A stretch of 64,000 bases of DNA from Limnochorda pilosa. GTDB lineage: Bacteria > Bacillota > Limnochordia > Limnochordales > Limnochordaceae. The DNA lies in NCBI RefSeq assembly GCF_001544015.1, contig NZ_AP014924.1, positions 2,294,001 to 2,358,000 of the forward strand, written 5' to 3'. Positions within the stretch are counted from its first letter, which is position 1, and every line of letters begins with the position of its first letter. The notes under the pieces were generated by a model. It saw only the letters and a program-made list of their open reading frames with translations. It had not been told where the DNA came from and ran no database searches. Position numbers and translations under genes: made by a program. Below, piece after piece: positions 1-64,000 of the stretch.

Positions 1-942
1 CAGTACGTCGAGCTGGAGCGGTACGATGCCTACCACCGCGGCCCGGCCAAGGTGGACCGCATCTTCGTGCGAATCGTACCCGCCCCCTCCGTCGCCACCC
101 AGCTCATCCGGGGCGAGATCGACGTGGTGGCCGGCCCCGGCATCGGTGAGATCCCGCTGGAGGATTGGCCCCTCGTTCAGAAGGCGGAGAACCTGCGGAC
201 CGTGACCGAACCCGCCCTCGGCTACCAGTTCATGGCCATCAACAGCGCCCAGCCCTACTTCCAGGACGCCCGGGTCCGAAAGGCCCTCGCCCTGGCCATC
301 AACCGGAAACTGATGGTGGACCAGCTCTATCAAGGCGAGGCCGCTCTGGCCGTCGGGCCCTTCTCGCCCATCACACCCTACGCCAACGAGAACCTCGACC
401 CCATCCCCAACGACCCCCAGCAGGCTCGCCAGCTCCTGACCGAAGCCGGGTGGGACTTCGGGCGAACCGTGGAGCTCCTGGTCCCCACCGGCAACGTGCT
501 GCGGGAGCGCTCCGCCAGCATCATCCAGGCGAACCTCCAGGCTGTCGGGATGCAGGTCCGCATCCAGCGGCTCGACTTCCCCTCGGTCCTCTCGCGGGTC
601 TTCGCCGACGACTTCGACCTGACCCTCCTGGGCTGGACCGACACCTTCGACCCCGACCACGTCAGCTCCACCTTCCAGACGGGCGGCCAGTACAACCTGG
701 GCAACTTCTCGGATCCCGAGGCGGACCGGCTCATCGAGGCGGCGGGCTCCCAGCGCGATCCGGCCCGGCGGAAGGTGCTCTACGACCAGCTCCAGGTCCT
801 CTTCCAGGAGAAGGTGCCCGCGGTCTTCCTCTACTACCCCAACATGCTGACCGCGGTCAGCAAGCGGCTGGTCGACGCGGACCCGAGCGTCTTCCCCTTC
901 GAGAACTGGGCGGCCGGGTGGGACATCCAGGAGGCGAAGTGA
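1..942 (+). CDS. Peptide/opine ABC transporter substrate-binding protein, 3' part (5' end outside the window)
   Basis: The reading frame is open from the first base and ends at TGA 940-942, so only the C-terminal ~313 residues are seen. The text is typical of the SBP_bac_5 (DppA/OppA/NikA) family: the opening YDAYHRGPAKVDRI block, then VRKALALAINRKLM, and the late GWTDTFDPD segment. Such proteins capture oligopeptides, opines or similar ligands outside the cell and pass them to an ABC permease. The gene lies 3 bp upstream of an M20-type hydrolase and is probably co-transcribed with the next three hydrolase/racemase genes, which suggests import of a peptide or amide that is then hydrolysed. 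The ligand cannot be told from sequence. Confidence 0.93.
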   Translation, partial: QYVELERYDAYHRGPAKVDRIFVRIVPAPSVATQLIRGEIDVVAGPGIGEIPLEDWPLVQKAENLRTVTEPALGYQFMAINSAQPYFQDARVRKALALAINRKLMVDQLYQGEAALAVGPFSPITPYANENLDPIPNDPQQARQLLTEAGWDFGRTVELLVPTGNVLRERSASIIQANLQAVGMQVRIQRLDFPSVLSRVFADDFDLTLLGWTDTFDPDHVSSTFQTGGQYNLGNFSDPEADRLIEAAGSQRDPARRKVLYDQLQVLFQEKVPAVFLYYPNMLTAVSKRLVDADPSVFPFENWAAGWDIQEAK

Positions 943-945
943 TCG

Positions 946-2409
946 ATGAGCCACGAAGCGCCTGAGACGCTCCGACCGGTGATCCGGCGGATCCGCGACG
1001 CCTTCGACGAGGACCTGGAACGGGTGCGGGGCTTCCTCCGCACCCCCAGCATCAGCTACACGGGCGAAGGGATCCAGGAGACGGCGGAGCAGGTCGCAGG
1101 CTTCATCCGGGAGCTGGGGGGCGAAGCCCGGGTGGTGCCGACCGAAGGCCACCCCATCGTCTCCGGCCGGCTGGACCAGGGCGCCCCGAAGTCGGTGCTG
1201 GTCTACGGCATGTACGACGTGATGCCGGCCGACGAGCCCAACTGGTCCTCGGACCCCTGGGGCGCCGAGATCCGGGATCTGCCCAAGCTGGGCCGTTCCA
1301 TCATCGGCCGGGGTGCCGTCAACACCAAGGGGCCGCTGGCCGCCTTCTTCCGGGCCGTCGCCCGGTACCAGGAGGCGGCCGGGCGGCTGCCGGTCAACCT
1401 GCTCTTCGCCATCGAGGGCGAGGAGGAGATGGGTAGCCGCCACTTCGTTCCCTTCGTCGAGGACCACCTGGAGGAGCTGAAGGAGGCCGACGCCGTCCTC
1501 TTCCCCTTCTTCTCCGAGGACGAGGAGGGCGTCCCCTCCCTGACCCTCGGCACCAAGGGGATCCTCTACTTCGAACTGGAGGCGCGCGGCGGCGACTGGG
1601 GCGGCCCCACCGAGCGGGGGATCCACGGCTCCTACAACGCGTGGGTGGCCAACCCCGCCTGGCGGCTGGTGAAGGCCCTGGGAACCCTGGTGGACGCCGA
1701 CGAGAAGATCCTGGTGGACGGCTTCTTCGAAGGCCAGGAACCCCTGCCCCCCAGGGAGCTGGAGGTGCTGCGCCGGCAGGTCGAGAGCGGGCTCCTGGAC
1801 GAGCGACCCTTCATGGAGTTCGACCACGTCCGCCGCTTCAAGGGCGGCCTGCGGGGCTTCGAGCTCTGGAAGCGGCTCTTCAGCCAGCCCCAGCTCAACA
1901 TCGACGGGATCGTGGGCGGCTACGTGGGCGAGGGGACCAAGACCCTCCTCCCCCACCGCGCGCTGGCCAAGGTGGACGTGCGGACCGTCCCCCGCATGGA
2001 CCCGACCCGGGTGGTGGAGGCGATCCGACACCACCTGGACCGGCACGGCTTCGCCGACGTCGAGATGCGGGTGCTGAACAAGTACCCCTGGTCCAAGGTG
2101 AGCCTGGACGAGCACGCGGTGCAGGCGATGCTCGGCACCTACCAGGTCATGGGGCGTACCCCGCAGATCTGGCCCCTCAACCCCGGCTCCGCGCCCTACT
2201 ACGTCTTCGAGCGGATCCTGGGCGTCCCCTACGTGACGGGCGGCCTCGGGCACGGCAGCCGCCAGCACTCCACCGACGAGTACTGCACCGTCGCCGGCGT
2301 GCTGGACTTCGAGATCTCCCTGGTGCGGTGGTTCCACGCCTACGCCGCGCTGGCCGAGGGGCGGGCCACCGTGGAGGAGCTGGGCTGGCGGGAGGAGGGG
2401 CCGGCGTGA
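946..2409 (+). CDS. M20-family metallohydrolase with atypical metal-site residues
   Basis: This 487-residue protein has the M20/M25/M40 layout: an N-terminal catalytic lobe, an inserted dimerisation lid and a C-terminal catalytic segment with GHGSRQHSTDEY. The usual GHYDVQP metal motif reads GMYDVMP (His replaced by Met). The usual RGxxDxKG motif reads GRGAVNTKG (bridging Asp replaced by Asn). The EGEEEMGS acidic pair is kept. The family normally removes amino acids from peptides or N-acyl amino acids using two metal ions. This member may bind one metal, use different ligands or act on another bond. ATG follows the upstream stop by 3 bp, and the stop overlaps the next GTG (GTGA), so the genes are translationally coupled. 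Confidence 0.88.
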   Translation: MSHEAPETLRPVIRRIRDAFDEDLERVRGFLRTPSISYTGEGIQETAEQVAGFIRELGGEARVVPTEGHPIVSGRLDQGAPKSVLVYGMYDVMPADEPNWSSDPWGAEIRDLPKLGRSIIGRGAVNTKGPLAAFFRAVARYQEAAGRLPVNLLFAIEGEEEMGSRHFVPFVEDHLEELKEADAVLFPFFSEDEEGVPSLTLGTKGILYFELEARGGDWGGPTERGIHGSYNAWVANPAWRLVKALGTLVDADEKILVDGFFEGQEPLPPRELEVLRRQVESGLLDERPFMEFDHVRRFKGGLRGFELWKRLFSQPQLNIDGIVGGYVGEGTKTLLPHRALAKVDVRTVPRMDPTRVVEAIRHHLDRHGFADVEMRVLNKYPWSKVSLDEHAVQAMLGTYQVMGRTPQIWPLNPGSAPYYVFERILGVPYVTGGLGHGSRQHSTDEYCTVAGVLDFEISLVRWFHAYAALAEGRATVEELGWREEGPA

Positions 2410-3170
2410 GGCTTGCGTACCTGGTGCCGGCTCCTATCTCCCTCAGCATGGGAACCGACGAGGTGGAGCGCCGGCGGGCGGTGCTGCGGGGCCTGGCCGG
2501 CCCCGGCACCACCCTGGACCTGGTGGAGGCGGCCGAAGGGCCGGCCTCCATCGAGTCCGCGCTGGAAGAGTACCTGAGCGTGCCGGGTGCCGCCCGGGAG
2601 GTGGAGCGGCTGGAGGCCGAGGGCTACGACGGCGCCGTGCTGGGCTGTGCGGGCGACCCCGGCCTCGACGCCCTGCGGGAGGTGGCCGAGCGGCTGGTGA
2701 TCGTCGGCCCCGGCGAGGCGAGCTTCCTCATGGCCTCCACCCTGGGCCGCCGCTTCGCCGTCCTCACCCCCGCCGAGAGCACCGTCGGCCCCACCTACGA
2801 CCAGGTCCACCGCTCCGGCCTGCGGGACCGCCTCGCGGGCGTCCGATCGGTGGAGATCCCCGTGCTGGCCATGCGGGACGATCGGAGGGCGACCCTGGCC
2901 CGGGTGGAGCAGGCCGCCCGCCGGGCGCTGGACGAGGACGGCGCCGACGTGCTGGTGCTGGGCTGCATGAGCCTGGCCTTCCTGCGGGCCGACGTGGAGC
3001 TGGCGGAGGCGACGGGCGTGCCCGTCGTCAACCCCCTGCTGGCGGCGGTGAAGTTCCTGGAGGCCCTGGTCTCCGCCGGGCTCCACCACTCCAAGCGCGC
3101 CTTCCCCCGCCCGCCCAAGCTGGCCCACGGTGCGGGGGTCGCGTCGTTGCTGCTCCGGACGGGAGCGTAG
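2406..3170 (+). CDS. Asp/Glu/hydantoin racemase-family protein
   Basis: The protein has 254 residues from a GTG start that overlaps the stop of the preceding gene. It belongs to the cofactor-independent Asp/Glu/hydantoin racemase family. The two catalytic cysteines expected for two-base proton transfer are present, Cys81 in GCAGDPGLDA and Cys187 in LVLGCMSLAF, in two pseudo-symmetric halves. Hydantoin and amino-acid racemases interconvert D and L forms. Placed between M20 and M28 hydrolases, the likely job is to epimerise a product or substrate so that both stereoisomers can be used. The substrate is unknown. Confidence 0.88.
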   Translation: MRLAYLVPAPISLSMGTDEVERRRAVLRGLAGPGTTLDLVEAAEGPASIESALEEYLSVPGAAREVERLEAEGYDGAVLGCAGDPGLDALREVAERLVIVGPGEASFLMASTLGRRFAVLTPAESTVGPTYDQVHRSGLRDRLAGVRSVEIPVLAMRDDRRATLARVEQAARRALDEDGADVLVLGCMSLAFLRADVELAEATGVPVVNPLLAAVKFLEALVSAGLHHSKRAFPRPPKLAHGAGVASLLLRTGA

Positions 3171-3185
3171 AGACGGGAGCGTAGA
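3158..3185 (+). repeat. Perfect 14-bp tandem duplication across a stop codon
   Basis: GACGGGAGCGTAGA occurs twice head to tail (3158-3171 and 3172-3185). The first copy contains the TAG stop of the racemase gene and the second leads into the ribosome binding site of the M28 gene. It is probably a slippage duplication that lengthened the intergenic spacer. No function is evident. Confidence 0.85.
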
Positions 3186-3201
3186 AAGGAGACCGCTTCG
3201 A

Positions 3202-5001
3202 TTGAGTGACGAACCGAGCAACGAGAACGCCCGGCGTGAAGGGCAGGGATCCGAGGCCGAGCGGCGATTCCTCGCCGACCTGACCGGAGGCGCCGCGTGG
3301 GAGCTGGTGGAGCGCTTCGCCACCCTGAACCGGGAGTCCGGCTCCGAGGACGAGCGGGTGGCGGCCCGCACCATCGCCCAGCGCCTGCAGGAGGCGGGCG
3401 TGCCCGTGGAGGTGTACACCCCCGAGCTCTACCTGAGCCTCCCCCGCGGCGCCCGGGTGAGCATCGACGGCGCCACGCCGCTCAGCCTGACGGGGAAGAC
3501 GCCCTCCTTCTCCGTCTCCACCGGGGACCAGGGGACGAGCGGCCGCCTGGTCTACCTGCCCTCGAACTTCGCCCAGGGGAGCGGCGATCTCTTCGACTCC
3601 AACCTCCGGAGCGCCGAGGGCGACCTGGCAGGCGCCGTGGTGGTGACCGAGGGGCTCCCCCTCCCCCAGAAGGTGCTGGACATCCGGGCGACGGGGGCTA
3701 CGGCTGCGGTCTTCGTCAACCCGGGCGAGCGGATCCACGAGGCCATCTGCACGCCCATCTGGGGCGGGCCGGACCTGGAGAGCGCCGACCGGCGGCCCAC
3801 CCTGGCCGTGGCCAGCGTCAACCGGCCCGACGGCGAGCGGATCCTGGCGGCGGTGAAGGCGGCCCAGGCGTCCGGGCGGAGCCTGACGGCCACCGTCTGC
3901 ACCTGGCTCGAGGAGGGTCTCTACCCCTGCCCCGTCACCGTGGCCACCATCCCCGGCAGCCAGGAGCCCGAGAAGTTCGTCCTCCTCCACGGACACCTGG
4001 ACTCGTGGCACTACGGCATCGGCGACAACGCCGTGGGTGACGGGGCCCTCCTGGAGCTCGCGATCGGGCTCTGGCGCAACCGGGCCTCGCTCCGCCGCTC
4101 GGTGCGGATCGCCTGGTGGCCCGGCCACTCCCAGGGCCGCTACGCCGGCTCTACCTGGTATGCGGACCGGTTCGGGGTGGATCTGGCCGAGAACGCGGTG
4201 GCCCACGTGAACTGCGACTCACCCGGATGCCGCTGGGCGACGGTCTTCGAGGAGGTCTCCTGGATGCCCGAGCTGGCCGCCTTCACCCAGGAGGCGATCC
4301 GCGACGTCACCGGCCTCGACTCCTCCGGCGAGCGCCCGCCCCGGGCCGGCGACTGGTCCTTCAACAACCTAGGCGTCAGCGGCACCCTGATGCTCTCCTC
4401 CACCATGCCCGATCCCCTGCGGAAGGAGAAGGGCTACTATGGCGTGGGCGGGTGCGGCGGGAACATCGAGTGGCATACCGAGGCAGACACCCTTGAGGTG
4501 GCGGACCGCGAGATCCTCACCCGCGACATCAAGGTCTACGGGGCGGTCGTCTGGCGGCTGGCCACCTGCGAGCGTCTCCCCTTCCGCTTCCGGGCGACGG
4601 TGGCCGACATGAAGGCAGCCCTCGACCGGTACGCATCCCAGGCCCAGGACCGCTTCGACCTGGACCCCGTCGCCCAGGAGCTGGACAAGCTCGACCGGCA
4701 GCTCGCCCGGCTGGAGGCAGCCGACACGCTGGCGGCCACCGCAGTGAACGAGGCCCTGCTCCGGGTCGGCCGGATCCTGGTCCGCCTCCACTTCGCCAAG
4801 GGTGATCCCTTCCGGCAGGACCCGGCGCTCCAGGTGCCGCCTCTGCCCGACCTGGCCCCGGCCGGCCGCCTGGCCCAGCTCGAGCCGGGGAGCCTGGAGG
4901 CCTGGTTCACCCGCACCTCCCTGGTGCGGGGCCGGAACCGGGTGGTCCACGGCCTGCGCGAGGCCCAGCGGGTGGTGGAAGGCGTTCTCAAGGGAGTCTG
5001 A
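3202..5001 (+). CDS. M28-family aminopeptidase-like protein with PA domain
   Basis: TTG 3202 is chosen because AAAGGAG lies about 10 bp upstream, giving 599 residues. An N-terminal alpha-helical part and a protease-associated (PA) segment (about residues 95-225) precede an M28 domain. That domain carries HGHLDSWHYGIGDN, CDSPG and EWHTEADT, matching three of the usual metal-binding regions. In place of the EE catalytic/ligand pair of M28 enzymes it reads GHSQGRYAGSTWYAD. No signal peptide is visible, so it is probably cytoplasmic. It is the last gene of the peptide-utilisation cluster and is followed by a strong hairpin. It is probably an exopeptidase or amidohydrolase of a divergent M28 branch. 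Confidence 0.88.
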   Translation: MSDEPSNENARREGQGSEAERRFLADLTGGAAWELVERFATLNRESGSEDERVAARTIAQRLQEAGVPVEVYTPELYLSLPRGARVSIDGATPLSLTGKTPSFSVSTGDQGTSGRLVYLPSNFAQGSGDLFDSNLRSAEGDLAGAVVVTEGLPLPQKVLDIRATGATAAVFVNPGERIHEAICTPIWGGPDLESADRRPTLAVASVNRPDGERILAAVKAAQASGRSLTATVCTWLEEGLYPCPVTVATIPGSQEPEKFVLLHGHLDSWHYGIGDNAVGDGALLELAIGLWRNRASLRRSVRIAWWPGHSQGRYAGSTWYADRFGVDLAENAVAHVNCDSPGCRWATVFEEVSWMPELAAFTQEAIRDVTGLDSSGERPPRAGDWSFNNLGVSGTLMLSSTMPDPLRKEKGYYGVGGCGGNIEWHTEADTLEVADREILTRDIKVYGAVVWRLATCERLPFRFRATVADMKAALDRYASQAQDRFDLDPVAQELDKLDRQLARLEAADTLAATAVNEALLRVGRILVRLHFAKGDPFRQDPALQVPPLPDLAPAGRLAQLEPGSLEAWFTRTSLVRGRNRVVHGLREAQRVVEGVLKGV

Positions 5002-5046
5002 GCGTTCGGGCCTGTTGAGTGCGGAAGCGAACAGGCGCTGAGGCGC

Positions 5047-5093
5047 GAACGAAGGAAGGGGGGCAGTGGTGCCCTCCTCCTTCGTTCCTTTTC
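5047..5093 (+). terminator. Rho-independent terminator after the M28 gene
   Basis: An 18-bp stem pairs 5047-5056 with 5078-5087 and 5058-5065 with 5070-5077, with one bulged A and one G-T pair. The loop is GTGG and CTTTTCG follows. It ends the + strand peptide cluster and also separates it from the convergent livF. Confidence 0.85.
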
Positions 5094-5201
5094 GTTCTCC
5101 GTCAATCGACAGTCGTTACGGGCCCGGGCGAGGGGATCGAGGGCCGCGCTGCACGGTTTGCCCCTCAGATGGCTGCGCCTGGCACGTTCGGCGGGGGACC
5201 C

Positions 5202-5918
5202 TCAGGAGACGCTGACGCCAAGGTACCTCACCTGAGCGGCTTCGTCGCGCCGAAGGTCCTCCGGAGCGCCTTCGTAGGCAACCTGGCCGCCGCTCACGAC
5301 ATGAACCCGGTCTGCGATGGAGAAGGCCATCTCCACGTTCTGCTCCACCAGCAGGATGGCGAGACCCTCCTCCTTGAGCGCCTGGAGGATCTCGCCCACC
5401 TGCAGGACCATCATGGGTGCCAGGCCTTCGCAGGGCTCGTCGCAGAGGAGGATCTGCGGCTGCGTCATGAGGGCCCGGGCGATGGCGAGCATCTGCTGCT
5501 CGCCCCCGCTCAGACGGGTGCCCCCGACCCGGGCTCGCTCCCGCAGGATGGGGAAGTGGCGGTAGATCCGCTCCGCGTCCCAGAGCCCCGCGCGCTCCCC
5601 CTCGGGCCGGCTGCGGAAGCCGACCATCAGGTTCTCCTGAACCGAGAGCGAGGCGAAGATGTGCCTTCCCTGGGGGACGAGGGCGATGCCGCGCCGGGCG
5701 ACCAGGTGCGGCGGCAGCCCGTGGATGGGGCTCCCCTGCCACCAGATCGAGCCGCGTGCAGGGCGGACGAGGCCGGCGATGGCGCGGAGGGTGGTCGTCT
5801 TCCCCGCCCCGTTCCGGCCCAGCAGCGCGACCACCCGGCCCGGCTCCACCTCCAGGGAGATCCCGTTGAGGACGGTCCCCTTGCCGTACCCGGCGTGGAC
5901 CTCCCGGAGGCTAAGCAC
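5202..5918 (-). CDS. livF: LIV-type ABC transporter ATP-binding protein LivF
   Basis: This 238-residue ATPase has Walker A LLGRNGAGKTTT near residue 33, signature LSGGEQQMLAIARAL, Walker B ILLCDEP and the LivF-type ending with RDEAAQVRYLGV. It pairs with LivG to drive import of branched-chain amino acids or, in many catabolic operons, aromatic acids. Its start overlaps the livG stop by 8 bp. It is the last gene of the 13-gene aromatic operon, so the natural substrate is more likely an aromatic compound than an amino acid. Confidence 0.95.
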   Translation of the reverse strand: MLSLREVHAGYGKGTVLNGISLEVEPGRVVALLGRNGAGKTTTLRAIAGLVRPARGSIWWQGSPIHGLPPHLVARRGIALVPQGRHIFASLSVQENLMVGFRSRPEGERAGLWDAERIYRHFPILRERARVGGTRLSGGEQQMLAIARALMTQPQILLCDEPCEGLAPMMVLQVGEILQALKEEGLAILLVEQNVEMAFSIADRVHVVSGGQVAYEGAPEDLRRDEAAQVRYLGVSVS

Positions 5919-6666
5919 GAGCCCTCATCCCCAGCCCCAGGTAGATCTCCTGAACGGTCCGGTCGGAGGTCACCTCATCCCAGCCCCCCTCCGTGACGAT
6001 CCGCCCGTAGTTGAGAACCGTGACGCTGTCCGCGAGCGAGAAGACCATCCCCATGTCGTGGTCGATGAGGAGCAAGGTGACGTCGCGGGGCATCTCGCCG
6101 ATGCGGGCCGCCAGGCGACGGCGCTCCGCGTCGGAGAGACCCGCCGTCGGCTCGTCGAGGAGCAGGACCCGCGGCTCGGTGGCGAAGCCCAGCGCCAGCT
6201 CCAGGCAGCGCTGGTCGCCGTGGGAGAGCTCCCTGGCCGGCGTGTGCAGGTGCTGCTCGAGCCCCCACTCCGCGAGGATCTCGCGCGCCCGGCGTTGCAG
6301 CTCCCTGTCGCGCCGGTGGCTCGCGACGAGGCCGAGGAGCCGGTGGCGCCCTCGAAGCAGGCAGAGCAGCACGTTCTCCAGCACGGAGAGATCGAAGAAG
6401 AGGTGTGTCCGCTGGAAGGTCTTGGCCAGCCCGTGCCGGGCCCGCTCATGGACGGGCAGGCCCGAGATCTCCTGGCCGAAGAGGAAGAGCCCGCCGCTGG
6501 TGGCGGGTACGAGACCTGCGACGATGTTGAAGAGGGTGGTCTTTCCCGCGCCGTTGGGGCCGATGATCGCCCGCCGCTCGCCCGCCTCCACCGCGAAGCT
6601 GACGTCGGTGAGGATGGCCGCCCCGTCGATCGACTTGTGGACTCGCTCCGCACGCAGTGCTTCCAC
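5911..6666 (-). CDS. livG: LIV-type ABC transporter ATP-binding protein LivG
   Basis: This 251-residue protein starts at GTG 6666, 3 bp after livM ends. Walker A is GPNGAGKTTLFN, the signature is the variant LSHGDQRCLELA typical of LivG, and Walker B is VLLLDEP followed by AGLSDAE. The C-terminal NYGRIVTEGGWDEV and YLGLGM are LivG features. It forms the nucleotide-binding heterodimer with LivF under the LivH-LivM membrane pair. Confidence 0.95.
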   Translation of the reverse strand: MEALRAERVHKSIDGAAILTDVSFAVEAGERRAIIGPNGAGKTTLFNIVAGLVPATSGGLFLFGQEISGLPVHERARHGLAKTFQRTHLFFDLSVLENVLLCLLRGRHRLLGLVASHRRDRELQRRAREILAEWGLEQHLHTPARELSHGDQRCLELALGFATEPRVLLLDEPTAGLSDAERRRLAARIGEMPRDVTLLLIDHDMGMVFSLADSVTVLNYGRIVTEGGWDEVTSDRTVQEIYLGLGMRARA

Positions 6667-6669
6667 CGG

Positions 6670-7704
6670 TCACTCCCCCCTGCCTCGGATCCCCGCGGCT
6701 CCGACGACGCCCTCCTCTGGTTGGGCGACCCCGTCCGGCGCGGCCGCCCCCGCTCCGCGACGTGCGAGCCCGCCGGCCAGCCCGGCGATACCGCCGGGCG
6801 CGAAGAGGACCGTCAGGATGAAGAGGATCCCCACGATGCTCAGCCACAGGTCCGTCATGGAGCTGACCACGTACTGGATGGCGAGGACCACGCCGGCACC
6901 GACCAAGGGTCCCCAGACGGTCGCCGCCCCTCCCAGGATCACCATGAGCATGACCTGGCCCGAGAGCGCCCAGCCGAAGTAGTCGGGGCTCACGTAGCCG
7001 TAGAAGTAGGTGTAGAGACCGCCAGAGAGGGCGGCCACGGCGCCCGCGATGACGTAGCAGGCGTACTTGTAGAGCCAGGTGTCGTATCCGATCACCCGCA
7101 GCCGCTCTTCGTTCTCCCGGATCCCCGTCAGGACCAGGCCGAAGGGCGACCGGACGACGGCCCGGAGCAGCAGCGCGGCCAGGGTGACGCAGGCCAAGGT
7201 CAGGTAGTAGAAGCTGGCCGCATCCCAGAAGGAAAGCCCCAGACCGGGCAGGGTGGGCCGCGGGATGCCGACCAGCCCGTCGTCGCCTCCGGTGACCGGG
7301 CGCCACAACCAGGCGACCGCGTAGAGCAGCTCCCCCAGCGCGAGGGTCAGCATGAGGAAGTAGGCGCCGGAGGCCCTGAGCACCACGAGGCCGAAGAGGA
7401 GGGCCAGGAGCGCACCGACGAGGACCGCTCCGGCCAGGGCGGCGGCGAACGAGGCCCCGCCTCGGAGCACGAGGAGCCCCACCGCGTACGCCCCGGCGCC
7501 GAAGAAGGCCGCCTGCCCCAGGGAGGCCAGCCCCGCGTAGCCCAAGAGCAGGTCGAGGCTCATGGCGAAGAGGCCATAGATGAGGATCTCCGTCGCGACC
7601 CCGAGCTCGTACTCACCCAAGAGCGCCGGGAGCGCCAGCGCCGCCGCGGCCAGCCCCAACGACGCTGCAATCCAACGTCGCCTCCCCTCCGCCCTTCCGC
7701 TCAC
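6670..7704 (-). CDS. livM: LIV-type ABC transporter permease LivM
   Basis: This 344-residue membrane protein starts at GTG 7704. It has about nine or ten hydrophobic segments and the LivM block LLGYAGLASLGQAAFFGAGAY, followed by the conserved GIRENEERLRVIGYDT loop. The C-terminus is a long Gly/Ala-rich cytoplasmic tail. It lies 22 bp after livH and 3 bp before livG. Confidence 0.95.
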   Translation of the reverse strand: MSGRAEGRRRWIAASLGLAAAALALPALLGEYELGVATEILIYGLFAMSLDLLLGYAGLASLGQAAFFGAGAYAVGLLVLRGGASFAAALAGAVLVGALLALLFGLVVLRASGAYFLMLTLALGELLYAVAWLWRPVTGGDDGLVGIPRPTLPGLGLSFWDAASFYYLTLACVTLAALLLRAVVRSPFGLVLTGIRENEERLRVIGYDTWLYKYACYVIAGAVAALSGGLYTYFYGYVSPDYFGWALSGQVMLMVILGGAATVWGPLVGAGVVLAIQYVVSSMTDLWLSIVGILFILTVLFAPGGIAGLAGGLARRGAGAAAPDGVAQPEEGVVGAAGIRGRGE

Positions 7705-7726
7705 GGCGCGGCCCGGCCTCCTCTCC

Positions 7727-8587
7727 TCACGCCTGCGTCCTCCCCAGGAGCCCGGCGGGTCGGACCACCAGCAGCACGGCCATGAGAGCGTAGATCCCGA
7801 AGAGGGAGGCCTGCGGCCAGACGCCCCGCATGAGGCTGTCCGCGACGCCGATCAGGAGGCTCCCGGCCAGGGTCTGGGTCACCGAGCCGAGGCCCCCCAC
7901 CACGACGACCACCAGGGCCAGCAAGAGCATCTGCAGGTCCGTTCCGGGAGCGACGCCGGTAACCGGCGCCCCCAGAACGCCGCCGACGCCCGAGAGGAAC
8001 GCCCCGATGCCGAAGACCGCGCTGAAGACCCGGTTCGCGTCGACTCCGAGGGAGCTCAGCGTCTCGACGTCGTCGACCCCCGCCCGCACGAGAGAGCCGA
8101 TCCGCGTCCGCTCCAGGACCAGCCACGTGCCGAGGGCGAGGAGCGCGCCGATGAGGATCAGCCCGAGGCGGTAGGTGGGTACGACCGTGTCCCCGATGGA
8201 GACGGACCCCCCCAGCATCGCAGGCTTCGCGAGGGCGAGCGGCTTCGCGCCCCAGAGCCGCCGCGCCGCGTCCTGGAAGAGATAGGCGAAGCCGAAGGTC
8301 AGGAGGACCTGCTGGAGGATCCGACCCTGGAACCGGCGCAAGAGCCCCCTCTCCATCGCGACGCCGACGACGGCCACCGCGAGCCCGCCCGCGGCGACGG
8401 CCGTCCAGAACCCCCCCGTCGCCCGCTCCACCGAGATGCCGACGTAGGCGCCGAGCATGTAGAAAGAGCCGTGGGCCAGGTTGATGAATCCCATGAGCCC
8501 AAAGCTGATGGAGAGGCCCAGGGCGAGCATGAAGAGCAAGAAGCCGTAGGAGAGCCCAACGATGAGCCGCAAGGCAAGTTCGTCCAC
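7727..8587 (-). CDS. livH: LIV-type ABC transporter permease LivH
   Basis: GTG 8587 is chosen because GAGGTGAG lies just upstream and the product VDELALRLIVGLSYG begins like LivH. The protein has 286 residues, with the family block SFGLMGFINLAHGSFYMLGAY and the RTRIGSLVRAGVDDVET loop that contacts the ATPase. A longer frame reaching 8635 adds only non-conserved residues. It partners LivM in the importer of this aromatic operon. Confidence 0.94.
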   Translation of the reverse strand: MDELALRLIVGLSYGFLLFMLALGLSISFGLMGFINLAHGSFYMLGAYVGISVERATGGFWTAVAAGGLAVAVVGVAMERGLLRRFQGRILQQVLLTFGFAYLFQDAARRLWGAKPLALAKPAMLGGSVSIGDTVVPTYRLGLILIGALLALGTWLVLERTRIGSLVRAGVDDVETLSSLGVDANRVFSAVFGIGAFLSGVGGVLGAPVTGVAPGTDLQMLLLALVVVVVGGLGSVTQTLAGSLLIGVADSLMRGVWPQASLFGIYALMAVLLVVRPAGLLGRTQA

Positions 8588-8656
8588 CCGTCTCACCTCA
8601 CCCGCGGCAGGCCGCCGGCCCCGCGGGGCTCGCACCCCGCCGGGCCGGCGCCTCCC

Positions 8657-9838
8657 TCACCAGGAGTCCGAGACGTTCTCGTACCGGCCGATCACCACGT
8701 TGCCGAGGCTCCCGTCCGGCAACCGGTCGACCCGCCGGATGTACACGTTGAAGACGACGTTCTGGCTGGTCGGGTCGAAGCGGAAGGGCCCGGCCGGCCC
8801 GGTGAAGGTCACCGCCCGCAGGGCCTCCAGGAAGGCGTCCGTCTCTTCCACCCGACCACCGACGCCCTCGATCGCCTCGGCGATCACCCGCGCCGCGAGG
8901 TACCCCTGGTAGGCGAACTGGTTGGCCGTCTCGCCGTAGCGACCCCGGTACTGCTCCACGAAGGAGCGATTCTCGGGCGTCTCGACCAGGGGGCTGTAGT
9001 GGAGCGAGGTGACCGTTCCCAGCGCGGCCTCCCCGATCTCATCCAGGTAGGCCTCGTCCACCATGTCCCCCGCGCCGATGAGCGGCATCCTCTCCTTCAG
9101 CCCGAACTCCTGGTACTGCTGGACGAAGCGGACCGCGTCGGTGCCTGCGAAGAAGGCCCAGACCGCGTCCGCCTGCTGCAGGCCCGCCAGGTAGGGGCCG
9201 AAGTCGTTGGTTCCGAGCGGGGGATAAACCTCCTGGACCACCCGGCCGCCGGCCTGCTCGAAGTACTGCTTGAAGGCGCCTGCCTTGTCGTGGCCCGCGC
9301 TGTAGTCGGGGGCCGTCACGACCACCGTCCGGTACCCGAGGACCTCGTAGGCGTACCGGCCCAGCAGGTACTCGTACTGCCCGTTGGCGAAGGAGACCCG
9401 GAAGATGTAGGGGCTCCGGCGCGCCGGATCCCGGGTGAGGCTGGGGTCACCGGCGTTGGCGATGACCAGCGGGATCCTCCGGGCGTGGACGTAGTCGCGG
9501 ATCGCCGCGGCCACGCCGCTGTGGACGACGCCGACCAGCAGGTCGACCCGGTCCCGCTCCACCAGCTGCCGCACCTTCGGCAGCCCCTGCCGCGGGTCGC
9601 CCTGCGTGTCCTGCTTGACCAGCTCGAGCCGCCGCCCCGCCGCCGTGTAGCCCGTCTCCTCCAGGAAGAGCTCCAGCCCTGCCGTGATGTTCTCTCCCAG
9701 GCTCGTGTAGACCCCCGAGTACGGCAGGAGAACACCGATCCGGATGGGATCGGACTGGGCCGTCGCGGGGCCCGCGAGGAGAAGGGCGACGACGAAGGCG
9801 GTGAGGACCACCCGAAGACGAGGCGCCAGCTTGACCAT
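8657..9838 (-). CDS. livK: LIV-type periplasmic/lipid-side substrate-binding protein (Peripla_BP_6)
   Basis: The protein has 393 residues from ATG 9838, with a signal peptide (about 29 residues, ending ATAQ). The mature part begins DPIRIGVLLPYSGVYTSLGE, a typical Peripla_BP_6 N-terminus. No lipobox cysteine is seen, so it may be freely secreted or anchored by the uncleaved signal. Its place between the monooxygenase gene and livH ties the importer to aromatic degradation. Binding proteins of this family in such operons bind aromatic acids, but the ligand here is not known. Confidence 0.93.
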   Translation of the reverse strand: MVKLAPRLRVVLTAFVVALLLAGPATAQSDPIRIGVLLPYSGVYTSLGENITAGLELFLEETGYTAAGRRLELVKQDTQGDPRQGLPKVRQLVERDRVDLLVGVVHSGVAAAIRDYVHARRIPLVIANAGDPSLTRDPARRSPYIFRVSFANGQYEYLLGRYAYEVLGYRTVVVTAPDYSAGHDKAGAFKQYFEQAGGRVVQEVYPPLGTNDFGPYLAGLQQADAVWAFFAGTDAVRFVQQYQEFGLKERMPLIGAGDMVDEAYLDEIGEAALGTVTSLHYSPLVETPENRSFVEQYRGRYGETANQFAYQGYLAARVIAEAIEGVGGRVEETDAFLEALRAVTFTGPAGPFRFDPTSQNVVFNVYIRRVDRLPDGSLGNVVIGRYENVSDSW

Positions 9839-9897
9839 CCTGCTTCCCTCCCGTCGCACGGCGGCCGGCGGGTGCCAGGACCCTGCCGGACGCCGGC

Positions 9898-11424
9898 TCA
9901 TTGGCCGAGCCTGTTCCAGGTCCAGTGGGGGACCTTCCAACCGTCCAGGTCGTACTCGCTCATGCACTGGTCGACGAGGGCCTTGAACCCGTCCGCGAGG
10001 CCCCGCTCGTGGGCCCAGTGGAAGGCGTCGAGATACTTCTGCTCGTTGTTCCCGGCGTAGTTCAGCTCGTAGAGCCCGTGCCGGCCGGCAAACTCGGAGT
10101 AGACCGCGTCCCAGACGAGCTTGAAGAGCTTGATGCGCTCCTCCGCCGGGATGCCGGTCCCGCGGAGGTACCGGTCGATGATCGGCCTGAGGTCCGGATT
10201 CATCAGGTCCCTGTAGCTCGAGACGGTGACGATGGGGCTGCCGCCCAGGAGAGACTCGAAGATCTGCCGGACCCTGTCCCACGAGAAGTTGGTGTAGACC
10301 CGCGCCGCTGCCGCGTACTCGAGCTTCGGCACGACGCTCCCGCCCAGGCTCGGCTCTGGGTCGAGGGCCATCGCCGAGGCGAGGGCCCAGAAGAGGTTCC
10401 GCAGGGTGATCAGCTCCCCGGCGGCCACCTGCACCCCCCGAAAGCCGTCCGTGCCGTTGGACTCGAGGCCCTTCAGCAGCAGGCCGCACATGAAGTCCAG
10501 CTTGATGGCCATCCGGATCGTCGCCTGGAAGTTGAAGCGGTTGAAGAAGCCAGAGGCTGCGTAGAACTGCTTCGCCCGCTGCACGTCCCGGTAGGCCAGC
10601 ACGTCCTCCCACGGGATGAAGGCGTTGTCGAAGACCAGCACCGCATCGTTCTCGTCGAAGCGGCTCGAGAGGGGCTGATCGAAGGGGCTCTCCGCCTTCA
10701 ACTCGAAGGAGGGACGGCAGAAGAGGATCTGGCCGGGCGTCTCCATCCGTGCGAGGAAGACCAGGGCGAAGTCCTCGTCCTTCCCTTCCTCGAAGCGGGC
10801 CGCGGTCCCGCTGTTGGCTGCGACGAAGGAGGCGTGGGTGAGGGCGGACTGGGTCGCCACCTGCTTCGCGCCCGTGACGTAGATACCGCCGCCGGTCTCC
10901 TTCACCACGTGGACGTAGACGTCCCGCACCTCATGGTGCGGCCGGTTGCGGTCGACCGGAGGATCGACGATGACATGGTTGAGGAAGAGGACGCGCGAGG
11001 CGTACTCCCGGTACCACCGCCTGGCGTTCTCCCCGAAGGGTGCGTAGTACTCCGGATCCGCCGCCAGGGTCGCCATGAAGGACGCCTTGTAGTCAGGCGT
11101 GCGGCCCATCCACCCGTAGCTCAGGCGCTGCCAGGCGGCGATGGCCTCCTTCGCCTCCAGGAGATCCTGCGCGCTGTAGGCGGGCGCGAAGAACCTGTGG
11201 GTGGCGATGCCCCAGCGATCGACCTTCATCAGCACCTCTTCCATCTCCGGGTCGTGCAGCGCGTCGTAGAGCCGGGCGATCGACCGGGCCGCGTTGCGGA
11301 AGGCGGGGTGGTTCGCGACGTCCTTCACCCGCTCGCCTCCGAAGTAGACCTGCCGTCCGTCCCTGAGGCTCTCCAGGTACTCCTCGCCGTCCAGCGCCCG
11401 CACGGCGACCGTCTCCTCGCTCAT
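9898..11424 (-). CDS. Flavin-dependent aromatic monooxygenase, oxygenase component (HpaB/PheA family)
   Basis: This 508-residue protein is full length for the HpaB family (4-hydroxyphenylacetate 3-monooxygenase and the PheA phenol hydroxylases of thermophilic bacilli). It uses reduced FAD supplied by a separate reductase to insert an ortho hydroxyl, giving a catechol. Family features include RTPDYKASFMATL near residue 108, the central GGGIYVTGAKQVAT segment and ENDAVLVFDNAFIPWEDVL. The start has GGGGAGG upstream. No HpaC/PheA2-type reductase is encoded in the operon, so a general flavin reductase must serve. Phenol or a 4-hydroxyphenyl acid are the best guesses, and the downstream route favours a catechol product. 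Confidence 0.92.
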   Translation of the reverse strand: MSEETVAVRALDGEEYLESLRDGRQVYFGGERVKDVANHPAFRNAARSIARLYDALHDPEMEEVLMKVDRWGIATHRFFAPAYSAQDLLEAKEAIAAWQRLSYGWMGRTPDYKASFMATLAADPEYYAPFGENARRWYREYASRVLFLNHVIVDPPVDRNRPHHEVRDVYVHVVKETGGGIYVTGAKQVATQSALTHASFVAANSGTAARFEEGKDEDFALVFLARMETPGQILFCRPSFELKAESPFDQPLSSRFDENDAVLVFDNAFIPWEDVLAYRDVQRAKQFYAASGFFNRFNFQATIRMAIKLDFMCGLLLKGLESNGTDGFRGVQVAAGELITLRNLFWALASAMALDPEPSLGGSVVPKLEYAAAARVYTNFSWDRVRQIFESLLGGSPIVTVSSYRDLMNPDLRPIIDRYLRGTGIPAEERIKLFKLVWDAVYSEFAGRHGLYELNYAGNNEQKYLDAFHWAHERGLADGFKALVDQCMSEYDLDGWKVPHWTWNRLGQ

Positions 11425-11587
11425 GACCGAACCTCCCCGCCTTCAGCCTCACCTTCCCGACCCCGCCGCGACCGTTCGCTCATCCCACCGATGCGGGCCC
11501 CCACCTCTCCCGGCTCCCAGCGTCACTCGAGACCGGGCCGGGCCCTCTCGGGCGAGGGTGGCTCGCCGCCCCCGCGCGCCCCTCCAC

Positions 11588-12370
11588 TCAGGTGAAGCGG
11601 ACAGTGAGCGGGCTGAGTCCCTCCACCTCCAGCCGCACCGCGTTGGCGGCCCGTACCGGCACCGAGGCGGCCAGCGCCCCGGAGAGGACCACCTCACCCG
11701 CCTCGAGCCGCTGGCCCATCGAGCCGAGCTTGTTCGCCAGCCAGGCGACGCAGGTCGCCGGGTGGCCGAGGGCGGCCGCGCCGGCCCCGATCGATGCGGC
11801 CGCACCGTCGACGTAGAGGACCATGCCGGCCAGCGCCAGGTCGAGGGTGTGCCACTCCTGCCGCCACGCGCCGATCGCGAAGGCTCCCGACGAGGCGTCG
11901 TCGGCGACCGTGTCCACCAGGGTGATCCGCCAGTCCCGGATGCGGCTGTCGACGATCTCGACCGCGGCCGCCACCGCGGCCGTCGCCCGGAAGACGTCGA
12001 GCACGCTGACGCCAGGACCCTCGAGCGCCTCGCCCAGGAGGAAGGCGATCTCGCCTTCGGCGCGGGGCTGGATCAGCCGGCCGGCCTCCATCTCCCCCTG
12101 GCCCCGGCTCAGGGGCACCTCCATGCCCTGGAGGAGCGTCCCGTAGTCGGGCTCGCCGACGCCGAGCTGCTCCTGCATGGCCCGGCTGGTGAGGCCGATC
12201 TTGTGGCCCACCACCCGGTCGCCCCCGGCCAGCCTTCCCTGCACCCAGGCCTGCTGGATCCGGTAGGCGAGGACGACGTCCTCGATCCCCGGCTCCGAGC
12301 TCAGCGGCTCGATCGGCTTCCGTTCCTGCCAGGCCCGCTCCAGCCGGGCCGCCTGCTCCTCCGGGCGCAT
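11588..12370 (-). CDS. 2-hydroxypenta-2,4-dienoate hydratase (DmpE/MhpD type)
   Basis: The protein has 260 residues. Family landmarks are GHKIGLTSRAMQEQLGV, RLIQPRAEGEIAFLL, EIVDSRIRDWRI and GAGAAALGHPATCVAWLANK, which match DmpE more closely than the related decarboxylase DmpH. It adds water to 2-hydroxypenta-2,4-dienoate to give 4-hydroxy-2-oxovalerate, the substrate of the aldolase encoded first in this operon. The 163-bp gap before the monooxygenase gene is the longest inside the operon and could hold an internal promoter, though none is obvious. Confidence 0.88.
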   Translation of the reverse strand: MRPEEQAARLERAWQERKPIEPLSSEPGIEDVVLAYRIQQAWVQGRLAGGDRVVGHKIGLTSRAMQEQLGVGEPDYGTLLQGMEVPLSRGQGEMEAGRLIQPRAEGEIAFLLGEALEGPGVSVLDVFRATAAVAAAVEIVDSRIRDWRITLVDTVADDASSGAFAIGAWRQEWHTLDLALAGMVLYVDGAAASIGAGAAALGHPATCVAWLANKLGSMGQRLEAGEVVLSGALAASVPVRAANAVRLEVEGLSPLTVRFT

Positions 12371-12417
12371 CCCCGTCCCCTTCCTTCACCGTCGCCTCGC
12401 AGGCCCGGCGCCGGACC

Positions 12418-13386
12418 TCACGCGTCGACCTGCGGCGTCCCGTAGGTATGGAAGCTCTCGGGCAGCCTGCCGCCCCACCACATCCGAAGCTCCCTCTCCT
12501 CCTTCGTCCAGATGACCGGCTGCCAGTCCGGGTCGAAGATCAGGTAGCCGCCCGTGAAGAGCTCCACCCGGTTCCCGCCGGGCTCGTAGCAGTAGAGGAA
12601 GAGCGCGTTGGTGATGGCGTGCTTCCCGGGGCCGGCCTCGATGAAGATGTCGTGCTCCCGCATGAGGTCGGCCGACCGCGCCAGCCCGTCGAAGGTGTCG
12701 GCCCAGTAGGCGACGTGGTGGAGCCGCCCCCGGACCTCCGACTGCCGGTCGAAGGTGTAGGCGATGTCGTGGACGAGCGGGGTCACGCTGAGCCAGGCGC
12801 CGATCTCCAGGTCGTCGTGGACGATCCCCTCCCGGTGCCGGAAGCCGAGGCGCGCCTGCAGGAACTCGCGGTTGGCCGGCACGTCCTGCGTGAAGAGGTT
12901 GACGTGGTCGATGCGGCTGATTCCGGGGCCGTTCACCGGTACCCGCATGGGCCGGTTCTTCAGCCGGGGCGCCTCGCCCGCCGGCGCCCGCGCCTTCTCC
13001 ACCTCGAAGAAGAGCTCCATCCGGTGCCCGGCCGGATCGGTGAAGCGGTACGCCCGGCCGTGTCCCAGGTCGCCGTCGATCCAGCCCTGGCCGAATTCCG
13101 TCTCCTCCAGGTCCGAGACCCGCCGCTCCAGGGCCTCGTCGCTCCAGGCCCGCCACGCGACGTGCCCCAGGCCCGCCCGGGGCGACTCCGTCACCTTCAC
13201 GGAATGGTGGTAGTGGTCGCCCCACGCCCTCAGGTAGACCGACTGCCCGCTCCGGGCGGTGACGAAGAGCCCCAGGAGCTCCGTGAAGAACCGGACCGTC
13301 GCCTCCGGCCTCGGGCTCAGGAGCTCGACGTGGGCCAGGTGCGCGACGTCCTGGATCTCCGAACCCGGCTGTCCAGGCCTCGCCAT
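12418..13386 (-). CDS. Catechol 2,3-dioxygenase (type I extradiol, glyoxalase fold)
   Basis: ATG 13386 follows AAGGAGGAG and gives 322 residues. Two tandem glyoxalase-fold domains are visible, and the second carries the iron ligands His161 (RIDHVNLF), His224 (RLHHVAYW) and Glu275 (GGNRVELF). The C-terminal YLIFDPDWQPVIWT and LPESFHTYGTP resemble the thermophilic PheB-type catechol 2,3-dioxygenases. It cleaves catechol next to one hydroxyl to give 2-hydroxymuconate semialdehyde. A homoprotocatechuate substrate cannot be excluded, but the DmpFG-type endgame favours catechol. Confidence 0.92.
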   Translation of the reverse strand: MARPGQPGSEIQDVAHLAHVELLSPRPEATVRFFTELLGLFVTARSGQSVYLRAWGDHYHHSVKVTESPRAGLGHVAWRAWSDEALERRVSDLEETEFGQGWIDGDLGHGRAYRFTDPAGHRMELFFEVEKARAPAGEAPRLKNRPMRVPVNGPGISRIDHVNLFTQDVPANREFLQARLGFRHREGIVHDDLEIGAWLSVTPLVHDIAYTFDRQSEVRGRLHHVAYWADTFDGLARSADLMREHDIFIEAGPGKHAITNALFLYCYEPGGNRVELFTGGYLIFDPDWQPVIWTKEERELRMWWGGRLPESFHTYGTPQVDA

Positions 13387-13427
13387 GGTGATCTCCCTCC
13401 TCCTTTCCGCATTCCGGCGCCTGCCTC

Positions 13428-13841
13428 TCACGCGTGCCGGCGCTCCTCATCCCGGATCTCCTTGAGGATCAGCGCCCCCAGGTTGGCGGCGGGCAGGCCC
13501 CGGAAGAGGTAGGCCAGCCCGACCACCGCGTTCATCTCCTCCCACGAGGCACCCGCCCTGCGGGCGGCGGCGGCGTGCAGCCTCGCCGCGTCCGCGAGGG
13601 GCATGAGGAGCATCCCGAAGAGCATCAGTTGCGCCGTCTTCACGTCGAAGCAGGCGGGGTACATCAGACGCCTGCGGATCTCCTCCTGCATGCGGAGCGT
13701 CTCGGGGTCGAGCTCGGCCAGCAGCTCGATCCGCGCCCCCGCCCTCGGCGGCACGAAGCCGACCAGCTCCTGGTAGCGAGCCCGGAGCTCCTGCAGCTCC
13801 TCGTCGCTCAGCCTCTTGGTCGCCTCTGGCACGCTCCTCAC
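13428..13841 (-). CDS. Carboxymuconolactone decarboxylase (CMD)/AhpD-fold protein
   Basis: This 137-residue all-helical protein is read from GTG 13841, which overlaps the stop of the semialdehyde dehydrogenase gene (GTGA). It shows CMD features: a P-C-F segment before a hydrophobic helix, then H-A-A-A-A-x-R-A-G-A-S-W-E-E-M. The redox CxxC pair of AhpD is absent, so a peroxidase role is unlikely. The operon lacks a 4-oxalocrotonate tautomerase, and this gene sits among the enzymes that need it. It might supply isomerase or decarboxylase activity, but that is inference. Genes of this fold often lie in aromatic operons with unknown roles. Confidence 0.85.
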   Translation of the reverse strand: MRSVPEATKRLSDEELQELRARYQELVGFVPPRAGARIELLAELDPETLRMQEEIRRRLMYPACFDVKTAQLMLFGMLLMPLADAARLHAAAARRAGASWEEMNAVVGLAYLFRGLPAANLGALILKEIRDEERRHA

Positions 13842-15304
13842 CCTTTCCGGGACGGTCCCTGGACCGCCACGCAGATGGTCTGGGCCTCGGTGTAGAACTC
13901 GAGGCTGTAGTGGCCGCCCTCCCGACCGATCCCGCTCTGCTTCATGCCCCCGAAGGGGACCCGGAGGTCCCGGACGAAGAAGTCGTTCACCCAGACCGTC
14001 CCCGCCTGGAGGGCGGCGGCCACCCGGTGCGCCCGCCCCACGTCGCCGGTCTGGACGACGGCGCTCAGGCCGTACCGGGTCCCGTTGGCCCAGGCGATCA
14101 CCTCCTCCTCGGTGCGGAAGGGCGCCACGGTGACGACAGGGCCGAAGACCTCCTGCTGGCAGATCTCGTCCTCCGTCCCCGCTCCCGTCACGATCGCGGG
14201 GGAGATGAAGTTGCCGTCTCCGAGCGGGCCGGGAAGGGAGAGGCGCTCGCCGCCCGTCACCCGGGCGCCCCGGGCCCGGGCCCGCTCGACGAAGCCGAGG
14301 ACCCGCTCCAGGTGCTCGGGGGCCATCATCGGCCCCATCCGGGTCTCCGGGTCGAGGGGATCACCCACCCGCAGGTGCCCGACCTGTTCGGAGAACGCCG
14401 CCAGGAACCGCTCGTAGATGGGCTCCTCGACGAAGAGCCGCGGCCCCGAGAGGCAGAACTCCCCCTGGTTGAAGAAGCCGGCCCGGATGGAGACCTCGAC
14501 GGCCCGGTCGAGGTCGGCGTCGGCGAAGACGATGTTGGCGCCCTTGCCGCCCAGCTCGAAGGAGAGGCGCTTCAGGGTTGGGGCGGCCGCGGCCATGATC
14601 GTCTGGCCCGTGGTCGTCTCCCCCGTGAAGGAGATCAGGTCGACGCCGGGGTGGCGGACGAGGAGCTCGCCGGCGCTGCCGGTCCCGAAGCCGTTCACCA
14701 CGTTGAAGACGCCCTCGGGCAGGCCCGCCTCCCGGGCGCACTCGGCCAGCTTCCACGCGCCGAGGGGCGTCCACTCGGCGGGCTTCAGCACCGCCGTGTT
14801 CCCGAAGGCGAGGGCGGGACCGAGCTTCCACGTCTCGAGGAGGAGCGGCACGTTCCACGGCGTGATCAGCGCCGCCACGCCCACCGGGTGGCGGAGGACG
14901 TAGTTGAGGTAGCCGTTCTCCATGGGGTAGCACTCCGAGCCCAGCATCGCCGCGAAGTCGGCGAAGAAGCGGATGTTGGCCGCGGCCCGCTCGATGTAGG
15001 GGCGGCCGTTGTCACGGATGGGGCGGCCCACGTCGAAGGTCTCGAGCCTGCCGAACTCCTCGCCGCGCTTCAGGATGGCGTCGGCGAACCGGTTGAGCAC
15101 CGCCCTCCGCTCCGACGGCCTCGTCCGGGACCACTCCTGGAAGGCGGCTCGCGCCGCCCGGACCGCGCGGTCGATCTCTTCAGGTCCGGCCTCGCAGGCG
15201 GTGCCGATCTGCTCGCCCGTCGCGGGATAGTGAAGCGGGAATCGGCTCCCCGTCTCGACGAACTCTCCGGCGACGTAGTTCGGAACCACGTGCTCCATCG
15301 ACAT
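13838..15304 (-). CDS. 2-hydroxymuconate semialdehyde dehydrogenase (ALDH superfamily)
   Basis: ATG 15304 follows GGAGGAGG and gives 488 residues, the usual ALDH length. Catalytic residues are all present: Asn151 in TPWNVP, Lys174 in AVLKPAEWTP, Glu250 in FELGGKGAN and nucleophile Cys284 in NQGEFCLSG. It oxidises the ring-cleavage semialdehyde with NAD to 4-oxalocrotonate, committing flux to the oxalocrotonate branch. It resembles DmpC/XylG and HpaE, and the operon context favours the former. Confidence 0.92.
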   Translation of the reverse strand: MSMEHVVPNYVAGEFVETGSRFPLHYPATGEQIGTACEAGPEEIDRAVRAARAAFQEWSRTRPSERRAVLNRFADAILKRGEEFGRLETFDVGRPIRDNGRPYIERAAANIRFFADFAAMLGSECYPMENGYLNYVLRHPVGVAALITPWNVPLLLETWKLGPALAFGNTAVLKPAEWTPLGAWKLAECAREAGLPEGVFNVVNGFGTGSAGELLVRHPGVDLISFTGETTTGQTIMAAAAPTLKRLSFELGGKGANIVFADADLDRAVEVSIRAGFFNQGEFCLSGPRLFVEEPIYERFLAAFSEQVGHLRVGDPLDPETRMGPMMAPEHLERVLGFVERARARGARVTGGERLSLPGPLGDGNFISPAIVTGAGTEDEICQQEVFGPVVTVAPFRTEEEVIAWANGTRYGLSAVVQTGDVGRAHRVAAALQAGTVWVNDFFVRDLRVPFGGMKQSGIGREGGHYSLEFYTEAQTICVAVQGPSRKG

Positions 15305-15381
15305 CGACCCGCCTCCTCCTCCCCCCGAGGCCTCCCGCCTCGACACGCGCCCGACCGCCGGACCAGGCCCTACGCGACGCT

Positions 15382-16149
15382 TCACACGACGGAGGCGACC
15401 AGTCGCGAGGCTCCCGGGCCCTCGGCGACGACCATGCACGGCTCGCCCTCCCCCAGGGTCAGGGCGGGGCACGGCGCGCCCAGGAGGAGGAGGTCGCCTC
15501 TTCGGACACCCCGCCCCAGGGCCGCCGCCCGCTCGACCCCCCAGGCGATCTGCCGGGCGGGGTCGCCCAACCCCGCGACGGCACCCTCGGTCCACTCGCC
15601 GCCGTCCAGGGAGAGGCGCAGCCCTCCCTCCTGCCGCCAGAGGAGCCCCGGTGGGAGAGGCCTGCTCCCGAGGAGGACGGCGCCGCCCGAGGCATTGTCC
15701 GCCACCACGTCGGCCGCGCCGAACCGGTACCCCGCGTAGATGCTGTCGAGGACGTCGACCGCGAGGACGGCGAACGCCACGGCGCGGACGAGCTCGCCCC
15801 GGGTGTCCCCGGGGCTGGGGTCACGGCCGAAGACGACCCCGAGCTCCGGCTCCAGCCGGGGCTGGATGAACCGGGACCGCTCGAGCGGCTCCCCCGGGTT
15901 GATCAGCATGCCTTGGTGAAGGTGGCCGATGATCGGCTCCTGCACCTTCATCTGCTCCTGCTTCGCGGCACTGATGAGGCCGAGCTTCCAGCCGACGATC
16001 GCGTCGCCGGCGGCCTCCCGCTCCTCGGCCAGCACCCGTTGGACCCGGTACGCCTCCTCCAGGGTGAGGGTGCCTGCCCCGAAGGCATCCCGTGCCGCCC
16101 GCCGGCTCCGGGAGGAGCGGACCTCAGCGACGACCTCAGCCACCGTCAT
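15382..16149 (-). CDS. 4-oxalocrotonate decarboxylase (DmpH/XylI type)
   Basis: ATG 16149 follows GGAAGGGG and gives 255 residues. The protein is homologous to the hydratase at 11588-12370. Here the segments are IVGWKLGLISAAKQEQM, RFIQPRLEPELGVVF and GAADVVADNASGGAVLLG, closer to the decarboxylase branch. DmpH removes CO2 from the keto form of 4-oxalocrotonate and hands 2-hydroxypentadienoate to DmpE, with which it forms a complex in Pseudomonas. Finding one copy of each branch in one operon supports the assignment. Roles could be swapped or redundant, since the two families differ subtly. Confidence 0.8.
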   Translation of the reverse strand: MTVAEVVAEVRSSRSRRAARDAFGAGTLTLEEAYRVQRVLAEEREAAGDAIVGWKLGLISAAKQEQMKVQEPIIGHLHQGMLINPGEPLERSRFIQPRLEPELGVVFGRDPSPGDTRGELVRAVAFAVLAVDVLDSIYAGYRFGAADVVADNASGGAVLLGSRPLPPGLLWRQEGGLRLSLDGGEWTEGAVAGLGDPARQIAWGVERAAALGRGVRRGDLLLLGAPCPALTLGEGEPCMVVAEGPGASRLVASVV

Positions 16150-16244
16150 CCGAAGCACCCCTTCCCGGCGGTCTCCGCCCGGTGCCCGTGGAGGAGCACC
16201 TCGACGTGCGGCACGACCCGAGCCCCCCATGCGCCAGGCCCGAC

Positions 16245-17120
16245 CTACGCCGCGGCGTGGAGCCGAGGCGCCAGCTCCTCGCCCACCCGGACCGCGGCGC
16301 TGGTCATGATGTCCAGGTTGCCTGCGTAGGGCGGCAGGAAGTCGCCCGCGCCCTCCACCTCGATGAAGAGCGTCACCCGGTCGCCGTCGACGACGGGGTC
16401 GGCCTTCACCCGGTAGCCCGGCACGTACCTCTGGACCTCCCGCTCCATCTCCCGCACCGACTCCCGGATCGCGGCGAGGTCCGCCGCGGCCACCCGCGCA
16501 TAGACGGTGTCCCGCATCATGATGGGCGGTTCGGCCGGGTTGAGGATGATGATGGCCTTCCCCCGCCCGGCCCCGCCGATCTCCTCCAGCCCCCGCGACG
16601 TCGTGCGGGTGAACTCGTCGATGTTCTGCCGCGTTCCCGGCCCCGCGCTCCTGCTCGCGATGGTCGCGACGATCTCGGCGTAGGCGACGGGGCTGACGCG
16701 TCGGATCGCGGCCACCATGGGGATGGTCGCCTGTCCTCCGCAGGTCGTCAGGTTGATCTCGGGCGCGTCCAGGCTCCCCTCCATGTTGACGACGGGGACG
16801 ACCGGAGGCCCCAGCCTGGCGGGGGTCAGGTCGACCAGGCGTACGCCCGCCTCCCGGAAGAAGGGCGCGTGCTCCACGTGGGCCCTGGCCGAGGTCGCGT
16901 CGAAGGCGAGCGCGACCCGGGGGCCCTCCTCCAGGAGGCCGCGCGCCCCGTGAACGGTGGTCCAGAGCCCCGCCGAGCGGGCCCGAGCCAGCCCCTCCGA
17001 CTCAGGGTCGATGCCCGCCATCGCCACCGGGCGCAGGCTCTCGCTCCGCAGCAGCTTGTAGAGGAGATCCGTGCCGATGTTCCCCGAGCCGACGATGGCG
17101 ACCGCAAGCCTCTCTCCCAC
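16245..17120 (-). CDS. Acetaldehyde dehydrogenase, acylating (DmpF/MhpF type)
   Basis: The protein has 291 residues from GTG 17120. It has an N-terminal Rossmann motif [14 protein letters not shown], the catalytic cysteine at about position 127 in [11 protein letters not shown] and the family segment [20 protein letters not shown]. It converts channelled acetaldehyde with CoA and NAD into acetyl-CoA. It forms a bifunctional complex with the aldolase encoded 38 bp upstream. Confidence 0.95.
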
Positions 17121-17158
17121 GCTCCGCCCCCTCCTTCCGCTTGAAGCCGGGGCCTGCG

Positions 17159-18211
17159 CTAGCGGGTGACGGCCTCCGCCTGCCCCGCCCCCCGGGTGCT
17201 CAACCCGAGGGCGATCTCGACCAGGATGTCCTCCTGCCCCCCCACCGACTTGAGCCGGCCCGCCTCGACCAGCACCTCCCGCGGGTCGACGTCGAAGCGC
17301 TCAGCGGCCCGCTCGGCGTGGAGGAGGAAGCTTGAGTAAACCCCCGCGAAACCCAGGATGAGGCTCTTGCTGTCGAGCACCTGGGGCCGCGGGAGGAGCG
17401 GGCGGACCACCGCGTCCGCCGCGTCCAGGAGCGGCAAGAGGTCCACCCCGCACTCGTAGCCCAGCTTCTGCAGGACGGCCACGAGCGCCTCAGTCTGCGC
17501 GTTCCCGGCGCCCGCGCCGAAGCCGCACATGGACCCGTCGAGCCACGTCGCCCCCGCCCGCGCGGCCGTGATGGTGTTCCCGACCCCGAGGCCGAGGTTG
17601 TTGTGGGCATGGAAGCCGACGTCGCAGGCGAGGGCCTCGCGCAGCGCCGAGACGCGGGCGTGGACATCCTCCATGGTCATGGCGCCCGCCGAGTCGACCA
17701 CGTAGACGACGTCCGCTCCCGCTCGCTCCATGATCCGCCCCTGCCGGGCGACCACCTCGGGGCTTCCCGTGTGCGCCATCATCAGGAAGCCGACCGCGGT
17801 CATCCCCAGCTCTTTCGCGAGCCCGATGTGCTGCTCGGCGATGTCCGCCTCCGTCACGTGGGTGGCAATGCGGGCGACGGTGGCGCCCAGCGCGGCCGCC
17901 TGCCTCAGGTCGTCGCGGACACCGATGCCCGGCAGCAGCAGGACCGAGATCTTCGCCCGGCGGGCCGTCTGCGCCGCCGCCTCGATCAACTCCAGCTCTG
18001 GAACGGCGGAGAAGCCGTACTGGTAGGACGAACCCCCGAGCCCGTCGCCATGGCAGACCTCGACGATGGGCACACCGGCCCGGTCGAGACCCGCCACCAC
18101 CCTGCGCACCTGCTCCGTGGTGAAGCTGTGGTTCACCGTGTGGCTGCCGTCCCGCAGGGTGACGTCGGCCAGCACCACGCTCCTGACTCCCTCTGCGGCC
18201 ACCCCACCCAC
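17159..18211 (-). CDS. 4-hydroxy-2-oxovalerate aldolase (DmpG/MhpE type)
   Basis: GTG 18211 is chosen because the 350-residue product then places DVTLRDGSH at residues 16-24, as in the family. A TTG at 18307 would add 32 non-conserved residues, and GTG 18202 is also possible. Key residues visible are [21 protein letters not shown], the metal-binding HxH in [12 protein letters not shown] and [13 protein letters not shown]. It splits 4-hydroxy-2-oxovalerate into pyruvate and acetaldehyde and passes the aldehyde to the partner dehydrogenase. It is the first gene of the aromatic operon. Confidence 0.94.
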
Positions 18212-18571
18212 TCCCCGACCGGCGTCGCGCCCGGCAGGACCGTCGCGCCGGGCCGGCGACCACCGTGTCTGCTCGTTCCAATCGTTGACTGATGTTTCTC
18301 CACGCAATCGCTAGATCCTTCCGTTATCCGCGACAGCATTTATTCTCGCACAATTGGGACGCTATTCCGGCCCTGCCAAGGCCCGCCAGGGCAAACCCGC
18401 ACGGCATCGGTCCCCCGGCAGGGGTCGCAGGGCGAGCCGCGCCGCCGTCCTCCCTCTCCCAGGACCTTCTGGGGCGTCCCATCGTCGTGCAGGGCCGGCC
18501 GAGGCAGGGAGATCCATTCCATATGTCGAACGTACTCCCAGTCGCCGGAGGGCCAGGGAGGTGATCTCCGC
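18212..18571. promoter_or_regulatory. Divergent intergenic region between the aromatic operon and its IclR gene
   Basis: This 360-bp stretch has no convincing gene. The part next to the operon is AT-richer than the surroundings (18290-18360). On the - strand a weak promoter can be proposed: TTGTGC (18348-18353), an 18-bp spacer and GGATAA (18324-18329). On the + side GGGAGGTGATC precedes the GTG start of the IclR gene. An operator for the regulator is expected here, but no clean palindrome was found. Confidence 0.45.
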
Positions 18572-19417
18572 GTGGAACGAACCGGCCCGACTGCCAGGAG
18601 CGCCGATGCCTCAGAGCATCATCCCCAGCGGCCGTACCTGGTTCCCGCGGTGAACCGAGCGATCGACGTGCTCGACGTGCTCTCCAAGGGCCGCGTCCTC
18701 ACCCTCTCGGAGCTGGCCGCGGAGTTGCGGATCCCCAAGACGACCCTGTTCCATATCATGAACACGCTTCGGCACCGGGGCATGGTCGAGCGAGATCCCG
18801 AGACGGACCGCTACCGCGCCGGGTACCGGCTGATCCACCTCGGCTCGGCCCTGATCAACAACCTCGACGTGCGGAACGTCGCACGGCCGATCATGGAGGC
18901 GCTCACCGCCTCCGTGGGCGAGACGACCCACCTGGGCGTTCTGGATCCGACCGACCTGCAGGTGATCTACGTCGAGAAGATCGACAGTCCGGGCCCCATC
19001 CGGCTGGCGACCTGGGTGGGCAGGAAGAACCCGTGCTACTCGACCGCGGTCGGCAAGGCGCTCCTCATGGGTATGCCTGCAGATCAGCTCGAGCGGTACC
19101 TGGAGAGCGTCGAGCTCCGCGGCTACACGGTGAACACGATCCAGGACCGGGACCTTCTGCGGGAAGAGATCGCCCGCTGCCGTTCCCGGGGCTATTCCAT
19201 CGACAATGAGGAGCATGAGCCCGGCGTCCGGTGTGTCGGCGCGCCCGTCTTCGACCGGAACGACGAGGTCGTCGCTGCGTTGAGCATCGCCGGGCCCGCC
19301 ACCCGCATCACCACGGAGAGGCTCTCGGAGCTGGGGGCAGCCGTCCGGGGGGCGGCGGGCCGCATATCCAGGGAGATGGGCGCGAGCGAAGGGCCTCCCG
19401 GCATCCCGTCCGCGTGA
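18572..19417 (+). CDS. IclR-family transcriptional regulator of the aromatic operon
   Basis: GTG 18572 lies 9 bp after GGGAGGTGATC and gives 281 residues. A winged helix-turn-helix (about residues 25-85, with LTLSELAAELRIPKTTLFHI) is followed by an IclR effector domain with VGETTHLGVLD, NPCYSTAVGKALLMG and a C-terminal GAPVFDRNDEVVAALSIAG. IclR proteins often sense aromatic acids or pathway intermediates. Divergent placement next to the 13-gene catabolic operon makes it the probable local regulator, either repressor or activator. Confidence 0.92.
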   Translation: MERTGPTARSADASEHHPQRPYLVPAVNRAIDVLDVLSKGRVLTLSELAAELRIPKTTLFHIMNTLRHRGMVERDPETDRYRAGYRLIHLGSALINNLDVRNVARPIMEALTASVGETTHLGVLDPTDLQVIYVEKIDSPGPIRLATWVGRKNPCYSTAVGKALLMGMPADQLERYLESVELRGYTVNTIQDRDLLREEIARCRSRGYSIDNEEHEPGVRCVGAPVFDRNDEVVAALSIAGPATRITTERLSELGAAVRGAAGRISREMGASEGPPGIPSA

Positions 19418-19744
19418 AGGTCCGTCGCCACGCCTCGCCCGGTACTCCTGGTAGGCCGCCCGGTACTCCTCGGCCGCCAGGGGCGAACAGGACGCGGTCT
19501 GGTGCTGGGGTGTGTTCCCCGGGAGTAGCCATGACCTCGCGGGTGGCTTTCCAAGGGGTCTCTTCTCTTTTCGCTTGTCCGTTCATCTCTCGCCCGTCAC
19601 AGCCGCAATCGAGTGAGCCGCGCCGATGTTTTGACATGAGACCCTCTGGTCGCTCCTTCTTCTCCGTGGAACCCATCCCGTGCCTGCACGAGGCAGGATG
19701 CCTGTCAGCATCCCCTCAGGAGGCCACGACCGAATCCTCGGATG
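19418..19744. other. Intergenic stretch with degenerate coding-like remains
   Basis: There is no intact gene in these 327 bp between the IclR gene and the convergent IrrE-like gene. The 13-mer GCCCGGTACTCCT occurs twice about 22 bp apart near 19440-19470. Read on the - strand it gives two YRA-type repeats, perhaps the tail of a lost gene. A small hairpin TGCCTGCACGAGGCA lies near 19680. No confident terminator was found. Confidence 0.4.
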
Positions 19745-21067
19745 TCACCGATCCACCACCAGCTCCGCTATTTCATGGTTCGCGATCTGGTGACGGATGA
19801 CGAACTCGGATGTCCCGAAGTCTGCCGCTAGATCCTGCACGTCGTCGTCACTGACCACCAACCTCCTGATCGCTTGCCGAAGCAATTCCGCCGGCGCGAT
19901 GAACTCGGCAGAGAAGGCTCGGTTACGCTTCTGCCGGTCTGACAGAGCTGGCGTAACCAAGGCTCCGCCCGCGCCAGGAGCCGTCAAGTATTCGAAGAGC
20001 GCGCGGCAGAGGGCGAAGACCTGCGCCTCGGGTCGAGGCCGTCTCACGAAAAAGTACGGTGACCCGGTCTGTGTCTGGGCTACGGCCGCCTCAACGAACT
20101 TGAAGCCGTTGGATCGGCTGAGGACGGCCTGATCCCACTGACCCCGATCCAAATGAAACAGACGAGCCAAGTCCTCCCTGGAGCGGATTCTTGCCTCTTT
20201 TGCTCCCAGTTCGGCACGCAACCGCCGGGCAAACTCATAACCCTGTTTCCAAGGAGGAAGATCGGAAGGCAGCGGGGGGAGTTTGTGCCGCAAGTCGCGC
20301 AAGGGGTCGAGGGAAACCTGGCTCCCGCTCGCTTCCTCGAGGAACGCAACAACGGCTTGACTCTCCGAGAGGAGGTCCAGATGGTCTACTGCGGCGAGAA
20401 AGTCGTCCACCAAACCGGCGGGGAGCGCCTTGACTGCCCGAGTGATGGCTTCACCCTCTTGATCGGTTATGGCGTAGGGATCTCTCCCGAGGCGGCCCGC
20501 CGCTTGAGCAAACGCTCGCTCGTCTGAATCGGCGCTATGAATGGCTTCCCATTCCTCTGAGAGTAGCGTTTGGCCGACGTTCTGTTCCTCGAGCCGTCTC
20601 ACGACAGCCTCGACGAACCGTGACAACTCGGCCTCCGCCCGCTGCCGCTCCACACGTCCTGCTCCTCTGGCAAGAAAGCGCACTCCGCGATCGTCGAGCG
20701 AGAGGGGCGCCCACATCAGCAGAAGCGACTCGCCTTCCGGTTGGAAGGTAAGGTTGGGCAAGGCAAAGCCCTCGGCCGCGCTCGCCAGACTGTGCCGTCG
20801 GGCATAGACTGCCGCATCCACCCGCGTCGAAGAGAAGACCTCATACAGCATGGGCCACCAGTTGGTCGCGATCCATTCGGCCACTGGGTACAGCGGGGCG
20901 TAGACCGCGTTCCGAACGCTATGGGCAACCCGATCCTCTACCTGAGTGACCGGTTGACCATCTACAACAATCTCCAGACGTGCCCACGTTGCCCTCAACT
21001 CAGGTCCACGAGCAGCTTCGGGTGATTCCCATTCCCAGGAGATCCGAAAGTCGCTCAAGGTCCTCAA
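19745..21067 (-). CDS. IrrE/ImmA (M78)-like protein lacking the HExxH metal motif
   Basis: This 440-residue protein has three parts. The N-terminal part carries PLYPVAEWIATNWWPMLYEV (residues 57-76). The middle is a helical region. The C-terminal part reads DRQKRNRAFSAEFIAPAELL, then DDVQDLAADFGTSEFVIRHQIANHEIAEL, the segment that in ImmA/IrrE proteins follows HExxH. Upstream of it there is no HExxH, only LCRALFEYLTAPGAGG, so the protease site appears lost. Such proteins sense stress or cleave phage-type repressors when active, and this one may be a sensor or adaptor. Its start overlaps a tiny upstream frame by 4 bp. It lies in an island with an IS remnant, which suggests mobility. Confidence 0.75.
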   Translation of the reverse strand: MRTLSDFRISWEWESPEAARGPELRATWARLEIVVDGQPVTQVEDRVAHSVRNAVYAPLYPVAEWIATNWWPMLYEVFSSTRVDAAVYARRHSLASAAEGFALPNLTFQPEGESLLLMWAPLSLDDRGVRFLARGAGRVERQRAEAELSRFVEAVVRRLEEQNVGQTLLSEEWEAIHSADSDERAFAQAAGRLGRDPYAITDQEGEAITRAVKALPAGLVDDFLAAVDHLDLLSESQAVVAFLEEASGSQVSLDPLRDLRHKLPPLPSDLPPWKQGYEFARRLRAELGAKEARIRSREDLARLFHLDRGQWDQAVLSRSNGFKFVEAAVAQTQTGSPYFFVRRPRPEAQVFALCRALFEYLTAPGAGGALVTPALSDRQKRNRAFSAEFIAPAELLRQAIRRLVVSDDDVQDLAADFGTSEFVIRHQIANHEIAELVVDR

Positions 21068-21207
21068 ACCCCTTTGGGATACTCCTCAGGCCGCAAGGGG
21101 TATCCCTTGTACTCGCCGAGCTCCCGGTAAGGTCCGAATGCGGGGCCGCCGCCTCCTGGGCGCTCGCACTTGGCCACCTCCGCTCTGGCCATGCACCACA
21201 GAGGCAT
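21064..21207 (-). CDS. Possible tiny ORF coupled to the IrrE-like gene
   Basis: A 47-codon frame (MPLWCMARAEVAKC..., ending RPEEYPKGV) stops in an ATGA overlap with the start of the 440-residue gene. The frame continues upstream to 21312 without a better start, and no strong ribosome binding site is seen. It could be a leader peptide, a small partner of the IrrE-like protein or chance. No family is recognised. Confidence 0.25.
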   Translation of the reverse strand: MPLWCMARAEVAKCERPGGGGPAFGPYRELGEYKGYPLRPEEYPKGV

Positions 21208-21349
21208 CCTACGGTAGGCTCCTCCCCATCTCCGCCGCGCTATGCTAGCACGCCGTCCGAACTCCTGACAAGGCCCAGCGTATTCAATCGGTCGGAGCAG
21301 GCGGCCGGACAAGCCGGGGATCTCTAGCCTGGGCCAGGCCCAATCCCGT

Positions 21350-21785
21350 TCACTTAAGGACGTAAGCTGCTTCAGCCGGGCGTTGGGTGGTCCGAGGCCA
21401 GTTCTCGTGCTTCCGGCGCTTCGGCGGGTATCTCAGCACGGCACGTTTGAGGACGCGAGGGCTGGCTCGAGGACGCAGCTCGTCGCGCTCCTCGGGCACT
21501 TCCGCGATGGCCTCGCGCACCAGACAGGGTCCTACTGGGGGGAAAGGCTCGCGGGACGGTGAGGAATCCATAGAGCTCCTGCAGAACGCCGTCCGGCTTC
21601 CTGATGCGCAAGGCCACGTTCGGCCGGCCCTGGTAGATCTTGATCTCCCTGATTCTGATCTCTACCTCCCAGCGTTCGGCGTAGAGTGCAGCCAGCTCAT
21701 GGGCCGGGGCCTTGTTCGGATCGAGGACCGTGGTCACCAGGCGATAGAGCGGTTCGACCGGCGGCCCATTCCCGGACCAGCGCAC
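21350..21785 (-). pseudogene. Remnant of an IS4-type DDE transposase
   Basis: One frame (21785 down to about 21575) reads YRLVTTVLDPNKAPAHELAA, then LYAERWEVE (the DDE glutamate region) and PDGVLQELYGFLTV, classic for the C-terminal half of IS4-type transposases. The C-terminal tail continues in another frame (21571-21350: PRVLKRAVLRYPPKRRKHENW). About 50-60 residues between the two blocks seem deleted, and the N-terminal two thirds are gone. No inverted repeats were identified. It marks past IS activity in this island. Confidence 0.8.
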
Positions 21786-21821
21786 CTGCCAGACGACGCG
21801 ACGGAGGATCTCCCGCCCTCC

Positions 21822-22751
21822 TCACGGGAACGCGGCCTCCACCCGGCCCGACGGATCCACCAGTTCGGCCGGGTCCCCCCGGTTGGCCCAGACGCTCCGC
21901 CGGGTCCAGCCGAGGGTAGCAGGCGGCTGGTGTTGAAAGGCACTGCCGCTGGTGACGACCACAGCCTCCCCCGGCCCAAGCACGAACCCTTCGGGGAACT
22001 CGTACTCCTGACCGCCCTGAACGCTGATCAACCGCCACCCCGTCATCTCCAGGGCTCGGGCGGTACCGTTCCAGATCTCCACCTGCTCGGCCTCCAGGTC
22101 CACCGAGGCGATCACCACCCGGGGGCCGGGTCCTTCCCCGTCCCCTTCCGCCGGTATGGCCCAAAGCCCCCGGCCCTGCTCCCTGCCTGCCCTCTGGGCA
22201 GCACGGAACCGCTCGACGTAGCGGACGTTGGGGGGAAAGGTGTAGATCTGGGCGTAACCCGCCTCAAGAAGCACCTCGTTCACCATACGGCCATCGGGCA
22301 GGTACGCGTACACCAGCAGTCGGCCGTTCTGATCGGCCACCTCCACGTCGAACTCCAGCCGTAGCTCGATCCCCGGCCGGAGCAGGTCTGCCAGGAAGGC
22401 GGCGGCCGCGAGCCCGTAAGGCTCCACACCCCGGGTAGGGTGAACGCTCTCGGGGGCGTCGACCCCGACAAGGCGCGCCCGCGCCGAAGGCGTGCCGGCA
22501 AAGGCGACCACGAACGTGTCGCCGTCGATGACCTCGACCACCCCGGCGCGAACGAGATCGTCCGGCCCGTTCCCGGACCCCGGGGCGCCAGCCGCTGCCA
22601 GGGCCGGGTCCCACCCGACCTGGCGTTCCCCCAGATTCAGCGCCCCGACCAGGGCGAGCACCCCAGCCAGAAAGAGGAGGGCGCTGGAACGGAGCAAACG
22701 CACGCTCGTCTTGCGTAACCGGTTACCGCGCGTCCCGAACCCTCGCTTCAC
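21822..22751 (-). CDS. Exported thermonuclease (SNase fold) with C-terminal lamin-tail domain
   Basis: GTG 22751 follows GGGAGG with good spacing and gives 309 residues. An Arg/Lys-rich N-terminus and one hydrophobic helix (SSALLFLAGVLALVGALNLG) form a signal or anchor. The SNase domain (about 75-205) shows VIDGDTFVVAF, RLVGVDAPES, NEVLLEAGYAQIY and the EQGRGLW end. The last ~100 residues form a lamin-tail (LTD) beta-sandwich (VEIWNGTARALEMTGWRL). It probably degrades extracellular nucleic acid for nutrients or competence, with the LTD domain aiding binding or surface attachment. Confidence 0.88.
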   Translation of the reverse strand: MKRGFGTRGNRLRKTSVRLLRSSALLFLAGVLALVGALNLGERQVGWDPALAAAGAPGSGNGPDDLVRAGVVEVIDGDTFVVAFAGTPSARARLVGVDAPESVHPTRGVEPYGLAAAAFLADLLRPGIELRLEFDVEVADQNGRLLVYAYLPDGRMVNEVLLEAGYAQIYTFPPNVRYVERFRAAQRAGREQGRGLWAIPAEGDGEGPGPRVVIASVDLEAEQVEIWNGTARALEMTGWRLISVQGGQEYEFPEGFVLGPGEAVVVTSGSAFQHQPPATLGWTRRSVWANRGDPAELVDPSGRVEAAFP

Positions 22752-23088
22752 AGCCTCTTGCCTCCCTGAACCGGCCCGTCCCTGCACCACAAGTCCCGGA
22801 CCCACGGCGTCTCCACCGGGGCCGCCCCCCTCTAGGGTTCGGTAGGGGCCCTGATCTCTCCCTTCAGAGAGCGTTACCGCGTTCTCTGTACGCCGCCCCG
22901 AGGGGCCGCCCCGCACGCAAGGAGAAAGGGGGCATGGACCCGGTCGGCCGGCGTCACGGCCACCAAGACCTCTGGTCATAAGTGAACCGGTCCAAGTCTC
23001 AATGAGACTCAATCGCGAAACCGAGAGGATTTGGCTGCCACCCGAGGAAACATACACCAAATCCTTCTCCCCCGGAGGGCGAGCTCGA
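22752..23088. promoter_or_regulatory. Divergent intergenic region between nuclease and HD-GYP genes
   Basis: No gene is seen in these 337 bp. The most notable element is a perfect 15-bp odd palindrome, AGTCTCAATGAGACT, at 22995-23009, about 80 bp before the HD-GYP start. It is the best operator candidate for either gene. The rest is GC-rich without clear promoter boxes. Confidence 0.45.
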
Positions 23089-24021
23089 ATGCAGGAGCTT
23101 ACCAAGGGAGTGCTTCTGCAACGGGCAGGCGAGTCACTGGAAGTGGCTGGCCGCTCTGTCCAGTATCACCTCCTGGCATCCTGGGACGGCACCGAAGTCA
23201 TTCGTCAGTTCGTCCCCCAGGGCAAGTGGTTCGGGCTGCGCCCCGAAGAAGGATGGACGGCACTCGAGACCCTCCACATCATCTCGGGTGAAGCCGTGTG
23301 GGAGGGTGCCCACCAAAGGGTTGTCCTGCGGGCCGGTGACAGCCTGACGGGGCGCCCCGTCCAGGAGCCCTGCAGTCTCCGAGCGGTGAGCGACGTAACG
23401 GCCATCTATGTCTCGTCCCTGCCTGTGTTCCACCTGATCAGCAATGAGGTGGCACGCCTCCGCGAACTGGCCGTGGCTGTCGAGACCAAGGATGGATACA
23501 CCCGGGAGCACTGTGCGCGGATCCAGAGTCTCTCTGCCAGGGTGGGCCAGTTGATGAACCTCAGCCCCACGGAGCAGCACTATCTTCTCTACGGTGCCTT
23601 CCTCCACGACCTGGGTAAGGTCCGCGTCCCGGACGCCATCCTGAAGAAGCCCGGCGCACTCACTGAGAACGAGTGGGCGGTAATGAAGCAGCATACCATC
23701 TTCGGGCGGGAGATGCTGGCCCGGACCCCGCTAGCAGGTGCTGCACCCATTCTGGAGCAGCACCACGAACGGCTGGACGGCAGTGGCTACCCCTACGGCC
23801 TGAAGGGTGACGCGATTCGTCTGGACGCCCAGATCGTCGCCGTGGCGGACAGCTACGACGCCATGACCACCGAACGGATCTACCACCCCGCGATGTCACA
23901 CGAAGAGGCCGTGGCCGAACTCCAGCGGGAAGCAGGCCGTCTCTACCGTACGGACGTGGTGCAGGCCTTCCTGGAAGTCGTCTCGGGACTTGAGCCTGAG
24001 ATCAAGCGAAAGGGGGACTGA
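23089..24021 (+). CDS. Cupin-HD-GYP protein, probable cyclic-di-GMP phosphodiesterase
   Basis: ATG 23089 follows GGAGGG by 9 bp and gives 310 residues. Residues 1-115 look like a cupin-type beta-barrel sensor (FVPQGKWFGL, IISGEAVWEGA, LRAGDSLTG). Residues 120-305 are an HD-GYP domain with the full metal set: His141, His173-Asp174 (HDLGK), His202, His225-His226 and Asp254, plus the GYP loop at 233-235. It should hydrolyse cyclic di-GMP in response to a small ligand. No membrane segment is seen. The stop overlaps the next gene (TGATG), which suggests the small exported protein is its partner or output. Confidence 0.9.
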   Translation: MQELTKGVLLQRAGESLEVAGRSVQYHLLASWDGTEVIRQFVPQGKWFGLRPEEGWTALETLHIISGEAVWEGAHQRVVLRAGDSLTGRPVQEPCSLRAVSDVTAIYVSSLPVFHLISNEVARLRELAVAVETKDGYTREHCARIQSLSARVGQLMNLSPTEQHYLLYGAFLHDLGKVRVPDAILKKPGALTENEWAVMKQHTIFGREMLARTPLAGAAPILEQHHERLDGSGYPYGLKGDAIRLDAQIVAVADSYDAMTTERIYHPAMSHEEAVAELQREAGRLYRTDVVQAFLEVVSGLEPEIKRKGD

Positions 24022-24338
24022 TGAACGTGCTACGAAGGCTCGTCGGTGCCGTACTGGTCCTTACCGTTCTCGCAGGTCTCGTTGTGGCTCTCAGCAACAC
24101 CGCCTTCGCCGCCAAAGACCATGACGAGAACATCGTCGTCGAGGCACGTCTGGCCCCGTCCCTGCTTCGGCTCAACACCAGCCCGCTGGCCCGGTTCACC
24201 TACGACCTCCAGGAGGGCATCCATGAGCTCCTGAAGCGCGGCACGGGGATCTCGGTTCCCCACTCCTACCTGGAGATCCGTCTGAACGGCAGGGGAGTGG
24301 CCTACATCGATCCACCCGCCGTCTACGACTTCGACTAG
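24021..24338 (+). CDS. Small exported protein translationally coupled to the HD-GYP gene
   Basis: This 105-residue protein has a clear signal peptide (LVGAVLVLTVLAGLVVALSN, cleavage near AFA-AK). A mature part of about 75 residues follows, with no cysteines and ending AYIDPPAVYDFD. Its ATG overlaps the HD-GYP stop. No family is recognised. A partly decayed copy of its 3' end lies 141 bp downstream. Coupling to a c-di-GMP enzyme suggests a role in envelope or biofilm signalling, but this is inference only. Confidence 0.75.
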   Translation: MNVLRRLVGAVLVLTVLAGLVVALSNTAFAAKDHDENIVVEARLAPSLLRLNTSPLARFTYDLQEGIHELLKRGTGISVPHSYLEIRLNGRGVAYIDPPAVYDFD

Positions 24339-24364
24339 AGTGGCATAACGTGTCCTGCGTACCG

Positions 24365-24388
24365 CACCCCCGGGATATCCCGGGGGTG
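24365..24388 (+). terminator. Perfect 24-bp inverted repeat after the HD-GYP operon
   Basis: CACCCCCGGGATATCCCGGGGGTG is self-complementary over all 24 bases and is followed by TTCTTGTC. With a loop at the GATATC centre it makes a very stable hairpin. The T tract is weak, so it is a probable rather than certain intrinsic terminator. Confidence 0.65.
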
Positions 24389-24410
24389 TTCTTGTCGATC
24401 CGGTTCACTT

Positions 24411-24474
24411 CTGGGGATCCGTCTGAACGACAGCGACGTGGCCCACATCGATCCGCGGGCCGAAGACGCGATCT
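24411..24474 (+). repeat. Decayed duplicate of the 3' end of the small exported gene
   Basis: Bases 24411-24454 match 24270-24313 with six mismatches in 44, after which similarity fades. The frame still reads IRLNDSDVAHIDPRAED against IRLNGRGVAYIDPPAVYD in the intact gene. A tandem copy of the gene has therefore been mostly lost, with the terminator now between the two. Confidence 0.75.
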
Positions 24475-24542
24475 CGCTGCCTGGCACGCCCTGATCGGAG
24501 ATTACCTCTGTCGGGCCGTACCGTGCCGGCGCGCCTCCTTGG

Positions 24543-25565
24543 TCACGATGAGCTTCGAGGCAGCCGTTCGGACGCTCCCGGAACCCCAGAGACGGTTGTA
24601 AGGACCACCTGCGTCAGACGGCGTTCGACTTCGGGGTAGGCCGGGAACCGGGTCCCGATCATGGCTGCTGCAGCCGACGCCGAGGCTGTGGCAAACCGGG
24701 CACTCTCCCTCCAGGATAGGCCTTGCTGGCGTGCCCAGAGGGAGGACGCGAGCAGTGCGTCGCCACACCCGGCGGTTGTTCCGCTCTCCACGGGCCCAGA
24801 AGCTCGATAGGTCCCTTCAGGAGTGAAGAAGTAGGCTCCATCCCGTCCCAGTGTCAGGATCAGGGCCTCACAGCCAGCATCATCCGTCCCTGTAGGAGCT
24901 CGTCCTTCCTGCCATAGACGTCCAGCCTGGCCCACCACCTCCTGCGGAGTGGCGGAGATCGGCAGATCGAGGAGTTGTCGCGCCTCCGCCAGGTTCGGCT
25001 TGACGATGTACGGCCGGAGGGAGAGGGTGTGTTTGAGGGCTGGCCCCGAGGTGTCGACCACCACCCGGGCTCCCCGCTGCTGAAGCTCTCTCCCCAGCTC
25101 TGCGTAGGTCTGTGGCGGACAGCCGGGCGGAAGGCTACCGGAAAAGACCACCACATCCCCGGTGGCGACGGTCTGGATCAGCTCCTCCCGCAACGCGGTC
25201 AGTGTGGCTCCGTCCACGGTGGGTCCGTGCTCGTTGATCTCGGTCAGGAGGCCTTCCTCCTGCTCGTAGATCTTGGTGTTGATGCGGGTCTCACCTGAGG
25301 GGAGGCAAATCAGGCGAGTGGTGAGCCCGCGGGCGTCCAGGATTCGGCCGAGTCGCTCGCCCGTTGGGCCCGCCACCACAGCCAGGATGACCGATTCGGT
25401 ACCCAGCGCCTGGAGCGCCAGGCTGACGTTGATCCCCTTTCCGCTGGGGTCCTCCCTCACCTCGTTCACGTAATTGACGTCGCCGAGCCGGACCCGCCCC
25501 AGGACCAGGGTCCTGTCGATGCTGGGATTGAGCGTTACGGTGACGATCAGAGCAGTCGCCTCCAC
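24543..25565 (-). CDS. PfkB-family sugar-phosphate kinase (1-phosphofructokinase/tagatose-6-phosphate kinase type)
   Basis: The protein has 340 residues and starts TVTLNPSIDRTLVL, the hallmark of the FruK/LacC branch. Other motifs are DPSGKGINVSLALQALG (substrate lid), VVFSGSLPPG and the C-terminal TTAGCGDALLA with the catalytic aspartate. Enzymes of this branch phosphorylate fructose-1-phosphate or tagatose-6-phosphate to a bisphosphate ready for aldolase. It is the last gene of a SorC/FGGY/CUT1 operon, so it probably acts second, after the FGGY kinase. Confidence 0.88.
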   Translation of the reverse strand: MEATALIVTVTLNPSIDRTLVLGRVRLGDVNYVNEVREDPSGKGINVSLALQALGTESVILAVVAGPTGERLGRILDARGLTTRLICLPSGETRINTKIYEQEEGLLTEINEHGPTVDGATLTALREELIQTVATGDVVVFSGSLPPGCPPQTYAELGRELQQRGARVVVDTSGPALKHTLSLRPYIVKPNLAEARQLLDLPISATPQEVVGQAGRLWQEGRAPTGTDDAGCEALILTLGRDGAYFFTPEGTYRASGPVESGTTAGCGDALLASSLWARQQGLSWRESARFATASASAAAAMIGTRFPAYPEVERRLTQVVLTTVSGVPGASERLPRSSS

Positions 25566-25599
25566 ACGAGCCAGGTGTGCCGCAGTCCAGGTTCCGCCC

Positions 25600-26427
25600 T
25601 CAACCCTTCACGGACCCACTGGTCAGCCCCTGGATGAAGTACTTCTGCAGGAAGAGGAACATCACCATCGGGGGCAGTGAGGCAAGCACGCTTCCTGCAA
25701 AGAGCGGTCCCCACCGGGTCTGGTACTGACCCACGAACAGGCTCAGGAAGACCGGTACGGTTTGCATGTCGCCTGAGGTGAGGAACGAGAGGGCGAACAT
25801 CAGCTCGCTCCACGACCAGAGGAAGGCGTAGATCCCAACCGACGAGATACCCGGTAGGGCCAGCGGTAAGACGACGCGTCGCAGGGCTTGGAGTCGGCTG
25901 CATCCATCGATCTCGGCCGCTTCCTCCAACTGCTTCGGGATCTCGGCGAAGAAGTTCCGGATGAGCCAGACACCGATCGGGGTCGTGAATGGCAGGTAGG
26001 ATGCGACGATGCCTGGGTAGCTGTCGGTCCATCCCAGCCCGCGCAGGATGATCAGCAAAGGGACGACAAAGGTGATCTGGGGAAACATCTGACAGACGAG
26101 GATCGAGAGCAGCATAGCCCTCCTGCCGGGAAACGTGAACCTCGCCGAGGCATAGGCGGGCAGAATCGCGATGACCACCGTGAGCAGGCCGGTTCCCAGC
26201 CCGACAGCGACACTGTTCAGGAAGTATCGCCCGAAGTTGAGGTCTAGAACGTATTGAAAGTGCTCGAAGGTAATGTTCTGGGGCCAATAGGTCAGGGGGA
26301 AGGCGTAGATCTCCGAGTAGGGTTTGAGCGCCGTCAGCACCAGCCAGACGAAGGGGAAAGTGGTGAGCATCGCGACCGCGATCAGCCCGCCATAGAGTAG
26401 GAGCCTTGCGCACCCGCGGCGCCTCAT
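25600..26427 (-). CDS. CUT1 sugar ABC transporter permease (MalG type)
   Basis: This 275-residue protein has about six membrane helices and the ATPase-contacting EAA loop EEAAEIDGCSRLQALRRVVL. The terminal segment QKYFIQGLTSGSVKG is typical of MalG-type permeases. Its start overlaps the stop of the first permease (ATGA). No ATPase is encoded in the operon. Confidence 0.94.
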   Translation of the reverse strand: MRRRGCARLLLYGGLIAVAMLTTFPFVWLVLTALKPYSEIYAFPLTYWPQNITFEHFQYVLDLNFGRYFLNSVAVGLGTGLLTVVIAILPAYASARFTFPGRRAMLLSILVCQMFPQITFVVPLLIILRGLGWTDSYPGIVASYLPFTTPIGVWLIRNFFAEIPKQLEEAAEIDGCSRLQALRRVVLPLALPGISSVGIYAFLWSWSELMFALSFLTSGDMQTVPVFLSLFVGQYQTRWGPLFAGSVLASLPPMVMFLFLQKYFIQGLTSGSVKG

Positions 26428-27308
26428 GCGTCCTCCCCCCGTCTCAAGAGAATCGTGGAGTATGCCAGAGCCAGGGCAAAGACCAGAAGGAACGTGACGG
26501 TGGAGAGGGCTGAAGAACGGGCGAAGTCGGTGAAGCGGAAGGCAAGACGATAGGCGTAGGTAACGAAGGTGTCCGTGACGCCTGCAGGTCCGCCGCCCGT
26601 CATCGTATAGATGAGCGGGAAGTAGTTGATGGTCCAGATGATGGTCAGCATCAGCGTCGTTCCCAGGAAGGGCTTGATCGCGGGAAGCGTCACGCTCCGG
26701 AAGCGGCCCAGGATGCCGGCCCCGTCCACCGCCGCCGCCTCATAGAGCTCGACAGGAATGGTCTTGAGGCCTGCCAGATAGAACATGGCCGACAGGGCGA
26801 ACCCTTTCCACGTGTTGGCGACGATCACGCTCGCCTTAGCCAGAAGAGGATCCCCAAGCCACGGCAGGTACCAGTCGAGGATCCCCACCCGAACCATCAG
26901 GTCGTTGATGACCCCGTACATATCGTTAAGCATCCACTTCCATGCGACGCCCGCCACGATGTCCGGTGTTGCCCAGGGGAGAACCAGGATCAGAGCCCGC
27001 CAGAGCCCCGCGCCCCTGGCTGGCTGGTTCAGCAGCAGGGCGATGGCCAGACCCAGGATCATCTGCAGGCTGACGCTACCTACGGTCCAGATGAGGGTGT
27101 TTACCAAGAGTTGCCGGAACTCTCCCTGGCTGAAGACACGCTGGTAGTTCTCCAGGCTGAAGGTGCCGTCCGCCACGAAGCTCTGGACCAGGTTGCTCGC
27201 CACTGGATAACCGATCAACAAGACCAGGAATATCACGTACGGTAGGCTGAGCCCATACGCGAAGCGATGCTGCCTGTGAACGTAGCTGGATGCCGCCGGC
27301 TGATTCAA
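26424..27308 (-). CDS. CUT1 sugar ABC transporter permease (MalF type)
   Basis: TTG 27308 is chosen because TGGAGGCAGGA lies just upstream and the product begins a few residues before the first helix. A frame open to 27560 gives only non-conserved residues. The protein has 294 residues, about six helices and the EAA loop YEAAAVDGAGILGRFRSVTLP followed by TGGGPAG, as in MalF-type subunits. It is separated from the binding-protein gene by a strong hairpin. Confidence 0.93.
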   Translation of the reverse strand: MNQPAASSYVHRQHRFAYGLSLPYVIFLVLLIGYPVASNLVQSFVADGTFSLENYQRVFSQGEFRQLLVNTLIWTVGSVSLQMILGLAIALLLNQPARGAGLWRALILVLPWATPDIVAGVAWKWMLNDMYGVINDLMVRVGILDWYLPWLGDPLLAKASVIVANTWKGFALSAMFYLAGLKTIPVELYEAAAVDGAGILGRFRSVTLPAIKPFLGTTLMLTIIWTINYFPLIYTMTGGGPAGVTDTFVTYAYRLAFRFTDFARSSALSTVTFLLVFALALAYSTILLRRGEDA

Positions 27309-27325
27309 TACGTCCTGCCTCCAGG

Positions 27326-27355
27326 GCGGCGGGGTGCTTCCGCGCACCCCGCCGC
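27326..27355 (-). terminator. Intercistronic hairpin between binding-protein and permease genes
   Basis: GCGGCGGGGTGC (27326-27337) and GCACCCCGCCGC (27344-27355) form a perfect 12-bp stem with a 6-base loop. No T tract follows on the - strand, so it probably causes partial termination or protects the upstream mRNA, raising binding-protein levels over permease. Similar hairpins occur at 48107-48142 and 61285-61312. Confidence 0.7.
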
Positions 27356-27399
27356 AGCTTGCCACACCGGATTCGTGGACCTGGTGATCCCGCCGATCG

Positions 27400-28689
27400 T
27401 TAGGGGGCCAGGATACGTTCGATATTCTCACTGGCCGTCCGCACCGCGGTGGCCGCGTCCATCCGCCCGGCCAGGACGTTCTGGACCATGGACTGGATCT
27501 GGTCCGAGACCTCGGGCCACTCGGGAATCGGCGGGCGGAATGCGGCCACCGGGAAAACATCGAGTACCACCTGCCAGTTGGAACCCGACAGCTCCGGCGC
27601 GTCTTCGGCCACGTCCATGCGGGCCGGCATGGGCCCCCCGTGCCGGCGCATCCACTCGCGCCACGTCTCGTAGCTGGTGATGTACTCGATGAACTTCCAG
27701 GCGGCGTCCTTCTGTGTCGATTGGGACGAAACCACGGACGCCCAGCCGCCGAAGACCGACGCGGGCTCCGTGTTGTAGGGGTGCATGGCCACCCTGTAAT
27801 TGCCCTTGATTTCGGGGTTCGCCAGTTCGATGAGCGGGAAGGACCAGGGACCTCCGATGGCCATGGCGAGCCGCCCCTGGGCCATCATGGTCCGATAGTC
27901 GTCTTCCCCGTAGGAGAGCGTACCCGGCGGGGAGACCCGGTACTTGGTGAACAGGTCCGTGTAGAACTGAAGGGCCTCGATGCCCGCCTCGTTGTTGAAA
28001 GCCACGTGCTGGTAGTCGTCGGTGAGCAGCTTGCCCCCGTTGCCCAGGAGGAAGATCATGTATCCGAGGGTCGTAACCTCACTCTTCAGCCCGGATACAC
28101 CATAGCCATAGGTGCCCCGCGCCGGGTTGGTGAGGATCTTGGCGTACTCCAGGAGTTCCTCCCAGGTTTGCGGCGGCTTGTTCGGGTCAAGACCCGCTTC
28201 CTCGAACATCTTGGTGTTGTAGAGAAGCAATCGGTCGTCGGTGTACCATGGCAGGCCGTAACGGTTTCCCTCATACTCAACGGTAGGCCACAGGTTCGGC
28301 CAGATCTGGTCCGTAACCTCGCTGGCGGCCAGGCGGTCGTCCAGTGGCTCGAGCCAGCCCCTGGAGGCGAAGGTGGGTACCCACCCGCCCAGGTCCGCAA
28401 AGGTCACGTCGGGAGGGGTACCAGCGCTGAACGCCGTTACCAGGTTGTCGTAGTAGACTTCGAACCCGATGAGGCGATACTCGACGTCGATGCCCGTCTC
28501 TTCCTCGAACCCGGCAATGATCTCTGCCCAGGTCCGCTCTTGCTCGACGATGTGCCCGCCCACCCAGACCGTGAGCGGTTCGGCAGCTACGCTGGTCGAG
28601 CCCATCAGGAACAGGGCGAGAACCAGCAGGATCGACACGCGTCGACCGGACACTCTGAACATCCCCCTTTGCAGCCGTTGTTGAGACAT
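27400..28689 (-). CDS. CUT1 sugar-binding protein (SBP family 1)
   Basis: The 429-residue protein has a signal peptide (VSILLVLALFLMGSTSVAA). The mature protein starts EPLTVWVGGHIVEQERTWAE and carries the family motifs GIDVEYR, GTPPDVTFADLGGW and the C-terminal SQSTQKDAAWKFIEYI. No lipobox is clear. ATG 28689 and an internal ATG nine codons later are both possible. It lies 20 bp after the FGGY kinase gene and supplies the ligand to the two permeases downstream. The substrate is likely a ketose or polyol, judging from the kinases. Confidence 0.92.
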   Translation of the reverse strand: MSQQRLQRGMFRVSGRRVSILLVLALFLMGSTSVAAEPLTVWVGGHIVEQERTWAEIIAGFEEETGIDVEYRLIGFEVYYDNLVTAFSAGTPPDVTFADLGGWVPTFASRGWLEPLDDRLAASEVTDQIWPNLWPTVEYEGNRYGLPWYTDDRLLLYNTKMFEEAGLDPNKPPQTWEELLEYAKILTNPARGTYGYGVSGLKSEVTTLGYMIFLLGNGGKLLTDDYQHVAFNNEAGIEALQFYTDLFTKYRVSPPGTLSYGEDDYRTMMAQGRLAMAIGGPWSFPLIELANPEIKGNYRVAMHPYNTEPASVFGGWASVVSSQSTQKDAAWKFIEYITSYETWREWMRRHGGPMPARMDVAEDAPELSGSNWQVVLDVFPVAAFRPPIPEWPEVSDQIQSMVQNVLAGRMDAATAVRTASENIERILAP

Positions 28690-28709
28690 ACCCTCGCGTC
28701 ACGGACCGA

Positions 28710-30236
28710 TCACTTCGGAGAGACATCACCTCGCCGTTCGTCCCTGCCAGCCCGCCTGGCTCCCTCGAGGGCCAGCGGCAGGAGTTCCAGGTGGTGTTGA
28801 TACAGTCCGGCATACTTCGCGTGCTCCTCCGCCCGGATGCTGAACTGGCGCGTGCTCCCTTCCGAGAGCCGGTTCAGGTCGGTTTCGGTCAGTAGACCAG
28901 AGCCGAGCCCAGCCAACAGGGCTGCGCCGAACCCGGCGCCCTCCTGGTGTGCAGCTACCTGGAGGGGGAGCCCCATCACGTCCGCCTTCAACTGCATCCA
29001 GCACCGGTTGGCGGTACTGCCCCCGACGGCCCGAACCACTTTGGGCGCAACACCCGCACCCTTCTGCAGGCGGTCGAGGAGGCGTCTTGCCTCGAAGGAC
29101 AGCCCTTCCAGCAGCGCCCTCGCCAGGTCCGCGTTGGTGTGGAAGTCGCGCAGGCCAAGGATCATGGCCGCGTCCGGCGCCCCCACCACGTCGGCGGACG
29201 TGCGGAAGTACGGGAAGAAGCGGAGGCCGCGGGCGCCGACCTCCGATTGCTCGGCCCGCCGGCCAAGCTCGTCGTAATCTGGATCCGTTCCGGTGAGCAT
29301 CTCTCGCACGAACCACGTCGCGGAGAGGCCGGACGTCCGCAGAGTCGTCATGCCGTAGAACAGGCTCGGGAACAGGTGGTGGCCGATCACCACTTCCTGG
29401 TGAGGAAGCGCCCGTTCAAACCCGTCAGCGCTCAGGGCCGTCAGGATGGTCTCGGCCGTTCCGCAGGAGTTGAGGACGCGTGACTCGCGGGTAGCCCCGA
29501 CAGCCAGCGCCGACGCAAGCTGGTCATGGGCTCCCGAGCAGACAGAGACATCCTCGGGAAGGCCTGTCTCCCTGGCGGCGGGGCCTGTGACGCGACCGAC
29601 CCGTGTACCACCGGGGACCGGGGTCGGTAGCAGAGACGCCTCGAGCCCGCACTCGTCCAGGATCTCCGAGGACCAGACTTCCTGACGCACATCGAAAGCC
29701 ATGGTGCGGGATGCCAGGGAGAAGTCGGTCGCTGCCACTCCTGAGAGCCTGAAGGCGACCCAGTCTGCCATGTTCAACCAGTATCGGGCTCGCTGAAACC
29801 GGGCACGATCGTGCTCCCGGTACCATAGAAGCTTGCTGACCGAGTAGGTGAAGTCGGCCGGCAGGCCCGTGATCGACCGGAGGGTTTCACGGCCCAGGCG
29901 TGCCACTAGCTCTTCGGCGATCGGTCGCGTCCGGGGATCGAACCACGCCAGAGCCGGAAAGAGCTCCCTCCCCTGGTCGTCGACCAGGAACCCTGCCTCT
30001 CCCATGCTGGCACAGGCCACACCTGCCACCTGCCCGGGATCGATCTGACTCACCAGCTCCCGGATCAAGCGGACGATGACGCTCCACAGCGCGGCCCCTT
30101 CATACACGACGCGGCCATCCCCCTCGTCACGGGAGGGCGTGGGGGCGCTGACCACCCGATGCTGTCGGCCAGTCTCATCCACGACGATCGCTTTGATACG
30201 GGTCGTCCCGAGGTCGATACCTATCAGGTAGGCCAC
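28710..30236 (-). CDS. FGGY-family carbohydrate kinase
   Basis: GTG 30236 follows GAGGGGGTG and gives 508 residues starting AYLIGIDLGTTRIKAIVVDE, the N-terminal ATP-binding fold. Other landmarks are MGEAGFLVD, the DPRTRPIAEEL substrate segment, GAHDQLASALAVG and the C-terminal EGLSFEARRLLDRL with AVGGSTANRCWMQ. FGGY kinases phosphorylate ketoses and polyols such as xylulose, tagatose or glycerol. It sits directly after its SorC regulator and before the importer. A disrupted relative lies at 42515-42929. Confidence 0.92.
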   Translation of the reverse strand: MAYLIGIDLGTTRIKAIVVDETGRQHRVVSAPTPSRDEGDGRVVYEGAALWSVIVRLIRELVSQIDPGQVAGVACASMGEAGFLVDDQGRELFPALAWFDPRTRPIAEELVARLGRETLRSITGLPADFTYSVSKLLWYREHDRARFQRARYWLNMADWVAFRLSGVAATDFSLASRTMAFDVRQEVWSSEILDECGLEASLLPTPVPGGTRVGRVTGPAARETGLPEDVSVCSGAHDQLASALAVGATRESRVLNSCGTAETILTALSADGFERALPHQEVVIGHHLFPSLFYGMTTLRTSGLSATWFVREMLTGTDPDYDELGRRAEQSEVGARGLRFFPYFRTSADVVGAPDAAMILGLRDFHTNADLARALLEGLSFEARRLLDRLQKGAGVAPKVVRAVGGSTANRCWMQLKADVMGLPLQVAAHQEGAGFGAALLAGLGSGLLTETDLNRLSEGSTRQFSIRAEEHAKYAGLYQHHLELLPLALEGARRAGRDERRGDVSPK

Positions 30237-30253
30237 AGATGCACCCCCTCGCC

Positions 30254-31246
30254 TCAAGATCCGCTCGCATCCAGGACGGCGGCAGCGGTGCGCGAGTCGA
30301 TCACCAGAACATCGACCAACCGGCCCTTCAACGCGGCCAGGATCGAGGCGGTCTTCTCCGTCCCACCGGCCACGGCGACCACCCGTGCCCGGCGCACCCG
30401 ATCGATTTCGATTCCAACGATGCACCGGTGTACGGGCAACGGCTGAATCACGCCCTCGACGTCAAAGAACCGCGAGAGCAGATCCCCGACGATGCGCCAC
30501 CCCTCGGCCGAGATCAACTCACCCGTACCGAAATAGGGGGTCCGGAACAGCGGCGAGCGAGAGAGGTCGTAACCGATGCCAACCAAGGCCAGATCCAGCC
30601 GGTCCCAGAGTTTCACGGCCGGCTGCACGGCCGGATCACCGATGAGCGAATCCCGCAGCTCACCGGTCTCGACGATGAAGGGGAGATCCAGGGGTTGCCA
30701 GGTACCGTTCAACCCATCGGCCAGCGCCTTGGCCAGGTCGTTCGACCGGAACTCAGGCCTGGTGTCGCCCAGCGCGCCCAGGAGCGGTACGACCTGCACG
30801 TGGTGGGACTCCTCGACCGACCGCATGCCGATGTGGGTCACCACCCGGTGAACGGTGTGACCCCACCCGACGCCAAGGACACCGATACCATCCAGGTGGG
30901 CGAGGAGCCAATCCGACCCCGCCCGGGCCAGGTCGGGCATCACACCCGCGCTGTCGCTGGCGCGGCTGGGTACCACCACCGCATCCTGAAGCTCGAAGCG
31001 CCGGATCATCCTGTCAGCGAGGGCCGCGTTCACCTTGCGCGGGTCGGTTACCTCGATGCGAACGACGCCCTCCCGGCGCGCCCGCTGCAACAACTGGTTG
31101 ACCCGCAGGCGCGTCAGACCCAGGGCCCGTCCCACCTCAGCCTGGGTCATGCGCTGAAGGTAGTAGCGCTCTGCACAACGGACCATGAGGTCGATCTCTC
31201 GGTCGGCTGCGCCAGCCATCCCTGGTGCTTCCCTGGCCTCTTCCAA
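30254..31246 (-). CDS. SorC/DeoR-like sugar-responsive regulator
   Basis: TTG 31246 has AGGAGCGG upstream and gives 330 residues; an internal ATG at codon 10 is possible. The N-terminal helix-turn-helix reads MTQAEVGRALGLTRLRVNQLLQRARREGVV. The rest is a SorC sugar-phosphate-binding domain (LGVGWGHTVHRVV, EFRSNDLAKALA, VVAVAGGTEKTASILAAL). It is first in the operon and faces a 27-bp palindrome, its probable operator. The expected inducer is a phosphorylated sugar made by the kinase downstream. Confidence 0.92.
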   Translation of the reverse strand: MEEAREAPGMAGAADREIDLMVRCAERYYLQRMTQAEVGRALGLTRLRVNQLLQRARREGVVRIEVTDPRKVNAALADRMIRRFELQDAVVVPSRASDSAGVMPDLARAGSDWLLAHLDGIGVLGVGWGHTVHRVVTHIGMRSVEESHHVQVVPLLGALGDTRPEFRSNDLAKALADGLNGTWQPLDLPFIVETGELRDSLIGDPAVQPAVKLWDRLDLALVGIGYDLSRSPLFRTPYFGTGELISAEGWRIVGDLLSRFFDVEGVIQPLPVHRCIVGIEIDRVRRARVVAVAGGTEKTASILAALKGRLVDVLVIDSRTAAAVLDASGS

Positions 31247-31262
31247 GGAGTCCCGCTCCTAC

Positions 31263-31289
31263 GATACATTTGTTATATACAACTGTATC
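31263..31289. promoter_or_regulatory. Probable SorC operator overlapping the operon promoter
   Basis: Inverted half-sites GATACATTTG (31263-31272) and CAACTGTATC (31280-31289) are separated by 7 AT-rich bases. The - strand contains TATAAC, a good -10 candidate, inside the palindrome. Its position 16 bp upstream of the SorC start suggests autoregulation of the whole operon. The related half-site CAAATGTA recurs before the second SorC-linked cluster. Confidence 0.7.
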
Positions 31290-31446
31290 ACCTGGTACCG
31301 AGTTCTCCCTCCGATGACAATCTCCTCCTGCGCGAAACACCCCCGGGTGTCGCCGGCGCTCCACCGGTGAACCGTTCGTACCTTTGGCCCTTCCCCTGCA
31401 TAGGGATCTCAGGTATCGGTCTCTATAGGTCTCTCGGGGGGCACCG

Positions 31447-31770
31447 GTGTCAGACGTTGAGGGATCGATTGTGAAGCGGCGTAAGCGCGTGCCGGGCCCG
31501 TGCATCCGGGTTCCAGGTTCCACTACCAGATGGCTCACGGGCGGGAGCGTACCGCGAGGGATGGATGGGCCCCACCGGCGGGGGACGGCACCGAGTCTCC
31601 GGCTCCCAGACGTGCCGGAGCCGGCGCATCGCGTGCCCCTCCGCCCGGGCGACATCTGGCTCCAGGAGGGCTTCACCCTGGAGCCCGTGGTCGTGGGGCT
31701 CAACGTCCCCACCTTCCTCACCTTGGACGACGCCAGCCGTCTTTACGTTGGCGAGGGGGGTTCTCCCTGA
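31447..31770 (+). pseudogene. 5' fragment of a beta-propeller (sorbosone/glucose dehydrogenase-like) gene
   Basis: Near its end the frame reads DIWLQEGFTLEPVVVGLNVP and then FLTLDDASRLYVGEGGS. This looks like the first blade of NHL/PQQ-type sugar dehydrogenase propellers. After about 108 codons it stops, 25 bp from the convergent end of tctA. The remaining ~300 or more codons are missing, so it is a truncated gene at a cluster boundary. The first ~60 codons show no family and may not be native. Confidence 0.6.
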
Positions 31771-31795
31771 CGTGGTCCGAGCCGCTGCACGCCCC

Positions 31796-33313
31796 CTAAC
31801 CGGAGGCCGCGCTCTCCGTCTCGACCCGGGCCCGGGCCTTTCGCGTCATCACGTGCGACCCGACCAGCGCCCCCACCGAGGCGAGCAGCAGGATCAGGCT
31901 GATCGGCCGGGTGACGAAGACGGTCAGGTCCCCGCCAAAGCGCTGCATGGTCCGGATCAGCTCGGCGTCGGCCAGCGGCCCCAGGATGATCCCCAGGATG
32001 ACCGCGATCACGGGATAGTCGTACCGGCGCAGGAGCCACCCGAGAACGCCGAAGGCGACCATGACGACCGGATCGACCAGGCTGTTGCGGCCGGCGTAGG
32101 TACCCGCCACGGTGAGGACGCCCAGCACTGGCACCAGATAGCGGACCGGGATGTTGACGACCTTCGAAAACGCGTAGGAGAGTACGAAGCCCACCGGGAG
32201 CAGAAGGAAGTCCTGAAGGGCGTTGGCGACGATGTAGGCGTAGACGACGTCCTGGTGCTCGTAGACCATGCGCGGCCCTGGGACCCAGCCCTGCAGGATG
32301 ATGGCGCCCAGCATCACCGCCGTCGCCGCGCCCCCGGGGACGCCCAGGACCAGCATGGTGGCTGTGGCGCCGCCCTCGGACGAGTTGTTGGCCGACTCGG
32401 AGGCGATGATCCCTTCCGGAATGCCGGTGCCGAACCGAGACGGGTTCCGGGAGGAGTGCTTGGCCGCGTTGTAGCTCACCAGGGAGGCGACGGTCGCCCC
32501 AGCGCCCGGGAGCGCTCCGACACCGACCCCGATCGCCGCCGAGCGGATGATGTTCCACGGGTGGCGGAGCACCTCGCGCATCCCCCGGAACATCTCCCCG
32601 ATCTGCTCTCGAGAGAGCCGCGTCGTCTTGGACAGGTACGACTGATCCAGGAGCACCAGCAGCTCCGAGAAGCAGAAGAGTCCGATCAGCGCCGGGATCA
32701 GGGGCACACCGTCCAGGAGCTGGTAGTTGCCGAAGGTGCCCCGCATGGCGCCGGTGGTCGACATGCCCACCATCCCCAGGAGGAGGCCCAGCAGCCCGGC
32801 CAGGTACCCCTTGGCCACATTGGCGCCCTGCAGGGAGGCGATGATGGTCAGCCCGAAGATGGCGATCATGAACATCTCCGGTGGGCCGAAGGAAAGGGCC
32901 AGGGTGCCCAGGGGGCCGATCGCGAACAAGAGCACGAGCGAGCCAATCAGCGAACCTAGGGCGCTCGCGCCCACGGCCAGCCCCAGGGCCCGCCCCACCT
33001 GGCCCTTCTGCATCATGGGGTAGCCGTCGAAGACGGTGGCCGCCGAGGCCGGCGAGCCGGGGGCGTTGATGAGGATGGCCGTGATCGCCCCGCCGTAGTT
33101 GCCGCCCGTGTAGATGGACGAGAGGAAGACCAGCGAGCTGAGCGGGTCCATGTAGTAGGTCACCGGAAGCATGAGGGCGATGCCGGTGCCCCCCGTCAAC
33201 CCCGGGATGGCACCCAGGATGGTGCCGAAAGCCACCCCGCCCAGCATGAGGAAGAGCATCCAGGGTGTCGTGATGCTCGGGAGGATCTGCGGGAGTTGCT
33301 CCAGGATCTCCAA
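31796..33313 (-). CDS. tctA: Tripartite tricarboxylate transporter large membrane subunit TctA
   Basis: The protein has 505 residues from TTG 33313 (GAGGTGAATC upstream). It is polytopic, about 12 hydrophobic segments, with the TctA hallmarks GAIPGLTGGTGIALMLPVTY, YTGGNYGGAITAILINAPG, GALPGAGATVASLVSY and ANNSSEGGATATMLVLGVPG. It imports a di- or tricarboxylate together with TctB and the binding protein TctC. It is the last gene of the operon that also encodes a hydro-lyase and a carbon-carbon lyase, which suggests a substituted dicarboxylate substrate. Confidence 0.96.
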   Translation of the reverse strand: MEILEQLPQILPSITTPWMLFLMLGGVAFGTILGAIPGLTGGTGIALMLPVTYYMDPLSSLVFLSSIYTGGNYGGAITAILINAPGSPASAATVFDGYPMMQKGQVGRALGLAVGASALGSLIGSLVLLFAIGPLGTLALSFGPPEMFMIAIFGLTIIASLQGANVAKGYLAGLLGLLLGMVGMSTTGAMRGTFGNYQLLDGVPLIPALIGLFCFSELLVLLDQSYLSKTTRLSREQIGEMFRGMREVLRHPWNIIRSAAIGVGVGALPGAGATVASLVSYNAAKHSSRNPSRFGTGIPEGIIASESANNSSEGGATATMLVLGVPGGAATAVMLGAIILQGWVPGPRMVYEHQDVVYAYIVANALQDFLLLPVGFVLSYAFSKVVNIPVRYLVPVLGVLTVAGTYAGRNSLVDPVVMVAFGVLGWLLRRYDYPVIAVILGIILGPLADAELIRTMQRFGGDLTVFVTRPISLILLLASVGALVGSHVMTRKARARVETESAASG

Positions 33314-33335
33314 GTCGGATTCACCTCACCTCTGT

Positions 33336-33782
33336 TCAGAACCGAACCGAGAGGGCGTAGGCGAAGACGGCGTAGATCGCCCCACCCCCGAGCACCGAGA
33401 CCAGAAGGATGCTCCACGCGTTCCGCACCCCAAGGTAGAGCAGGGTGGCTGCAATGAAGAGAATGCTGGCCGGGAGGAAGCCGATCCAGCCGAAGAGCCG
33501 GAGGTAACCAGCCGCCAGCACCACAAAGGCCAGGCGCCAGAGGGTCCTCCTGATGGGCTCCCCTGCCTTGCCCTGTAGTCGTCCGACGACCACCTGGCCC
33601 AGGAGAATGAGGCTCAGGATCGCGATGGCCAGCAGGACCGGCCGCGGCAGGAGCAGGTTCAGCTCGGGCCTTGAGATGTCGTGCACGTCGATCCAGTAGA
33701 TCGCCGCGAGCACCAGGGTGAGAGCCGGCACGATCGCCTCGCCCCAGGCGATCTGACGTCTGGCCGGTGTCGTGCTTCCCAT
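33336..33782 (-). CDS. tctB: Tripartite tricarboxylate transporter small membrane subunit TctB
   Basis: ATG 33782 follows GGGGGAGG and gives 148 residues with four hydrophobic helices, as usual for this poorly conserved subunit. It lies 22 bp before tctA and 160 bp after tctC. It is identified mostly by context and topology. Confidence 0.88.
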   Translation of the reverse strand: MGSTTPARRQIAWGEAIVPALTLVLAAIYWIDVHDISRPELNLLLPRPVLLAIAILSLILLGQVVVGRLQGKAGEPIRRTLWRLAFVVLAAGYLRLFGWIGFLPASILFIAATLLYLGVRNAWSILLVSVLGGGAIYAVFAYALSVRF

Positions 33783-33942
33783 GGTTCCTCCCCCTTCCCT
33801 CAGAGAACCCCGCACGTGGGAGGCCGACTGCCACCTCGGCCCCGGACGGCCCGGCTCCCGGGGGTATCCGCCCTCCCAGGGGCCGGGCCCTCGAGAGGCC
33901 CCCAGCATCGGGCCGGGCCCGCATGGGGCCCGGCCTCCGTCG

Positions 33943-34941
33943 TCACTGACCCAGGAACATCTCCTTGAACTGGTTCACCACGGCGTTGGCGTCCCGCACC
34001 TGAGCGTTGGACTCCTCCGGCCCGACGAACTGGGTGACCAGCTCCACGCCGCTCTCCTTGCTCCGCTCGATGAACTTCGGGTTGGAGAGCGCCGCCTCAT
34101 AGGTCCTCAGAAGGGTCTGGTAACGGTCGGGGTACTTCTCCTTCAGCGAGGCGTGGACCGCGACGAACCGGACCGATCCCAGATTGGGGACCGTGACACC
34201 GTAGGGCGCCAGCGCCTCGTTGAGCACCTCCGCCTCCGGCCAGCCGGGGAAGGGCTTGGTGCCCGAGACAGCCAGCACGCGGGCCCGATCGCCCATGGCC
34301 ATGTCGCCCGCGGCCGAGCCCAGGGAGAAGTCGATCTGCTCGCCCATGAGCGCCACCCGCAGCGGGCCGCCGCCGTCGTAGAAGACCTCGATCACGTCCA
34401 GCCCCAGCGCGTCGAAGATCAGGTTGCCGACCACGTAGTCCCACCCGCCGGGCTCCACGCCCCAGGCGAGCCTGCCCGGGTTCGCCCGGATCGCCTCCAG
34501 CAGATCTGCGAGCGTCCGGTAGGGCGAGCTGGCAGGCACGGTGATCGCGACCGGGTCGAACTGCTGCACGTTGAGGATGTCGAAGTCGTCCAGCTCGTAG
34601 CTGGCGCCCCGGAGGATGCTGGCGCTCAGGTACGGCTCGGTGCCGACCATGATGGTGTAGCCGTCGGGACGCGTGCGGTAGAACCGCTCAAAGCCCACCT
34701 GGCCCTGGGCCCCCGAGTAGTTCTGGAGCACCAGCGGCACGCCGAGTTCCTGTTCCCAGTAGGGAGCCAGCGCCCGGATCATACGGTCCACGCTGCCGCC
34801 CGCATCGAAGGGAATGATCACTTCGATCTCGTGGGCCGGATAGCTCTGGGCCACGGCCATCCCGGCCTGGGCAAGAACGATCGCCGCGCAGACCAGACCG
34901 ACCGCCAGCGCCTGCCGCCACCAACCCTCTTGCCTGCTCAT
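33943..34941 (-). CDS. tctC: Tripartite tricarboxylate transporter binding protein TctC
   Basis: This 332-residue protein has a signal peptide ending GMAVAQ. The mature part begins YPAHEIEVIIPFDAGGSVDRMIRAL and contains GYTIMVGT, typical of the Bug/TctC family. These extracytoplasmic receptors bind carboxylates through two loops. Its ATG overlaps the stop of the LeuD-like gene (ATGA), linking transport to the enzymes. Confidence 0.95.
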   Translation of the reverse strand: MSRQEGWWRQALAVGLVCAAIVLAQAGMAVAQSYPAHEIEVIIPFDAGGSVDRMIRALAPYWEQELGVPLVLQNYSGAQGQVGFERFYRTRPDGYTIMVGTEPYLSASILRGASYELDDFDILNVQQFDPVAITVPASSPYRTLADLLEAIRANPGRLAWGVEPGGWDYVVGNLIFDALGLDVIEVFYDGGGPLRVALMGEQIDFSLGSAAGDMAMGDRARVLAVSGTKPFPGWPEAEVLNEALAPYGVTVPNLGSVRFVAVHASLKEKYPDRYQTLLRTYEAALSNPKFIERSKESGVELVTQFVGPEESNAQVRDANAVVNQFKEMFLGQ

Positions 34942-35474
34942 GACCTGCCACTCCCTCCCCTTGTCGATGAGCCATGCTCCTCCTGAAGCTGCAGGAGGAA
35001 ACCTTTGAGCCCCCCCGCTTCGAGGAGCTGTTGCGCGAAATCGGGAAGCGGGGACGTCTTCAGCGTCGTGCCCCGGGTCAGGTTGCGGATCTGGCCCCGC
35101 TGGGGCTGGACCTCGATCTGATCCCCGGTTGCAGCGTGCTCGGTGATCCCGGGCACTTCCAGCACCAGGATCCCGTTGTTCAAGGCATTGCGATAGAAGG
35201 TCCGGGCGAAGGACTCGGCCAGGATCGCCCCTACCTGAAGCTGCTTCCAGACCAGGACCGCGAACTCACGGGAAGAGCCCGAGCCGAAGTTCACTCCTGC
35301 CACGATCACGTCACCAGGCCTCGCCCGGGAGCCGAACGTCGGCTCCAGCGGCTCCATCGCGTGGCCCGCCATCTCCTCGAGACTCGGAAGGTGCAGGTAC
35401 CGGGCCGGAATGATCGCATCCGTGTCCACATCGTCGCCGAAGACCCAGGCCCGTCCGTTTACCTCACCCGTCAC
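34938..35474 (-). CDS. Aconitase-superfamily hydro-lyase small subunit (LeuD/DmdB type)
   Basis: GTG 35474 is chosen by the upstream GGGATGGGTGG and by alignment; the product has 178 residues. Motifs are VFGDDVDTDAIIPARYL, FGSGSSREFAVLVWKQL and FARTFYRNALNNGI, the swivel domain of LeuD-type hydro-lyases. It pairs with the large subunit encoded 88 bp upstream. With a lyase and a carboxylate transporter in the same operon, a catabolic role such as dimethylmalate/citramalate-type (de)hydration is likelier than leucine synthesis. Confidence 0.9.
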   Translation of the reverse strand: MTGEVNGRAWVFGDDVDTDAIIPARYLHLPSLEEMAGHAMEPLEPTFGSRARPGDVIVAGVNFGSGSSREFAVLVWKQLQVGAILAESFARTFYRNALNNGILVLEVPGITEHAATGDQIEVQPQRGQIRNLTRGTTLKTSPLPDFAQQLLEAGGLKGFLLQLQEEHGSSTRGGSGRS

Positions 35475-35562
35475 GGTCCACCCATCCCTTCTTGGCCAGA
35501 ATCGCCCACTCGTCACGCCACCCCTGCCGCCCGCCCCTGGTGCCCGCCCCTGCCGGCCTGCT

Positions 35563-36810
35563 TCAGAGCGAGAGGGGGTCCGTCACCTCGCCGCGGATCG
35601 CCGAGGCGGCCACCACCGCGGGGCTGGAAAGGTAGATCTGGGCGTCCGGATGGCCGCTCCGGCCGACGAAGTTCCGGTTCTGGGAGGAGATCCTCACGTC
35701 CGCCGGCCCCATGACGCCCAGGTGAATGCCCGGACAGGCGCCGCACCCGGCGTTGGTCACGATCGCGCCCGCATCCTCCAGGATGTCGACGTACCCTGCC
35801 CGCCGGGCCGCCCGAAGGATCCACTGGCTCGCCGGCGTGACGATCATCTGGACGTGGCGCGCCACCCGCCGCCCCTTGAGGATCTCCGCCGCGACCGCCA
35901 GGTCCGAGAGGGTGGCGTTGGCACAGCTTCCGATGAAGGCCTGGGTGATCCGGGTTCCCGCCGCCTCCCGCACCGGCTGCACGTTGCCCGGGTTGTGGGG
36001 AGCGGCCACGAGAGGGGTCAACTCACTCAGGTCGATGACGATGCGCTCCGCGTACTTCGCCTCGGGATCGGCCCTCCACTCTTGGGGATCCACGGTAACG
36101 CCCGCCTCGCTCAGGTAGCGGGCCGTCTCCTGGTCCGGAGCGAAGATGCACGCCTTGGCGCCCATCTCGGTCGACATGTTGCAGACGGTCATCCGCTCCT
36201 CGATGGAGAGCCGGTGCGCCGCCGGGCCGGTGAACTCCAGGGAACGGTAGCGAGCGAAACGGGTGCCGCAGCGGCGGAGAATCTCGAGGGTCAGGTCCTT
36301 GGCGTAGACGTAGGGCGGGAACTCCCCCGTCAGCGAGATCTCGATGGTCTCGGGAACCTTGAACCACATCTTCCCGATGGCGAAGACGGCGGCGATCTCT
36401 GACGCCCCCAGCGCGGTGCCGAAGGCGCCCAGGGCCCCCAGGGTGTTGGTGTGGGAGTCGCTGGCCGCCACCAGCCGTCCCGGCCGGGCGAAGCCCCGCT
36501 CCGCCAGCACCTGGTGCTTGATCCCCTCGGAGACGAAGCAGTGGGCGAGCCCGTGCTCCTCGGCAAAGTCGATCATCTCCCGGATGCGCCGCCCCTGGTC
36601 CGGAGTCGCCGCCGGCAGGTAGTGGTCGCCCACCAGGACGCCCCGGTCGCCGATGGCGATCTTCCCCCCGAACTCCTGCAACCGCTGCCGGAAGACCGGA
36701 AACTGGATGTCGCTCACCACGGCCACGTCGATCTCCGCCAGGATCAGTTGACCCGGCGCCACCGAGTCCAGGCCCGCCTTGCGGGCGAGGATCCGCTCGG
36801 TCAAGTTCAC
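35563..36810 (-). CDS. Aconitase-superfamily hydro-lyase large subunit (LeuC/DmdA type)
   Basis: The protein has 415 residues from GTG 36810, the short LeuC2/HacA-like length. The 4Fe-4S ligands are in IGSCANATLSDL and NAGCGACPGIHLG. Other motifs are SDSHTNTLGALGAFGTALG and RMTVCNMSTEMGAKACIFAPD. Together with the small subunit it should interconvert a 2-hydroxy and a 3-hydroxy acid, or hydrate a maleate-type double bond. Its start overlaps the lyase gene stop (GTGA). Confidence 0.92.
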   Translation of the reverse strand: MNLTERILARKAGLDSVAPGQLILAEIDVAVVSDIQFPVFRQRLQEFGGKIAIGDRGVLVGDHYLPAATPDQGRRIREMIDFAEEHGLAHCFVSEGIKHQVLAERGFARPGRLVAASDSHTNTLGALGAFGTALGASEIAAVFAIGKMWFKVPETIEISLTGEFPPYVYAKDLTLEILRRCGTRFARYRSLEFTGPAAHRLSIEERMTVCNMSTEMGAKACIFAPDQETARYLSEAGVTVDPQEWRADPEAKYAERIVIDLSELTPLVAAPHNPGNVQPVREAAGTRITQAFIGSCANATLSDLAVAAEILKGRRVARHVQMIVTPASQWILRAARRAGYVDILEDAGAIVTNAGCGACPGIHLGVMGPADVRISSQNRNFVGRSGHPDAQIYLSSPAVVAASAIRGEVTDPLSL

Positions 36811-37703
36811 GGTTCCACCCCCACGATCCGAACTGCCGCCGCGTGCACCTTCCGCTCGAAGGCGTCGTACCGGTCGAGCCCCACCAGCGCTTCCCGCTCG
36901 GGGAAGGTCGCCATCAGATCCCCCGACCCATGGGTCGAGCCGTCGTCCAGAATCATCCGGGTGATGCGCCGCATGGCCGGGATGGTGGCGAGCTGGAGGT
37001 CCGTCGGGAAGATGATCAGCCTGTAGCCGTAGGAAGCCAGCTCCGCTACCGTCGCCTCGGGAATCCGCCCGCCCTTGGGCCCCCGGTTGAACATGAGCGG
37101 CCCCTCCACCAGCTCCGGCAGGACCTGGATCTGCTCCACCGTCTCCGGTGCCTCTACGAAGAGCACGTCGGCGCCCGCCTGCTTGTACCGCTTCACCCGG
37201 GCGACGGCCGCCTCGAAGCCCTCGACCGCGATCGCGTCGGTCCGGGCGATGATCACCAGGTCCGGATCCTCCCGAACCTCCCGGGCCGCCACGATCTTGG
37301 CCACCATCTCTTCCACCGGTTCGAGCCGCTTCCCCGAGAGGTGACCGCAGCGCTTGGGCAGGGCCTGGTCCTCGATCTGAACCGCCGCGACGCCCGCTCG
37401 CTCGAACTCCCGAACGGTCCTGGCCACGTTTCGGACCCCGCCGTAACCCGTATCCGCGTCGGCCACCAGGGGCACCGACGAAGCGGCCACGATGGCCCGC
37501 AGCCGGTCGACCACCTCGGTCATGGAAAGGAGGCCGATATCCGGCACCCCGGTGCTCCGGGCGATCGCCCCTCCCGAGGCGTAGAGCGCCCGGGCGCCCG
37601 CCTCCTGCGCCACCCGGGCCGAGAGGCCGTCATAGACCCCGATGGCCACACACGGTTCCGCCGATCGCAACTGCTCCCGCAGGCGCTGGGTCATGGACGC
37701 CAC
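36807..37703 (-). CDS. Isocitrate lyase/PEP mutase-family carbon-carbon lyase
   Basis: The protein has 298 residues (GTG 37703; ATG 37694 is an alternative). It shows the PrpB/dimethylmalate-lyase pattern: YASGGAIARSTGVPDIGL, ADADTGYGG for the metal, QIEDQ and the catalytic PKRCGHLSG with Cys119. Members cleave 2-methylisocitrate, 2,3-dimethylmalate or oxaloacetate-type substrates. It is the first gene of the operon lyase, LeuC-like, LeuD-like, tctC, tctB, tctA. Products would be a keto acid such as pyruvate plus another acid. Confidence 0.9.
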   Translation of the reverse strand: MASMTQRLREQLRSAEPCVAIGVYDGLSARVAQEAGARALYASGGAIARSTGVPDIGLLSMTEVVDRLRAIVAASSVPLVADADTGYGGVRNVARTVREFERAGVAAVQIEDQALPKRCGHLSGKRLEPVEEMVAKIVAAREVREDPDLVIIARTDAIAVEGFEAAVARVKRYKQAGADVLFVEAPETVEQIQVLPELVEGPLMFNRGPKGGRIPEATVAELASYGYRLIIFPTDLQLATIPAMRRITRMILDDGSTHGSGDLMATFPEREALVGLDRYDAFERKVHAAAVRIVGVEP

Positions 37704-37852
37704 GAGCGCATAGCCCCTTTCATCGGCAAGCCCCCTGCCAGCCGGCCCGGCGGGCAGGGTTCACCCGCGAGAAGCTCCTTTTCAGAAGGAACCCCTCCAC
37801 GATGATCGTATCAGAGCACCAGAGGCTACCTCATGAGCGTTGGAAATGGGAC

Positions 37853-37867
37853 TATGCAGAAAACGCA
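37853..37867. promoter_or_regulatory. LysR-type T-N11-A operator candidate
   Basis: ATGCAGAAAACGCAT has perfect 4-bp arms around seven bases and fits the T-N11-A LysR box. It lies between the divergent lyase operon (start 37703) and the LysR gene (start 37936), where an activator site is expected. Confidence 0.6.
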
Positions 37868-37935
37868 TGGAATCCGGGCCTCACGTCTGGGCGGAACCTG
37901 TACCGTAACCGCCACCAGGCTTGGGGGTGCGCGAG

Positions 37936-38850
37936 ATGGACCTGGCACAACTGGAGACCTTCCAGGCGCTGGTGGAGACGGGCAGCTTCACCGCCGCGGC
38001 CCGGCGACTCTTCGTCTCCCAGCCCACGGTCAGCCGTCAGATCCACCGGTTGGAGAAGGAGTGCGGCACCGCCCTGCTCGAGAGGGGCAAGAGGGGCGTT
38101 CACCTGACCCCCGCCGGGGAGCGTTTCGCCCTCTACGGCCAGCGGCTCCTCTCCCTCAGCCGGGAGGCGCTGCTGGAGGTGAACGAGGCGGCCCAGGCGA
38201 GCCAGCGGGTAGTACGGATCGGCTCCGGCGTCACCACCGCCCTGGTCACCCTGCCCAGGGCCCTGGGCGAGTTCCGGCGCCGGCACCGCAGCGTCCGACT
38301 CCTGGTGAAGACGGGGCGCCGGGCCGCCCTGCTGGACCAGGTCGTCTCAGGCGATCTGGATCTGGCCATCACCACCTGCGATTCGGTCCCACCCGCGGTC
38401 CGGGGGGTCCACCTCTTCGACGAGACCCTCGTCCTGGCCGCCCACCCGGACCACTGGCTCAGCCACCGCCCCCAGCCGCTGGATGCCGCCTGGCTGGACC
38501 GGGCGCCCCTGATCGCCTTCTCCTCGGACGTGGGTCACCGCCAGTACCTGGACCAGGTCCTGGCCGATGCAGGCCTCCAGCCCGAGATCACCATGGAGCT
38601 GGACAACGTCGCGCTCATCCTGCAGTACGTGCGGATGAAGATGGGCGTCGCCTTCATCCCCTGGCCCGCGGCCCTGAACGCCATGAAGGAAGGCAACCTG
38701 CGTATCTTCGAGGTGGAGGGGCTCCCCGAGATGATCCGCCACAAGTACGTCCTGCTCCCGGACCGGGACCCCCTCCCACCCCAGGTGGCAGCGCTCCTGG
38801 ACCACCTCTGCTCCTTCCCCTGGGAAGGAACCACGCCCCCGCCCCGGTGA
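37936..38850 (+). CDS. LysR-family regulator of the carboxylate operon
   Basis: ATG 37936 is preceded by GGGGGTG and gives 304 residues. The N-terminal helix-turn-helix reads MDLAQLETFQALVETGSFTA and RRLFVSQPTVSRQIHRLE. A LysR substrate-binding domain follows (VRIGSGVTTALVTLPRALGEF, GDLDLAITT). It is divergent from the lyase/hydro-lyase/tct operon and probably activates it in the presence of the imported carboxylate or a pathway intermediate. Confidence 0.93.
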   Translation: MDLAQLETFQALVETGSFTAAARRLFVSQPTVSRQIHRLEKECGTALLERGKRGVHLTPAGERFALYGQRLLSLSREALLEVNEAAQASQRVVRIGSGVTTALVTLPRALGEFRRRHRSVRLLVKTGRRAALLDQVVSGDLDLAITTCDSVPPAVRGVHLFDETLVLAAHPDHWLSHRPQPLDAAWLDRAPLIAFSSDVGHRQYLDQVLADAGLQPEITMELDNVALILQYVRMKMGVAFIPWPAALNAMKEGNLRIFEVEGLPEMIRHKYVLLPDRDPLPPQVAALLDHLCSFPWEGTTPPPR

Positions 38851-39125
38851 GCACGTCTCAGCCCGAGCCACACCGCGTCGACCTCAGGCTGCCCGATGGG
38901 CGCCGGCGCGGGCAACCGCGCCTCCCCGGCGCTACAGCACCCGGAGGATGGCAAGCCAGATCATGGGAATCCCCGGCAACATGGGGAGGACGGTGCCCAG
39001 GCGGAGGTTGCCCCGCTGACGGCAAAACCGAGCGGCCACCCTATGTCACCCAGGGCTGGGGGTTCTCCCCGACCCTGAGGAATCCTGGGCGGACCGGGGC
39101 GTGTATCACCGTAGCTCATCTCGAT
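38851..39125. other. Non-coding stretch after the LysR gene
   Basis: No intact gene lies here. On the - strand around 38935-39030 a short frame reads LRLGTVLPMLPGIPMIWLA and then ILRVL before a stop. It looks like the last helix of a membrane protein, possibly a remnant. No clear terminator was seen. Confidence 0.35.
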
Positions 39126-39185
39126 CAAATGTATCTTAGCGTTTGTGCATCAAGTGTTGACAACAAATGTACAGAGGGGTAACGT
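39126..39185 (+). promoter_or_regulatory. Promoter region with two SorC-like half-sites before the second CUT1 cluster
   Basis: CAAATGTATC (39126-39135) and CAAATGTACA (39164-39173) repeat the half-site of the 31263-31289 operator, 38 bp apart. A consensus -35 TTGACA (39157-39162) lies inside the core palindrome TGTTGACAACA, and a weak -10 (TAACGT, 39180-39185) follows after 17 bp. Repressor binding here would block the promoter. Confidence 0.6.
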
Positions 39186-39238
39186 TAACTGGGAGTTACC
39201 TCCTAAACTTCGAAACCTCAGGGAGGGTTGGTTGCGTT

Positions 39239-40558
39239 ATGCAACGGCTTGGGCATTGGCTCGCTGTAGCCGTCGCCGTCGTGATCATCGCTGGCTGCAC
39301 GATCGGTGTCGCGGCTCAGGACTCCCTTTCAGGCACCAAGGTCACCGTCGCCCTTCGCTCGCTCTCCGAGACCGACTACATCGTCTCCCGCCTGGCTGAG
39401 TTCGAGAAGCAGACGGGTATCGACGTGACCGTCGTCACTTACGCCGAGCAGCAGCTCCGGGAGAAGGAGGTCCAGGACCTCAGCACCGGTGCCGGGCAGT
39501 TCGACGTGGTGGCCATCGACAGCGTCTTCATCCCTGAGTTCGCCCAGGCTGGGTGGCTCGTACCTCTGGCACCGTACCTCGACCCCGAATACGACCTCGC
39601 GGACATCCCCGACTCCGTCCACGGGCTCTTCTCCTGGAACGACGTCCTCTACGCGGCGCCCGTTTATGCGGAGATCACCCAGCTCATGTACCGCAAGGAC
39701 CTCTTCGAGAAAGAAGGTATTGCGGTACCCACGATCTTTGAGGAGCTGGAAGAGGCCGCAGCCCACTTCACCCGTCCCCCCAACCTGTACGGCCTGGCCA
39801 TGCGCGGCCTCCGGGGGAACGGGATGAACGTTTACACCTGGGCGACGTGGTTCCGGGCGTTCGGAGGTGAGTTCCTTGACGAACAATCCCGCCCGATCTT
39901 CAACAACGCGGCGGGAGTCAAGGCGACCGAGGAGTATGCCCGCCTCCTGCAGGAGTACGGACCTCCCGGAGTGGCCGGCTATAGCTGGGACAACGTCCAG
40001 ACGGCCTTCACGTCCGGCCGTGTGGCCATGATCATCGACGCGAACAACTTCTACACCCGTATAGAGGACCCCGACAAGTCGGCCATTGCCGGCAACATCG
40101 GCTACGCAGTGGTTCCCGCCGGCCCCGAGGGTAGCTTCCCGGGCAACTACGCTCTCGGCTTTGCCATCAGCTCGGTGGGCGCCCGCTCCGACGTGGAGAA
40201 GAAGGCCGCGGCAGCTTTCATTAGCTGGGCCACCAGTGCTCAGATGCAGATGGATTCGCTGGAAGCGGGTATCGTGAGCCAGACCCGCACGTCGGTTCTG
40301 GAGAGCCCCGAGTTCGCGCGGTCACTGCATCCCGAGTGGATCGCCTCCACCGTGGAGTCGTGGGAGATCACCAACCCCAACCACCGGCCACTCTTCCCCG
40401 GCTGGCGCTCCATGGGTGACGCGATCGGCATCGCCGTGCAGCAGGTCATCGCGGGCGAGCGGCCGGCTCAGGAGGCCCTGAATGAGGCCGTCAAGACCAC
40501 GGAGGACCTCTTCAAGCGGACCGGCGACTACGGCAAGCCCAGACCCTACGAGTTCTAG
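39239..40558 (+). CDS. CUT1 sugar/polyol-binding protein (SBP family 1)
   Basis: ATG 39239 follows GGGAGGG and gives 439 residues. The signal peptide (HWLAVAVAVVIIAGC) ends in a possible lipobox, IAGC, so the protein may be a lipoprotein. Family features include KVTVALRSLSETDYIVSRL, DVVAIDSVFIPEFAQAGWL, GYAVVPAGPEG and KAAAAFISWA. It resembles polyol-type binding proteins, which fits the two zinc dehydrogenases downstream. The permease follows after 9 bp without the hairpin seen in the other three importers. Confidence 0.92.
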   Translation: MQRLGHWLAVAVAVVIIAGCTIGVAAQDSLSGTKVTVALRSLSETDYIVSRLAEFEKQTGIDVTVVTYAEQQLREKEVQDLSTGAGQFDVVAIDSVFIPEFAQAGWLVPLAPYLDPEYDLADIPDSVHGLFSWNDVLYAAPVYAEITQLMYRKDLFEKEGIAVPTIFEELEEAAAHFTRPPNLYGLAMRGLRGNGMNVYTWATWFRAFGGEFLDEQSRPIFNNAAGVKATEEYARLLQEYGPPGVAGYSWDNVQTAFTSGRVAMIIDANNFYTRIEDPDKSAIAGNIGYAVVPAGPEGSFPGNYALGFAISSVGARSDVEKKAAAAFISWATSAQMQMDSLEAGIVSQTRTSVLESPEFARSLHPEWIASTVESWEITNPNHRPLFPGWRSMGDAIGIAVQQVIAGERPAQEALNEAVKTTEDLFKRTGDYGKPRPYEF

Positions 40559-40567
40559 GGAGCGACG

Positions 40568-41506
40568 ATGATGCCCATGGTGCCGCAGGACACCGACACA
40601 TCCCTAGCAGGCAGGCTCTTGCGGCGGCCAACGGGCGGGCGCGAGGAGAAGCCACGGCTTCTCCTCGCGATCCCCCTGGCAGTCCTGGCCGTCATCGCCT
40701 TCGTGCCCTTGTTCTATGCCATCTACATCGCGGTTCACGACGTCTACCTGACGAGGAACCTTGGCACTGCTTTCGTGGGTCTGGACAACTTCGTCCGAGT
40801 CCTCACCACGAGCCGTGGCCTGCACGCCTTCGCCGTCACCTTTGAGCTGGTGATCATCTCGGTGGCGGTGGAGCTCCTCTTGGGCCTGGCCATGGCCGTC
40901 CTCATCCAGCGGGCCTTCCCCGGCAAGAGCTGGCTCGTTACCCTGGTCGTGCTGCCCATGACCATTCCTAAAGTGGTGGCCGCGCTGGTCTGGAACGTGC
41001 TCCTCGACCCGCTGGTGGGGGTCATCAACTACTTCCTGGGGATCGTCGGGCTCCCTCTGGTCGACTGGCTCGCAGACCCCGATGTGGCCCTGTTCTCGGT
41101 GGCCATGGTCGACATCTGGCAGTGGACGCCCTTTATCATCCTGATTCTGCTGGCAGGGTTGGGAACCATCCCCCGAGAGCCTTATGAGGCCGCGGAACTG
41201 GAGGGCGCCACGGCCTGGAGGACCTTCCGCGGCATCACCCTGCCCCTCCTGAAGCCGTTCATCACCATCGCGGTCATCTTCCGAACCATCGACGCCATGC
41301 GGACCTTCGACTACGTCTACGTCCTCACCAAGGGAGGACCGGGGCTCGCGACAGAGACCGTAGACCTTTACGCCTACAAGATGGGCATCGCCGAGGCCGG
41401 CGACATCTCGTCGGCCACTGCCGCCGCGATCCTGCTGCTGGTGCTCACCCTCATCATCACCACCCTCTGGGTTCGCGCCATGCGCTGGGGTGAGGAGCTC
41501 TACTGA
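40568..41506 (+). CDS. CUT1 ABC transporter permease (MalF type)
   Basis: This 312-residue membrane protein has about six helices and the EAA loop YEAAELEGATAWRTFRGITLP followed by TKGGPGLATE. The soluble N-terminus of about 30 residues carries no known domain. It pairs with the next permease, and no ATPase gene is nearby. Confidence 0.94.
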   Translation: MMPMVPQDTDTSLAGRLLRRPTGGREEKPRLLLAIPLAVLAVIAFVPLFYAIYIAVHDVYLTRNLGTAFVGLDNFVRVLTTSRGLHAFAVTFELVIISVAVELLLGLAMAVLIQRAFPGKSWLVTLVVLPMTIPKVVAALVWNVLLDPLVGVINYFLGIVGLPLVDWLADPDVALFSVAMVDIWQWTPFIILILLAGLGTIPREPYEAAELEGATAWRTFRGITLPLLKPFITIAVIFRTIDAMRTFDYVYVLTKGGPGLATETVDLYAYKMGIAEAGDISSATAAAILLLVLTLIITTLWVRAMRWGEELY

Positions 41507-41628
41507 GCGAGCGGCTTTCCGAGCCCACCTGGGTGCACCCCGGCCAGGGTGCCGACCGGGTGGACCGCGGTCGGGTAAGCACACGGGTGGTGTACGATCG
41601 GATGCCGGCTGAGAAGGAGTGGTGGACC

Positions 41629-42498
41629 GTGGCACGGGAATCAACGGTTCCCGCCCCCCAAAGGCGGGGCCGGCTACGCTGGGGCGACGTGGGGGCCAGG
41701 CTCCTCGTCCTGGGGTACCTGATCGTCCTGTACTTCCCCATCTACTGGATGGTCACCATGGCGTTCAAGCGGCGGGTGGACATCACCATCATCCCGCCTA
41801 GGTTCATCTTCAAGCCCATCCTGCGCAACTTCGAGTGGCTCTTCGTCCATCAGGACATTTGGGGCCCCATCACCCGGGGGTTCATGGTATCAGTAGCATC
41901 GGTGGCCATCGCCATCGTTCTGGGCACCATGGCTGCCTACGCCCTGGCCCGCTTCCGCTGGTGGCGCCAGAACGACCTGGAGTACTGGATCGTCTCCACC
42001 CGGATGCTGCCCCCGGTGGCGGTGATCATCCCATACTATTACCTTTGGATGAAGTTCCGAATGCTGGATACTCTCACAGGCCTCGGTATCACCTACCTCA
42101 CCATCAATCTCCCGCTGGTGATCTGGCTCCTCATCGGTTTCTTCCGGAGCATTCCCAGGGAGATGGACGATGCGGCCCGGGTGGACGGCTGTAGCCCGTT
42201 GCAGGCCTTCTGGTACATCGCCCTGCCCATGGCGAGGGGCGCCGTAGGCGCGGCAGCCATCCTGGCCTTCATTTTCACGTGGAACGACTTCTTCTTTGCG
42301 TTCATCCTGACCACGGTCAACTTCACCCTGCCCGTGGCCCTATCGTCCTTCATGACGGTTGGGCTCGAGGTGAAGTACGGGGAGATGGCAGCCGCCGGGT
42401 TGCTGGCGGCCATTCCGTCCCTGGTGCTGGCCATCCTGGCCAGGAAGTGGATTGTGACGGGGTTCCGGGGCATGGCCGGCATCGCGGCGACCCGGTGA
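41629..42498 (+). CDS. CUT1 ABC transporter permease (MalG type)
   Basis: GTG 41629 follows AAGGAG with 9 bp spacing and gives 289 residues. An upstream frame to 41533 is not conserved. The protein has six helices, the EAA loop DDAARVDGCSPLQAFWYIALP and the end RKWIVTGFRGMAG. STRMLPPVAVIIPYYYLW is typical of the polyol-type MalG subunits. Confidence 0.94.
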   Translation: MARESTVPAPQRRGRLRWGDVGARLLVLGYLIVLYFPIYWMVTMAFKRRVDITIIPPRFIFKPILRNFEWLFVHQDIWGPITRGFMVSVASVAIAIVLGTMAAYALARFRWWRQNDLEYWIVSTRMLPPVAVIIPYYYLWMKFRMLDTLTGLGITYLTINLPLVIWLLIGFFRSIPREMDDAARVDGCSPLQAFWYIALPMARGAVGAAAILAFIFTWNDFFFAFILTTVNFTLPVALSSFMTVGLEVKYGEMAAAGLLAAIPSLVLAILARKWIVTGFRGMAGIAATR

Positions 42499-42514
42499 CG
42501 AAGGAGACGACGTC

Positions 42515-42929
42515 ATGGGCGAGGGGCTTATGCTGGGCATCGACGTGGGGACCACCCAGTGCAAGGCAGCCGCCTTCACCCTCACGGGGCACCGGGTGGG
42601 TTACGCTTCCACCCCCACCCCCATCCACCAGGACGGTCCTGAGAAGGCCTGGCACCGGAAGAATGGTCGAGGGCCTGGCCTTCGAAACTCGGCGGCTCCT
42701 GGAGCGCCTCCGCGCGGCGGGAGCCGCCGGCGAGGAGGGCCGGCTCCGGGTGCGGGCCGTAGGCGGCCCCAGCCGGGACAGCCTGTGGATGCAAGTGAAC
42801 CCCCGCCCATGGACGACCAGGCTTCCACGGTCTGTCAGGCCACGTCCGAAGAGGAGAGGGCGTACCAGGAGTTCTATCGAAACCTATGTCGCGACCCTGG
42901 ACGCGCTTGCCAGGGCTCTGCGAGCTTGA
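42515..42929 (+). pseudogene. Disrupted FGGY-family kinase gene with internal deletions
   Basis: The 5' end is intact for about 45 codons (LMLGIDVGTTQCKAAAFTLT, the ATP-binding fold). At about 42655-42662 it jumps, in a new frame, to MVEGLAFETRRLLERL and LRVRAVGGPSRDSLWMQ, which align with the C-terminal third of the intact kinase at 28710-30236. The end (AYQEFYR then TYVATLDALARALRA) needs a further frame change. Roughly 300 codons are missing. A working kinase must come from elsewhere if this pathway still runs. Confidence 0.85.
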
Positions 42930-42960
42930 TGACCCGGCGGGGATGAAGGGAGGGATCGCG

Positions 42961-44076
42961 ATGAGCCCGGGCGACCTGACACCCCGGGAGCGGGAACTGC
43001 AGCTCATGGTGACCCTGGCCCGCCTCTACTACGACGAGGGCCTCACCCAGCAGGAGATCGCCTCCCGGTTGAAGATGAGTCGCGTCCGCGTCAACCGCCT
43101 CCTGCAGCGGGCTCGCCACGAAGGGATCGTGGAGATCCGCATCTCGGATCCCATGGGGACCTCCCACGAGATGGCCTCGGAGCTGCGTACCGCTCTGGGA
43201 CTCCAGGACGCAGTGGTGGCCCCCACCTCCTCGGAGGATCCGGCCGAGCTGGCCGACATCATCGGTGAGCGCGCGGCCCGCTACTTGGAGCAGATCCTGG
43301 CCGACGGGCATCTGGTCGGCCTGGGGTGGGGCCAGACCGTCTACCGGACCGTTCAGAACCTAGCCCCCGCGGCAGGGCGCGACCTTCTGGTGGTACCCGT
43401 CACCGGCGGCATGGGTGCATCCGACCCGGCCTTCCGCTCCAACGAGCTGGCCCGCGCCTTCGCGGAGAAACTGCGGGCCCGCTGGGTCCCCCTGGAGGCC
43501 CCCTTCCTGGTGGAGACGGTGGAAGCCCGCCAGGTCCTCTCCCAGCAGGAGATGATCCGGCGAGTGCTGGAGCTCTGGGAGCGGCTGGACGTGGCGGTGG
43601 TCGGCATTGGGGCCGCCATCGAACAGTCCCCGCTCCTGCGCACCACGCACTTCTCCAGCCAGGACATCATCGACCTGGAGCTGCAGGGTGTGGTGGGGGA
43701 CCTGTGCTCTCGCTTCTTCAACCGCTCGGGTGAGCCCATCGTGACCGACTTTGATCGCCGGCTCATCTGCATGGAGCTGGAGCACCTCCACAGGGTTCCG
43801 CGGGTGGTGGCCGTGGCCGGCGGGCTCCGAAAGGTCTCCGCCATCCTGGCGGCCGGGGAGGCGGGCCACATCAACACGCTGGTTACCGATCGGGAGACGG
43901 CCACCGCCCTCCTGCAGCGGTCCCGGCGAACATCGGAACATCGTGGAGCTCCGATCTCCCCGAGGGGAAGCGAGAATGCAGGACGGGAGCCTGGACAGTC
44001 CCATGGCGCCAGCTCCCGACTCGAAGCAGGCGAAGCGGAACAAGAAGAGAGGCCCTCGGCGTCGGCCGAAGGCTGA
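42961..44076 (+). CDS. SorC/DeoR-like regulator of the polyol cluster
   Basis: ATG 42961 follows GGGAGGG and gives 371 residues. The helix-turn-helix reads LTQQEIASRLKMSRVRVNRLLQRA, very like the first SorC protein. The effector domain has VGLGWGQTVYRTVQN, FRSNELARAFAEK and VVAVAGGLRKVSAILAAG. The last ~50 residues after ATALLQRS are a low-complexity tail not found in the family, perhaps from a 3' frameshift or rearrangement. It likely binds the half-sites at 39126-39173. Confidence 0.9.
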   Translation: MSPGDLTPRERELQLMVTLARLYYDEGLTQQEIASRLKMSRVRVNRLLQRARHEGIVEIRISDPMGTSHEMASELRTALGLQDAVVAPTSSEDPAELADIIGERAARYLEQILADGHLVGLGWGQTVYRTVQNLAPAAGRDLLVVPVTGGMGASDPAFRSNELARAFAEKLRARWVPLEAPFLVETVEARQVLSQQEMIRRVLELWERLDVAVVGIGAAIEQSPLLRTTHFSSQDIIDLELQGVVGDLCSRFFNRSGEPIVTDFDRRLICMELEHLHRVPRVVAVAGGLRKVSAILAAGEAGHINTLVTDRETATALLQRSRRTSEHRGAPISPRGSENAGREPGQSHGASSRLEAGEAEQEERPSASAEG

Positions 44077-44102
44077 GGCCTGATCCGAATGGAGGGATTC
44101 CA

Positions 44103-45131
44103 GTGCGTGCAGCGCTCTTTCGCGAGATAGGTTCCATTGTGGTGGAGGATCGACCCGTGCCCGAGCCAGGGCCGGGCGAGGTTCGAATCAAGCCCCTGGC
44201 TGTGGGCATCTGCGGGTCGGACATGCATGCCTTTGCCGGCGAGCACCCCTTCGTCCACCCGCCTATCGTGCTGGGTCACGAGATCGGCGCCCAAGTGGAC
44301 GAGGTCGGCCCCGGTGTGGAGGAGCTGCGGCCGGGCCAGTTGGTCACCGTGGAGCCCAACCTGGTTTGCGGGACGTGCCACAACTGTCGTACCGGTCGCT
44401 ACAATATCTGCGAGAACCTTCGGGTCATCGGCTGCGTCGGTTACGACGGCGCCATGACCGAGTACATGGTGGTCCCGTCGGAGAAGGTCTTCCCCGTTCC
44501 GGCCCACTGGAGCGCGGAGCGGGCGGCACTGGTAGAGCCCGTGGCGGTGGGCGTCCACGCGATCCGGCAGGGCGGCTTTCAGCCGGGTCAGAACGTCCTC
44601 GTCCTGGGGGCCGGTATCATCGGTCTGGTGACCGCGCAGGCGGCCCGGGCGTTCGGAGCCGGGCGGATCATCGTGGTCGACCTGCTCGGCAGCCGGCTGG
44701 AGCGAGCCCGTGGCCTGGGCTTCACCGACGTGGTAAACAACGCCACGGCCGACCTCCAGCAGGAGCTCCGGCGCCTGCTGAAGGGCGAGCTGCCCGACAT
44801 GATCTTCGACTGTGTGGCCATCCAGCCCACCCTGGACACCGCCGTCGAGATCGCCCGCAAGGGCACGCGGATCGTGGTGGTGGGCGTCCCGGCCGGACGG
44901 CTCTCCGTTCCCATGCACCTGGTCCAGGACCGGGAGCTGGAGCTGGTGGGGACCCTCATGTACCGGCGCGAGGACTACGACGCGTCCATCCGTCTCATGG
45001 AGAGCGGGGCCATCTCCACCGAGGGCTTCATAACCCACCGCTTCGCAATGGACCAGGTGATGGAGGCCTTTTCGGTGGCCATCAACCAGAAAGAGACGGC
45101 CCTCAAGGTGATGTTGACCGTCGGTGCCTGA
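44103..45131 (+). CDS. Zinc-dependent polyol dehydrogenase (MDR, sorbitol dehydrogenase type)
   Basis: GTG 44103 follows GGAGGG and gives 342 residues. Catalytic zinc ligands Cys37, His59 and Glu60 and the four structural-zinc cysteines at 89, 92, 95 and 103 are all present. The Rossmann motif is GAGIIGLVTAQAA and an acidic residue after strand two (VVDLLGSR) favours NAD. It oxidises a secondary alcohol of a sugar alcohol to a ketose. It is co-transcribed with the importer and a second dehydrogenase. Confidence 0.93.
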   Translation: MRAALFREIGSIVVEDRPVPEPGPGEVRIKPLAVGICGSDMHAFAGEHPFVHPPIVLGHEIGAQVDEVGPGVEELRPGQLVTVEPNLVCGTCHNCRTGRYNICENLRVIGCVGYDGAMTEYMVVPSEKVFPVPAHWSAERAALVEPVAVGVHAIRQGGFQPGQNVLVLGAGIIGLVTAQAARAFGAGRIIVVDLLGSRLERARGLGFTDVVNNATADLQQELRRLLKGELPDMIFDCVAIQPTLDTAVEIARKGTRIVVVGVPAGRLSVPMHLVQDRELELVGTLMYRREDYDASIRLMESGAISTEGFITHRFAMDQVMEAFSVAINQKETALKVMLTVGA

Positions 45132-45155
45132 GCACCCAGGAGGAGATGACCCAGC

Positions 45156-46157
45156 ATGAAAGCAGTCCAATTCCCTGCGGTGGGTGAAGTGCGGATGGTA
45201 GAGCTGCCCGATCCAACGCCCGGTCCCGGTGAGGTCCTGGTCCGGGTGGCAGCCGCCGGCATCTGCCACACCGACGTGCACATCCTGCACGGGAACTTCC
45301 CGGCCCGTTACCCCGTGGTGCCGGGTCATGAGTTCGCAGGGACGGTGGTGGCCGCCGGCGACGGCGTCGACCCATCCTGGGTGGGGCGTCGGGTGGCCGT
45401 CGATCCCAACGTTCCCTGCGGCACCTGCCCGGCCTGCAAGGAGAATCGCCAGAACCTCTGCCCCAACCTGGAGGCTTACGGCGTCACCCTGAACGGCGGC
45501 TTTGCCGAGCTGGCCACGGTGAAGTTGACCAACGCCTATCTCATCGGCGACCTGCCCTTCAAGGTGGCGGCCATGGCCGAGCCTCTCGCCTGTGTGGTCC
45601 ACGGCCTCAACCTGCTGCGGCTTGAACCGGCCAGCCATGCGCTCATCTTCGGAGCCGGCCCCATGGGCCTGCTCCTGATGCAAGCCCTCAAGCACGCCGG
45701 GGCCGCCCGGGCAACCCTGGTCGACCTGCACCACCGTCGGCTGGAGATCGGACTTGAGCTGGGCGCCGACGCGACCCTGGTGGATGCCGATGGCCTCCAG
45801 GAGCTGGCACCCGAGCACGGCCGTTTCGACCTGGTGGCTGATGCCACCGGCGTGCCGGCCGTGGTGGAGAGACTCCCCCGGTACGTGCGCGACGGCGGGA
45901 AGATCCTCTACTTCGGTGTTTGCCCGCCCGATGCGGAGATCCGCTTGAAGCCGTACGACGTCTACAGGCGCGACCTGCAGATCATCGGCTCCTTCTCCCT
46001 CCGCCAGACCCTGGCGCCCGCCCTCCGGCTGCTGGCCTCAGGCGCGGTGCGGGTTGAGCCTTTGATCTCCCACACCTTCCAACTGGATGAGTTCGAGCAC
46101 TGGATCCAGCAGGTGGGGAAAGCCGAGACCATGAAGCTGCAGGCTGTCCTGGAGTAG
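45156..46157 (+). CDS. Zinc-dependent alcohol/polyol dehydrogenase (MDR, arabinitol dehydrogenase-like)
   Basis: This 333-residue protein has catalytic zinc ligands Cys37, His58 and Glu59 and structural cysteines 88, 91, 94 and 102. The Rossmann motif is GAGPMGLLLMQAL, followed by LVDLHHRRLE. It resembles D-arabinitol or threonine-type dehydrogenases. Having two different polyol dehydrogenases suggests that two epimeric polyols, or two steps, are handled by one importer. It lies 24 bp after the first dehydrogenase gene. Confidence 0.92.
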   Translation: MKAVQFPAVGEVRMVELPDPTPGPGEVLVRVAAAGICHTDVHILHGNFPARYPVVPGHEFAGTVVAAGDGVDPSWVGRRVAVDPNVPCGTCPACKENRQNLCPNLEAYGVTLNGGFAELATVKLTNAYLIGDLPFKVAAMAEPLACVVHGLNLLRLEPASHALIFGAGPMGLLLMQALKHAGAARATLVDLHHRRLEIGLELGADATLVDADGLQELAPEHGRFDLVADATGVPAVVERLPRYVRDGGKILYFGVCPPDAEIRLKPYDVYRRDLQIIGSFSLRQTLAPALRLLASGAVRVEPLISHTFQLDEFEHWIQQVGKAETMKLQAVLE

Positions 46158-46168
46158 ACGGGGGGATC

Positions 46169-46240
46169 GTGCGCCTGGGGGTGTTCTGCTCCGGCGGTGA
46201 CGCCCCCGGGATGAACGCCCTCCTGGCCCTTACTCCTTGA
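46169..46240 (+). pseudogene. pfkA: 5' fragment of an ATP 6-phosphofructokinase gene
   Basis: GTG 46169, with GGGGGG upstream, opens a 23-codon frame reading VRLGVFCSGGDAPGMNALLA. This is the ATP-binding start of PfkA (SGGDxPGMN is diagnostic). After 21 codons it runs into the convergent permease gene and stops at TGA 46238-46240. The rest of the gene is absent. It was probably the next gene of the polyol operon before a recombination joined the two clusters. Confidence 0.8.
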
Positions 46241-47117
46241 TGGCCCCGAAGGTAAGCCCCGTGATCAGCTGCTTCCGCACCAGGATGGCGAAGATCACGA
46301 TGGGGATCACCGTGATGCTGGCCGCGGCCGCCATCTCTCCCCAGACGACGCCCTGGAAGGTGAGGAACTGGGTGACGATGGTGGGAAGGGTCCGGGCCTC
46401 GGTGGTAGTGAGGAAGAGGGCAAAGGCGAACTCATTCCACGACTGGATCACCAGCAAGATGGCCGTGGCCGCAATGCCGCCGCCCACCAGGGGGAGGGTG
46501 ACCCGCCGCAGGGCCTGAAAGCGGCTACACCCGTCGATCTGGGCCGCCTCCTCCACCTCCACCGGCACATCCTCGATGAAGCCCCGTATCATCCAGATTG
46601 CGAATGGGATATTGAAGGAGAGGTAGGCGACGACGAGCACGAATCGCGTATCGAGGATGCCGAGGAAGCTTCCGATGAGGAAGTAGGGGATTACCACCGC
46701 GATGGGCGGCGCCATGCGAATGCTCAGCACCCAGAAGGCCAGATCCTCCCGGCGGCGGAATCGAAAGCGGGCGAAACCATACGCAGCGGGAATCGCGAAC
46801 GCCAGGCTGACCAGCACTGTAAGGACCACAACCACCAGGCTGTTCTGCAGGTAGTCCAGGAAGACACCCCGGTTCATCAGGTCCGTGTAGTTCGCCAGGG
46901 TGGGCCGGAACCAGATCAACGGCGGGCGTGCGAAGATCTGGGTGCGTGTCTGGAACGACATGACCACCATCCAGAGGAACGGCCCCAGGAAGAGGAGGAG
47001 CACCAGCAGGCTGACCAGCTCGTTGACCGCACCGGTCATCACCCTGCCGGCCCGCGGTCGCCGGGAGAGAGCCGGCTGGACGGCACGGGCTCGAGCTCTG
47101 GGAGCGATCGGGCTCAT
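46230..47117 (-). CDS. CUT1 ABC transporter permease (MalG type)
   Basis: ATG 47117 overlaps the stop of the preceding permease (ATGA) and gives 295 residues. An N-terminal Arg/Ala-rich stretch of about 30 residues precedes six helices. The EAA loop is EEAAQIDGCSRFQALRRVTLP and the end is LITGLTFGAIKE. SIRMAPPIAVVIPYFL matches this permease branch. Its last codons overlap the pfkA fragment on the other strand. Confidence 0.94.
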   Translation of the reverse strand: MSPIAPRARARAVQPALSRRPRAGRVMTGAVNELVSLLVLLLFLGPFLWMVVMSFQTRTQIFARPPLIWFRPTLANYTDLMNRGVFLDYLQNSLVVVVLTVLVSLAFAIPAAYGFARFRFRRREDLAFWVLSIRMAPPIAVVIPYFLIGSFLGILDTRFVLVVAYLSFNIPFAIWMIRGFIEDVPVEVEEAAQIDGCSRFQALRRVTLPLVGGGIAATAILLVIQSWNEFAFALFLTTTEARTLPTIVTQFLTFQGVVWGEMAAAASITVIPIVIFAILVRKQLITGLTFGAIKE

Positions 47118-48028
47118 ACGCCTTCGACCTCCCTCCGGCTGCCCAGCACCCGCACGAAGAGCTGGGAGACCAGAATGATCACAACCAGCAGGATCATGGC
47201 CATGGCCGACGCATATCCCACCCAACCGGTCTGGTAGAAGCCCGTCCGGTACACCTGCATGGAAAGGACCTCCGTGGCGTTGCCCGGCCCGCCTCCCGTC
47301 AGCGAGAAGACCACGTCGAACATCTTCAGGGAGTCCATGGACCGGAGGATCAGAGCCACGAGGATGATGGGCCGCAGCAGGGGCAGCGTGATGTAGCGCA
47401 GGGTGGCCCACCCGCTGGCCCCGTCGACCAGGGCCGCCTCGTAAGGCGTTCGTGGCAGGGCACTCAGCCCTGCCAGAAGGATGAGGGCCACGAAGGGCGT
47501 CCATTGCCAGATATCGACCAGAACCACGCTGGCCAGGGCCAGGTCGGCTCCATACCAGTTCGGCTCCACCCCGGCGAGGGTCCCCATGAAGTAGTTGACC
47601 ATGCCGTAGTTGGGGTTGAAGTAGAGACGCCAGATGAGCCCGGCGATGGAGGGCGTCACCGTCATGGGAATGACCAGCGTGGCAACCAGGACGCCTTTCC
47701 CCCAAAGTCGGCGCTGGGAAAGGAAGAGCGCCAGGGCGAAGCCAAGGATCAATTCGACACCCACCGTGCTCACCACGTAGATGGCCGTGGTGCGCAGGGA
47801 TTGGAGGAACTGCCGGTCACTCCAGAGGTCGACAAAGTTGACCAGCCCTGCGAACTCCCGTGCCTCCCACGGGTAGCCCAGCTCCCAGTGGTGGAGGGAG
47901 GTGTAGAACAGGAAGAGCGTCGGCAGGATGGTGATCACGAAGAGCACCACCACCGCCGGCAGCACCCAGGGCGCCGCCTGGCGCCAGTTCGATCGCACCT
48001 GGTTCCCTTTCACGGCTCTCGTCTCCAA
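47114..48028 (-). CDS. CUT1 ABC transporter permease (MalF type)
   Basis: TTG 48028 has AAAGGAGAA upstream and gives 304 residues; a GTG five codons later is an alternative. It has six helices, the EAA loop YEAALVDGASGWATLRYITLP and TGGGPGNATEV. The gene is preceded by a strong hairpin after the binding-protein gene. Confidence 0.93.
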   Translation of the reverse strand: METRAVKGNQVRSNWRQAAPWVLPAVVVLFVITILPTLFLFYTSLHHWELGYPWEAREFAGLVNFVDLWSDRQFLQSLRTTAIYVVSTVGVELILGFALALFLSQRRLWGKGVLVATLVIPMTVTPSIAGLIWRLYFNPNYGMVNYFMGTLAGVEPNWYGADLALASVVLVDIWQWTPFVALILLAGLSALPRTPYEAALVDGASGWATLRYITLPLLRPIILVALILRSMDSLKMFDVVFSLTGGGPGNATEVLSMQVYRTGFYQTGWVGYASAMAMILLVVIILVSQLFVRVLGSRREVEGV

Positions 48029-48106
48029 GGAGTTCTCCTTTGGCCCGGTGGAACGGTACCGCGGAGCGGGCAGGCCATCTCCCGCCCCGCGGCGTTCTTC
48101 GATCGA

Positions 48107-48142
48107 GCCTTGCATCCCCGCATCAATCCGGGGATGCAAGGC
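48107..48142 (-). terminator. Intercistronic hairpin between binding-protein and permease genes
   Basis: GCCTTGCATCCCCG (48107-48120) and CGGGGATGCAAGGC (48129-48142) form a perfect 14-bp stem with an 8-base loop. It begins 10 bp beyond the stop codon of the binding-protein gene. There is no T tract, so partial termination or mRNA protection is likelier than full termination. Confidence 0.75.
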
Positions 48143-48151
48143 GTTTCCCGC

Positions 48152-49492
48152 TTACCGGCGGCGGAGAAGCCCCTGAATCTCCGAAGCCGCCAGCTCCGCT
48201 GCTTGCTCCGCCGAGATCTGCCCGACCAGGGCCTGAGAGCCGTAAAGGCCCAGGATCTCACCCATCCTCGGCCACTCAGGCATTCTCGGCCGCCAGTCCA
48301 CTCCCTGCTCCACCAGCCTGTTGGCCAGGTCCAGCGAAGCGGAGATCTGCGGGTAGTACGGATAGCGCTCAACAAAGTCCGGGTCGTCCAGGATCGAGAG
48401 GCGAGTCACCACGCCGCCCCGGTTCACGTACTCCTCCGCGTTGGCGCGGCTGGTCATGAACATGATGAAAGCCCACGCCGCATCCTTGTTGCGGGACTGG
48501 GCGGAGAGGGCCAGGTTCCAGCCGGCAACGGCACCGTAGGCTCCATCGGGACCTGCCGGCGGGGGCAGATAGCCAACCTTGCCGGCGACGATGCTCCGCT
48601 CGGCGTCCTCAATCCACGGAGCCAGCGCGGTGGCGTCGAACCAGAGGGCCGACTGGCCCTGCATGAAGCTGGTGGTCGCCTCTTCGTGGGAGAAGTTCTC
48701 GATGCCCGTTGGTGCGTACTTCATCAGGTCCAGGTAGAACTGAAGCGACTCTACGACCTCCGGGGAGTTGACGACCACGTCGGTCGTGCCCGGCTTCAGC
48801 ACCCTGCCCCCGTAGGGGTACAGGAACTGGAACCAACCGTAGACCAGATGGTGCCCGCGCCGCCCTCTCATGGAGATGCCCGACAGCCCGGGTTCCTTCT
48901 CGTCGAAGAAGCGGGCCGCCTCCAGGAGGTCGTCGGTGGTCTTGATGCGGGCCGGGTCGTAGCCGTACTTGTCGAAGAGGTCCTGGCGGTACGCCACGAA
49001 GGCCGACTCGCCCGCAGACGGAATGCCGTAGACCTTCCCGTCGTAGGAGCCGAGCCCATCCCGGTAGGCAGGAACGATGTCCTCGTAGTCAAACCACGCC
49101 GGTGTCTTGTTGGGGTCGGCCAGGTACGCGTCCAGCGGATCGACGACCTGCTTGGCGGCGAACTCGCCGATCCAGGTCACGTCCATGCTCACCACGTCGT
49201 AACGCCCCGTGCGGGCCGTATGCTCCGTTAGGAGTTTGTCGTGGAGGTAGATCTCCTCCATGACGTCCCACTCCACTTGGATGCCGGTGAGTGCCTCGAA
49301 CTCGGCTTCCATCGCCTGGAACGCCTCCGTCGACGGATGGGTCTGGGCCCCCACGGTGATGGTGGTTCCGCCGAGGCGGCTGCGAACCTGGTCCCCCCAC
49401 TCCTCGAGGGCAGCATCTTGCGCCCACGCCGGAACCGTCGCCAGGGCGGTCACGAGGAGGAGAGCCGACAGCGCCTTACCCCGTTGCCTCAC
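48152..49492 (-). CDS. CUT1 sugar-binding protein (SBP family 1)
   Basis: GTG 49492 is preferred because AAGGAG lies 8 bp upstream and the product then starts with a normal signal peptide (VRQRGKALSALLLVTALATV, cut near AWA-Q). ATG 49510 is possible. It has 446 residues with GIQVEWDVMEEIYLHDKL, DVVSMDVTWIGEFAAKQ, GYLPPPAGPDG and KDAAWAFIMFM. It follows the LacI gene by 71 bp. The ligand is probably a sugar or sugar acid, given the broken acid-degrading genes upstream. Confidence 0.92.
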   Translation of the reverse strand: MRQRGKALSALLLVTALATVPAWAQDAALEEWGDQVRSRLGGTTITVGAQTHPSTEAFQAMEAEFEALTGIQVEWDVMEEIYLHDKLLTEHTARTGRYDVVSMDVTWIGEFAAKQVVDPLDAYLADPNKTPAWFDYEDIVPAYRDGLGSYDGKVYGIPSAGESAFVAYRQDLFDKYGYDPARIKTTDDLLEAARFFDEKEPGLSGISMRGRRGHHLVYGWFQFLYPYGGRVLKPGTTDVVVNSPEVVESLQFYLDLMKYAPTGIENFSHEEATTSFMQGQSALWFDATALAPWIEDAERSIVAGKVGYLPPPAGPDGAYGAVAGWNLALSAQSRNKDAAWAFIMFMTSRANAEEYVNRGGVVTRLSILDDPDFVERYPYYPQISASLDLANRLVEQGVDWRPRMPEWPRMGEILGLYGSQALVGQISAEQAAELAASEIQGLLRRR

Positions 49493-49563
49493 GTTGCTCG
49501 CTCCTTCCATGCTTGAGATTCACTTGCACCCACGGCCAGATGCAATGGCTTCGTCCCCGCTCC

Positions 49564-50601
49564 TTACGCGCCTCCGCCCATTACCCGACTCTCCGCGCGT
49601 GCCTCGTTCGCCGAGACCTCCACGGGCACGCGGATGGTGCGAGGCGTTCGGTCCCCTCCTTTCAAGAGAGCCACCAACTCCTCGGCGGCGATCCGCCCGA
49701 GGTCGTAGGCAGCCTGAACTACGGCCACAACGGGATTGAGCTGAAGTCCGAACCATCCCACGTCGTCGAACCCTGCCACTTCCACGGTATCCCGCCGCCC
49801 TGCCTGCTCCAGGGCTCGCAGGACCCCGGCGGTCATGGTGTTGTTCGCAGCGAAGATGGCGGTCACCTCAGGCAGTTCCACCAGTAAAGCCAGCGTCGCC
49901 TCGCGGGCCGCCCGCTCGTCGGAGTCCCCACAGCGCAGCCATGTCTCCACGGGTTCGATGCCCGCATCCGCCAGAGCGTCCCGGTATCCGGCCACCCGTT
50001 CGGCGGTACTGCTTAGCCCCTGCTTCCCCGTAATCATGGCCACCTGGCGATGTCCCCGTTCCAGGAGGAGGCGGGTCGCCTCGTACGCGCCCTCACGGTT
50101 TTGGGACATGACCGCTGTTGCCGGCGCGGCGGTCACTTCCCGGTCGAGGTAGACCACCGGCAGGCCAGCGGCCAGCATTCTGCCCAAGGTTGCATGCTGA
50201 CCTGCCGTCGGCACCAGAAGGATCCCGTCTACCTGCTTGCTCCACAGGACGCTCAGGTAATGGTCTTCCTTGACCGGGTCTTCGTCAGTGTTACAAAGAA
50301 TGAGACTGTAGTCGTACCCGGCGAGCGCGTCCTCGCAGCCACGCGCGACCTCCGGGAAGAATGGATTGGAGATATCGGAAATGACCAGCCCAACGGTGCG
50401 CGACTCCCGACTGCGAAGGCTTCGAGCCAGGAGGTTAGGCCGGTAGTTCAGCTCGCGCATGACCGCAAGGATCCGCTGGGAGGTCGCGGCCGACACCTGC
50501 CGTGTCCCGTTTAGGAAGTGTGAGACGGTGGCGGTGGAAATGCCGGCCTTTCGCGCCACGTCACGCATGGTGGGGTTAGGACGTCGCTGCTGCCGATCCA
50601 T
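49564..50601 (-). CDS. LacI-family regulator
   Basis: The 345-residue protein has a LacI helix-turn-helix (TMRDVARKAGISTATVSHFL) and the hinge YRPNLLARSLRSRESRTVG. A periplasmic-binding-like effector domain follows (VGLVISDISNPFFPEVARG, DGILLVPT, VEVAGFDDVGWF). It lies between the FGGY kinase and importer genes and is preceded by a TAATCGATTA palindrome, so it probably represses itself and the importer until the sugar appears. Confidence 0.94.
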   Translation of the reverse strand: MDRQQRRPNPTMRDVARKAGISTATVSHFLNGTRQVSAATSQRILAVMRELNYRPNLLARSLRSRESRTVGLVISDISNPFFPEVARGCEDALAGYDYSLILCNTDEDPVKEDHYLSVLWSKQVDGILLVPTAGQHATLGRMLAAGLPVVYLDREVTAAPATAVMSQNREGAYEATRLLLERGHRQVAMITGKQGLSSTAERVAGYRDALADAGIEPVETWLRCGDSDERAAREATLALLVELPEVTAIFAANNTMTAGVLRALEQAGRRDTVEVAGFDDVGWFGLQLNPVVAVVQAAYDLGRIAAEELVALLKGGDRTPRTIRVPVEVSANEARAESRVMGGGA

Positions 50602-50632
50602 AGGTCCGCTCCCGAGAGGTAATCGTTCTCCC

Positions 50633-50645
50633 GTAATCGATTAAC
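50633..50645. promoter_or_regulatory. LacI-type operator upstream of the lacI-family gene
   Basis: GTAATCGATTAAC contains the perfect palindrome TAATCGATTA (50634-50643). A related half-site, GTAATCGTT, lies 14 bp closer to the gene at 50619-50627. The site is about 32 bp upstream of the LacI start, a normal place for autoregulation. Confidence 0.65.
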
Positions 50646-50766
50646 CTCCGCAATGCTATTTCCACACGGTTCCGGGATATCCTGCCAATCCCGGAACCAG
50701 CAGGCAGCAGCGCCCGCGCCCAGCAGAGGAGCCCCCAATGCCCGGGTCCCTCTTGCGTGTCAAGCC

Positions 50767-52191
50767 TTACCGATCCGCGCCCCCCGGCTCCCCGTAGGTA
50801 ACAACCATCCGGGCCAGGTCGTGGTGCTGTCGCGCCTCAACGATGGCCGCGGCGTGCAGGGCCGCCCCTACAGCCGCCTCCTCCCGGTAGATAGGTACGA
50901 GGAGCGGCTTGCCGAAGGCAGCCGCCATATGCTCCCGAAGAATTCGGTTGGCTCGAATCGCATGGCCGCTCCCCACCAAGTACTCCAGCGCCTGTCCGTA
51001 GGTCACGTCGACTCCGGAACCCACCCAGAACTGATGGAGCTCGTTCACGATCCCCTGGCAGAAGCCGTGCACCAGGTGGCCCAGGGTAAAGTTCTGCAGA
51101 GTGATGTTCCCGATGGAGCCTCGGACATCGGGATCGACGCGGGAGCCCGCCAGGCGTGTGTCCACCCTTAGCAACGGTTCGGGAACTGCAGAGGGCACGG
51201 CAGCCATGATCTGGTAGGGATCGTCTACCGTCCCCCCGGCGACCCGGATGATCTCCCCAATGAGAGAAGCCAAGCGTTCCAGGGCCTTCCCGCCGGTCAG
51301 ACTCGCGCCCACGTAGAGGACCCGGCCGTCCGGATAGGGGCGCCGCTCCAGGCCGATGGTGGTGTCGAACCTGCACTCCTCTTCCCCCATCAGACTGTTG
51401 AGGAAGCTGATCTGCGCGCTCGTGCCGATGTTTACCAACGCCGAGCGAGCTGGTTCCCTAATGCTTCCCAAGAAGCTAGCCTGGTTATCGCCCAGGGGTG
51501 TGCAGACCGGGATCCGGCCCTCATACCGGCCGAGGACTCGCCCCTGGGCTACAACCTCCGGGAGTGCCAGAAAGGGCTCCCCCAGCTTCGCCCAGGCCTG
51601 TGGGTCGAAGTCGCCCCTGTTCGGATCATAGAGCCCCAGTCCGTGAGCCAGGGTGGGATCCGTCACGGGGGCGCGCGTTCCGGCCAACTGCATGGCTGCG
51701 TACTCAGAGATGCCGCAAACGCCCCGAGCACCGGGCGGAACCGCCCCGATGTGCAGGTTTACGAAGTGGGTGGCGGCCCCCATGCCCACGGCCACCTTCC
51801 GGCCCGTGAGCTGTTCGAGGACTTGGTGGTAGGGGCGCCCGTCCGAGCTCGTGCGGCTCGCCCGAGCGTCGAGCCAGGTGTAAAGCGGACTGATCGCCCT
51901 TCCATCGGTATCCACATAAAGGATGCCGTGCATCTGCCCCGTGACACCGATACCCCGAAAGGGCCCGTACCGGTCCAAGGCCTCGTCGAGGGAGGAGCGG
52001 GCCGCCACCAGCAAACGATGGGCATCCTGGAGGTGTTCGTCCGGCAAGGCCTGGGGCAGCTCGGCGCCATGCGGTCTGCTCCACGCCCGGAGAACCTGGC
52101 CGGCGGCCGTGTCGACGACAGCGCAGGAGACCGAGGTGGTTCCAATGTCCAGTCCGGCGTAGCGTTCGGGCGTCGTTCCCGTGGAGACCAT
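50767..52191 (-). CDS. FGGY-family kinase, sedoheptulokinase-like
   Basis: The 474-residue protein starts AGLDIGTTSVSCAVVD (ATP-binding fold). It contains GVTGQMHGILYVD and ISPLYTWLDARA, then GMGAATHFVNL, features of the sedoheptulokinase branch rather than xylulokinase. The C-terminal lobe has LVNIGTSAQISFLNSL and GASLTGGKALERL. It should phosphorylate a ketose at its terminal hydroxyl. It lies upstream of lacI and the importer. The exact sugar is uncertain. Confidence 0.85.
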   Translation of the reverse strand: MVSTGTTPERYAGLDIGTTSVSCAVVDTAAGQVLRAWSRPHGAELPQALPDEHLQDAHRLLVAARSSLDEALDRYGPFRGIGVTGQMHGILYVDTDGRAISPLYTWLDARASRTSSDGRPYHQVLEQLTGRKVAVGMGAATHFVNLHIGAVPPGARGVCGISEYAAMQLAGTRAPVTDPTLAHGLGLYDPNRGDFDPQAWAKLGEPFLALPEVVAQGRVLGRYEGRIPVCTPLGDNQASFLGSIREPARSALVNIGTSAQISFLNSLMGEEECRFDTTIGLERRPYPDGRVLYVGASLTGGKALERLASLIGEIIRVAGGTVDDPYQIMAAVPSAVPEPLLRVDTRLAGSRVDPDVRGSIGNITLQNFTLGHLVHGFCQGIVNELHQFWVGSGVDVTYGQALEYLVGSGHAIRANRILREHMAAAFGKPLLVPIYREEAAVGAALHAAAIVEARQHHDLARMVVTYGEPGGADR

Positions 52192-52470
52192 CCCTCACCC
52201 GAGGCAGCAGTAGGATCGGCCTCAGCCGCATCAACGACATCGAGAGCCAGAGAGCAGCCCGTCTAGGTCGCAAGAAGGGCCTCGAGCTATTGGTTCCACA
52301 TGCTCCCTTCCCTGCCTCCCGGCCACCGGCAGAGGTACAGGCCCGCGTTCCCGCGAAGCTCCATCTCGCGTGGAGCTTTCACCGAAACAGCCGGAGGTGT
52401 CTGAACCGCGGCCGAGCGAACGTCTTCACGCCCCTCTCCCTGGCTCTGTGCCTCAGCGACCGCGTCCCCC
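52192..52470. other. Intergenic stretch without recognised features
   Basis: These 279 bp lie between the broken DHDPS-family gene and the kinase gene. Short frames on both strands lack homology and ribosome binding sites. No promoter or hairpin stands out. Confidence 0.3.
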
Positions 52471-53374
52471 CTACGAGCCCAGCCGGCTTGCCATTTCACG
52501 GCAGAGCGCCTGGATGCCCTGCCTGGATTCCTCGTCGGAGGGCAAGAGCGGGGGTCTGCAGAGACCGTTGCCGAATCCTTGGGCTCGGAGCGCTTCCTTG
52601 ATGGCGGGCACGCTTCCGTAACCCAGCTCATGCGCGACCCGGGCGACGTCCCGCTGCCAGGAACGGGCCGCCTCCAGGTCTCCCGAGCGGAAGGCCTCCC
52701 ACAGGTGGACGTACAGATCCGGGAAGGCATTGGCGTGCCCGCTGACGCTGCCCTTGCAGCCGATGCTCAGGGCGGGCAGGAGTTGTTCGTCGGCGCCCTG
52801 CAGTACGTCGAAGTCTGCGTCCTGGGTGGCCGCCAGTACTTCGGAGACGGCCGTCAGGTTGCCCGAGCTGTCCTTCATGCCCACCACGTTCGCGATGGAA
52901 GCGGCCAGGCGCCCTACCACTTGGGCGCTCAGGCGGTTACCCGTGCGCGCGGGGAGATCGTAAAGGTAGACGGGCATGCTCTCGCCTGCCGCGTGGGAGA
53001 TGGCCCCGTAGTACGTACTCAGTTCGGCCGACGAGTATCCGTAGTAGTAGGGTGTGATCGCAGCCACGCCGTCGGCGCCTGCGTCTCGCGCATGCTGTGC
53101 CAGCGTGACCGCCGTGCTGGTTCGGATGGCACCCACCTGAACGAAGACGGGCACCCGGCCGCGTACTTCCTCGAGCACCGCCTCGGTGATCGCCCGTCCG
53201 TCGCTCGCCCTCCTCGAGGAGTGCGAACTCACCCGTCGACCCGCCGATGTAGAGGCCGTCCACCCCCCGGCTCACCAGCCAGGACGCCAGGGCACGGACG
53301 CCTGCCAGGTCCACCGACCCGTCATTGTTGAACAGGGTAGCAAGCGCCGGGCAGATACCGCTCATACGCCGCAT
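52471..53374 (-). pseudogene. Frameshifted DHDPS/N-acetylneuraminate lyase-family aldolase gene
   Basis: ATG 53374 (AGGGAGG upstream) starts ICPALATLFNNDGSVDL and YIGGSTGEFALLEEGER, a normal DapA/NanA N-terminus. At 53194-53201 the 4-mer CCGT is tandemly duplicated, throwing the frame by +4. The rest (AITEAVLEEVRGRVPVFVQV, VYLYDLPARTG and VVGMKDSSGNL with the Schiff-base lysine) continues in another frame to 52471. Deleting one CCGT restores an intact protein of about 299 residues. The enzyme would cleave a 2-keto-3-deoxy acid. A sequencing error cannot be excluded. Confidence 0.85.
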
Positions 53375-53442
53375 CTCTCGTCCTCCCTTTCGGCTTCTCC
53401 TGCTGGCAGCCATGCTTCGGGGACCCTTGCCCACCCTCGGGA

Positions 53443-54252
53443 TCACGCATCGTGACCGGAGAGGATCTGGGTGTGAATCTGCGCGCCGTTCTCTCCACCC
53501 GCGATGGGTATGGAGCTCTCGCGCCGGATCGCGGCGTACCCTTCCGGCTCGTCCGTCAGGTAGGGCTCCTCCAGCCAGAAGGGAGCGTAACGCTCCAGCG
53601 CCCGGGCAACCCGAACGGCTTCGGGGACGCTCCAGGGCCTGGCTACATATCCCTGGCCCGCGTCCAGGAGGAGGTCCACCGCGTCGCCGATCGCCGAGCG
53701 AGCGCGCTCGGCCACCCGGAGGTTCGCATCGAGGGTGGGCGCGCCGATGCGGACCTTCACCGCGGTGAAGCCGCGGTCCACATAGCTTCGTAGCTCATCC
53801 TCCAGCTGGCCCTTCGCGAAGTTGACGCCACCGCTGGCGTAAGCTCGGATGCTTCGGCGGACCTTTCCGCCCAGGAGCTCGTAGACGGGCCTTCCCAGGG
53901 CCTTACCCACCAGGTCCCAGAGGGCCATCTCCACGCCGCCCATGACGCTCACGGCAACACCGCGGCGCCCCCAGACGATGCTGCCCTTGTACATGCGCGC
54001 CCAAAGAGAAGAGATGTTCCACGGTTCCTCGCCGACGATGAACGCCTTCAAGGCGTCGACGGCCGCCTCGGCCACCCGCGGCGCCTGCGGCCCCGGGTTG
54101 ATCTCGCCCAGGCCGCTCAGCCCGGCATCCGTCTGGACCTGGACCAGACACGCCGTCTGTCCGTGCGCCACCCCGCCAGACCAGGTCCACCGCTCGGCCT
54201 CGGTGTACTCGTAGGACAGGAAGATGACCTTGCAGTCAACGATCCGCACCAC
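53443..54252 (-). pseudogene. Truncated enolase-superfamily (mandelate racemase/muconate lactonizing) gene
   Basis: The frame gives 269 residues where the family needs about 370-400. The capping domain and the first half of the barrel are present: AVKVRIG with Lys166, LLLDAGQGY with Asp197, WLEEP and GGEN. It then ends at GAQIHTQILSGHDA, without the later barrel strands that carry the catalytic His/Asp and final Glu. It was probably a sugar-acid dehydratase feeding the adjacent aldolase. An active truncated form is very unlikely. Confidence 0.8.
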
Positions 54253-54297
54253 GGACCCCTCCTCGCTCCCGCGGCCGATCTCGATGGACCGGCTGCG

Positions 54298-55110
54298 TCA
54301 TTCACGGACAGCCTTCTCCCGACCTCCAAATCCCAACCGCCTCGACAGCTCCTCGGCCGCCGCCTTCACGTGGGTGCTCAAGGACCTCAGGCGCTCGAGG
54401 GGAAGCCGCGCCTCAGGGCCGGTGACGCTGATCGACGCGATCACCCGCCCCGTGTAGTCGTGCACCGGCGCTGCCACGCAGCGGACCTGCTCCTGGCTCT
54501 CGCCGTCATCCAGCGCGTAACCCCGTTCGCGAACCGTCTCCAGCTCCTCCATCAAGCGGGCGACGTCGGTGATGGTTCGCTCCGTCCTGGACTCCAACGG
54601 ACGCGATTTCAAAAGCTGCTGCAGCGACTCGTCGTCCAGGTAGGCCAGGAGTGCCTTGCCGCTGCCCGTGGCGTAGGCGGGGCCACGGGCACCTATCTTC
54701 GAGACAAGGCGGATCGGCTGCGGGCTGTCCACCTTGTCCAGACAGAAGACCTCGCCGTTGTCCAGCACGCTCAGATGCACCGTCTCCTCGGTCACCTCCG
54801 AGAGCATCTTGAGAATGGGATGAGCGGCCTTCCGGATCTCCATCTGCTCGGCCACCACCTGGCCCAATTCGAAGAGCACGAGCCCTGGCCGGTACGTCCT
54901 CTGCACGGGATCCTGGATGACGAAGCCCGTCGCCACCATGGCTTTGAGTATCCTGCGCGTCGTACTCTTGTTCGCGTCGATCTCGCGCGCGATCTCGCTC
55001 AGGCTCGCCTCGCTACCCGAGCATGTCCTTCTGCCGTACACCCCGATCCGGTCCTCCAGGCGGTGGAAGACAGTGCGGATATCGACGGTGTGCTTGAGCT
55101 GCCGGTTCAT
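54298..55110 (-). CDS. IclR-family transcriptional regulator
   Basis: ATG 55110 gives 270 residues; a GTG at 55149 would add 13. The helix-turn-helix is ASLSEIAREIDANKSTTRRIL and the effector domain has VTEETVHLSVLDNGEVFCLDKV, AYATGSGKALLAYL and CVAAPVHDYTGRVIASISVTG. The segment before the helix-turn-helix is less like the family than usual. It is upstream of the enolase-superfamily and DHDPS remnants on the same strand and probably regulated that sugar-acid pathway. Confidence 0.88.
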   Translation of the reverse strand: MNRQLKHTVDIRTVFHRLEDRIGVYGRRTCSGSEASLSEIAREIDANKSTTRRILKAMVATGFVIQDPVQRTYRPGLVLFELGQVVAEQMEIRKAAHPILKMLSEVTEETVHLSVLDNGEVFCLDKVDSPQPIRLVSKIGARGPAYATGSGKALLAYLDDESLQQLLKSRPLESRTERTITDVARLMEELETVRERGYALDDGESQEQVRCVAAPVHDYTGRVIASISVTGPEARLPLERLRSLSTHVKAAAEELSRRLGFGGREKAVRE

Positions 55111-55417
55111 CCGTTCGATCTGCCAGAGCTGTCGGCACCCGGCCACCACGTCGTCGGTTCATCACGCGGTGTCCGCCAGACCACGCGCAGAGGAGTTCAG
55201 CACAGGTCCGTCCAACTCGGAGAGGTGATGCCTAACCGCGCAGGCACTCTGTCCCTCGGGCAGCAAGTCCTGAGGTAGGGGCGGCACGAGGTCGACCTGA
55301 TGCGGTTCGCAGTCACGGAAGTGCTCTGTGCCCTATCCTTTCGACAGATCTCGCCCGAGACCTGGTTGTGTGACCGAGGACATCCGCTCAGATGGGCTGC
55401 TAAGGAGTGGTGCCGAG

Positions 55418-55879
55418 ATGGCAGTCGAAGCGAGACTTCAGGAGATGGGCCTCCGCCTCCCGGAGGCGCCTGCCCCGATGGCGGCGTACGTGCCGGCCGT
55501 GCGGGCGGGCAACCTGGTCTTCATCTCAGGGCAAGGCCCGATCCGGGACGGCCAGCCCGCCTACAGGGGCAAGGTGGGAAGCGACCTCAAGGAGGAAGAT
55601 GGGCGCGAAGCAGCCAGACTTGCGATCCTGAACGCCCTGGCCGTCCTCAAGGCCGAGGTCGGGGACCTGGAGCGCGTCCGAAGGATCGTCAAGCTCTTGG
55701 GCTGGGTGAACAGCGCCCCTGGCTTCGAGCGTCAACCCTTCGTGATCAATGGGGCCTCGGAGCTGCTCGAGCATCTCTTCGGGGAGCGCGGGCGCCACGC
55801 CCGCAGCGCTGTAGCCGCCAACGAGCTCCCCTTCGGAATCCCAGTCGAGATCGAGATGATTGCGGAGGTCGAAGCGTAG
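55418..55879 (+). CDS. RidA/YjgF-family protein
   Basis: ATG 55418 has AAGGAG 11 bp upstream and gives 153 residues. It shows the RidA-like pattern GNLVFISGQGPIRDGQPAYRGKVG and then ARLAILNALAVLKAEVGDLERV, ending with VEIEMIAEVEA. RidA enzymes hydrolyse reactive enamine/imine products of PLP ammonia-lyases. It faces the amino-compound operon that encodes a SelA-like PLP lyase, a sensible partner. It is transcribed alone on the + strand. Confidence 0.9.
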   Translation: MAVEARLQEMGLRLPEAPAPMAAYVPAVRAGNLVFISGQGPIRDGQPAYRGKVGSDLKEEDGREAARLAILNALAVLKAEVGDLERVRRIVKLLGWVNSAPGFERQPFVINGASELLEHLFGERGRHARSAVAANELPFGIPVEIEMIAEVEA

Positions 55880-55935
55880 CGGGTCCGCTCGCGGGTGCTC
55901 CCCTGCGGCTGCCGCGGACCGCTGCAGTTGCAGGG

Positions 55936-56712
55936 CTATCTCATTCGCACGATGAAGCGGACCCTCTCCGCAGCCATCCACCGGATCACCGCATGCACAT
56001 GCTCGATCGCCGCCTCCATCAACCGGCTCCCCGTCGCGCGGGTGGCCCGGGCTGGAGATCCGAAGTAACCCCTCGTCGTGAGTGCAGCGAAATCTCTGAA
56101 GACAAATCCCTGGGGCGGGTCCGGCGGGCGGGGGACTTCCGGGAGCTCGCGACGCACCGCCTCCCGAACTCGTTCGGGGCACGCGGCCAGCATCAGAGAC
56201 GTTTCGGCCTCTCCGGCGTGCCCGATGTCCGCTGGCCGATCGCGGCAGGTCTCTGCGATCATCGGCCCCAGTCCGTCGAAGTAGCTCGTTACGACCACCA
56301 GCATCCCCCGGGTTGAGGACACCCGGGCAGCCGCGGCCTGCAGATGGGGAACGTTTCCTCCGTGGCCGTTGAGCAGGAGCACCTTGCGGAGCCCCCGGAG
56401 GTTCAGGCTTTCGCAGAGGTCGGTGATCACCTGCACCAGGGTCTCGCTCCTGAGGCTGACCGACCCGGCGAACCGGAGGTGGTGCGGTGAGAATCCCGTC
56501 CAAAGGGCAGGAAGCACCAGCAGGTGCAGATCCCGCGCCCGCTCCGCGACTTCTTCGGCAACGTGTTGAGCAAGGAATGCATCCGTGTCCGTCGTCAGGT
56601 GAGGCCCATGCTGTTCCAGCGCCCCGACAGGCAGGATAGCGATGGTCTCACCCGTTCCCAGAGCGCTCAACTCCCTGCTCGTCTGCTCACCCCACCGCAT
56701 GGGGACCCGCAC
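55936..56712 (-). CDS. Creatininase-family amidohydrolase
   Basis: The 258-residue protein starts at GTG 56712. Metal ligands appear in ALEQHGPHLTTDTD (Glu33, His35 and an Asp), LLNGHGGN and GHAGEAETSLML. The family includes creatininase, mycofactocin MftE and formamide or lactam hydrolases that open amide or ring C-N bonds. It lies 24 bp after an amidohydrolase gene in the SelA-like operon, so an N-acyl or lactam amino compound is a plausible substrate. Confidence 0.88.
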   Translation of the reverse strand: MRVPMRWGEQTSRELSALGTGETIAILPVGALEQHGPHLTTDTDAFLAQHVAEEVAERARDLHLLVLPALWTGFSPHHLRFAGSVSLRSETLVQVITDLCESLNLRGLRKVLLLNGHGGNVPHLQAAAARVSSTRGMLVVVTSYFDGLGPMIAETCRDRPADIGHAGEAETSLMLAACPERVREAVRRELPEVPRPPDPPQGFVFRDFAALTTRGYFGSPARATRATGSRLMEAAIEHVHAVIRWMAAERVRFIVRMR

Positions 56713-56736
56713 CGCCTTCCCCGAGCAGCTTCCCGC

Positions 56737-57936
56737 TCATCTGTCGTTCTCTCGTCTCGCTCCATCCCGGCGCGAGCGTAGCGCCTCATGTCCGGTGCTC
56801 GAGGCTTCGACGACCTCGGTGCCTACGACGGTGTACCGGGGTAGGATGAAACGAGACAAGCGCTCACGGCCACCGGCGCTATCCGGAGCCTCGAGGGAGA
56901 CTTCCTCGATCCGGAAGAGGGTGAAGCGGGCAAGCGTGCCTGCCCGAAGCCATCCTGCCGCCCGCTCACCCAATCCGAGGATCCTCCAGGGGTGAAAGGT
57001 CACCGCTTCCAGCACCCCAGTCAGGGGCATGCCCAGGTTCAGCAGCTTGGACATGGTCGTACCCAGGTCCCACACCGGCCCTGCGATGTTGTGTTGGTGC
57101 AGGTCCGTGCTGATGGTGTAGGGTACGAGGCCGCGGTCCAGGGCGCGCTTGGCTACGGAAAAGGAGAAGGAGGCACCTCCATGACCCACGTCCAGGCGGA
57201 CGCCCCGTCCAGCCGCGTCCACCATCGCCTGGAAGAGCCGGTCATCCTCGCCAATGCTTGCACCCCGCTTGCCGTGAAAGCAGTGAGTAACCACGTCGCC
57301 TTCGTCCAGCAGATCGAGCACCTCGTCCAGAAGGGGCGGCGCCTCGCCAACATGAACCATCAGGGGCAGGCTCGCAATCCGGCTCAGCTGCTTGGCGACG
57401 CGGACAGGCGTGATGCCCCAGTCACCCAGGATCACGTGACTCGCCCGCACCTTCAGGCCGCGGATGACCGAGCGGTGACGGTCGACCGCGTCGAGCAGCC
57501 GGTCCGCATCGATCGAGTGAACCGAGGTCAGCTCACTCACCCGGTTGCATGCGACGAGACCGATGGATCCGACGTTGAGGAACGCATAAACCTCTTCCGT
57601 GCTCCGGCCAGTCACGAACTCCAGGAATCCTTCCACGTTGGCCTCGCCGGCGGAGCCTGCGTCGACGAGGGTGGCCACCCCCCGGGCCAGCCCCGCGTCG
57701 GAGGCCCGCACGCCGATATCGGTCGCACCGTGGTAGATGTGGGTATGCAGGTCCGCCCATGCTGGCGAGATGTACGCTCCTTCAGCGTCGACCTGCATTT
57801 CTTGCGCCTGGGGTTCGATCGCAGGTCCGACGCGTTCGATACGCCCGTCCGCCGCAATGGAGACGTCGACGACCCTATCCGCGACCCCCTCCGCCGGCAA
57901 CGCAGGCTTGACACCACGAATCAGGACCCTGCCCAT
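56737..57936 (-). CDS. Amidohydrolase/deacetylase-family metallohydrolase (EF0837/Atu3266 type)
   Basis: ATG 57936 is chosen by alignment (399 residues); GTG 57957 is possible. The TIM-barrel metal motif is ADLHTHIYHG (His64, His66), followed by GLKVRASHVILGD with the likely bridging lysine, HVGEAPP, VTHCFHGK and TISTDLHQ. This branch regularly neighbours SelA-like ammonia-lyases, and some members were shown to hydrolyse acetyl-(R)-mandelate in vitro. In this operon a deacylation step before deamination is plausible. Confidence 0.88.
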   Translation of the reverse strand: MGRVLIRGVKPALPAEGVADRVVDVSIAADGRIERVGPAIEPQAQEMQVDAEGAYISPAWADLHTHIYHGATDIGVRASDAGLARGVATLVDAGSAGEANVEGFLEFVTGRSTEEVYAFLNVGSIGLVACNRVSELTSVHSIDADRLLDAVDRHRSVIRGLKVRASHVILGDWGITPVRVAKQLSRIASLPLMVHVGEAPPLLDEVLDLLDEGDVVTHCFHGKRGASIGEDDRLFQAMVDAAGRGVRLDVGHGGASFSFSVAKRALDRGLVPYTISTDLHQHNIAGPVWDLGTTMSKLLNLGMPLTGVLEAVTFHPWRILGLGERAAGWLRAGTLARFTLFRIEEVSLEAPDSAGGRERLSRFILPRYTVVGTEVVEASSTGHEALRSRRDGARRENDR

Positions 57937-58004
57937 ACTCCTTCCGCCCCCCGTCACTTGCCCGAAGCTGAATCGTCTCTCTGGAGCCGTAGGAACTTCG
58001 GGGG

Positions 58005-59345
58005 TCAGCTCCCCGGAGACTCTCCACCGTCACCCATCCCACCCAGGTAAGCGTCAGGCCAATCCAGGAGCGCCTGCTCCCTCCCACCTGGCGGTATCCC
58101 CTGCCCTGCCCACGGGACCTGTCCCACGTCGACGCAGGGCAGGCCGTCTGGCGTATAGGTGGATCGCCTCGGGCCCAGCCTGCCAGGCACGACAGGTTCG
58201 GGCGCCGGTGACGGGGACTCCTTGAGTACACCTTCGCGCACGCTCTGCGCCATCCGTTCGAGAATCACCGGAACATCGCCCTCCAGGAGGTTGCAGGGGT
58301 CCAGCTCGAAGTATCCCAGGTCTACGTGGTGATCCCGTACGGCCACCGGCGGGGAGCCCGTCCGGAGGGCCTGGGCCAAGGCCGCGGCCGCTCGGCCGGG
58401 GTTCGGCCCGTCCAGGTGGACCCGGACCCGCGTGATGGGGTTCCCCGTGGGATCCGGTACCTCCACGGCCCTCAGGCCCGGGATTCGCTCCATGCCTTCC
58501 CCCAGCTCCCGAACCCTCCGATACTCGGCTTCGTGCTGCGCACCGTGGTCCAGCGCAAGCCAGCGCTCCAGGGCGGCCACGGCTCCGACGATGCCTTCCT
58601 TACCCACCTTCATAGCCCGCCCGATGCCCCGTACCTGGTTCAGGTACGCGGCCCGCACCAGGTCCTTTCGGCCGGCTACGATGCCCGCTGTCGGCCCAGC
58701 CAGGAACTTGTGCGCGCTGTAGACCGCCAGGTCCGCGCCCAGGCCGATGAAGGACCTGAGATCGTACTCAGACGCGGCATCCACGATGACCGGAACGCCA
58801 GCTTGCCGCGCGATGCGCGCTACGTCCCCCAGCGGCAGGAGACCGGATTGAACGGTGTGGTGGCTGACGACGTAGACGACCGCCGCCGTCTCCCGGTCGA
58901 GGGCATGCTCGAGCTGGTAGGGCCTGCAGTCGGTTGCGCTCCCGATCTCCAGCACCTCTGCCCCAGTGAGCCGGATCACCTGCGAGATCGGCACGCCGAA
59001 GTTCACCACGTGGCCCTTCTGGATAATGACTCTGCGACTCAGGGCAGAGGTATCCGGTAGGCTCTCGATCGCCCCCAGGTCGCTGCCGGTCATACACCCC
59101 GCCACCGCCACGGCGACGCCCCCGGCGGCAGACCCGGTGACGCAGCCCGCTTCGGCGCCGGTGGCCCGCACGATCACCGAGCTGGCCATCGCCTGCAGCG
59201 CATGCATGTCTACGAAACAGCGCAGAGACTCCATCACCAACCTCGCGACGTCCTCGGGAACCGAGGAGGCGCCGAGGTCGGTCATGGTGCCGGATGCGTT
59301 GATCACCCGGTGCTCCTGCAGCCACGAAACGAGGTCTACGGCCAT
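58005..59345 (-). CDS. SelA-like PLP enzyme, DgaE-type ammonia-lyase family
   Basis: ATG 59345 follows GGGGGAGGCG and gives 446 residues. It has a fold-type I PLP domain with VINASGTMTDLGAS, VIVDAASEYDLRSF and the Schiff-base Lys213 in VYSAHKFLAGPTAGIVAG. It belongs to the SelA-related family that includes D-glucosaminate-6-phosphate ammonia-lyase, which eliminates ammonia from amino-sugar acids to give 2-keto-3-deoxy acids. True SelA is unlikely because no selC or selB neighbours exist. The last ~60 residues are Pro/Gly-rich and unusual. Confidence 0.87.
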   Translation of the reverse strand: MAVDLVSWLQEHRVINASGTMTDLGASSVPEDVARLVMESLRCFVDMHALQAMASSVIVRATGAEAGCVTGSAAGGVAVAVAGCMTGSDLGAIESLPDTSALSRRVIIQKGHVVNFGVPISQVIRLTGAEVLEIGSATDCRPYQLEHALDRETAAVVYVVSHHTVQSGLLPLGDVARIARQAGVPVIVDAASEYDLRSFIGLGADLAVYSAHKFLAGPTAGIVAGRKDLVRAAYLNQVRGIGRAMKVGKEGIVGAVAALERWLALDHGAQHEAEYRRVRELGEGMERIPGLRAVEVPDPTGNPITRVRVHLDGPNPGRAAAALAQALRTGSPPVAVRDHHVDLGYFELDPCNLLEGDVPVILERMAQSVREGVLKESPSPAPEPVVPGRLGPRRSTYTPDGLPCVDVGQVPWAGQGIPPGGREQALLDWPDAYLGGMGDGGESPGS

Positions 59346-59367
59346 CGCCTCCCCCATGCGTCTCACC

Positions 59368-60261
59368 CTACCCTTTCACACTACCGGCCAGGAGGCCGCT
59401 CACGATGTACTTCTGAAAGGTGAGCGCCACAAGCACCGGCGGGATGACCGAGAGCACCCCGGCGGCAATCATGGCCACGTAGTCGATGTCAACGTCGGTG
59501 GCGAACATGGCCGCCACCACCGTGCTCGTGTACGCGGCCTCGGAAGACGTAAGGATGAGGGCAAAGAAGAACTCCCCCCAGGTCAGCATGAACGCGAGGA
59601 TGCCCGCGGCCACCAACCCTGGTAGCGAAAGCGGTAGGATGATGAGCCTCACTACCTGCCCTCGGGTGCATCCGTCCATCCGGCCGGCGTCCTCCAGGTC
59701 CTCCGGAATGCTCTGGAAGTAGGCGCGCAGCAGCCAGATGACGTATGGAAGGATAAAGGAGAGGTTGATGATCACCAGCGTCTCCAGTCGATTGAGCATC
59801 CCCACGAACCGGGCGGCCAGATAGAAAGGGACGGCGATCGCCAGCGCCGGCATCATGCGCGTGCCCAGGATGAGAAACATCACGGCATTCTTCCCCCGAA
59901 ACCGGAGCCGGGCCAGAGGATACGCCGCGTAAGCACCGGCAGCCACCGCGGCCACGGCCACGCTGGCCGCCACGATCAAGCTGTTCAAGAGGGAACGGGG
60001 AAAGATCCGCACCTGATAGGCCGTCCCGGCGGTCTCGCCTGTGAGGGCACCCCGCAGAAGACCTGCGTAGCTCTCCAAACTCACTGGGTTGGGAATCCAC
60101 TTGGGAGGGACGGAGAGCAGAGCCGTCTCCGTCTGGAGACTGGACGATACCAGCCAGACGAACGGCCCGGTCAGGTAGACGAATGCCAGCATTGCTCCAA
60201 GGTAGAGCAGCGAGACCTTCGCCACTCTGCTCCACCGCAGATTCACACGCAACCGTCCCAC
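59368..60261 (-). CDS. CUT1 ABC transporter permease (MalG type)
   Basis: The 297-residue protein has six helices, GTRMMPALAIAVPFYLAARF, the EAA loop EDAGRMDGCTRGQVVRLIILP and the end KYIVSGLLAGSVKG. It lies 22 bp upstream of the SelA-like gene in the same operon. Confidence 0.94.
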   Translation of the reverse strand: MGRLRVNLRWSRVAKVSLLYLGAMLAFVYLTGPFVWLVSSSLQTETALLSVPPKWIPNPVSLESYAGLLRGALTGETAGTAYQVRIFPRSLLNSLIVAASVAVAAVAAGAYAAYPLARLRFRGKNAVMFLILGTRMMPALAIAVPFYLAARFVGMLNRLETLVIINLSFILPYVIWLLRAYFQSIPEDLEDAGRMDGCTRGQVVRLIILPLSLPGLVAAGILAFMLTWGEFFFALILTSSEAAYTSTVVAAMFATDVDIDYVAMIAAGVLSVIPPVLVALTFQKYIVSGLLAGSVKG

Positions 60262-60312
60262 CTCCGCAACCCCTAGAGTCCAGCGAGGTCTTCAGATCGC
60301 TCGCTCTGTCCA

Positions 60313-61230
60313 CTACTTGCCATCGCCACGCAGCAGGCGGAAGTAGAAGACCGAAATGCTCAGGGTGATCAACCCCAGTACGATGGCCAGGGCGCTGCCG
60401 CTGCCGAAGCTCAGGCGGACGAACGTATCGTTGTAGATCATCCATCCCAGCACGGTTGTGGCGTTTCCCGGACCCCCACCCGTCAGCACATAGATGATGT
60501 CGAACACCTTCAGAGCGAACATCGTCTCAAAGATGAGCACGACGAGGAGGGTAGGACGGAGTGATGGAATCGTGATGGAGCGCAGCCGCTGCCAGCGGCC
60601 CGCCCCGTCCACGGTGGCGGCCTCATAGAGCTCCCCTGGGATGGTCTGGAGGCCAGCCAAGATCAGGATCGTCGCCAGAGGAACGTCCTTCCACGCATAG
60701 GCGAAAACGCTCCACGCCATGGCGCTTGGCATACTCGTCAGCCACGACCGATAGGTGCCGATCACCCCTGACTGGGTGAGCATGCCGTTCACGATCCCGT
60801 AGCTCGGGTCCAGCAACCACTTCCACATGAGGCCGTTCACCACGTGCGGAATGGCCCACGGGATCAGCAGCATCGCCCGGAGAACGCCCCGGCCCTTGAA
60901 GCGCTCGTTCAGGAGGAGCGCCAGGAGAAAACCCACCAGCATGATGAGCGCCACCGACAGGGCCGCAAAGACGAGCGTGGTCTGAAGCGAGCCCCAGAAG
61001 CGAGGATCCTGGAGGATGTCTCCGTAGTTTTCTAGCCCTACGAAGGGGTGCATGGGCCGCTTGAGATTCCAGCGGTGGAGACTCAGGTAGGACGCGTACG
61101 CTATTGGGAAGAGGACGGTCGCAAGGATGATGATCAGCGCGGGCGACATGAAAAGGAGCCCGGTCGTACCAGCATTTCGCTCCGTAATCGGTACGGACCG
61201 GTTCACGCGGCCCACCATGGCCTCCCTCAT
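60313..61230 (-). CDS. CUT1 ABC transporter permease (MalF type)
   Basis: ATG 61230 has GAGGGAGACGGAG upstream and gives 305 residues; an ATG four codons later is also possible. It has six helices, the EAA loop YEAATVDGAGRWQRLRSITIP and TGGGPGNATTV. It follows the binding-protein gene after a GC-rich hairpin. Confidence 0.93.
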   Translation of the reverse strand: MREAMVGRVNRSVPITERNAGTTGLLFMSPALIIILATVLFPIAYASYLSLHRWNLKRPMHPFVGLENYGDILQDPRFWGSLQTTLVFAALSVALIMLVGFLLALLLNERFKGRGVLRAMLLIPWAIPHVVNGLMWKWLLDPSYGIVNGMLTQSGVIGTYRSWLTSMPSAMAWSVFAYAWKDVPLATILILAGLQTIPGELYEAATVDGAGRWQRLRSITIPSLRPTLLVVLIFETMFALKVFDIIYVLTGGGPGNATTVLGWMIYNDTFVRLSFGSGSALAIVLGLITLSISVFYFRLLRGDGK

Positions 61231-61284
61231 GAGCTCCGTCTCCCTCCTCTGGCAGGCAAGCAAGGTTCCCACTGTGAAAGGGCG

Positions 61285-61312
61285 CGGCGACCGGCTCGCA
61301 AGCCGGCCGCCG
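61285..61312 (-). terminator. Intercistronic hairpin between binding-protein and permease genes
   Basis: On the - strand CGGCGGCCGGCT pairs with AGCCGGTCGCCG (12 bp with one G-U) around a TGCG loop. It begins 9 bp after the binding-protein stop, the same place as in two other importer operons here, and no T tract follows. Confidence 0.7.
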
Positions 61313-61321
61313 TACCCAGGC

Positions 61322-62611
61322 TTACCAGTACTCCTCCCGCAGATCGGTCCACTCGTCGGCCAGCCGTTCGAGTGACTGCCCCTCGTCCGATCTCCCGGTC
61401 AGGATGTTCTGGAAGACGTCCCACGCCGAGACGTCCCATTCCGCGAACCACGGTGTGAAGCGATACGGCCGACCCACCGTGTACTTCGCCTGCTCGCGCC
61501 AGGCGTCGAGGTCGCTCCAGGTGCCGAGCGCCGCCACGATCTCAGGATCCTCGAACATCGAGTCGTAGGCGAAGCCCAAGCCAAACTCGATCGCCCAACG
61601 CTTGGGGACGTAGTACTCACCGGTCGCATCCCTGCCCCCCAGGAATTGAAGCAGCTTCCACGCTTCCTCCTTGTTCCGCGACGCGGTGGTGATGGCATAG
61701 AGACGAACATAGGCAGTCGTGCCGCTCCGGACTGTATCCGTACCTGGAATCAGCCCGTTCCTGATGTGGCCAGCCTCGCGGGAGCTGCTCGGATCGTTCA
61801 TGGTCCGAACATCGTAGTCCGCCACGATGGTAAACGAGTGCGTGCCCGCCGAGAGCGCACGGGTCACGTCATGATCGTCCGAGTTGAGCGAAGCCTCGTC
61901 GACCAGTCCCTCAGCCAACGCCCGCTTGAGCCACGCGAGGGCGTCCCTGAAGGCACTTCCCTCCTGGTGAAACTGAGGTTCATGGTCATCGTCGAAGAGG
62001 ACGCCACCGCGAGAGACAGTCATGTCCTCGAGCGTATTCGTGATGTACATGCCCTTCTTCAGCTGTAGGATGATCGGATGCTCGGCGATCCCGCCGGCCC
62101 TGATCGCTCGCGCCTGCTCCAGCAGCTCATGCCAGGTGCGCGCCGGCTCCTCGAATCCCGCCCGTTGCAGGTGCTCCGCGTTGTATGCGAGGACGCGAAG
62201 CCCCGAGTAATAGGGCAGACCATAGAGATGGCCACTGTACGAAAGCTGGTGCACCATGGATGCCGGCATGTCGTCGATGTACTTCTGAACTCCCGGCAAG
62301 TCGTCGATGGGCATGATCCACCCGGCCGAGGCCCACTCTGCCAGGAAGTTGTCCCGTACGTAGACGACGTCGAACTCCGTTCCTCCCACGAAGCTGGCAA
62401 CCATACGGTCGCGGTAGTTGTCACTGGGGAACGGCGTGAACAGTGCGCTGATCCCCGTCTGCTGCTGGAACCTTTGGAGGTTCTCGTTCACGACGTCGAC
62501 CTCGTAAGGCCAGCCGGTGACGCGGAGGGTCACCTGCGCTGAGGCCGTGAGGGAACTCGCCAGCAGGACCAGAAACAGCCATCCGACCAGTGCGACGTAC
62601 CGACGTCCCAT
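61322..62611 (-). CDS. CUT1 substrate-binding protein (SBP family 1)
   Basis: ATG 62611 follows a near-perfect GAAGGAGGTC and gives 429 residues. The signal peptide is VALVGWLFLVLLASSLTASA, and the mature protein starts QVTLRVTGWPYEVDVVNENL. Other features are DVVYVRDNFLAEWASAGWI, YGLPYYSGLRVLAYNAEHL and SRNKEEAWKLLQFLGG. It probably binds an amino-sugar acid or N-acylated compound, judged only from the enzymes downstream. Direct CGTGATT repeats lie about 75-90 bp upstream. Confidence 0.92.
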   Translation of the reverse strand: MGRRYVALVGWLFLVLLASSLTASAQVTLRVTGWPYEVDVVNENLQRFQQQTGISALFTPFPSDNYRDRMVASFVGGTEFDVVYVRDNFLAEWASAGWIMPIDDLPGVQKYIDDMPASMVHQLSYSGHLYGLPYYSGLRVLAYNAEHLQRAGFEEPARTWHELLEQARAIRAGGIAEHPIILQLKKGMYITNTLEDMTVSRGGVLFDDDHEPQFHQEGSAFRDALAWLKRALAEGLVDEASLNSDDHDVTRALSAGTHSFTIVADYDVRTMNDPSSSREAGHIRNGLIPGTDTVRSGTTAYVRLYAITTASRNKEEAWKLLQFLGGRDATGEYYVPKRWAIEFGLGFAYDSMFEDPEIVAALGTWSDLDAWREQAKYTVGRPYRFTPWFAEWDVSAWDVFQNILTGRSDEGQSLERLADEWTDLREEYW

Positions 62612-62692
62612 GAATCACCAGACCTCCTTCGGCTGAATGTTGTAGAGCACCGCGGTGGAAGCCACCCGCCTCGCGTACTCTGAGAATCACGA

Positions 62693-62923
62693 TTAATCAC
62701 GGTTCGACGCGGTAGGAATACGTGGGAAAGCAATCGTCTCGATGGGTACCTGGAATAGTGCAGCGAGCCTGAGCGCTGTCACAAGCGAAACGCGGCGTCG
62801 TCCGGTCTCATACTGGCTAACGCAGTGCTTCGTACACTCGAGGAATGCTGCCACATCTGCCTGGGTAAGACCGTTCCTTTGGCGTAACTGCCGCAGCGTG
62901 AGCGCCTGGTGCACCACCGCCAT
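62693..62923 (-). CDS. Small XRE-family regulator of the amino-compound operon
   Basis: ATG 62923 follows GGGGGGAACGGG and gives 76 residues, essentially one Cro/C1 helix-turn-helix (LRQRNGLTQADVAAFLECTK and CVSQYETGRRRVSLVTALRL). It lies 81 bp upstream of the binding-protein gene on the same strand and downstream of a good promoter embedded in repeats. It therefore probably autoregulates the operon. No effector domain is present, so sensing must be indirect or by concentration. Confidence 0.85.
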   Translation of the reverse strand: MAVVHQALTLRQLRQRNGLTQADVAAFLECTKHCVSQYETGRRRVSLVTALRLAALFQVPIETIAFPRIPTASNRD

Positions 62924-62963
62924 CGCCCGTTCCCCCCCAGCGGCCAAATGGTAACTGAATCCC

Positions 62964-62992
62964 AGTGTAGTACACGTTCTGTGTATTGTCAA
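62964..62992 (-). promoter_or_regulatory. Sigma-70-type promoter for the XRE gene and operon
   Basis: On the - strand the -35 is a perfect TTGACA (62987-62992). A 17-bp spacer follows and the -10 is TACACT (62964-62969). The -10 overlaps a GTAGTACACGT repeat, consistent with repression by the XRE protein. Confidence 0.7.
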
Positions 62993-63006
62993 GTCGTAGT
63001 ACACGT
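62967..63006. repeat. Direct repeats of GTAGTACACGT, likely XRE operators
   Basis: GTAGTACACGT occurs at 62967-62977 and 62996-63006, 29 bp apart. One copy covers the -10 and the other lies just upstream of the -35. The first is part of the inverted pair GTGTAGTACAC, and TACAC/GTGTA arms flank five bases at 62971-62985. It sits between two divergent XRE genes, so either protein could bind. Confidence 0.7.
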
Positions 63007-63081
63007 ATCGTTACGGAGGATGGGAAGCCTAGCGCGGTTAACAGAATGTGATACGGAAGAGCTTGGGGAGGTTACCGCGCC

Positions 63082-63459
63082 TTGGGATTCCCCACCCGTC
63101 TCCGCCAGCTGCGTGAGGCGAAAGGGATGACACAGCAGGACTTGGGGGCGCTGATTGGAGTCACCAAGAACAGCATCTCATCGTACGAGCGCGGCGTGCG
63201 GACACCGGAGTTCCACCTGCTCTTGCGCATGGCGGACGTCTTCGGGGTGTCTACCGACTACCTGCTGGGTCACACAGAGCGAGACGTGTCCCCCGACCAG
63301 AGACTCGCTCTCTTGGCCATCGAACTGGGCGAGAATGGAGCGACCGATGAAGACGTACGGCTTATCCTGGAGTTGTTGAAGTGCCGACGGCGCATCTCTA
63401 GCGCGCACCAGGAGATGTCCGCGGCTATCGAGAGAGAGCGGCGCTCGCGACGGAGGTAA
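63082..63459 (+). CDS. XRE-family regulator
   Basis: TTG 63082 follows GGGGAGG and gives 125 residues. The helix-turn-helix (LREAKGMTQQDLGALIGVTK, then SISSYERGVRTPEFHLLLRM) is followed by FGVSTDYLLGHTE, a common SinR/phage-repressor-like linker, and a short Arg-rich C-terminus. It is divergent from the other XRE gene and shares the repeat-rich intergenic region. Its target is unknown. Confidence 0.88.
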   Translation: MGFPTRLRQLREAKGMTQQDLGALIGVTKNSISSYERGVRTPEFHLLLRMADVFGVSTDYLLGHTERDVSPDQRLALLAIELGENGATDEDVRLILELLKCRRRISSAHQEMSAAIERERRSRRR

Positions 63460-63748
63460 GGTCGGACCTGTTACCGACGAAAGATCGCACACCAGAGTCA
63501 GGCCCTCCTCGAGTGGCCGACAAGTCGGCCCCCCGATCGTCCCGGGCGGCCAGGCTCCGTGGGAACTTCTAGGTTGGCCGTGCTCCCTTAAGCGGTTCAC
63601 CCACGAGGGTCGGTGCTTTGGCACCCTGGGGTTTTGACATAGGCCTTCCCGCAGTGTGGCGGAGCGGCGAGAAAAACCTCGAGTCGGCGCCAGTGGGAGG
63701 CAGGAATTCGGCGACGGGGCGTGAAGTTGTCGGAACACTCTCCGGCAG
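63460..63748. other. Intergenic stretch after the XRE gene
   Basis: No gene is supported. The + strand contains TTTTGACATAGG near 63634, a possible -35 without a matching -10. A frame on the - strand ending at 63569 reads GAKAPTLVGEPLKGARPT but has no homology I can name. Confidence 0.35.
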
Positions 63749-64000
63749 GTGGCAGGGAACGCAGGCCGTGGCCGATTCGAGCTGGCTCCGGAAAAGGAGA
63801 GGGCAGATGAAGCAGGCCCTTTCGAGCGCCTCGACTGGCAGGTCGCCGAGCGGGACGACGCCCGGCTCGCCCGTGCCGTCGCCGAGCACCGGGAGCTCGA
63901 TGCGGTCCACAACCTCGAGGAGGGTGGGCTTCTCGACGGCTTCATGGCCTTCCTCAGAGAGATCGGCTTCCTCGCCTACCTCGAGCGCCTGCGCCCCAGC
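63749..64000 (+). CDS. Unidentified partial ORF running off the window end
   Basis: A frame opens after a TGA near 63722 and continues to the last base; the first plausible start is GTG 63749. Its 84 residues include RLDWQVAERDDARLARAVAE and then LDGFMAFLREIGFLAYLERL. They are highly charged and amphipathic, and the frame has coding-like codon use. No family is recognised. It could be an insertion-sequence protein or a cytoplasmic helical protein. No ribosome binding site is convincing, so the true start is uncertain. Confidence 0.45.
   Translation, partial: MAGNAGRGRFELAPEKERADEAGPFERLDWQVAERDDARLARAVAEHRELDAVHNLEEGGLLDGFMAFLREIGFLAYLERLRPS

Follow-up and report, generated by a model that had tools for sequence, protein, structure and literature searches.

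A seven-gene cluster in the genome of Limnochorda pilosa encodes a complete tripartite tricarboxylate transporter (TTT), a two-subunit hydro-lyase of the LeuCD family, a C–C lyase of the PEP mutase/isocitrate lyase (ICL) superfamily and a LysR-type regulator. With confidence close to even, we infer that these proteins work in sequence, such that an alkylmaleate or 3-alkylmalate would be taken up, hydrated or isomerized to a 2-alkylmalate, and cleaved to pyruvate plus acetate or propionate. Enzyme pairs of this kind usually carry the annotations isopropylmalate dehydratase and (methyl)isocitrate lyase; here the pair is probably neither. Identifying the substrate of one such pair would allow many clusters to be re-annotated and would give a small-acid route without CoA activation, and the nicotinate-fermentation anchors described below make the comparison directly testable.

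Organization of the gene cluster

The window analyzed is a stretch of 64,000 nt of L. pilosa (GCF_001544015.1, NZ_AP014924.1, positions 2,294,001–2,358,000, forward strand), and the cluster occupies positions 31796–38850 of it, with tctA, tctB, tctC, the leuD-like gene, the leuC-like gene and the lyase gene on the minus strand and lysR on the plus strand (Table 1). The place, order and family assignments given for the seven genes in the initial annotation were borne out, all Pfam matches being above cut-off, including Aconitase_C (55 bits) in the small subunit, Aconitase (317.7 bits) in the LeuC-like protein, PEP_mutase (181.7 bits) in the lyase, and HTH_1 (89.1 bits) and LysR_substrate (142.8 bits) in the regulator. 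The genes form one minus-strand operon with a divergent regulator, an arrangement well beyond chance. Overlaps of 4 bases join lyase to leuC and leuD to tctC, the remaining gaps between the listed operon ORFs are 46, 34 and 22 bases, and 217 bases separate the lyase gene from lysR. These overlapping frames, with tctABC in the same operon, uphold the earlier statement that the enzymes are tied to an importer of their own.

Table 1. Features of the L. pilosa cluster, numbered from the first base of the window
Feature	Position	Strand	Profile match or motif
tctA, large membrane subunit of the TTT	31796..33313	-	PF01970, 444 bits
tctB, small membrane subunit	33336..33908	-	PF07331, 43.5 bits, residues 59-189
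tctC, periplasmic carboxylate-binding protein	33943..34941	-	PF03401, 72.6 bits
LeuD-like small subunit of hydro-lyase	34938..35516	-	TIGR02087; loop YLHLP, GSSRE motif
LeuC-like large subunit of hydro-lyase, HacA/archaeal type	35563..36810	-	TIGR02086; GSC, CGAC
C–C lyase, PEP mutase/isocitrate lyase superfamily	36807..37703	-	PF13714; KRCGH, NRGPKGGRIP loops
Divergent promoter region, operon/lysR	37704..37920		candidate T-N11-A boxes
LysR-type regulator	37921..38850	+	HTH_1, LysR_substrate

Judged from ORFs and alignments, translation of lysR probably starts at 37936 and that of tctB near 33782, the listed tctB ORF being over-long, which would widen the true tctB–tctC gap to about 160 bases; the start of leuD may lie some 14 codons into its ORF. 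T-N11-A boxes are possible in the divergent region, yet such boxes are frequent by chance. Queries for methylcitrate synthase, PrpD, PrpF and aconitase returned no further gene in the window, a result that covers those queries only and agrees with the initial annotation, which had noted that methylcitrate synthase was missing; queries for Mgm, GlmL and PrpF likewise found no gene there. The idea that the operon is decaying was rejected, since conserved columns deviate at 0 of 41 positions in the lyase, 3 of 68 in LeuC and 1 of 26 in LeuD, and composition gave no sign of foreign origin (68.5% GC in the cluster, 67.2% in the window).

All three TTT subunits are present together, each above its cut-off, and the operon's tctA is one of six TctA genes in the genome. 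TctC has BugD, a terephthalate-binding protein and further TTT binding proteins as its nearest solved relatives, at best at E 2e-27; because these bind differing acids, TctC was dropped as a guide to the ligand.

The LeuCD-type hydro-lyase

By sequence, the two subunits make up a heterodimeric hydro-lyase of the HacA/isopropylmalate isomerase type. The large subunit exceeds the TIGR02086 cut-off (467.4 bits against 410.15) and keeps the three cluster cysteines, and the small subunit exceeds that of TIGR02087, the LeuD/DmdB family (179.5 bits against 108.95), with its GSSRE motif intact. Neither the equivalogs for biosynthetic isopropylmalate isomerase (LEU2, 396.9 against 610.65; leud, 155.5 against 245.85) nor those for homoaconitase and aconitase (HacA_Meth, 385 against 550; PRK07229, 331.8 against 612) were reached. 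According to PMC7308503, specificity is set by the recognition region of the small subunit. The corresponding loop reads YLHL(P) in the window protein, YLRT in the solved homoaconitase small subunit and YLVY in the isopropylmalate/citramalate one, and this Arg-less loop makes a substrate with a third carboxylate less likely. The His of the window loop could itself bind a carboxylate.

A tree of 63 LeuC(+LeuD) rows (L075_17156 dropped) placed the window pair outside a 20-row LeuB-linked clade with a support of 98; that clade comprises 17 of the 18 pairs with a LeuB neighbor (≥45% identity) plus L152, L174 and L115, the LeuB-linked pair L182 being left outside. The rows closest to the window pair (L183 and L184, support 94) are both TTT-linked catabolic LeuCDs, whose neighborhood holds TTT genes, a LeuB-like dehydrogenase and dihydroorotate-dehydrogenase-like, MmgE/PrpD and RraA-like genes; these names were read by eye, save for the TctC, LeuC, LeuD and LeuB-like genes, and the L183 dehydrogenase was also profile-scanned. 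In approximately unbiased (AU) tests, which discriminate weakly here, grouping of the window pair with LeuB-linked pairs gave p 0.108, with the DmdAB of L159 p 0.60 (the forced tree being 4.2 log units better) and with the DmdAB of L152 p 0.031, so that only the last was rejected. The window subunits are 38% (LeuC) and 35% (LeuD) identical to those of L159.

The 3.82-Mb genome, a single contig, holds a second LeuC/LeuD pair at 15.4 kb that is of the bacterial type and canonical, together with a LeuA scoring 708 bits against a cut-off of 598.7, so leucine synthesis can do without the window pair, which has no linkage to leuA or leuB. It is very improbable, in our estimate, that the window LeuCD is a second isopropylmalate/citramalate isomerase for amino acid synthesis with the lyase as an unrelated neighbor. 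The AU test does not reject a LeuB-linked placement and the window loop IIPARYL resembles LeuB-linked loops, but the missed equivalog cut-offs, the position outside the LeuB-linked clade and the overlaps of leuC with the lyase frame and of leuD with tctC all speak against this reading, and the genome context outweighs the tree on the leucine question. A true isopropylmalate isomerase, which the initial annotation had named as the outcome to look for against its own proposal, thus found no direct evidence, given the separate LeuCD and LeuA and the missed LEU2 and leuD thresholds. The pair does share subunit layout, cluster cysteines and the GSSRE motif with biosynthetic LeuCD.

The lyase

From its sequence, the third enzyme belongs to the PEP mutase/ICL superfamily, with the Mg-site acids, ED-Q, the K-R/K-C-G-H loop (here KRCGH) and ARTD all kept. 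It falls below both PrpB cut-offs (272.2 against 354.4 and 226.6 against 353). Among 121 lyases, the N-x-T-E-F-G loop was found in all eight prp-linked rows and one unlabelled row and is absent from the window lyase; ANMVEGGRTP was found in all ten nicotinate-linked rows and also in some others. The window lyase carries FNRGPKGGRIP, with one extra residue, in no other of the 121, and L067 and L071 have an insertion of different sequence at the position of the NRGPKGGRIP loop. The uniqueness of the loop leaves its reading as a motif uncertain. A one-residue deletion, YxSG-G (first letter Y or H), is shared by all ten rows of the window clade and by prp-linked L077.

The lyase tree, a quick tree with SH-aLRT support only in which the window is among the long branches, placed the window lyase in a clade of ten (support 99) outside Dml (12 rows, support 100) and PrpB (9 rows, support 99). 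Its sister is a plasmid protein of Rhodococcus opacus (support 94), and most members of the clade have no adjoining LeuCD. An AU test rejected grouping of the window lyase with prp-linked rows (p 0.039) and another did not reject grouping with nicotinate-linked (GlmL-linked) rows (p 0.086), making PrpB kinship unlikely and leaving Dml kinship compatible with the data; identity to the Dml of L159 is 49% over 282 residues (blastp). A lyase acting only on methylisocitrate, the other adverse outcome named beforehand, gained no direct support, as the PrpB cut-off was missed. In the one same-genus genome examined, which is 86% complete, the closest counterpart of the lyase shares 49% identity with it, and a LeuC of the window type was not found.

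The predicted lyase structure has a mean pLDDT of 95.9, and a fold search gave methylisocitrate lyases as the best matches (TM ~0.9), as expected superfamily-wide; since the search returned only the superfamily, it was dropped as a guide to substrate. Superfamily, fold and KRCGH loop are common to the window lyase and PrpB; the profile scores, the absent T-E-F-G loop and a window with no methylcitrate synthase match set it apart from PrpB systems.

Comparison with nicotinate-fermentation operons

Nicotinate fermentation (Eubacterium barkeri) uses members of both enzyme families one after the other, DmdAB and then Dml. A search for the lyase in 299 genomes of the phylum gave matches in 53 and led to operons of this kind. 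One (L159) encodes DmdA, DmdB, a B12 mutase, a PrpF-type isomerase, GlmL, Dml and an enamidase-like gene, and two others (L152 and L188) are similar sets with Hgd- and Hmd-like genes, L188 lacking adjoining DmdAB. The names in all three are a reading of gene order and sequence, and no NCBIfam match at E 1e-20 was obtained for the L159 mutase and enamidase. An annotated prpC-prpD-prpB locus of Thermus (L162) served as the other reference. The L152 DmdAB lies inside the LeuB-linked clade and the L159 and L152 anchors fail to group together, from which DmdAB appears to have arisen more than once.

Recovery of nicotinate operons with both enzyme families together (L159, L152) supports the mechanistic analogy drawn in the initial annotation. 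Unlike these operons, the window has no mutase, GlmL or PrpF match, its lyase is in another clade, and it has its own TTT and LysR genes. The phylogenetic comparison proposed earlier gave a divided answer: the best trees set the lyase outside the Dml and PrpB clades and the hydro-lyase with importer-linked LeuCDs, and the AU tests allow kinship with Dml and with the L159 DmdAB.

Proposed pathway and alternatives

In the proposed pathway, the external substrate bound by TctC and imported by TctAB would be a branched dicarboxylate, either an alkylmaleate or a 3-alkylmalate, such as dimethylmaleate, citraconate or a close relative. The [4Fe-4S] LeuCD-type hydro-lyase would then hydrate or isomerize the acid to a 2-alkylmalate, and the lyase would cleave the C2–C3 bond by means of its Mg site and Cys/His loop, so that pyruvate and a short acid, either acetate or propionate, would form without involvement of CoA. 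LysR would sense the substrate, making the operon substrate-induced. We infer this order of action, with its direction, chemistry, regulation and substrate class, from several lines of evidence: the overlap of reading frames within an operon that includes an importer and lies divergent to a LysR gene, the nicotinate analogy with the identities to L159 Dml and DmdA, the lyase without the T-E-F-G loop and the LeuD loop without Arg, the separate canonical LeuCD and LeuA, the TTT-linked LeuCDs as nearest relatives, and the recurrence of LeuC near the lyase described below. Counting against it are the context of the R. opacus sister lyase, the rarity of LeuCD in the lyase clade, the unique lyase loop, the His in the LeuD loop and a TctC that gives no ligand.

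The main rival, serious although we judge it unlikely, is a tricarboxylate route in which the TTT would import citrate, methylcitrate or aconitate, the LeuCD would act as an aconitase and the lyase would split isocitrate or methylisocitrate to succinate plus glyoxylate or pyruvate. Its strength lies in neighborhoods elsewhere. The R. opacus sister lyase adjoins an authentic AcnA (TIGR01341, 1285 bits, cut-off 945), a citrate:proton symporter and PrpD- and PrpF-like genes; L154 combines a TTT, a true aconitase, a lyase, PrpF and an NADP-dependent isocitrate dehydrogenase (ICDH); and Hydrogenophaga L181 has LeuCD with TcuA (tricarballylate dehydrogenase), PrpF and TTT binding proteins. The best fold matches also point this way, though they would be expected across the superfamily. 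In the window itself, the missing Arg of the LeuD loop, the missed homoaconitase and aconitase cut-offs, the missing T-E-F-G loop and the rejected grouping with prp-linked lyases all run counter to such a route, and the genome has aconitase-type and ICL-like genes of its own. We regard as improbable another reading, in which the trio acts on 2,3-dimethylmaleate and truly descends from Dml/DmdAB, having left a nicotinate-fermentation operon and acquired an importer. The lyase identity to L159 Dml and the AU results for Dml and for the L159 DmdAB, the latter with a likelihood about 4 units higher, would fit such descent, but the best tree sets the lyase in another clade with a support of 99, the hydro-lyase groups with importer-linked LeuCDs, the L152 DmdAB grouping is rejected and the Mgm, GlmL and PrpF queries drew no window gene; common descent, as opposed to the earlier analogy, is not supported.

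Recurrence of hydro-lyase, lyase and importer

Similarity of the lyase was the sole criterion for selecting 80 loci. In 23 of these, a LeuC gene is encoded no more than 2.5 kb from the lyase (3 of HacA type and 20 of bacterial type), and in 8 only farther off; 20 loci have TTT genes at a distance of up to 6 kb, and both LeuC and TTT genes accompany the lyase in 8. A near LeuC or aconitase-type relative was present in 9 of 29 loci from the phylum, 1 of these 9 also having TTT genes, which is a lower bound because 19 of the 29 covered only about 1.5 kb on each side. The ORF sets exclude L003, L004, L006, L089, L119, L002, L007 and L008, as well as short duplicates of longer loci. On the lyase tree, linkage to LeuCD changes at least 17 times over 89 scored rows (both lyases of L151 and of L157 being scored as linked, and L159 set by hand), so the partnership has been gained or lost many times.

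Similar pairs, several with importers, occur across Firmicutes, Proteobacteria and haloarchaea. Five Firmicutes trios (L149, L151, L153, L156 and L157) resemble the window in having a HacA-type LeuCD, a lyase, an importer and a regulator, but their importers are SSS-like symporters, their regulators are of the PrpR-N type (both families read by eye) and their lyases fall in other clades. Other importers are an ABC set (L150), a TTT (L154 and the window) and, in Roseomonas (L179), a TTT binding protein only. The importer tie had been presented as a special feature of this cluster, which overstates it, as trios of this kind are found elsewhere with various types of importer. Recurrence with differing importers means that the parts of the cassette are already known; what the window adds is one more variant, distinguished by a lyase lineage of its own and by a complete TTT. 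Within the open-licence literature searched, no paper was recognized as describing this gene set. We advance tentatively, and with some doubt, the wider proposal that the cluster is a self-contained pathway for growth, independent of CoA, on an exogenous branched carboxylate without a described route of this kind, that a lyase lineage apart from Dml and PrpB joined LeuCD independently, and that import, hydration and cleavage form a common scheme, put together repeatedly among prokaryotes from differing importers and hydro-lyases. Clusters in which LeuCD or aconitase kin are tied to TTT genes (L183, L185, L154 and L179) differ from the window in their remaining genes: L183 has its LeuB-like dehydrogenase, L185 a LarA-like gene, L154 its true aconitase and ICDH, and L179 a LeuCD of another branch.

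Hydro-lyase genes in other carboxylate clusters

The dimethylmaleate hydratase (DmdAB) genes of the two nicotinate-fermentation-type operons were placed differently in the LeuC(+LeuD) tree. DmdAB from L152 (7429-9530) falls within the clade that holds nearly all LeuCD pairs with a LeuB neighbor, whereas that from L159 lies outside it. The nesting of L152 DmdAB among these LeuB-linked pairs suggests a recent recruitment of leucine genes.

The clusters at L183 and L184, the nearest rows to the window LeuCD, constitute a candidate carboxylate pathway present in two genomes, and L185 offers a further arrangement pairing import with a hydro-lyase. UbiD/UbiX-like genes are found close to the L183 and L184 clusters, and a PrpR-N-type regulator adjoins the L153 run. 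No methylcitrate synthase is annotated in the L161 cluster, for which imported methylcitrate or aconitate is a possible substrate.

Gene clusters compared with the operon, and an additional window ORF
Locus	Position	Strand	Content
L183	4838-16165		TTT, LeuCD, LeuB/homoisocitrate-dehydrogenase-like, dihydroorotate-dehydrogenase-like, MmgE/PrpD, RraA-like
L184	1-17349		As L183
L185	1577-7786		TTT, then LarA-like and LeuCD
L153	223-7961		Single run: two LeuCD pairs, three lyases, SSS-like symporter
L161 (Rhodococcus opacus plasmid)	6506-17870		PrpD, lyase, true AcnA, citrate symporter, AbrB-family, PrpF
Window	42279-42929	+	ORF resembling short kinase piece, after sugar-ABC permease gene

Genes flanking the operon

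Reading of ORFs by eye placed sugar-type ABC transporter-like gene sets on either side of the operon (27400-31246 and 39167-42498), one of which includes a kinase and a SorC-like regulator. The window ORF at 42279-42929 shares 23 of 47 residues with a short piece of the FGGY-type kinase encoded at 28710-30425 and is apparently what remains of a kinase gene.
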